Of a DNA stretch of 27,278 nt, positions 1 to 27,278 are shown one piece after another. Each line of letters begins with the position of its first letter. Positions within the stretch are counted from its first letter, which is position 1. Below the pieces are notes generated by a model that had not been told where the DNA came from, did no database searches, and saw nothing but the letters and a program-made list of their open reading frames with translations. The position numbers and the translations under genes are program-made. Origin of the DNA: a virus; IMG/VR virus record IMGVR_UViG_3300030117_006636, positions 4,737-32,014 of that record; one strand, 5' to 3'.

Positions 1-820
1 TGATTCTTTCTAAATCCCTTTCTGCATCGTCATATATTTCTCTTCCATTAAGTTCTAAACCACCAGGTAATTTTACACCTCTAAACTTAATTAAATTTTG
101 TCCCCACTGTCTTTTTATCAAAGCAGTAAGATATAATTTTACAAAATAATCATTATAAACCTGATTGAATGTCTCAGGATCTAATGCTCTTTGACAATCT
201 ATCACTAAAAAATTACCAGCTTTCTGTGCACCCCAATCAATATCCATGTATAATCTATCTTGCCTTTGATTAAATCTTACTTGTGCTTCAGGTGTAAGTA
301 AGAAATCAATATCTTCAAGACGAGTTTTTGTCATACTATATTGAAGAAGTTCAACAGAGTTGAAGTAATATAAATCATTTAGAAATAACTGATATTTAAT
401 ACTAAACATGCTACCAGATATTGAGCTGGTATCAAATTTAAATATTTTATGCACACCTACAACGGATTCAGGTATTTGTAAAAAATTTGAATTTTCGTAA
501 AATGTTGTCGTAGTAGTTCCATAACCAGGTATATTTGTAGACGTTGTTGTAGTTGTAACTATACCAATACCATTTTTTCCATCTATTGCACTTTCACCTG
601 CAATCTTTGCACCTACACCTCTATCAATATCACCTTGTGTAATTTCATATTTAAGATACATTCTTTCAACACCATCAAAGTGTCTTTCATTAAAAAGTTG
701 TATTGCATCATCAACTAAATCATCTACTTGATCATCATCAACATTTATCTCCAAGACAGGAGCACCCAACTTCCTAAAACAGTAGTCAATTAATTGTTGT
801 CTAGTTGCTGGTTTCGCCAT
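1..820 (-). CDS. 13: T4 gp13-like neck (head completion) protein, partial, C-terminus beyond the left edge
   Basis: The minus-strand frame opens at an ATG (820-818) and stays open to base 1, giving 273 codons without a stop. The protein begins MAKPATRQQLIDYCFRKLG and continues with an acidic helix (VDDDQVDDLVDDAIQLFNER) and the block MFSIKYQLFLNDLYYF. Later blocks are TKTRLEDIDFLL, DIDWGAQ, LYLTALIKRQWGQNL and LPGGLELNGREIYDDAERD. I recognise these blocks from gp13 neck proteins of T4-like cyanophages; T4 gp13 is 309 residues, so roughly 40 may be missing. gp13 and gp14 form the neck that closes the filled head and joins the tail. The start lies inside the last 20 bases of the 74-residue gene. 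A purine run (GAAGAAG) touches the ATG directly, too close for a normal Shine-Dalgarno site, so translational coupling is likely. A Thr-rich loop sits at about residues 82-108. Confidence 0.88.
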   Translation of the reverse strand, partial: MAKPATRQQLIDYCFRKLGAPVLEINVDDDQVDDLVDDAIQLFNERHFDGVERMYLKYEITQGDIDRGVGAKIAGESAIDGKNGIGIVTTTTTSTNIPGYGTTTTTFYENSNFLQIPESVVGVHKIFKFDTSSISGSMFSIKYQLFLNDLYYFNSVELLQYSMTKTRLEDIDFLLTPEAQVRFNQRQDRLYMDIDWGAQKAGNFLVIDCQRALDPETFNQVYNDYFVKLYLTALIKRQWGQNLIKFRGVKLPGGLELNGREIYDDAERDLERI

Positions 821-1025
821 CTTCTTCGATATCTGCTAATAGATTGTCGTATTTTTCTTGCAGTTCAAGTTTTTCTGCTAATAATTCTTTTTGAGCATCA
901 AGATGATCTTGTACGATTGTCTGCAATTTTGCTTCAAGAAGAATATTTTGGTTGGTTAATGTAGAAATTTTTTGGTTATAAATTTTAATCAAAGCATTCA
1001 CATCAACATCATTAGGGTTTGTCAT
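801..1025 (-). CDS. small coiled-coil protein of unknown function between fibre gene and gp13
   Basis: This 74-residue protein starts MTNPNDVDVNALIKIYNQ and ends in an acidic tail (DIEEDGETSN). Residues about 10-63 are almost entirely heptad-like, with Leu/Ile spacing and many Glu, Gln and Lys. A single long coiled coil is therefore the obvious reading, with no membrane segment or catalytic motif. It begins 3 nt after the stop of the upstream 538-residue fibre-like gene and overlaps the gp13 start by 20 nt, so the three are probably translated as a unit. Its ribosome site appears to be the GGAGG at 1039-1043 inside the end of the upstream gene. A structural accessory, trimerisation or chaperone role for the neighbouring fibre is possible but only inferred from position. 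Small coiled-coil genes before gp13/gp14 occur in T4-like marine phages, generally as hypothetical proteins. Confidence 0.75.
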   Translation of the reverse strand: MTNPNDVDVNALIKIYNQKISTLTNQNILLEAKLQTIVQDHLDAQKELLAEKLELQEKYDNLLADIEEDGETSN

Positions 1026-1028
1026 TTT

Positions 1029-2645
1029 TTAGAATGTGCCTCCATCAAGGGTCGTTGTCCATTTAGGTATGCCAGCAGCATTTGTAGTTAATACAAAGTT
1101 AGAGGTGGTTATACCAGCAGCTGTACCAGCAGCACCAACTTGCTTACCTGTTGTATCGAAATAAACGATGCCATTTCCAGTGGTGTCATAATCACCATTC
1201 TGGAAATATATTCCTTTAATATCTAGGAAACCTTTTGTGCCACTTACCAGATTATTTACGATTGTTGCATCGGGTATGTAAGTAAATGATCTTTCTGGTG
1301 CATTACTTGCATCACCACCTAGATCATGATATCCAAAGAAACCTTGTTTAGTATTACCTGCACCTGAACTTGTATTATAACCAAATGCTACACCACGATC
1401 AGTGTTTGTGTCAACATTTGCTGTAACTGTAAGTTGACCTGTAGTAGCAATGCCACCTGATTGAACAGCATTACTTATCGTAATTAGTTTTTCTGTTAAA
1501 TCATAAGTTGTGATTGTAGTTCCAGATGCTACGTTAGTTCCAGAAACTGAATCTCCTGTGTTGATACCAGCAGCAGTGTCAATTTTAATTGTACTCACAC
1601 CAGCATTTGCTGTCATCATTACAGTTCTTGTACTGGTCGTAACACCTAAGTTAATGATTGGGTCATTTAAATTAACTGTAAATGAATCAACTGTTGTAGT
1701 TGTACCATCAACTTGTAAGTCACCTTTAACAATAACTGTACCTTCATTACTTAAACCATCTGGATATGGGTCAATGTACAAAAGATTACCATGTCCCTCT
1801 TTAGTAGAAATTATATTGGATGAAATACCAACTCCACCTAATCTTGCATCTAAAGCAGTAAGTGTTCCTCCTGTTTGGAAGATATCTCCTTGAAAGGTTG
1901 ATATACCAGTAACTAACAAGTTACGGATAGTCATCTCATCAACAAATAGGTCATCTTTAATATGAAGATCTCCACCTACGAATAGATCACTAATAAAAGT
2001 ACCAATACCTGTAAACGTTGATACACCAGTAAGACTTAAATTACCACCTATATTAACACTCTTCTCTATACCGACTCCACCTTCGACTACAAGAGCACCA
2101 TTGTCTTTTGTAGATGAATCGGTCACATCTGCCATTACAACTGATACACCGTTATTATACGTCCAATCAGCACCAGTTACTTGTATTCTATCAGTTCCAT
2201 TCTCATCATACTCTATCTTTGCATCTTTACTATCACCAAAAGTAAGAAATGTATCGTCTGGAATAATTACTTCACCAGAACCGTTAGGTGATAAGAATAA
2301 GTCTCCGTCTGTATTGGTAGTTGAAAGTACGTTTGCATCTAATCTTAAATTATCTACATTCCATTGGTCTACTTTTCTATTCTGATCTACAATCGCAACA
2401 AAACCATTTGCAGCTGTTGATGCATTAGCAGCACTTGCAACTGAACCTGCTGTATTTGATAATAAATCTGTAAAATATCTACCACCTACTACCTGTGGAT
2501 TACCTGCATTATCACCAATAAATAATCTATCACCACTATTTGCTTGTGTACCACTTCCACTCAGAGTAACACCGACTTCACCGAAATTCAAAGATGACGG
2601 TGCTGTAGTTCCAGTCGATCTTTTAACTCTTATAATACTTGCCAT
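1029..2645 (-). CDS. tail-fibre-like virion structural protein with beta-repeat (GGVGI/GGNL) region
   Basis: This 538-residue protein starts MASIIRVKRSTGTTAPSSL and continues FGEVGVT...GDRLFIGD...VVGGRYFTDLL. I know this N-terminal block from tail fibre-like proteins of marine T4-like phages. Near residues 95-130 is LFLSPNGSGEVIIPDD. Residues about 175-270 carry short beta-repeats of the type GALVVEGGVGIEKSVNIGGN, LTGVSTFTGIGTF, VGGDLHIKDDLFVDE and LLVTGISTFQGD. These resemble beta-helix or triple-stranded fibre shafts. The C-terminal part is rich in Thr, Gly and Asn and ends LDGGTF. No enzymatic motif or chaperone-type endosialidase domain is visible. It sits 1 nt after the 75-residue gene, which ends similarly, and has a strong Shine-Dalgarno site. 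A host-binding or decorative fibre is the best inference; the receptor and the attachment point on the baseplate are unknown. Confidence 0.8.
   Translation of the reverse strand: MASIIRVKRSTGTTAPSSLNFGEVGVTLSGSGTQANSGDRLFIGDNAGNPQVVGGRYFTDLLSNTAGSVASAANASTAANGFVAIVDQNRKVDQWNVDNLRLDANVLSTTNTDGDLFLSPNGSGEVIIPDDTFLTFGDSKDAKIEYDENGTDRIQVTGADWTYNNGVSVVMADVTDSSTKDNGALVVEGGVGIEKSVNIGGNLSLTGVSTFTGIGTFISDLFVGGDLHIKDDLFVDEMTIRNLLVTGISTFQGDIFQTGGTLTALDARLGGVGISSNIISTKEGHGNLLYIDPYPDGLSNEGTVIVKGDLQVDGTTTTVDSFTVNLNDPIINLGVTTSTRTVMMTANAGVSTIKIDTAAGINTGDSVSGTNVASGTTITTYDLTEKLITISNAVQSGGIATTGQLTVTANVDTNTDRGVAFGYNTSSGAGNTKQGFFGYHDLGGDASNAPERSFTYIPDATIVNNLVSGTKGFLDIKGIYFQNGDYDTTGNGIVYFDTTGKQVGAAGTAAGITTSNFVLTTNAAGIPKWTTTLDGGTF
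1039..1043 (-). promoter_or_regulatory. Shine-Dalgarno GGAGG embedded in the fibre gene's last codons
   Basis: GGAGG on the minus strand lies 13 nt before the ATG of the 74-residue gene. It is formed by the two Gly codons (GGA GGC) of the C-terminal Gly-Gly-Thr-Phe of the 538-residue protein. The spacing is longer than ideal. Confidence 0.45.
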
Positions 2646-2646
2646 T

Positions 2647-2874
2647 TCAGAAACTTCCTCCGTTTATGTCCAAATTCTGTGTCGCACCTGGAGTCAACTC
2701 CAAAGTTCCAGTCCACTGCCCAGTGGTGCTGTTGTACACTAAAACCATACCATTCTGTGCATTACTGGCGTTCACATCACTTAGTTCACCAATAGTTCCT
2801 GCTGAAGCACCTGCTAATGAGGATGTAACCTTTACAGCATTTTTTTGACCGACTCTTACTTTAATCTCTGGCAT
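2647..2874 (-). CDS. short fibre-like virion protein (75 aa) with LSDVN/NGMVLVYN motif
   Basis: The protein begins MPEIKVRVGQKNAVKVTSSL. It then carries GELSDVNASNAQNGMVLVYNSTTGQWTG split across its middle, and ends NLDINGGSF. The LSDVN...(N)GxVLxYN...GxW pattern is a familiar short repeat of phage tail fibre and tip proteins, here present once. The C-terminus Asn-Gly-Gly-Ser-Phe matches the Asp-Gly-Gly-Thr-Phe end of the next gene. Its start overlaps the stop of the 112-residue gene (TAATG), and a good Shine-Dalgarno site AAGGAG (2885-2890) lies 10 nt upstream. It is therefore almost certainly a real gene. It may be a small adhesin or a cap on a fibre; no more specific role can be assigned. 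Confidence 0.78.
   Translation of the reverse strand: MPEIKVRVGQKNAVKVTSSLAGASAGTIGELSDVNASNAQNGMVLVYNSTTGQWTGTLELTPGATQNLDINGGSF
2654..2661 (-). promoter_or_regulatory. strong Shine-Dalgarno (GGAGGAAG) for the 538-residue fibre gene
   Basis: GGAGGAAG on the minus strand places its GGAGG core 11 nt before the ATG at 2645. It overlaps the final Gly-Gly-Ser codons of the preceding 75-residue gene. It fixes the fibre gene start at 2645 and is the best ribosome site seen in the window. Confidence 0.65.
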
Positions 2875-3212
2875 TACCTTGTAACTCCTTCTCTTACTAA
2901 AACTGCACCTTCTAAAACTCTTGTTACTTCACCAGATGTATCTGTAATAAGAACATCATACATAAATCTACCAGGTTTTAATGCTGCAGTTTGACTTGTT
3001 GTAAGTCCAACTCTTATTTTACCACCCGTTGCATTAGTTATTGTAGCTGAGAAGTCAGTTGCTTTACTCGCACCAGGATGCTTACGCATCTGTGCAGAAG
3101 CAGTAAAACCAGTCAAATCCGTAGCAGAATTTGTGTCTGCACTTTCCAAAGTAAAAATCTGAGAAAATGTAGTACCAGTATTAACAGTTAGATTACTTAC
3201 GTAAACTGCCAT
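2874..3212 (-). CDS. small virion protein, Ig-like beta-sandwich resembling BppU N-terminal domains
   Basis: This 112-residue protein starts MAVYVSNLTVNTGTTFSQ. It contains the pattern DLTGFTASAQMRKHPGA, then TNATGGKIRVGLT, ALKPGRFMYDVLITD and TRVLEGAVLVREGVTR. Alternating hydrophobic strands, the 'tGft..aqmR' element and the 'G.y.YDv...d..G....vleG.v.V...vT' ending resemble the small immunoglobulin-like domain of baseplate upper proteins (BppU N-terminal/DUF2479-type). That resemblance is from memory of the pattern, not a search. It is the first gene after a TATAAATA late promoter and opens a block of small fibre-associated genes. No clear Shine-Dalgarno lies before its ATG. A likely role is an adaptor between baseplate and fibre. 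Confidence that it is a gene is high; confidence in the fold is moderate. Confidence 0.78.
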   Translation of the reverse strand: MAVYVSNLTVNTGTTFSQIFTLESADTNSATDLTGFTASAQMRKHPGASKATDFSATITNATGGKIRVGLTTSQTAALKPGRFMYDVLITDTSGEVTRVLEGAVLVREGVTR

Positions 3213-3239
3213 TTAAAAACAATATCAGGATTCTAGATA

Positions 3240-3247
3240 TATTTATA
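3240..3247 (-). promoter_or_regulatory. T4-type late promoter box TATAAATA upstream of the small fibre gene block
   Basis: The minus strand reads TATAAATA exactly, in the 50-nt gap between the 64- and 112-residue genes. This matches the T4 late promoter -10 element recognised by the gp55 sigma-like factor. It lies 27 nt before the start at 3212, compatible with a short leader. T4-type late promoters need no -35 element. Confidence 0.65.
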
Positions 3248-3262
3248 TTTCCAATAACCCGT

Positions 3263-3457
3263 CTATTTTGATGCTATCTGTTTGAGTAGATATTTAATTT
3301 CTTCAATATCTTCTTTTATCTTATCAATCTCCCGTCTTTCATTATTTTTTAATGCTTTCATTTTTTTATATTGTGAGTATCCATGAGTATCACAATTAAT
3401 GATAGCACCAGATTTTTCATCTCTATAAAGATTTTTATGATTTTCAACTTTTATCAT
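3263..3457 (-). CDS. conserved small protein of T4-like marine phages (64 aa), function unknown
   Basis: The protein starts MIKVENHKNLYRDEKSGAI and continues with INCDTHGYSQYKKMKALKNN. It ends in a charged helix, REIDKIKEDIEEIKYLLKQI, that looks like a short coiled coil. I recognise the N-terminal 'H.NL.RD..SGAIIN.D...Y..Y...' block as recurring in small hypothetical proteins of marine T4-like phages, usually next to structural genes. No catalytic residues or metal-binding cluster are evident; it has a single Cys. The start codon overlaps the stop of the 2,499-residue gene (TAATG, one shared base) and has no Shine-Dalgarno of its own, so it is probably translated by coupling. It is the last gene before the second late promoter. 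It could be a minor structural or assembly protein; this is inference from location only. Confidence 0.8.
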   Translation of the reverse strand: MIKVENHKNLYRDEKSGAIINCDTHGYSQYKKMKALKNNERREIDKIKEDIEEIKYLLKQIASK

Positions 3458-6400
3458 TATGCCAATGCGATTGTACGTAAATCTTTAAATGCTGGTGATT
3501 TTGCCTCATTTGTTCCACTCATGACTATTTTTATTCTGTAACCTATGAACTCCTCTAAATTATCAACACTGAATTGATATTCTTTAAATTCATCAACTAA
3601 ACTTGGAGCAACAAAGGAATCTGGTAAACCACTATTTTTCGATTCATCAATAACTTGATCTCCAAAACCATCACCTGTAGTATCCTTAAGATTATCAAAA
3701 CCAGGAAATAGTTTATATGATAATTCACTCTCAGATGCGTCCTCTCTGATTAATTGATATAGTACTCTAAAATCAGCAGATGCATGTCTAGATGCACTTA
3801 TTAAAACTTTTAATGAAGTAGCAGCATTTTTCAATCTAACTGGATTACTAAGGTAAACTGCTGCATGAGGATCTCCAATTGGTCTCTTTGTTCTACCATC
3901 TTTAACATAATCCAAGACGGGTTTATTCAATCTTGATCTTGAATAAATTATAACTCCATTTTGAGTATCAATAACTGGAGATAAATTCGATTCTAATGTT
4001 TCAAGAGTTACTCCCAAAGTAACTGAACGATTTAATGGTAAATCAACTAATCTATTTACTTCATTAACTCTTGATGCTAATAATCTTGGAGTGTTAAGAT
4101 TATTTATTTCATTAAGTATGATATTTTCAAATCCCTGATCTATAAATGAAACCTCGTTTCCTCCTGCACTTGTTCCAGAAACAGTTCTAATATTTGAAGT
4201 TAATCTTGTCATTTCACTAGGAACAAGAGTGCTAAACTGAGGTGCAATTGAATCAAACTGATAATTTTGTGATGCAAAAATATTATTACCACCTAAATTT
4301 GCTTCATCATTGAAACTAACTTGCGAATCTCCTGATGCGAGTGAACCACGATTTAAACTTAGATAATAACTATCCATATCTTTTAAACTATTCAAGGCAA
4401 CAGGCATTGATGCCATATCATGAACTGTATTTAATTCTCTTAAATCAAATCCATTTAACTCATATTTAAATAAACGATCATCAACTTGATGAGTACGAGG
4501 TATTGTACCATCAACTCCTCTCGTACCAATTCCAAGTTGATTTGTTCCAATACTATTATAGTAAATTACTTCACTATTAACTTTGACGTATCCTTGAGTT
4601 GTTGATATTCCTGCAAATGTTGAAAATTCAGATGTACTGGCAACTGATATTACTTGATCAGTGAGATCTAACGCATCTGTCAATAAAACTGCACTTGAAT
4701 CTGGTTCTACATCAGCAATCGAAACAAAATTGTTATCAGCTTCCATAGCATGATTATAATGACTTACTTCAATAACATTTCCAGTATACTTATCATCATA
4801 AGTTGCTGATGAAAGAATTGTAGTGTTTGCTAGTGATACTTGAGAACTTCCATTATTTACAACTAATGCTTGACCAGTTGTAAATTCCTCACCTTGTACA
4901 TTTTTTAGATAAAGTGTGCTCTTACCATTTGTTGCCGACACAGTAATTAATGCACCTGTACCTTTAATTACATTACTTGTTGTAATGCCAAGAACATCAC
5001 CAATAACATATCCTGAACCACCTGTATTAGATGAAATCGTAGCAGATGATACTCGACCAGAACTATTTGTTTGAATAGTAGCAGTCATTCCACTACCATT
5101 ACCAGTAATATTATACAAAGGGACTGCATTATATGTTTGACTTGGTACAAATCCTGTACCAACTCCAGTTACCGCAAGTGAAGATATAGGACCACCAACA
5201 TTTTCAATATATCCTTGAATTGCAGTTGCTGTTGTAGAATCACTCACCTTAACACCATTTGTAAGTAATCCATCAGTGTCAGCAGTAGTTGTAATACCAA
5301 CTTTTAATTTTCTTGGTAAAGTTCTAATTGAATTTGGTAATAATCTTTTAATATTATTTGAATCAACATCTAAGGGTGAATTATAGAAGAATGCTGTACC
5401 AGGTGTCTCTGTTACAAAATCAGCTCTGTACATATTGAATTTTAAATCTTCATTTTGACTTGGAGACCAAATTGATCCGTTTTGAGATTTAAACAAACTT
5501 CCACCAATATATTGTCGAGTAACTATCACACTTTCTGCATCTGGTAAGGTTTGAGTATTAACAGTTTTCTCACCCATTTTTGCACACCAAACTTCATAAT
5601 TAACTGATGTTTCAGCTCTTAATACTAGTGCATAATCTAAACCAGCTTCAACATAAACTGGAGATGGGAATGTAACTCTTGTTGGAAGTTCAGCATCATT
5701 CGATACCACTATGTCATCAGGATTAATTGTGACTTGAGCATAACCTTGTAATAATTGATCTGTTGGAGTTGCTAATTCTGTTGTTCTTATTTCAACGATT
5801 ACTTTTACGTTTGGATCTTTTTTAGCAAAGAATAAATCAACAGATGTTATAAATGCACCAACATCATAAATTCTAAATGTTTGTGCTAATGGATCTTTAC
5901 CTGACTTATTCTTTTTCTTCTTAGAAGCAATTCTTGCTTTAGCCGCATCTTTAGCTCTCTTCTTAGCAGCTGCCTTATTCGCAGCTCTTATAGCATTTGC
6001 ACCTCTTAAACCAACATCTCTTGTATACTTTCCAGTGGCACTAATAGTTCCATACTTAGTTTTTGTAACTCCACCTGTATATCCCTTACCATCTCCTGAA
6101 TATCCAGATGCACCTGCATTTCCACCACCTATTGTTGCACCAGGTGTCATGTTACCACTTGGTATATTAGTACCGTAAGTATTTTTTGCAACTCTTTTTA
6201 AACTATATGCTTGATCAGCTGATAAACCACTAGTAAATCCAGATTTTGTGTACCTATTTGTACCAGGTATTTTTTGACCTGCCATGAAATATCCACCATA
6301 TCTGATTCTGGCAGATCCTCCACCACCTCCACCATAAGAATAATAAACTGGTTCAGGTTCTCTTACGTTAACAACAGTGCTCTTTGTTGTATTTACAGTA

Positions 6401-9400
6401 CCACTGGTATCATATTCTTCTTCTGATACACTAATATTTAATTCACCTGGTAATGGCATTCCATTTACTGAACTTGATGTTAATGTAAATGTACCTTTAC
6501 CTGTTTTAAATCTCAATGGAGGTGGTGGTGTGGTTAAAGGATCTCTAAAGAAGAATGTTCCAAATAGATCACCAAAGGTATCTGCAACTAATCTGTGGTT
6601 TGAGACAGTTGCCTGTGCTTTGCTTGTTTTTCCTAATATTGTAAAACCTGTTTTAATATATCCATAAAAACTACCTTTTGCTTCGTCTGCTAATGAATTT
6701 AAATCTACATTTAAAACAGTCGAAGACGCTGAATATGCAGTTCCTAAACTAGTTGCTGTATCGTATGGATTTGCATTGTAAACCTCTGTTGGTGTATTAA
6801 AATCTCCTTTCTTGTGATTTGGTTGAGCTAATCTAAATATCGCTAGTTTTTTAGAACCATCATATACTTCAACTGTTTCTCCTTTAGTAAAAATACCATT
6901 TGTCATTGTTATTTCAACAAGTTTGGGTATGAAATCTAAATTTGCTGTTTTATCAAAAAATGGATAATGTCTTGTAACTGGTCTTAAAGCAATTGCTTCA
7001 AAGGTAACATTTCTTGATCTGATATGAGTATCAGGAACAGAACTTACTTTTACTTTTTCAACATAAGTTCTACTTACTGAACCTGTAATTGTTTTTGTAC
7101 CACCATCGATTTCTATATTTCTAACCCATTGATCTGACTTTGGATCTAAATGTATTTCACCATAAAATGTTGTAAGATGAAATGGATTTATATTATTAAC
7201 TCTAGATGCAAGTGGTTGATTAATAAAACTTACTTCTTCATAATTTAAAGTTATCAAATCTCCAGTTTTTTTAACATTTTCATCAAGTAATTCTAAGTTT
7301 GCTGAAAAATCAGCAGTATCAGTATTAATTATTGGATTTAATGCTAATTCTGGTTTGATTGACCAAAAATATTTTGGAACTTCTAATGTATTATTTTCAG
7401 AATTAACACTACAATTACAATCATCATTATTAATATCAATTAAACTTACACCTTTGAAATCATCTACAAAAAATCCAGTTTTAAATCTAGACAATCCATC
7501 TGCATCTTGAATTTGCAAAGTTTTTGTATCTAATTCTAGTAAACTCAAAGAAGTTGTTGTTTCTAAATTTTCTATCCTATCTTCTAATTTACCAATGTCT
7601 TTCATGGTAAATCTTACATTATCTTCAATAACTATTTTTGCATCGTCTGGATTATAGAGATATGGAGGTAACTCAATGGTTGCAATATTCATTCCATTTT
7701 CTATATCAGCAGGAGGTTTAGGATCAATATTTGAAACTCCTTGTATGACATTTAACTGACCTACAGTATCTAATACAACTCTATCAATTCTAGGAAGATA
7801 ATGACTATATCCTACTATTGAACTCTCATTTGGAGTAACAATAAATGATGGGTTTATACTATTTGAAAAAGTACGATTTGCAAATGCAAATGGCGAACCA
7901 GATCCAGAAAAATTAGATACTCTTGGTCTAAAATCTATAGTGTCTGATGCTCTAACACCTGAATCTATAGTTGGTATATCTGTGCTATATCTCTCTGCAG
8001 TATATGAATCTACCGTGTAAAAATCACCTCTATCATTAGATGGAACTTGATATTTATCGAATACAATTAGTAACTTTCTAGATGGTGCTGGAAAATTAGT
8101 TTTTCTAATAATTCGTGAATAATCATAAAATTGATCTCTCTGTCCTTTGTCTAAAGTAAACTCATTTGTGATATTAATATGATTACCAAAGGTTATATCT
8201 TGTAAACTTGACTCAATTGCAGATTCAGAAAATATTACTGTTTCTCCTATGGCAAAATCAGTCGATGTAATATTTACAATTTCTATTTCAGTTGTTGAAA
8301 CTCTTGAAGTTATTTGTGCTACAGCTCCTGTTGTTTCACCATATACTTTTTCACCTATAACAGATTCTGTATCTAAACTCAATCCTGAAGGGAATGTTAA
8401 TTTATCAAGTGTTGGTGATAAAGTATTTGTTGATTCAAAAATACCAATTATTTTAACAGCATCTGGAACATTGAGAGATATTTCTCGATCTTCTACACGT
8501 AAACCATAATCTTTACTCTGAGTCATTCCTGTCAATGCAGTGTTTATACCAACTGCAGTATTTTCAACCGTTTTCTTTTCACTCCTTATATACTCTTTTT
8601 GCTTACTTTTTAAAGATTGTTTTTTAAGTGTAGCACTTACAACTATATTTGATTGACTAGCTGTTAGTCCATTTATAGTAACTGTTTGACCATCAGAACT
8701 TAAAACAAATTGATCAGAGGTTAAATCTTCAATTGTTCCATTACTGTAATGAACAGAGTACCTCTCTGCATCAAAAGATTCATAAAATGCACTTGATATG
8801 CCACTTGCAGATAAATCAAAAGTTAAAACACCAGAACCATCAGTTGATTCACCAGTAATATTTTTTCCAACAAGTAGTGTTGAAGAAGATAAATCTATAT
8901 CTGATACATTATTGTTATCTAACTTAGCAAATAAACCACTGTTACCATCTCCAACTATTTTAGGGACACCAAAAGAAAAAGTAGTATTTGCCTCTTTACC
9001 AGCAGATGGCAAATCACCAATACATATTCCTGGTATAGATCCAACTGCTCCTAAAGTTGCAAAAGTTCCTGTAGGATCAATACTTACAATTCTGTTAAAT
9101 CTCTGAGTAGATTCATCTGGTAAATTATAAACTACAATCGTATCAGTGCTTATACCTGCAAAATTTCTACCTGAAACTGTTGCGATTCCTGCATTATTGA
9201 TTTGAATAATATCAGAATTTGAAAAGTTAGGTGCTATTACTCTCTGAAGAACAGTATCAGCAACAAAATCAGTGGCATAGCCAGTTAAGGAAGAAGCTCC
9301 TTGATAAACTGATTTTACATCTTGAATACCAAAAGATTTAATAGATTTAATTGATCTAACAAAGGAAGTGTCTTCATTTATGATCAACTGTTCACCAGCC

Positions 9401-10956
9401 ATGAATCTACCTGTAATTTCACTTAGATGAATAGTGTTACCTCCACTTGAAACAATAGCAACATATCCTGTAGCACCACTACTAACACCCCTTACAAAGG
9501 ATGTATTTGGCACCTCAGAGTTAGTAACAACTTGATTTAATATAATTTTTGTAAATATTTGAACATCAAATAAACGTAGATCCCACTCAGTTGTATCATT
9601 TGTGTATGATGCATCTGATACAGCAAAAGAATGTATTCTTGCTCTTCCTATCAAATCTCCTGTTTTTGCACTATTTGATGCTGTTCTTTTATTAGTTAAC
9701 TCCGCAAAAGCACTATCATCATTAATATTTGGAGCTGGTACACCAAAAACATTATTTACCTTAAAAACAGTTCCCATTTCATATGGAACTAATGCAGAAT
9801 CTATTTCTCTTACATCTCTTGGTTTATCTACATCAATATTTGTTGTTCCAGCTAAATTAATATCATATCCATGTACATATGCCTTTCCTGATGATACTTT
9901 TACTATCATTAGGTCATCACTTGGAATATTTCCCTCTTCAGTAACTTCATATCCTTTATAAACACCCTCTACATCTATACCATCATCTAAAGAATTTTCA
10001 ACTTGTACATTAAATTTATTAACTGTGTAGTTACCTGACTCTTCATAAGTTCTTTTAGCAAAATAATCTCTTAAAATATTATAATCTGAGTTTTGTACTT
10101 GAGTTTTTATTTCACCCTCATCAAGTTTTATTAATTCAATAAAATTAGTATCATTATAATCAGTTAAACCTTTTTTTGCTAATTGAGTTTCAATTCTTAA
10201 TCTATCTGCACCTGGTGCAGCAAAATTTGAAAATCCTCTTGCATTATCATATAATGATCCTTCATCTTTTGCTGTTATTAATTGTTCATCTATATTAAGA
10301 CCAACTCTATATGATGGAAAACTATCATATGGATCTAATACAATTTTATCAGTGCTAACATCAACAAATTGCCCTCTTATAAAATAAACACCTTGTTCAA
10401 TAGATACTGAAGATCCTCTAAATGAAGCTTCATTCTCAATTAATGATAAAACACTTTCTCCTGCATTTATTACTGTATTTCCATAAGTAAAAGTTTCTTC
10501 AACTATTAAATTTTCACCGTCTTGCAATCCTAATGCAAGATTATCAGTTCCAGCATCAAAATAAGTTACAAAAATAGTTAAATCAGTTATATCAGAATTA
10601 TCTTCTGGATATAAAAAATCATCAATTGTTAATATAACTCCAGTTATTGACCCCCTTAATCTAAGACCTTTTAGTTCATTTAAATATAATGTTACTGGAG
10701 TTCCTAAATGTTCTTCCTCTATTTTTATTGAATAATAATTATCATTATAACTAATACCACCAGGAATCACCATTGATCCCTCTTTGAAAATATGACTTCC
10801 AAAAGATTCGAGTTGATTCTGTAATCCTGATTGAAGTGTGGTTAGTTCTCTTGCTTGTACTGGAAATCCAGGTTTAAACAATACTTTATAAAATTGATCA
10901 TTAGGATCAAAATCATCATAGTAAGGACTTATATTTAAATTTGTTTTTTGTGCCAT
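3457..10956 (-). CDS. giant DUF4815-type virion structural (baseplate-associated) protein, 2,499 aa
   Basis: The N-terminus carries the block NLNISPYYDDFDPNDQFYKV, then LFKPGFPVQARELTTLQS, LQNQLESFGSHIFKEGSMV and PGG. This is the signature I associate with DUF4815 structural proteins of cyanophages, always beside gp8. Around residues 990-1180 come YTAERYSTDIPTIDSG, DTIDFRPRVSNF, LPPYLYNPDDAK and a short coiled coil (IGKLEDRIENLETTTSL). A Gly-rich tract and a basic Ala/Lys segment follow at about 1539-1687, then a DPLAQTF beta domain from residue 1688. Next are GxGY repeats at about 1925-2010 and an RG-H module around Arg2146. The conserved end is YRIKIVMSGTN...FKDLRTIALA. It starts 3 nt after the gp8 stop, with a weak GGAA upstream. 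It occupies the place of T4 genes 9-12, so a baseplate-periphery or fibre-anchoring role is inferred. No enzyme motif is seen. Confidence 0.88.
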   Translation of the reverse strand: MAQKTNLNISPYYDDFDPNDQFYKVLFKPGFPVQARELTTLQSGLQNQLESFGSHIFKEGSMVIPGGISYNDNYYSIKIEEEHLGTPVTLYLNELKGLRLRGSITGVILTIDDFLYPEDNSDITDLTIFVTYFDAGTDNLALGLQDGENLIVEETFTYGNTVINAGESVLSLIENEASFRGSSVSIEQGVYFIRGQFVDVSTDKIVLDPYDSFPSYRVGLNIDEQLITAKDEGSLYDNARGFSNFAAPGADRLRIETQLAKKGLTDYNDTNFIELIKLDEGEIKTQVQNSDYNILRDYFAKRTYEESGNYTVNKFNVQVENSLDDGIDVEGVYKGYEVTEEGNIPSDDLMIVKVSSGKAYVHGYDINLAGTTNIDVDKPRDVREIDSALVPYEMGTVFKVNNVFGVPAPNINDDSAFAELTNKRTASNSAKTGDLIGRARIHSFAVSDASYTNDTTEWDLRLFDVQIFTKIILNQVVTNSEVPNTSFVRGVSSGATGYVAIVSSGGNTIHLSEITGRFMAGEQLIINEDTSFVRSIKSIKSFGIQDVKSVYQGASSLTGYATDFVADTVLQRVIAPNFSNSDIIQINNAGIATVSGRNFAGISTDTIVVYNLPDESTQRFNRIVSIDPTGTFATLGAVGSIPGICIGDLPSAGKEANTTFSFGVPKIVGDGNSGLFAKLDNNNVSDIDLSSSTLLVGKNITGESTDGSGVLTFDLSASGISSAFYESFDAERYSVHYSNGTIEDLTSDQFVLSSDGQTVTINGLTASQSNIVVSATLKKQSLKSKQKEYIRSEKKTVENTAVGINTALTGMTQSKDYGLRVEDREISLNVPDAVKIIGIFESTNTLSPTLDKLTFPSGLSLDTESVIGEKVYGETTGAVAQITSRVSTTEIEIVNITSTDFAIGETVIFSESAIESSLQDITFGNHINITNEFTLDKGQRDQFYDYSRIIRKTNFPAPSRKLLIVFDKYQVPSNDRGDFYTVDSYTAERYSTDIPTIDSGVRASDTIDFRPRVSNFSGSGSPFAFANRTFSNSINPSFIVTPNESSIVGYSHYLPRIDRVVLDTVGQLNVIQGVSNIDPKPPADIENGMNIATIELPPYLYNPDDAKIVIEDNVRFTMKDIGKLEDRIENLETTTSLSLLELDTKTLQIQDADGLSRFKTGFFVDDFKGVSLIDINNDDCNCSVNSENNTLEVPKYFWSIKPELALNPIINTDTADFSANLELLDENVKKTGDLITLNYEEVSFINQPLASRVNNINPFHLTTFYGEIHLDPKSDQWVRNIEIDGGTKTITGSVSRTYVEKVKVSSVPDTHIRSRNVTFEAIALRPVTRHYPFFDKTANLDFIPKLVEITMTNGIFTKGETVEVYDGSKKLAIFRLAQPNHKKGDFNTPTEVYNANPYDTATSLGTAYSASSTVLNVDLNSLADEAKGSFYGYIKTGFTILGKTSKAQATVSNHRLVADTFGDLFGTFFFRDPLTTPPPPLRFKTGKGTFTLTSSSVNGMPLPGELNISVSEEEYDTSGTVNTTKSTVVNVREPEPVYYSYGGGGGGSARIRYGGYFMAGQKIPGTNRYTKSGFTSGLSADQAYSLKRVAKNTYGTNIPSGNMTPGATIGGGNAGASGYSGDGKGYTGGVTKTKYGTISATGKYTRDVGLRGANAIRAANKAAAKKRAKDAAKARIASKKKKNKSGKDPLAQTFRIYDVGAFITSVDLFFAKKDPNVKVIVEIRTTELATPTDQLLQGYAQVTINPDDIVVSNDAELPTRVTFPSPVYVEAGLDYALVLRAETSVNYEVWCAKMGEKTVNTQTLPDAESVIVTRQYIGGSLFKSQNGSIWSPSQNEDLKFNMYRADFVTETPGTAFFYNSPLDVDSNNIKRLLPNSIRTLPRKLKVGITTTADTDGLLTNGVKVSDSTTATAIQGYIENVGGPISSLAVTGVGTGFVPSQTYNAVPLYNITGNGSGMTATIQTNSSGRVSSATISSNTGGSGYVIGDVLGITTSNVIKGTGALITVSATNGKSTLYLKNVQGEEFTTGQALVVNNGSSQVSLANTTILSSATYDDKYTGNVIEVSHYNHAMEADNNFVSIADVEPDSSAVLLTDALDLTDQVISVASTSEFSTFAGISTTQGYVKVNSEVIYYNSIGTNQLGIGTRGVDGTIPRTHQVDDRLFKYELNGFDLRELNTVHDMASMPVALNSLKDMDSYYLSLNRGSLASGDSQVSFNDEANLGGNNIFASQNYQFDSIAPQFSTLVPSEMTRLTSNIRTVSGTSAGGNEVSFIDQGFENIILNEINNLNTPRLLASRVNEVNRLVDLPLNRSVTLGVTLETLESNLSPVIDTQNGVIIYSRSRLNKPVLDYVKDGRTKRPIGDPHAAVYLSNPVRLKNAATSLKVLISASRHASADFRVLYQLIREDASESELSYKLFPGFDNLKDTTGDGFGDQVIDESKNSGLPDSFVAPSLVDEFKEYQFSVDNLEEFIGYRIKIVMSGTNEAKSPAFKDLRTIALA
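5896..6342 (-). other. Gly-rich tract plus basic Ala/Lys segment inside the 2,499-aa virion protein
   Basis: Residues about 1539-1651 of the DUF4815 protein are a Gly/Tyr/Ser/Thr-rich stretch with six Gly in a row at 1542-1547. The 36 residues 1652-1687 contain 12 Ala, 11 Lys and 3 Arg with a single Asp. They run straight into Asp-Pro-Leu-Ala-Gln-Thr-Phe at 1688. The reading frame is continuous, so this is part of the gene and not a frameshift product. It looks like a flexible linker followed by a positively charged helix between two beta domains. Function unknown. Confidence 0.7.
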
Positions 10957-10959
10957 TTT

Positions 10960-12516
10960 TTAAAATTCCAAGATGATTTTGATGTCTTCTTTTTGTCTAG
11001 AGTTTCTAGTTATAACTGGTCTATTATCTAGGTAAACAACTTCACCAGACCCTTTATTTATCTCAGGGTTAGCAAGACCATTTTCAAAGTTAACTCCTAA
11101 TGAAATAACTTTATTTCCAGTAGGATTTGTACTAATTCCAGTAAAGTTTTGGTCAACAGAACCTGAAAAACCACCGTCAGCAATAATTTTATCAGCACTT
11201 GATTCAAATGCTAAAACTTTTGATTCAGTAGTGATACCTAAATAATCTGTTTGATCACCAGTTGTTTGATTAAAAACAAGAGAACGATCTTGATAATACT
11301 TTAAAACACTAGTATCAGTATCATAAGATACGATATATCCTTTTGCTGTTCCCTGAGTTACTGTTTGTTCTATTTTTTCTCCAATTACTGGTGTACCACT
11401 AGGTGTTATTATCTTAATCGCATTTACTGATGAAAATTGATTTTGGGTGTAAATAGAGGTATTTCCAATGGATGTAGGATTTTTTATAATACTTATTTGT
11501 GAAAATTTAGTATCTGTTGGAAAATCTTTTGTTGAATCATCAAATCTTGCAAAAATTAAAAGTTTATCAGTTCCTAATTCTTTATATAAATCAAATCCAT
11601 GACCTTTTGATGGAGGGATAATTGGAATAAGTTTTGCTCTTGTTGTTGGATTACCTAAACTTCCCAAATCAACCATACCATAAGTATATCCTTGACCACC
11701 TGATGAAACATTAGTTTTAGTAATCTTTCCCTCACTATCAGTATCAATTACAACTTTACCCCCTGTACCATCTCCAATAATATCAACTTCTACACCAGAT
11801 TGATTCTGAGTATAACCAAATCCTTGTTTGTCAATATATACTTTTCTTATTTGGTTGTTATTTACTGTTGAATCACCATTTTCTCTAACAGATTGAATTT
11901 GTAATGTTGTTGAAGTTGACCAACTACCAGGAACTGAAATATATTCTGTAGAATCAAATTTTATAATATCACTTGGTGGGACAGTAAACAAGTATTTCCA
12001 AATATAACCATCTCCACTCTCTCCAGCTCTAGTTGGTTCAAGATCTGTAAAAACAGGTTCATCTTGAGAGGCATTTCCTGTTGTGTTTATACCACTTGAA
12101 CCATTATCAATACAAATATAGACATCAAAATTTTGATTCATTACATAATAACTTGAATCATATAATCTTGAAGAACCTGTTATTGGTGATGGATTTTTTA
12201 AACTGTAATCATGACGATACATTTCATATTTTGTACCTTGAGTCCAGTTTCTTCTTGATATTAATCTTCTAACATTATCAGATGTTACTTTTTTACCAAA
12301 ACTAGCAGTATCACCTACATGATTGCTATAATTAAAATTATCTATTGGATTTGGTGTCTCATTATCCCAATTATCACTTCTCCCAAAACCTACAACAGGT
12401 GTAGTAGGATTAACTAATCCCACAACAACATAATATGAGTTTGTAGAGTTTTCAACAGTCTCTACAAAATTATTTGCATTTAATATTCTAAATTGATCAG
12501 TTACAATAGCAGCCAT
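10960..12516 (-). CDS. 8: baseplate wedge protein gp8
   Basis: Several short blocks align with T4 gp8 (334 residues) in order. They are AIVTDQFRI near the start, VVGFGRSDNW, RRLISRRNWTQGTKYE, GDGYIWKYLFTVPPSDI and EYISVPGSW, then FSQISIIKNP, and at the end GEVVYLDNRPVITRNSRQ with EDIKIILEF. The T4 counterparts are ITFGRSEPW, DAVIPRRDW, GDGYVWEYLFEIPPDV, EYIVVPW, FRQISIITNP and MIYMENRPPI. gp8 is a baseplate wedge subunit that binds gp7, gp10 and gp6. This version is 518 residues. The extra length sits in two places: about residues 205-330, with GFGY/GQGY beta-repeats, and about 350-480, with an IGEKIEQ...AKGYIV module. It starts 27 nt after the giant upstream gene, under its own late promoter. 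Only a weak GAAG precedes the ATG. Confidence 0.95.
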   Translation of the reverse strand: MAAIVTDQFRILNANNFVETVENSTNSYYVVVGLVNPTTPVVGFGRSDNWDNETPNPIDNFNYSNHVGDTASFGKKVTSDNVRRLISRRNWTQGTKYEMYRHDYSLKNPSPITGSSRLYDSSYYVMNQNFDVYICIDNGSSGINTTGNASQDEPVFTDLEPTRAGESGDGYIWKYLFTVPPSDIIKFDSTEYISVPGSWSTSTTLQIQSVRENGDSTVNNNQIRKVYIDKQGFGYTQNQSGVEVDIIGDGTGGKVVIDTDSEGKITKTNVSSGGQGYTYGMVDLGSLGNPTTRAKLIPIIPPSKGHGFDLYKELGTDKLLIFARFDDSTKDFPTDTKFSQISIIKNPTSIGNTSIYTQNQFSSVNAIKIITPSGTPVIGEKIEQTVTQGTAKGYIVSYDTDTSVLKYYQDRSLVFNQTTGDQTDYLGITTESKVLAFESSADKIIADGGFSGSVDQNFTGISTNPTGNKVISLGVNFENGLANPEINKGSGEVVYLDNRPVITRNSRQKEDIKIILEF

Positions 12517-12534
12517 ATCTTCAGCTTTTTTCTA

Positions 12535-12542
12535 TATTTATA
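12535..12542 (-). promoter_or_regulatory. T4-type late promoter box TATAAATA upstream of gp8
   Basis: The minus strand reads TATAAATA exactly, 18 nt before the gp8 ATG at 12516 and directly beyond the stop of the 4,232-residue gene at 12543. It matches the T4 late promoter consensus. Initiation roughly 6 nt downstream would give a leader of about a dozen bases, so gp8 and the DUF4815 gene can be made without reading through the 12.7-kb gene before them. Confidence 0.7.
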
Positions 12543-15500
12543 CTAGCCAAGATCCTTTCTTAAAGCACCAGAGTCTCTAAGTCCAAAATCTCTTCTTTGA
12601 ATTGTTGGATAAGATGAGATGCCTGAGTAATGAATATTACCTGTAACACCTATTGATATAGGATTTGAGGATCTATTGAGGTTTGTTAAACGACCCCATG
12701 AGAACCCACCTATAGCAGTTCCAATTCCAACTGTAGCAGCAACGCCTGTTGTATTTACACCAGTCATTATGTTGCATATTATAGTTTTATTACCAGGATT
12801 TATATCATCAACAAGATAAATGTTGTCAACACAAGTTGTCCCTGTAGAAACTATAGCACCATCATTAAATACGGAGGTTACTCCATGACCTACCTGAGTA
12901 TCAAAGATATAAATTGGATAACCAACTTTTAAATCTGTGAATGTAGCACTAGGATTACCTGTACCAGTACCCAAATTTTCATTTAATGTAAATTTAAGAG
13001 CTGTTGCATTCCCATTTACTCCGCCAGTCACACCAATACCAATAATATCCCCATCAAATCCCTCAATAGTTGATATTAAATCAACATCCTCTTTCTTTAT
13101 AGTTGGGAATGGTGCTAATACTTGAGGAGGTTTAGTTTGAGTATATCCAAAACCAGGATTGGTAATAGTAACTGTATTTAGGCGACCATTTGATATAGAA
13201 ACTGTTGCTGTTGCAGTTGTAAGACCAGAGGGTGGTGAGGTTGATGTAGTTATTGAATAATAATTATTAGTTGCTGGTGCTGATATTGAAACAGTAACAG
13301 CAGAACCTACAAAACCATTACCAGCATTAACGATATCTAATGATTGAATTGTACCAGCAGCAGAAACTACTGCTGTTAGTCCAGCAGCAACTAAGTCGGT
13401 TGATTCGACTATTAAACCACCAACTGCACCAATATCTATAGATCCAAAATCTTCTTCATAATTAAATAAAGTCGCATTATCAAGATACAATATAGTATCT
13501 CCCACACCAACATCAGATATAATTTTTGCAGTTGGATAAACTAAAGATTCAATTGAGTCTCTTGATTTAAATACAAATTCACCATTAATTTTTTTATCTC
13601 TCTTTTGTTTTGTCCAATGTAAAGGTTTAAAGTTTATATCATCAATACCAACACCATTATATAAATTTGTTTCAACCTCATCTGAAGTAGAGATAGAATA
13701 TATGACTCTTGGTGTTTGAGTTGTTGTAATACCTGAATTTTTAATTAATTGAACAGAATCACCAACTTTTATTGTAGGTGCAACTGATGCTCCAGCTGAT
13801 ACTTGAACAGCATCAACACCTTCAGTTCCTTTATAAAAGAATATATCAATTACATCTGTTGAACTTGGAGCTTGTGAAAATTCAAAAGAAGTTCCTCCAT
13901 CAAAACTGTATGCTTCACCAGGATCTTGTACAACACCATTTACAAATATTAAAAGTAATGATTTCAAATCAATCAAAGCTGATGAGACATTTAATTCATC
14001 TGTTTCAAAACTGAGTAAATTTCCATTGTATATTATTGGGAATCTTTTTCTAAAACCATCTTGAAGTTCCTTAATTGAATCAATAAAATCAAATTGTCCA
14101 AAGTTCCATGAAGAATATTGGTCAGTAAAGACATCTAATACTGTCAATTCAAAATCACTTATTAATTGTGAAGTGTTTAAAAATCTGTCAGTCACTAATC
14201 CAACAGGTTTAAACACATCACCTACTTTAAAATTATAACCTTGATTATCTAATTCAAAATTAGATATAATATTTGATGTTGAACCTAATCCAACTGTTGT
14301 AGCTCCAGCACCTACGTCTAAAGTTAGAGTAACTCCATTACCTGTATCTGTCGTAGAACCAATTCCTCTCCTTGATACTCCTATTATTGGAAGATTAGAA
14401 TATGTTGGTGATTCAACAAATATTCTTGGTTTAGTATAACCAGTACCTGGATTATTGATAGTAAATTTAAGAGCACCACCTGTTCCTGTATTTGTAATAC
14501 CTACGTTAACTGTGAATGTATTTGTTGTTTTTGAAGTAATTGCTAAAGTTTTGCCATGTGCAGGATCTCCTCCACCTGAACTTGGTGTTGGACCAGAACG
14601 GGGATAAGAATGATCGGTTGAAAAATTATCTTGAGCACATCTAAATACAAATCCATTTGTAGCAAGACCAACTGTATCACTTGTTGTTAAACCGTGAGAT
14701 GCTTTTGTAATTACTAAATCTCCTGTTGCTGGATCATATGTGGCATTTGTAGGAGTAAGAGAAAGACCTCCAGTAACTGAAACAGCATTTGCTACTGCAC
14801 TTACAAAAACGTGAGTATTAGAAACAACCTCTGCTGAAATATCAGCACTTGCTCCATTTCCAGATAAATCTGTAACAGCAACAGAAACTGGATTTCTATA
14901 ACCAGAACCAAATGATAGATCATTTAAATATTCAAATGCAGTTCCAGAACCAACATAAGTATGCGCCTGTGTGCTAGCTCCTATACTTACGGTGAATGTT
15001 GTTGCAGACAATATTCCTGTAATACCAAATGATAAATCATCTGGTATCGTTAATGAAGGTGTAAAGTTCAAACCATCAAGTCTCACAAACTCATTAATAT
15101 CACCAAAATCATGGTTGGATGATGTGGTAATTTCTAATTGTCCCGTTATATTATTATATGATGCGGTGCTTATGCCATATGAACTACCAGTTGTTCCAAT
15201 ACCAGTAAGTCCTATAATTGAACCACTACCATTAATGGTTGCTTTTACCTTTGCACCAACAAGATTCGCAACACCCAATCCACCAGTAGATCCTAATGAT
15301 ACAATTACTCCACCTCTAGGTAGTTGATTTTGATTTACATCAGTATCACTTACAATCAAACTACCATTTGAAGATGTAATTCCTGTGAATACTACATTTG
15401 TAGATGTTCCAGCTCCAATCGACGCAAAATTATAATTATTGCCTAAATTATTGAAAGTTGTAGGTGTTTGGAATATTCCATTTAATAATAAAATACTACT

Positions 15501-18500
15501 TCCAGTATTAATTCCAACTGTATCTGCTCCTCCTACTTTTACTCTATATGATTGATCTATACCATTAAAACTATCTGATATATCATCAAATATTTGATTA
15601 GTACTATAATCTTGTCTCAAATAAACTCTACCATTAAATGTTGATCTAACTGGAGTTAGATTTGATGGAGTTCTTTGTGATAAATTTGTTCCTCTTGGTG
15701 CTTCAGTAAAATGAATTGTACTATCAACTATATTATAACTCCCTGAATGAAGTCTAGCTATATCACTAGCACTATGATTAGTTGCTGCAGAACCAATATA
15801 TCCCCTTACAACCTCAAGAATTTTAACATCTCCACTTTCAGTTATCGGACCAACAGATGTAGTTCCTAAACCAACATTTGTGATCTCCATGTATTCATCA
15901 TTTATTTTAATTGTATCACCTGTGGTAACTGAAGAAATACCAGTAACACTGAATGTTGTTACACTATCATTAATATCAAATTCAAGATTTGTAGTTATTG
16001 GAGTAAATGCGATTGGAGATTGTATTACACCGTCAAGAGATATAAGAGCCTTTTCATTTTTCTTAGACATTTCAAATTCATGACTATTACCAGATCCTGA
16101 ACCTGTGAATGATAATGCTATTCCTTTTAATGCATCAGGTTTTGTTTTCGCAACCTTAAATCTATCTTTATTACCACCATCTTTTATTACAAATAATTCA
16201 GTTCCTGCTGCTAAAGTTCCTCCTGCTGTTGTAATACCTGCTACTGATACACCATCAAAAGTAGAACCAGGTGAATATATTATTTTTTCACCAGTTTCAA
16301 AGAAATGATCAATAATTGTAAATTGACCTATTGCTAAATCTAAAACTGTGGGGTCAGATGGATTAAAATTCTTTTGGAATATTGGTTTTGAATTAGATTG
16401 TAATATAAAACTTGATTTATTTGCTCTACTTCCGTTTATAGCATCATATTGTGCTAATGATAATGATTCAGTCACTGTTCCATATTGTAAATCAAGAGGT
16501 GGATTTATCAAATCAATGTCTTTATGGAATAATTTATTTAATACTTGAATTTGTACATTATTTGTACCACCAGTAAATTCTGGATCTGGATGAAAATTAA
16601 AGTTCAAATCTGTTCCTTTTAATGATGATGAGAATGTCCCTATTCCTGAAGTACTACCTATAGATAAAAATGGATATTGAGTCGTATGAGTATCAGTTTC
16701 ATTGTGTGCAACCATTACTTGATGCAAAGCACTAGTAGAACCACTCGATACTCTTATGATACTCTTGAAACTAGTTATTTCTTGTAACTGATATGATGAT
16801 ATTGTTGAAGAAGTAGATACATTAGCAAATTTAGATTCAAATCTTACAGTTTTTTCAGTTTCATCAGATTGACCCTGTGATTTAAATCTATATGTTCCAA
16901 TACCTGCAGCAGTCGTACCGATACCAATTACTGATGTTCTAACTTCGATTTCATTTGATTCATCATTTTCAAATTTTATTCTAAATGCACCTGTTGATAT
17001 ACCAGCAGTAAAACTACCAATAAAATTAGAAGTAAATGCTTGTTCTGAATCACTATAAAATTCAGATAAGAAGGTATTTGTGCCATCATGAGTTGCATAT
17101 AATTCTACAAAATTTGTTTCTGAAGTAGCAGGATTTTTAACTTCTGCAGAAACAAAGAATGCATCAGTATTTGCAGTATTTGAAGAAATTATTTCTGATG
17201 TTGAAGCAGTTGATACAGATTTATTACTTCCTATTAAATTAATAAATCCTAAAGATTGTGTTCCAATACCTGATAAATCTGTATTAAAAGTATTTTGGAA
17301 AATTTTTAAATCATAATCATTATTATCAGGATCATCTGGAGTAAATATTAAGTTTACTAAATCATTTGAATCTAATTCAAATTTTAAAGTTCCTAATTCT
17401 GACGATGTGTTATGAACTTTTGTTTGCTCTGCTGTAAAAACATCATTTTCATCTCTGAATAAAACAATGTCTGATAATTGTATATTTTTATTAAATGGAT
17501 TTCTTGTTTGTATCAAATATCTTGCGAAACTAGTGTTTATTGATATATCTAATAATTTGGCTAAGATAGTTGATGAGTTTGAGAATAACGGACTAATATC
17601 ATCTATTTCTAAAACTCTATTTGTTCTACATTCGATGTATGGTGATAATTTTGTATTCTGTAATTTTAAGAATTTTGATTTATTATTTACAACGTCAACA
17701 TCCAAAGCAAAATCAAAATTGTTTATAGTGTCAACTCTTTTTTGATCAATTATGTCAAGTGCTAAAGTATCAAGAAACGTAGTAGTGGTGACTCCAGCAT
17801 TAGTTGTTGATGTTACACCCACATCAGCAAAATTTTTCAATCCACTTGTATGTAATAGTCTATTGACAGGATTTATTAAATCATCAAACGTTTTTGAACT
17901 TTTAATTGAATATGATAAATTTTGATAATAATCATTATCAGGTAGTACTTGATAATCTTGATTTAATTTACCAGTATTTTTTCTCCACCCTTGATCTTGT
18001 CTAAGTGAATAGTCTATCAAAAATTCACCTGAATTTTTAGATATTTGATTTATAGTAGCTATATTTCCACTATTAGCACCTCTAATTCTTTGACCAGCAA
18101 CTAATTCAAAAGCTCCAGGTTCATCTTCAATAATTTTAATAAATTCATCAGTTGATTCAGATACAGATAATTCGACTGGTGTGAAAGAATCTTTAATAAA
18201 AGCTGATAATTTTTCACCCACTTTAAAATTAAATATTTTCTGAGTAAGTTTAAAAACAGGATAATCATCTTTTTTAATTATTTGTGCAAATGAATTTTGA
18301 GCAGTTTTAGCAATACCAGGATTATTTGCAATACCAGATAAATTAAATTCTACAGTTGCTGGATTATTATTAACCATTCTAGAAACTTTGAAAAATTTAA
18401 ATCCGTTATCATCAGAGTTAAATCCAGTTCCTTCAGAGATAGTTGAATGAGTATATTGTAGAATGCCCTCAACAAATATTTCTTCACCAACGGAAAATGG

Positions 18501-21500
18501 TGCAGTACTAAAACCTAATATTGGTGTTACTAAAGTACAAGTAACGATACCTGTTGCTGAATTAAATTCAACACTTTGTATAGATGCTCCATTACTATTA
18601 TTCAATGTAAATATTTCGTGAGTAACTGGGGGTAAACCTCTTGGTGGAACAACTATAACTGGATCACTTACAGAACTTCCACGTAAAGATGCATTTATTG
18701 ATCCAGTTATATTTTTTAATCCAGTATCTGGATTTACAATAACAAAGTCTGGAATTGTAGTATAATTTTTTCCTCCTGAAATTAATTCAATATCTGTTAT
18801 TGTATTTGAATTTATTATTGATACTATAGGTGAAACAAAAGCCTCTGGCCTTAAAGTATTATCTGATGAATATTCAAAACCAGGATTAAGTATTCTTACA
18901 TCATTAATTCGATTTATTGTTTTAGAGTCAGGTATTAAACTACCATTTGTACCTTGCGTTGATGCTATACTGACAAATGAAGGTAAACTTTTATATCCAC
19001 TTCCACTATAATTAATTTTAACTTCATTAATTGCTCCAGATGGGTTTGAAGATTTTGTAGAATAACTTAATTTAGATGTTTCAGATGGTTTATATGATAT
19101 TTTTTCTGGTTCTTTTTCAAGTGAAATATTAAAAATTGTTGATCCTGTGGATACAGTATCAAATACTTCAAATTCACCATCATAAACACTATTCTTATAC
19201 TCAATTGTTGAGTATTGATTTACATCAATAGTATCAGATGTGCTAATATATCCACTTTTTTGAAGATTATAATATAAAATATTGGGATTATCTTCATAAT
19301 AATTAAGAGTAACTGTTGCATCATCAATCTTGTTTATGCTAGTAGTACCAATACCAACAGTGCCAATACCAGTTACTTGGAAAGTATTAGTTGTCCCTGT
19401 AGAAACAAATTCATTTTTAAAATCTTGATCGTGATATAATTTAAATTCAAAACCTTCTAATGATGAATGACCTACACCAAAAACTAAATTATTATTTTTT
19501 ATTACTTCTATTTTTGGATTTATAAGAGAAAATTCATGAGATCCACCAGTGGATGATAATTCAATAATTCTTATTGGTTCATCAATTACATCAACTGGTG
19601 TCTCTCCTAACTTAAAGTTATTATCATCTATTTTAAATACAAAATATGAATTTTTATCAATCAAACCTTCTGCAGGTGATGAAGAAGAATAATAAATTTT
19701 ATCTCCAGTTTCAAAACTATGTGATGAAATGTTTACAACATTTGTAGAACTTGTAATTCCACTAGATGAACATGTTTTGGGATTTATAAGTATAAGATCG
19801 TTAAATTTATCATATCGAACATCTATGAATGAGGAAGTTCCTATACCCACAGATTGATTAGATTTTAATTGTAAATTTATAATGTCATTGTTGTTTAAGT
19901 TGTGGGAAGTTGACAATGATACTTGAGCATGAATTCTTTGTAATCTACCAGTTACTTGATTAAAGTTTGATTCCAACAAATATTCAAAACTACTACTACC
20001 TACTTTTGTATCACCAACGAATGATAATCCCGATGTACTTGTTGTTAATCCAATTTGAGTAACAATACCAATATAATTATCCGATTTTTTAATAACAAAT
20101 ATATCTTGACTATTTCCAGATTCAGGAATATTAAATGTTGTTACACCATCATCATCAGATACTGTCAAAGCATATCCTGCAGCAGGTTTAGTAAGTGTTA
20201 CCTTTTGATTAGTTACAAATGGGTGATTTGGTAATCTAATGCTTCGGAGAGGTGTAGATACCACTTTAACCAAATCCCCCAAGGTAGATGTTGACGTAGA
20301 TCCTAGTCCAACAGCTGTTCCAACACCAATAGATTCGTGGGGATTAAAAAATAATTTACTATTAATCTGAGAATCAAACCCAACAGTTTTTAAATCAATA
20401 TTAAATAAATTTGGAATTAAATCAACTTTTGTGCCAATAGTATGAACTCCAGATACAGCACCTCTTTTTACTCTTAATATATTATTTTCACCAAAAGTAT
20501 TAAGAACTAATAATTTCTCAGTTCCTATGCCAATACTACTTCCAATCGATATTGGATCTGGTATTTTTGAAACATATATGTCAGTGACAACACCTGTTGT
20601 TGATGAATTAGGAACTTCTTGATATAATATTGTACGTGCAGTTTGAAACCCAATTTTATGAGATCCGTTGAGATTAGTAATGCTATCTGTGCTTAATCCT
20701 GATATTACAACAATATCTCCATTGTTTAATGAAGGTGATGTTGATATAAATGCTGATACAGTTTCATAATCATTATTAACAAAAACAACATTTTCATAAG
20801 TGTTTATAGTAGTATCAATTGACGTTACTTCTTTTCCCTTTATACTATCAACAGAAACACTAAGACCTCCTCCTTCTGTATTTGAATTATCAAATATTGC
20901 TGAATTTCCAACTTGATAGTTTTCACCATCATTTATTATATTAATTGAATCTACAGATCCAAAAGAAGTTGACTCAACAATAGATACTTGAGTTGAAATT
21001 TCATTCGATTCTGCAATAAAATCATTATCTGCAAAAGCATCGGATACTTTATATGGATAAGTATTTCTTATCAAATTGGATGTTTCAATCTTAAAATTTT
21101 TTTGAGTTAATTTATAATTATCAATTACAGGATTAGATCTATAAGTATCACCTATAAAGTATGGAAATCTAGGTTGTAATGATATTGTAGTAATTCCAGC
21201 AAAGTATGCATATGTTCCATTTGGGTATTCAGGAGTTCTACAATATCTTCCATTATGAACATCTAAATCACCACTATTTTTGAAAACATGATCATCAGTA
21301 AAGAATCCTGTATTGAATGTTGATGGTCTATCAACAATATTAGATACATCAAGTTCATATCCACTATTTAAAATTCTTATTGTAGAATTTTCATCTGATG
21401 GATCACTATAACCGTATGGTCCGTAAATTGGATTTCCATCATACGCCCAACCTATAATAGGTGAGTGTTCAATACCATCATCACCAAAAGCATCATTACC

Positions 21501-24500
21501 TATTTGTGTTGAATATCCTACCAAGGAGTATTTTAATTTTTCCTGAGATTCAATTAATGCTTCAGATCCATATCTATTAAATGAGTTTATTCTTAAACTT
21601 CTAATATTAGTATCAACTTTTAACCCAGAACCAGGTGGTTTGACTATAATTGATGTGGTTTTTTCTTGATAATTGAGACCACCTTTAAGTATGATAATTT
21701 CTGTTATTTTTCCATTTGCAACGACTGCTCTTAATTCAGCACCTAAACCTGTTCCAATACCAACAACTTCTAAATCAGGAGCTGTCTCATAATTTTGTCC
21801 TTTTGATTGTATTTCTACAAATGTTATCTTTCCATCAGATATAATAGGTTTTAATTCTGCATCTTTTCCAAGTTCCCTTGTTATATTAACTGGTTTTTCT
21901 AAATTTAAAATATCAGAACCATAACCATTACCTTCTTCATAAAGATACAATTCATCTATTGATCCTCTAACAATAGGTGTTGCAGTAATAACACCAACAT
22001 CCGTATTTGCTAATTCATATTGTAAGTTTAACTTAATATCAGGATATTTGAAAACTTGATAACCAGTTCCACTATTAGAAAATTTTATATAGTCCAACCT
22101 GAAGAAATCATCTGTTGAAGTTCCACCGAGTCCTGCATTTGTTAATCTGAATGAATTTTCGTCAACTATTTGAACATTATAAAAATTTGATGTTGTTGTT
22201 ATACCTGTATATTCAACTAATTCACTAATAGATTGGGGTTGTGTTGATCCTAAACCAACATTTGTAGAATATACTATCTTATCTCCATCATTAAATCCAT
22301 GATTATTAAAATTAATTGTATGATTACTTGTATTGATACCTATTGGTTTTACAAATAATTGTCTATTTTGATAATCACTACCAGCATTAATTATTTTTAT
22401 ATCACTTAATGTTAGTTGTTCTTTTAATAATTTAAATTTATGTGTACCATTTTTACTAAAAGTTGTAAAACCAACTGTGTTTATTCCAGCATTATAATCA
22501 TCAACATTTTGAAATAATTTGATCGTATTTTTATTTACAACTGAGGGGAAATAAACAGCTCCATCAACTAAAGTAGTAGTTCCAAGTCCAACAACTGATA
22601 TTGCATCATTTCCAACTGTTCCCACTCCGAGAGGATCATTACCATTTTTATCATAAACTAAAGGTAATCCACTTGAAATGTGATGATCAGTTAAAAATGT
22701 TATTGTTTCATTAATATTATCAACTCCACCTGATTGAGATATCATTCTACCATCAAAAGATATTTCTCTTTTTCTTTCTGAAATTATTGGTTCAAAACTC
22801 GCACCAAATCCATTCCCACCCTCTAAAGTAACTGATAATACTTTTTGTATGTCAAAATCCTGTGGATCTACTTGTATATTAGTAACCTCACCTATGACTA
22901 CTGGTTGAACTAAAGATGTAGTTCCAGTTCCTGGTGATGAAACTGTGAATGTAGGTGGTTTTAAAACATCATAATTATTACCACCATTTAAAACTTTAAC
23001 ATCACTTAAAGGACCAAAAAATATTTTATCATCAGATTTATAATTTAAAATCTCCACTCCATTAATAAGTAAACCAGTTGCACCTGATAAAGTTTTTTCA
23101 TTATTAGAATTTGTAATATTTACATTTATAGGAAACTCTTTTAAAAGTCTTTGAGCACCAATTTTTTGTTCAGTAGTTCCAATTAAAGAAAAAGTATGAG
23201 ATCCAGTATTAGTAGGTAATGATTCAAATTCTATAAAATCATTAAGAGGTATAAATGATCTAGATCTGTACAAACGAATTTGATTTTTGTTAGATAATAC
23301 TTCAACAAAATAAGTTCCCTCTGGTAATCCTGGTATAACAGTTCCTTGTGCAGTGTATGCAATTTCATCTCCAGTTATAAAATTAGTATTAGATGAAAAA
23401 GAAATGATACTATATTTAAGAGTATTTGGATTATATCCCTGCAAATCTACATTAGCAGTTGCATTTGATATTACTGATTGAGATAAATTAGTTGTTATTT
23501 GATACGCAGGTAATGAATTTGAGGCAACATACATGTTTTCATTATTGCTGTTATATACATTTGTAATATCTGATGTAATAACATTATTACCAAACTCAAT
23601 ATCAGCATTTGCACTGCTTGCTGTTTTTAATTTTCTTCTTATATCGTAACTTTTGTTATTTGCAACATCTGGAATGGTTGTAATTCCAACAGCATTAAAT
23701 AGTGGGTTTATGGTGATTGTTTGAGTTGACTTACTTACACTCTTAATAACACCAGTAGCTGCTAAATTCTCTTCATTTCTGAAAAGCACCTCTACTTCAT
23801 CATCAACTTTAATACTTGATTTATCAATATCACTGGTGAATAAAACAAAATTATTTCCTGTGATAGATTTTACTTTAAATCTTGAAGATGTATTGTAAAT
23901 CCATGAATTTGCAAATATTTGCTTTCTTGATTTATTTGTTAATGGATCTGTGATTTTTTCACCAACATTTTTTACCGTTATCTTTTCTCCTTCTGATAAG
24001 AGTCTAATATCTGATGTTGGTACAAATTTTGATAAAACACCAGTCAATCTTAGTTCAACTCTTTTACTTAAATCACCATTTTCATAACCATAATAATAGA
24101 TATCAGATCTAATGTCATCAGTTGTTGATATTGGTGAAATAATATTTTCACAACCAAAAAATTGATTTAAAGATTTACTAGAGTAGTATATATTAGTATT
24201 AATTCCAGAAACCACAATTCCTGTTGTTCCAAATCCAACAGTTGAATCGACAGTTATTACACTAGACCCTGTAGAAACATTCGTTAATGATTTCGTGATG
24301 CCAGGTATTGTAAACGTTCCTTCAATTAACTCCCTATCATTATATCCTACAAATAAACCTAATTTATAGTAAGTTTTGTTTTTTCTTGTAAGTGGTTCAA
24401 CTTCAGATACTGATGCGGATATTGCAGCTCTAGTATTAACATCTGTTGATTTAACTATTGTTTGCCCAAGTAAATTTATTGGATTACCTGCCAATGCTTC

Positions 24501-25241
24501 AGCTAAAACAACCTCTCTTCGTATGAACTCTGCAGATGATGGTTTAATTAAAAATTCTTCTAAATCTAATATTTTTGGAGATTCATTATATAAGATATTG
24601 AATAATATTCTAAATGATTCTTCAGTTCCTTTTGATTGATATAATGATTTTGAATTTTTTATAAAATTACTTACATCTAAATTATTAACAAAATCAACAT
24701 TTTCTAATCCTGGTGTTAATGTTGTTTTTGTTTTTTTATAAAATTCTTTTAAAAATAATGCACTAAGATTTATGACTGTTGCATCTGTTTCATGATTTGT
24801 GGCAGTAGAATCGGTAAATATAAGTTCATTAGGTTGATTTGCTGCATGATAAGTTGTAATACCACTAAATCCTCTAATACAACCAGTAAATGTATTAGTA
24901 GTTAATCCAGTATATGTAATTACTTCTTCATTAATTTTAAATAGACCATATTCTTTAGGAAAACCCTTGGTGCTACTTACATTTACTGTGGTTGCAACTG
25001 TTGTAATACCACTTGTTAGTGTCGTTTCACCTACTACAACTTCTGGTGTTAAATTATCTAATTTTATGTACTGATCTAAATTATCAGTAAGGTCAATCGG
25101 ACCTCCCTGATATTCTTGAGAGATATAATATTGTTTTAAAAAATCTACTGCTTTTGGACTTTCAGATAATAAAAATTCAGGTATTTGATTTTCAATTATC
25201 TGTTGGACTTTGACTCTTTTATCAATTCCCGTGGTTATCAT
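12543..25241 (-). CDS. giant modular virion structural protein in the T4 gp7 (baseplate wedge) position, 4,232 aa
   Basis: This uninterrupted frame fills 47 percent of the window. It lies between gp6 and gp8, exactly where T4 has gene 7 (1,032 residues), so a baseplate wedge role is inferred from synteny; clear sequence identity with T4 gp7 is not visible. The N-terminus (VQQIIENQIPEFLLSESPKA, then VDFLKQYY) and a helical block SLYQSKGTEESFRILFNILY (about 196-215) look like a docking region. The rest is beta-rich and modular. It has RG-H modules (Arg123, Arg1593, Arg3146) and at least five H-x-F..GD.I.Y modules, with a YHYH-like domain at about 1259-1347. It also has QGWRKNTGKLN..DNDYYQNL (about 2416-2440), NGV-Q modules (near 3070, 3255, 3765) and many GxGY repeats. 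It starts 1 nt after the gp6 stop, with GAGG 5 nt upstream. No protease or lysozyme motif is seen. Confidence 0.88.
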   Translation of the reverse strand: MITTGIDKRVKVQQIIENQIPEFLLSESPKAVDFLKQYYISQEYQGGPIDLTDNLDQYIKLDNLTPEVVVGETTLTSGITTVATTVNVSSTKGFPKEYGLFKINEEVITYTGLTTNTFTGCIRGFSGITTYHAANQPNELIFTDSTATNHETDATVINLSALFLKEFYKKTKTTLTPGLENVDFVNNLDVSNFIKNSKSLYQSKGTEESFRILFNILYNESPKILDLEEFLIKPSSAEFIRREVVLAEALAGNPINLLGQTIVKSTDVNTRAAISASVSEVEPLTRKNKTYYKLGLFVGYNDRELIEGTFTIPGITKSLTNVSTGSSVITVDSTVGFGTTGIVVSGINTNIYYSSKSLNQFFGCENIISPISTTDDIRSDIYYYGYENGDLSKRVELRLTGVLSKFVPTSDIRLLSEGEKITVKNVGEKITDPLTNKSRKQIFANSWIYNTSSRFKVKSITGNNFVLFTSDIDKSSIKVDDEVEVLFRNEENLAATGVIKSVSKSTQTITINPLFNAVGITTIPDVANNKSYDIRRKLKTASSANADIEFGNNVITSDITNVYNSNNENMYVASNSLPAYQITTNLSQSVISNATANVDLQGYNPNTLKYSIISFSSNTNFITGDEIAYTAQGTVIPGLPEGTYFVEVLSNKNQIRLYRSRSFIPLNDFIEFESLPTNTGSHTFSLIGTTEQKIGAQRLLKEFPINVNITNSNNEKTLSGATGLLINGVEILNYKSDDKIFFGPLSDVKVLNGGNNYDVLKPPTFTVSSPGTGTTSLVQPVVIGEVTNIQVDPQDFDIQKVLSVTLEGGNGFGASFEPIISERKREISFDGRMISQSGGVDNINETITFLTDHHISSGLPLVYDKNGNDPLGVGTVGNDAISVVGLGTTTLVDGAVYFPSVVNKNTIKLFQNVDDYNAGINTVGFTTFSKNGTHKFKLLKEQLTLSDIKIINAGSDYQNRQLFVKPIGINTSNHTINFNNHGFNDGDKIVYSTNVGLGSTQPQSISELVEYTGITTTSNFYNVQIVDENSFRLTNAGLGGTSTDDFFRLDYIKFSNSGTGYQVFKYPDIKLNLQYELANTDVGVITATPIVRGSIDELYLYEEGNGYGSDILNLEKPVNITRELGKDAELKPIISDGKITFVEIQSKGQNYETAPDLEVVGIGTGLGAELRAVVANGKITEIIILKGGLNYQEKTTSIIVKPPGSGLKVDTNIRSLRINSFNRYGSEALIESQEKLKYSLVGYSTQIGNDAFGDDGIEHSPIIGWAYDGNPIYGPYGYSDPSDENSTIRILNSGYELDVSNIVDRPSTFNTGFFTDDHVFKNSGDLDVHNGRYCRTPEYPNGTYAYFAGITTISLQPRFPYFIGDTYRSNPVIDNYKLTQKNFKIETSNLIRNTYPYKVSDAFADNDFIAESNEISTQVSIVESTSFGSVDSINIINDGENYQVGNSAIFDNSNTEGGGLSVSVDSIKGKEVTSIDTTINTYENVVFVNNDYETVSAFISTSPSLNNGDIVVISGLSTDSITNLNGSHKIGFQTARTILYQEVPNSSTTGVVTDIYVSKIPDPISIGSSIGIGTEKLLVLNTFGENNILRVKRGAVSGVHTIGTKVDLIPNLFNIDLKTVGFDSQINSKLFFNPHESIGVGTAVGLGSTSTSTLGDLVKVVSTPLRSIRLPNHPFVTNQKVTLTKPAAGYALTVSDDDGVTTFNIPESGNSQDIFVIKKSDNYIGIVTQIGLTTSTSGLSFVGDTKVGSSSFEYLLESNFNQVTGRLQRIHAQVSLSTSHNLNNNDIINLQLKSNQSVGIGTSSFIDVRYDKFNDLILINPKTCSSSGITSSTNVVNISSHSFETGDKIYYSSSSPAEGLIDKNSYFVFKIDDNNFKLGETPVDVIDEPIRIIELSSTGGSHEFSLINPKIEVIKNNNLVFGVGHSSLEGFEFKLYHDQDFKNEFVSTGTTNTFQVTGIGTVGIGTTSINKIDDATVTLNYYEDNPNILYYNLQKSGYISTSDTIDVNQYSTIEYKNSVYDGEFEVFDTVSTGSTIFNISLEKEPEKISYKPSETSKLSYSTKSSNPSGAINEVKINYSGSGYKSLPSFVSIASTQGTNGSLIPDSKTINRINDVRILNPGFEYSSDNTLRPEAFVSPIVSIINSNTITDIELISGGKNYTTIPDFVIVNPDTGLKNITGSINASLRGSSVSDPVIVVPPRGLPPVTHEIFTLNNSNGASIQSVEFNSATGIVTCTLVTPILGFSTAPFSVGEEIFVEGILQYTHSTISEGTGFNSDDNGFKFFKVSRMVNNNPATVEFNLSGIANNPGIAKTAQNSFAQIIKKDDYPVFKLTQKIFNFKVGEKLSAFIKDSFTPVELSVSESTDEFIKIIEDEPGAFELVAGQRIRGANSGNIATINQISKNSGEFLIDYSLRQDQGWRKNTGKLNQDYQVLPDNDYYQNLSYSIKSSKTFDDLINPVNRLLHTSGLKNFADVGVTSTTNAGVTTTTFLDTLALDIIDQKRVDTINNFDFALDVDVVNNKSKFLKLQNTKLSPYIECRTNRVLEIDDISPLFSNSSTILAKLLDISINTSFARYLIQTRNPFNKNIQLSDIVLFRDENDVFTAEQTKVHNTSSELGTLKFELDSNDLVNLIFTPDDPDNNDYDLKIFQNTFNTDLSGIGTQSLGFINLIGSNKSVSTASTSEIISSNTANTDAFFVSAEVKNPATSETNFVELYATHDGTNTFLSEFYSDSEQAFTSNFIGSFTAGISTGAFRIKFENDESNEIEVRTSVIGIGTTAAGIGTYRFKSQGQSDETEKTVRFESKFANVSTSSTISSYQLQEITSFKSIIRVSSGSTSALHQVMVAHNETDTHTTQYPFLSIGSTSGIGTFSSSLKGTDLNFNFHPDPEFTGGTNNVQIQVLNKLFHKDIDLINPPLDLQYGTVTESLSLAQYDAINGSRANKSSFILQSNSKPIFQKNFNPSDPTVLDLAIGQFTIIDHFFETGEKIIYSPGSTFDGVSVAGITTAGGTLAAGTELFVIKDGGNKDRFKVAKTKPDALKGIALSFTGSGSGNSHEFEMSKKNEKALISLDGVIQSPIAFTPITTNLEFDINDSVTTFSVTGISSVTTGDTIKINDEYMEITNVGLGTTSVGPITESGDVKILEVVRGYIGSAATNHSASDIARLHSGSYNIVDSTIHFTEAPRGTNLSQRTPSNLTPVRSTFNGRVYLRQDYSTNQIFDDISDSFNGIDQSYRVKVGGADTVGINTGSSILLLNGIFQTPTTFNNLGNNYNFASIGAGTSTNVVFTGITSSNGSLIVSDTDVNQNQLPRGGVIVSLGSTGGLGVANLVGAKVKATINGSGSIIGLTGIGTTGSSYGISTASYNNITGQLEITTSSNHDFGDINEFVRLDGLNFTPSLTIPDDLSFGITGILSATTFTVSIGASTQAHTYVGSGTAFEYLNDLSFGSGYRNPVSVAVTDLSGNGASADISAEVVSNTHVFVSAVANAVSVTGGLSLTPTNATYDPATGDLVITKASHGLTTSDTVGLATNGFVFRCAQDNFSTDHSYPRSGPTPSSGGGDPAHGKTLAITSKTTNTFTVNVGITNTGTGGALKFTINNPGTGYTKPRIFVESPTYSNLPIIGVSRRGIGSTTDTGNGVTLTLDVGAGATTVGLGSTSNIISNFELDNQGYNFKVGDVFKPVGLVTDRFLNTSQLISDFELTVLDVFTDQYSSWNFGQFDFIDSIKELQDGFRKRFPIIYNGNLLSFETDELNVSSALIDLKSLLLIFVNGVVQDPGEAYSFDGGTSFEFSQAPSSTDVIDIFFYKGTEGVDAVQVSAGASVAPTIKVGDSVQLIKNSGITTTQTPRVIYSISTSDEVETNLYNGVGIDDINFKPLHWTKQKRDKKINGEFVFKSRDSIESLVYPTAKIISDVGVGDTILYLDNATLFNYEEDFGSIDIGAVGGLIVESTDLVAAGLTAVVSAAGTIQSLDIVNAGNGFVGSAVTVSISAPATNNYYSITTSTSPPSGLTTATATVSISNGRLNTVTITNPGFGYTQTKPPQVLAPFPTIKKEDVDLISTIEGFDGDIIGIGVTGGVNGNATALKFTLNENLGTGTGNPSATFTDLKVGYPIYIFDTQVGHGVTSVFNDGAIVSTGTTCVDNIYLVDDINPGNKTIICNIMTGVNTTGVAATVGIGTAIGGFSWGRLTNLNRSSNPISIGVTGNIHYSGISSYPTIQRRDFGLRDSGALRKDLG
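16060..16335 (-). repeat. H-x-F/GD module copy in the 4,232-aa protein (about residues 2970-3061)
   Basis: Pattern HFFETGEKIIYSP ... GTELFVIKDGG..DRFKVA ... GSGNSHEFEM. It matches the other copies in order of elements: His-x-Phe, Gly-Asp/Glu, Tyr, a Val/Ile strand, then a closing Ser-His-x-Phe. Confidence 0.6.
19523..19740 (-). repeat. H-x-F/GD module copy in the 4,232-aa protein (about residues 1834-1907)
   Basis: Pattern SSHSFETGDKIYYSSS ... NSYFVFKIDDNNFKLGE ... STGGSHEFSLI. This is the clearest copy and best defines the module of about 70 residues. Confidence 0.65.
21195..21467 (-). other. degenerate YHYH-type domain within the 4,232-aa protein
   Basis: Residues 1259-1347 carry HSPIIGWAYDGNPIYGPYGY (1259-1278), then LDVHNGRYC (1326-1334) and GTYAYF (1342-1347). 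The order DG-x-P-IYGP, LD-x-x-NG, then a Tyr-x-Tyr element matches the YHYH domain family as I know it. The closing motif is Tyr-Ala-Tyr-Phe, so both naming histidines are absent here. Domain identity is inferred by motif only. Confidence 0.6.
22124..22330 (-). repeat. H-x-F/GD module copy in the 4,232-aa protein (about residues 971-1040)
   Basis: Pattern FNNHGFNDGDKIVYSTNVG ... NFYNVQIVDENSFRLTN. It lacks a clear closing Ser-His-x-Phe and is the shortest copy. Confidence 0.55.
22425..22710 (-). repeat. H-x-F/GD module copy in the 4,232-aa protein (about residues 845-939)
   Basis: Pattern TDHHISSGLPLVYDKNG ... VYFPSVVNKNTIKLFQN ... GTHKFKLL. The first strand is more diverged (Ser-Gly-Leu for Gly-Asp), but the order and the closing Thr-His-x-Phe are kept. 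Confidence 0.55.
23183..23400 (-). repeat. H-x-F/GD module copy in the 4,232-aa protein (about residues 614-687)
   Basis: Pattern NFITGDEIAYTAQG ... GTYFVEVLSNKNQIRLYRS ... TGSHTFSLI. The initial His is replaced, but the GD-x-I-x-Y, YFV and Ser-His-x-Phe elements are all present. Confidence 0.55.
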
Positions 25242-25242
25242 A

Positions 25243-27165
25243 TTATCCTCTTGTCAATACTCCGTTTGAATAACTCGATGTAACTTTATATCCAACACCA
25301 GATATCTGTTCACCAGACGTAATAGTGTCTTTAACCATATTTATGGTGCTATCACCGACAGCAAATATAAGATAAAGGTCTTTCAAACTTAAAATGTCAT
25401 TTGATTCTGGGAATGCCTGTATCTCTATAATATTATTAGATTTTTCAGTTGATGTTATATTAATAGTATTCAAAATTATTTCACCGTGTATATAATCAAC
25501 AACTCCAGCGGATGATAATACAAGTTGATCTCCATCTTCCTTAACAATAGCCAATACTCCTTTTCCACTTCCATCTAAACTACCACTAAGAGTTTTATTA
25601 GGTATATCTGTGAAATAAACAGTGTCAGTTTGATTTTGAATTGTAAATCCCGTGCTTTTAATATTTCTTCCTGCAGGATTTATGTGAAATCTATTACCAT
25701 AACACAATTCATACTGTGCAAATGAGTTTATGAGTGCTTTTAAATTTCTTCTTATAATAACACGACTTATGTTTGATGATATTGCATTATCAATGTTATC
25801 AATTACATTTAAAACTCTACTGTATTTAAATCTGCCTCCAAATTTATTAAGATCAGTTGACTTACTATAGGTTGTCAATCCATTTATAATATTAGTTTTT
25901 AAATTAGATACTGTTGATATTTTAGATGGATCGTAATATACAAATGATTCAAGTTCAACATATAATAACTTAAGATCTAAGATTTTTTGATTAATACCAG
26001 TTAATGAATAACTTTTTAACTTTGATAAAATTTGTGTCTTATCAAAGTCTGATACAAATTCACCATTTTTTGGTTTGATTGTAATTGAAACTGTTCCAAA
26101 TTCAGGTGGATCAAGTTCCTCACCACCAACAACAGAAACAGATTCAGTGTTTGGATAGATTGTTTGTATTATCGACTCATAATCCCTTGCTGTAACGGCT
26201 CTGTACTGCGATGAATAGAGTCTAGGTGCAAAATACTTAATTGAATCAATTGACTCAATATTACCCCCATTAGATGCTGATGAGACAGTCGTGATAGTAG
26301 GTGTAGTTGATGGTAATTGAACTTGATTTGAAGATGATACAACACTACCTGCATAACTAAACGATGATGGTCCGTTACCCTCTACACCATCTGTGACAAT
26401 GTAAGAAACAGTGATTACAGCATCATTTTCAATTTTTTTACCAAAAATCCCATCACCAAAAAGAAGTTCATATCTCTCATCAGTGACCTCTTGTATTAAG
26501 TACACTTCAGAAGTATCTGTTATGTTTAATATATTATCAACTTTACTATATTCTTTCTCACTATTATCAGAGACACCACTTACTTTAACGACTATAGTAG
26601 AAGTATCAATAAACGAATTTTCAAGTATAAACCTTTGATCAAGTGACCCATCAACTGTAAATGTTTTTGTCAAGTATGTTCCTTGATAAACAACTATATT
26701 TTCAAAAGATGAGGTGCTTGAAACTATATTACCTGCATTATCAGTCAATTGACTTGTAACTGTGGTTATTGACTCTGGAATTGAAAAAACATAAGAGGTA
26801 TCATTATTTGTGCCTACACAAACTAATCCTGCTTGTAAAGTTAGTGTTGGTGTGTTTCCACTTGTAGTAACATCAAAAGATACAGTTGCTTGAGCAGCAG
26901 TTCTTGATCTTGGTACATATCCAACGTTTCGAGCAAGTGAAACAACATTTTCTCTGACTGTAGCAGAGTCTAAAAACGACTCATTTACAATCATGTTAGA
27001 GTTAAATGCTGTAATATACGTATTATATGCTAAAGTATCGATTAAAACTGAAAAATTTGACCCTTCAAAGTCAAAATCAGTAAAATCTGAGTTTGCACGT
27101 ATATAATCCTTGATTGAAGTCTTGATTTGGTCAAAATCGAGGTTTGTAAACTTGGTAAAAGGCAT
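25243..27165 (-). CDS. 6: baseplate wedge protein gp6 (baseplate J-like)
   Basis: This 640-residue protein is close to the 660 of T4 gp6. It begins MPFTKFTNLDFDQIKTSIKD and continues with DFDFEGSNFSVLIDTLAYNT and NMIVNESFLDSATVRENVVS. LARNVGYVPRSRTAAQA follows: the helical N-terminal domain of gp6/baseplate J proteins. Near residue 225-240 is YELLFGDGIFGKKI, the usual core motif. At about 310-335 is APRLYSSQYRAVTARDYESI, followed by the beta/alpha C-terminal region with TVSITIKPKNG and ELCYGNRFHI. gp6 dimers tie neighbouring wedges into the iris ring around the baseplate hub. It begins directly after the gp25 stop (TAA then ATG) and ends 1 nt before the giant gene, so gp25, gp6 and the giant are probably co-transcribed. 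No strong Shine-Dalgarno is visible, so coupling to gp25 is likely. Confidence 0.95.
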   Translation of the reverse strand: MPFTKFTNLDFDQIKTSIKDYIRANSDFTDFDFEGSNFSVLIDTLAYNTYITAFNSNMIVNESFLDSATVRENVVSLARNVGYVPRSRTAAQATVSFDVTTSGNTPTLTLQAGLVCVGTNNDTSYVFSIPESITTVTSQLTDNAGNIVSSTSSFENIVVYQGTYLTKTFTVDGSLDQRFILENSFIDTSTIVVKVSGVSDNSEKEYSKVDNILNITDTSEVYLIQEVTDERYELLFGDGIFGKKIENDAVITVSYIVTDGVEGNGPSSFSYAGSVVSSSNQVQLPSTTPTITTVSSASNGGNIESIDSIKYFAPRLYSSQYRAVTARDYESIIQTIYPNTESVSVVGGEELDPPEFGTVSITIKPKNGEFVSDFDKTQILSKLKSYSLTGINQKILDLKLLYVELESFVYYDPSKISTVSNLKTNIINGLTTYSKSTDLNKFGGRFKYSRVLNVIDNIDNAISSNISRVIIRRNLKALINSFAQYELCYGNRFHINPAGRNIKSTGFTIQNQTDTVYFTDIPNKTLSGSLDGSGKGVLAIVKEDGDQLVLSSAGVVDYIHGEIILNTINITSTEKSNNIIEIQAFPESNDILSLKDLYLIFAVGDSTINMVKDTITSGEQISGVGYKVTSSYSNGVLTRG

Positions 27166-27278
27166 TTATCTTGTTGCTTCGAGCATGAATGTGAATTCTT
27201 GTGTTGGAATTTCTTGTCCAATAATATCAAAGAACACTGTAACCTCAAATTCGTTCAAATCTGGTCTAGGTTCAACCT
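27166..27278 (-). CDS. 25: gp25-like baseplate wedge protein, C-terminal fragment at the right edge
   Basis: Only one minus-strand frame is open to the window edge. It gives about 36 residues: VEPRPDLNEFEVTVFFDIIG, then QEIPTQEFTFMLEATR and a TAA at 27166-27168. The 'VEP..D.N...V.V.f.I.GQ.iPtQ..tF.LE.TR' ending is what I know from gp25-type wedge proteins of marine T4-like phages (lysozyme-like fold family without lytic activity). gp25 binds the gp6/gp53 wedge core and nucleates the sheath. Its stop codon abuts the gp6 ATG with no gap, as expected for co-translated wedge genes. The body and start lie beyond the window. Identification from so short a fragment rests mainly on the motif plus gene order. 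Confidence 0.75.
   Translation of the reverse strand, partial: VEPRPDLNEFEVTVFFDIIGQEIPTQEFTFMLEATR

Follow-up and report, generated by a model that had tools for sequence, protein, structure and literature searches.

A giant gene between gp6 and gp8 of a marine T4-like virus contig probably encodes the baseplate wedge protein gp7

Background

In phage T4, helices of gp6 and gp7 form the core bundle of the baseplate wedge, and six wedges are arranged around the hub. T4 gp7 is a protein of 1,032 aa. Few known phages are as abundant as the marine T4-like ones. T4 gp7 was stated to be absent from cyanomyophages and pelagimyophages alike and to be 'substituted' by VrlC (PMC7029224). In the open-licence literature we found no baseplate of a marine T4-like cyanophage, nor its periphery, solved by cryo-EM. 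We report a giant gene. With a probability of about 0.82, we take it to belong to a Kyanoviridae-like marine cyanophage and to encode gp7, the baseplate wedge initiator, with a core that pairs with gp6 and a remainder that extends outward as baseplate periphery.

Results

A giant frame at the gp7 position

The window (the whole stretch of DNA that was analysed, 27,278 bases) is part of a linear virus record of 32,975 bases. All its long genes are on the minus strand, and those around the giant frame were as follows.

25243..27165, minus strand, gp6, baseplate wedge subunit, upstream neighbour (PHROG 219, E 6.5e-198; Pfam Gp6-like)
12543..25241, minus strand, giant gp7 (proposed), 4,232 aa, ATG start, no internal stops (PHROG 2885 over residues 2-4217)
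10960..12516, minus strand, gp8, baseplate wedge subunit, downstream neighbour (Pfam Phage-Gp8, PHROG 438)
3457..10956, minus strand, VrlC / DUF4815 protein, 2,499 aa (Pfam DUF4815; the name VrlC is taken from relatives)

The genes, in reading order, ran gp25-gp6-gp7-gp8-VrlC-...-gp13-gp14, with gp13 inside the window. Outside it, the same record contained a gp25-like frame upstream and gp14-, gp15- and small terminase-like frames downstream. The labels gp25, gp13, gp14, gp15 and small terminase were given from sequence resemblance and the gene order of relatives, with no search. The record as stored has a short stretch masked as X within the gp25-like frame upstream of gp6 (L514:209-436). The intact 4,232-residue frame that the initial annotation had placed between gp6 and gp8 was found exactly at 12543-25241, on a strand (minus) that it had not given, and is indeed about four times as long as T4 gp7.

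A known family of giant proteins under purifying selection

The 4,179-position model of PHROG 2885 ('baseplate wedge subunit') aligned over positions 2-4178 with residues 2-4217 at 3,665.7 bits, and the N-terminal 247 residues matched 459 phage records, nearly all of marine cyanophages and many labelled 'baseplate wedge initiator'. Proteins at the gp7 position, measured from annotated genes or their open frames, had 3,515 aa in S-RSM4, 3,895 in S-SRM01, 4,156 in S-SM2, about 4,225 in ACG-2014f, about 4,314 in S-CAM7, 4,454 in P-HM2, 5,195 in P-SSM2, 6,076 in Syn9 and 7,312 in P-SSM4. Judged from such gene lengths, the 4,232-aa protein of the window is of ordinary size within the cyanophage giant gp7 family, and the exceptional length assumed for it does not hold. 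Giant gp7s have been in the databases for years, and the window gene is a further member of a known family.

The order gp6-giant gp7-gp8 was the same in seven phage records; in two others, Syn9 and P-SSM4, two extra genes stand before gp8. PSSM2_111 of Prochlorococcus phage P-SSM2 and PQC13_gp194 of S-SRM01, at the same gene position, were collinear with the window gp7 across residues 1-3380 and the C-terminal part, and 43-46% identical to it in the long first aligned block. A second gp7-labelled gene of P-HM2, PHM2_094 (L088:27051-32501), had no gp7 core in the part examined, and its name 'gp7' is probably wrong.

The gene was intact in ten independent metagenomic contigs (4,090-4,227 aa) and was also a single intact frame in nine other phage records. 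Against twelve relatives, dN/dS was 0.14-0.26 over the first ~3,580 codons and 0.06-0.35 for each 500-codon segment of them; the C-terminal 648 codons, compared with ten relatives, gave 0.12-0.32 as a whole and 0.07-0.36 when divided into thirds. The giant gp7 chain is under purifying selection over its full length (dN/dS about 0.06-0.36). Since the gene was intact in ten other contigs and dN/dS was well below 1 in all segments tested, the length of the frame is not due to chance. The strong selection on length proposed by the initial annotation was thus borne out, although a reading frame alone is insufficient to show selection.

The gp7 gene of Synechococcus phage S-SKS1 (L003:15992-28400) consists of four consecutive frames, collinear with the window protein, the first of which has no annotated CDS; this reflects a sequencing error or a real break. 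Post-translational cleavage, giving a gp7-like wedge piece and at least one separate outer protein, would explain the division of the chain into collinear segments and the four frames of S-SKS1. Such processing is improbable, given that the S-SKS1 breaks may be sequencing errors and that a single intact frame is kept in the ten metagenomic contigs and nine other phage records.

The N-terminal wedge core

The N-terminus of the protein contained three parts.

25065..25229, minus strand, wedge core, first helical part, residues 5-59 (predicted helices 5-19, 22-27, 29-44 and 51-59)
24762..25028, minus strand, beta domain inserted in the wedge core, residues 72-160, first 'RG' module (predicted strands)
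24453..24758, minus strand, wedge core, second helical part, residues 162-263, with the motif YxSKGTxxSFxxLFxxLY (PDB profile, hhalign and PF23786)

A profile (A1) was made of residues 1-260 from 23 sequences, the other members being 30-94% identical to the window sequence. Against all PDB sequences it gave two matches only, both T4-type gp7 (E 6.9e-5 and 2.4e-4), with window residues ~195-224 aligned to T4-type gp7 residues 729-759. Pfam PF23786 (Baseplate_wedge) matched 21 of the 23 family members, the best at E 7.3e-7; the window sequence alone scored 18.1 bits against a curated cutoff of 27, and membership therefore rests on profiles. When the search was reversed, T4 gp7 matched the cyanophage PHROG 2885 at E 1.3e-4. 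By hhalign, A1 aligned with five T4-type gp7s at probability 95, and a full-length alignment of six cyanophage proteins reached 93.3 with T4 gp7 but ≤1 with all the other eight T4 proteins (nine tested). As positive controls against their T4 namesakes, the window gp6 gave 100 and gp8 98.3. A bridging homologue, gp7 of Xanthomonas phage X1, matched both cyanophage and T4-type gp7.

With single sequences, a phmmer search of PDB found nothing at E 1 for the complete protein, and the N-terminal sequence reached T4-type gp7 only at E 0.4-0.5, indicating that an alignment profile is needed to detect gp7. Profile searches gave no match to T4 gp7 outside window residues ~190-292, no match of the C-terminal segments to T4 gp7 or gp10, and no gp7 core in VrlC, gp6 or gp8 of the window. 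The gp7 homology in another gene that the initial annotation had named as counting against its reading was thus not seen in these three.

Profile comparison shows the N-terminal ~260 residues and the helical core of T4 gp7 to be homologues. We class the protein with PHROG 2885, as orthologous to the T4 core but not as a gp7 of T4 architecture, because its core is N-terminal and no profile match was found outside ~190-292. The initial annotation had restricted a docking-like part to the first ~250 residues, in good agreement with these results; of the two ends that it had proposed to compare with T4 gp7, the N-terminal core matched in profile-profile comparison and the C-terminal segments did not. 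Its wording that the giant gene 'replaces' the wedge gene was not upheld, as the gene appears to be gp7 itself with a different elaboration.

The first helical part also matched X1 gp7 residues 6-49 and residues 6-36 of gp055 from Pelagibacter phage HTVC008M. The core is contiguous in X1 and is split by some 505 residues in Syn9 and P-SSM4. An AlphaFold model of residues 1-640 (mean pLDDT 67.7, pTM 0.45, of moderate confidence) had helices at 5-59, a beta domain at about 72-158, helices at 162-218 and beta domains thereafter. In a Foldseek search with this model, the top match (E 7.8e-5) was gp7 from a variant of Klebsiella phage KP1, and T4 gp7 took second and sixth place. All VIA-align matches to T4-type gp7 had Z 6.7-7.4 and rmsd 3.1-9.7: residues 166-410 aligned to 702-850 at Z 7.4 and rmsd 9.7, a range that unrelated chains reach, and residues 238-404 to 761-843 at Z 6.8 and rmsd 3.1, also within the range of unrelated chains. 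A counterpart of T4 domain V at residues 238-404 is hinted at by the model. The inserted beta domain resembled beta domains of virion proteins (8vjh_A, 8rk3_b, 9in6_M and 8jov_1) from phages Chi, JBD30, GP4 and VP1, with VIA-align Z 9.8-10.7. Structure prediction and cryo-EM fitting can use the core as a defined domain.

VrlC and the reported absence of gp7

Were T4 gp7 absent from marine T4-like phages and VrlC in its place, as published for cyanomyophages and pelagimyophages (PMC7029224), the giant gene would be an unrelated structural protein. The VrlC profile, however, matched T4 gp7 at an hhalign probability of only 0.3. A solved relative of VrlC is the DUF4815 protein ORF65 (PDB 9euf, E 6.1e-46), which we take to belong to Staphylococcus phage 812. 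The gp7 core was instead detected in the giant gene and in HTVC008M gp055 (L649:33435-36485; 1,016 aa), both located between gp6 and gp8. Gp055 matched the core profile at E 8.1e-26 (hhalign probability 98.7) and exceeded the PF23786 cutoff of 27 bits with 48.9, whereas VrlC of HTVC008M matched neither. Thus, the statement that gp7 is absent is unsupported for HTVC008M, and placing the core in these two genes contradicts it; substitution by VrlC is very unlikely.

HTVC008M gp055, a quarter of the length of the window gp7, has an N-terminal core homologous to it and is labelled 'head closure Hc2'. By these matches it carries the gp7 wedge core and is probably misannotated. A GSGY-type module in common with Hc2 proteins is likely to have caused the label, and a common generic module may thus have misled annotation.

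Modules of the long chain

Downstream of the core, the following parts were distinguished, the second 'RG', GSGY 1-6 and NGV 1-2 modules by profile search.

24102..24311, minus strand, second 'RG' beta module, residues 311-380
22854..23030, minus strand, GSGY module 1, residues 738-796
21897..22124, minus strand, GSGY module 2, residues 1040-1115
21642..21866, minus strand, GSGY module 3, residues 1126-1200
20799..20987, minus strand, GSGY module 4, residues 1419-1481
18849..19061, minus strand, GSGY module 5, residues 2061-2131
18636..18830, minus strand, GSGY module 6, residues 2138-2202
15927..16163, minus strand, fibre-like 'NGV' module 1, residues 3027-3105
15369..15608, minus strand, fibre-like 'NGV' module 2, residues 3212-3291
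14490..15341, minus strand, variable-copy array module region, residues 3301-3584 (2 copies)
12546..14489, minus strand, conserved C-terminal part, residues 3585-4232, with NGV module 3 (3714-3807) and GSGY module 9 (3952-4042)

Altogether, profile searches gave nine GSGY (~75 aa), two 'RG' beta, three fibre-like and two array modules, confirming the repeated beta modules of the initial annotation, to which self-BLAST of giant gp7 was blind (no repeats found). The array module, present in 2 copies in the window, had 7 in P-HM2, 13 in P-SSM2 and 15 in P-SSM4, and no copies were found in S-SRM01 and S-SM2. Most of the extra length of P-SSM2 consisted of insertions in the array stretch. The single NCBIfam match, formate C-acetyltransferase (16.7 bits against a cutoff of 1109), was taken as chance. 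A role as tape measure or ruler was dropped, the modelled parts being beta domains and not long helices.

One GSGY module was also seen in gp8 (residues 214-285, window 11662-11877), several were seen by eye in the gp14-like protein of the same contig (L513:3041-4681), and one copy of the 'RG' beta module was found in VrlC (residues 2088-2159, window 4480-4695). From its sequence distribution, GSGY appears to be a generic module common to gp7, gp8, VrlC and the gp14-like neck protein. That the giant gp7 forms a neck collar, as the initial annotation had considered, and is not a part of the baseplate could be argued from the GSGY modules of the gp14-like neck protein and from a match of PHROG 'head closure Hc2' to part of the chain. 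With the common module generic and the N-terminal domain a wedge core, nothing points to the neck, and a collar is extremely unlikely.

The YHYH block and host binding

About a third along the chain lies a YHYH block, which was conserved in all nine orthologues compared.

21195..21470, minus strand, YHYH domain, YAYF subtype, residues 1258-1349 (Pfam PF14240)

The YHYH-like domain noticed in the initial annotation was recovered with PF14240 at E 3.2e-25 and 89.7 bits (cutoff 25), although over half of the model only (positions 91-181 of 193). YHYH was predicted to be a Zn hydrolase from three histidines and one aspartate (PMC7824862). In 23 phage sequences the eponymous motif was YAYF (20), YAYY (2) or YAYH (1), so the motif histidines expected of such a hydrolase were not kept; a His at residue 1259 was largely kept. 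YAYF was also the commonest form (52/79) among relatives from bacterial and archaeal genome assemblies, in a search seeded with phage sequence patterns, which makes the sample biased, some of the loci probably being phage contigs. Assemblies of Bacteroidota, Planctomycetota and Acidobacteria also contained the YAYF-subtype domain. On these motifs the hydrolase prediction appears weakened for the YAYF subtype. For residues 1040-1515 AlphaFold gave a poor model (mean pLDDT 64.4), whose Foldseek matches all had E 0.87 or higher and whose VIA-align Z did not exceed 4, and the domain profile had no significant match in PDB.

A part in host recognition has been discussed for YHYH domains in structural proteins of marine phages (PMC7029224), and S-SZBM1 has no long tail fibres by electron microscopy (PMC9146016). 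Together with the fibre-like NGV modules, this would suit a C-terminal chain that is mainly host-binding, an adhesin resembling a fibre, joined to the wedge and touching the cell through the YHYH block or the C-terminus. We regard this as unlikely, though worth consideration: no hypervariable tip was seen, dN/dS being low throughout and in the C-terminal 648 residues included, the YHYH block was conserved in every orthologue compared, and related genomes have separate fibre genes. The lack of a hypervariable tip mildly favours a structural over a receptor-binding role. In the passages considered from experimental-evolution work on other cyanophages, mutations are described in baseplate and fibre genes, and the giant gp7 gene is not named there.

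Presence in virions and proposed role

Absence of the protein from the baseplate would have spoken against the reading of the initial annotation; virion data from relatives run the other way. S-SZBM1 virions contained a 6,619-aa 'wedge initiator' (71 peptides, emPAI 0.41; PMC9146016), and S-CREM2 virions gave 91 unique peptides of ORF122, a 1,937-aa protein whose gene is flanked by gp6- and gp8-type ones (PMC10665884). Both were identified as gp7-position proteins by annotation, length and gene order.

If the giant gene is gp7, its helical core, split by the small beta domain, would most likely associate with helices at the N-terminus of gp6 and so initiate each of the six wedges. The other ~3,970 residues would most likely run outward as intermediate and outer baseplate, and the C-terminal chain is possibly a peripheral arm. 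Together with gp8 and VrlC, the long chain would most likely take the place of the N-terminal domains of T4 gp7 and of the outer proteins of T4.

Comparison with T4 and minimal gp7s

The window gp7 shares with T4 gp7 (PDB 5IV5 and 5HX2) the helical core with its SKG motif and the position between gp6 and gp8, but differs in where the core is placed: near residues 645-760 in T4, after ~640 residues, and from residue ~5 in the window protein, with ~3,970 residues after it. It does not follow the T4 domain order (N-terminal domains, core, then V and VI), and no counterpart of T4 domain VI or of the N-terminal domains was detected in it by profile comparison. The same core is found in Delftia phage PhiW-14 gp64 (246 aa), which has little beyond the PF23786 domain (116 bits), and in X1 gp7 (498 aa), which scores above the PF23786 cutoff and, unlike the window gp7, has no beta insert in its core. 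Both lack the giant extension. An evenly balanced case can be made that a small docking core is all that gp7 is in the T4 superfamily and that unrelated outer parts were added to it, N-terminally in T4 and C-terminally, as a giant chain, in marine cyanophages, where a single chain would form much of the baseplate periphery, its length set by the copy number of the array.
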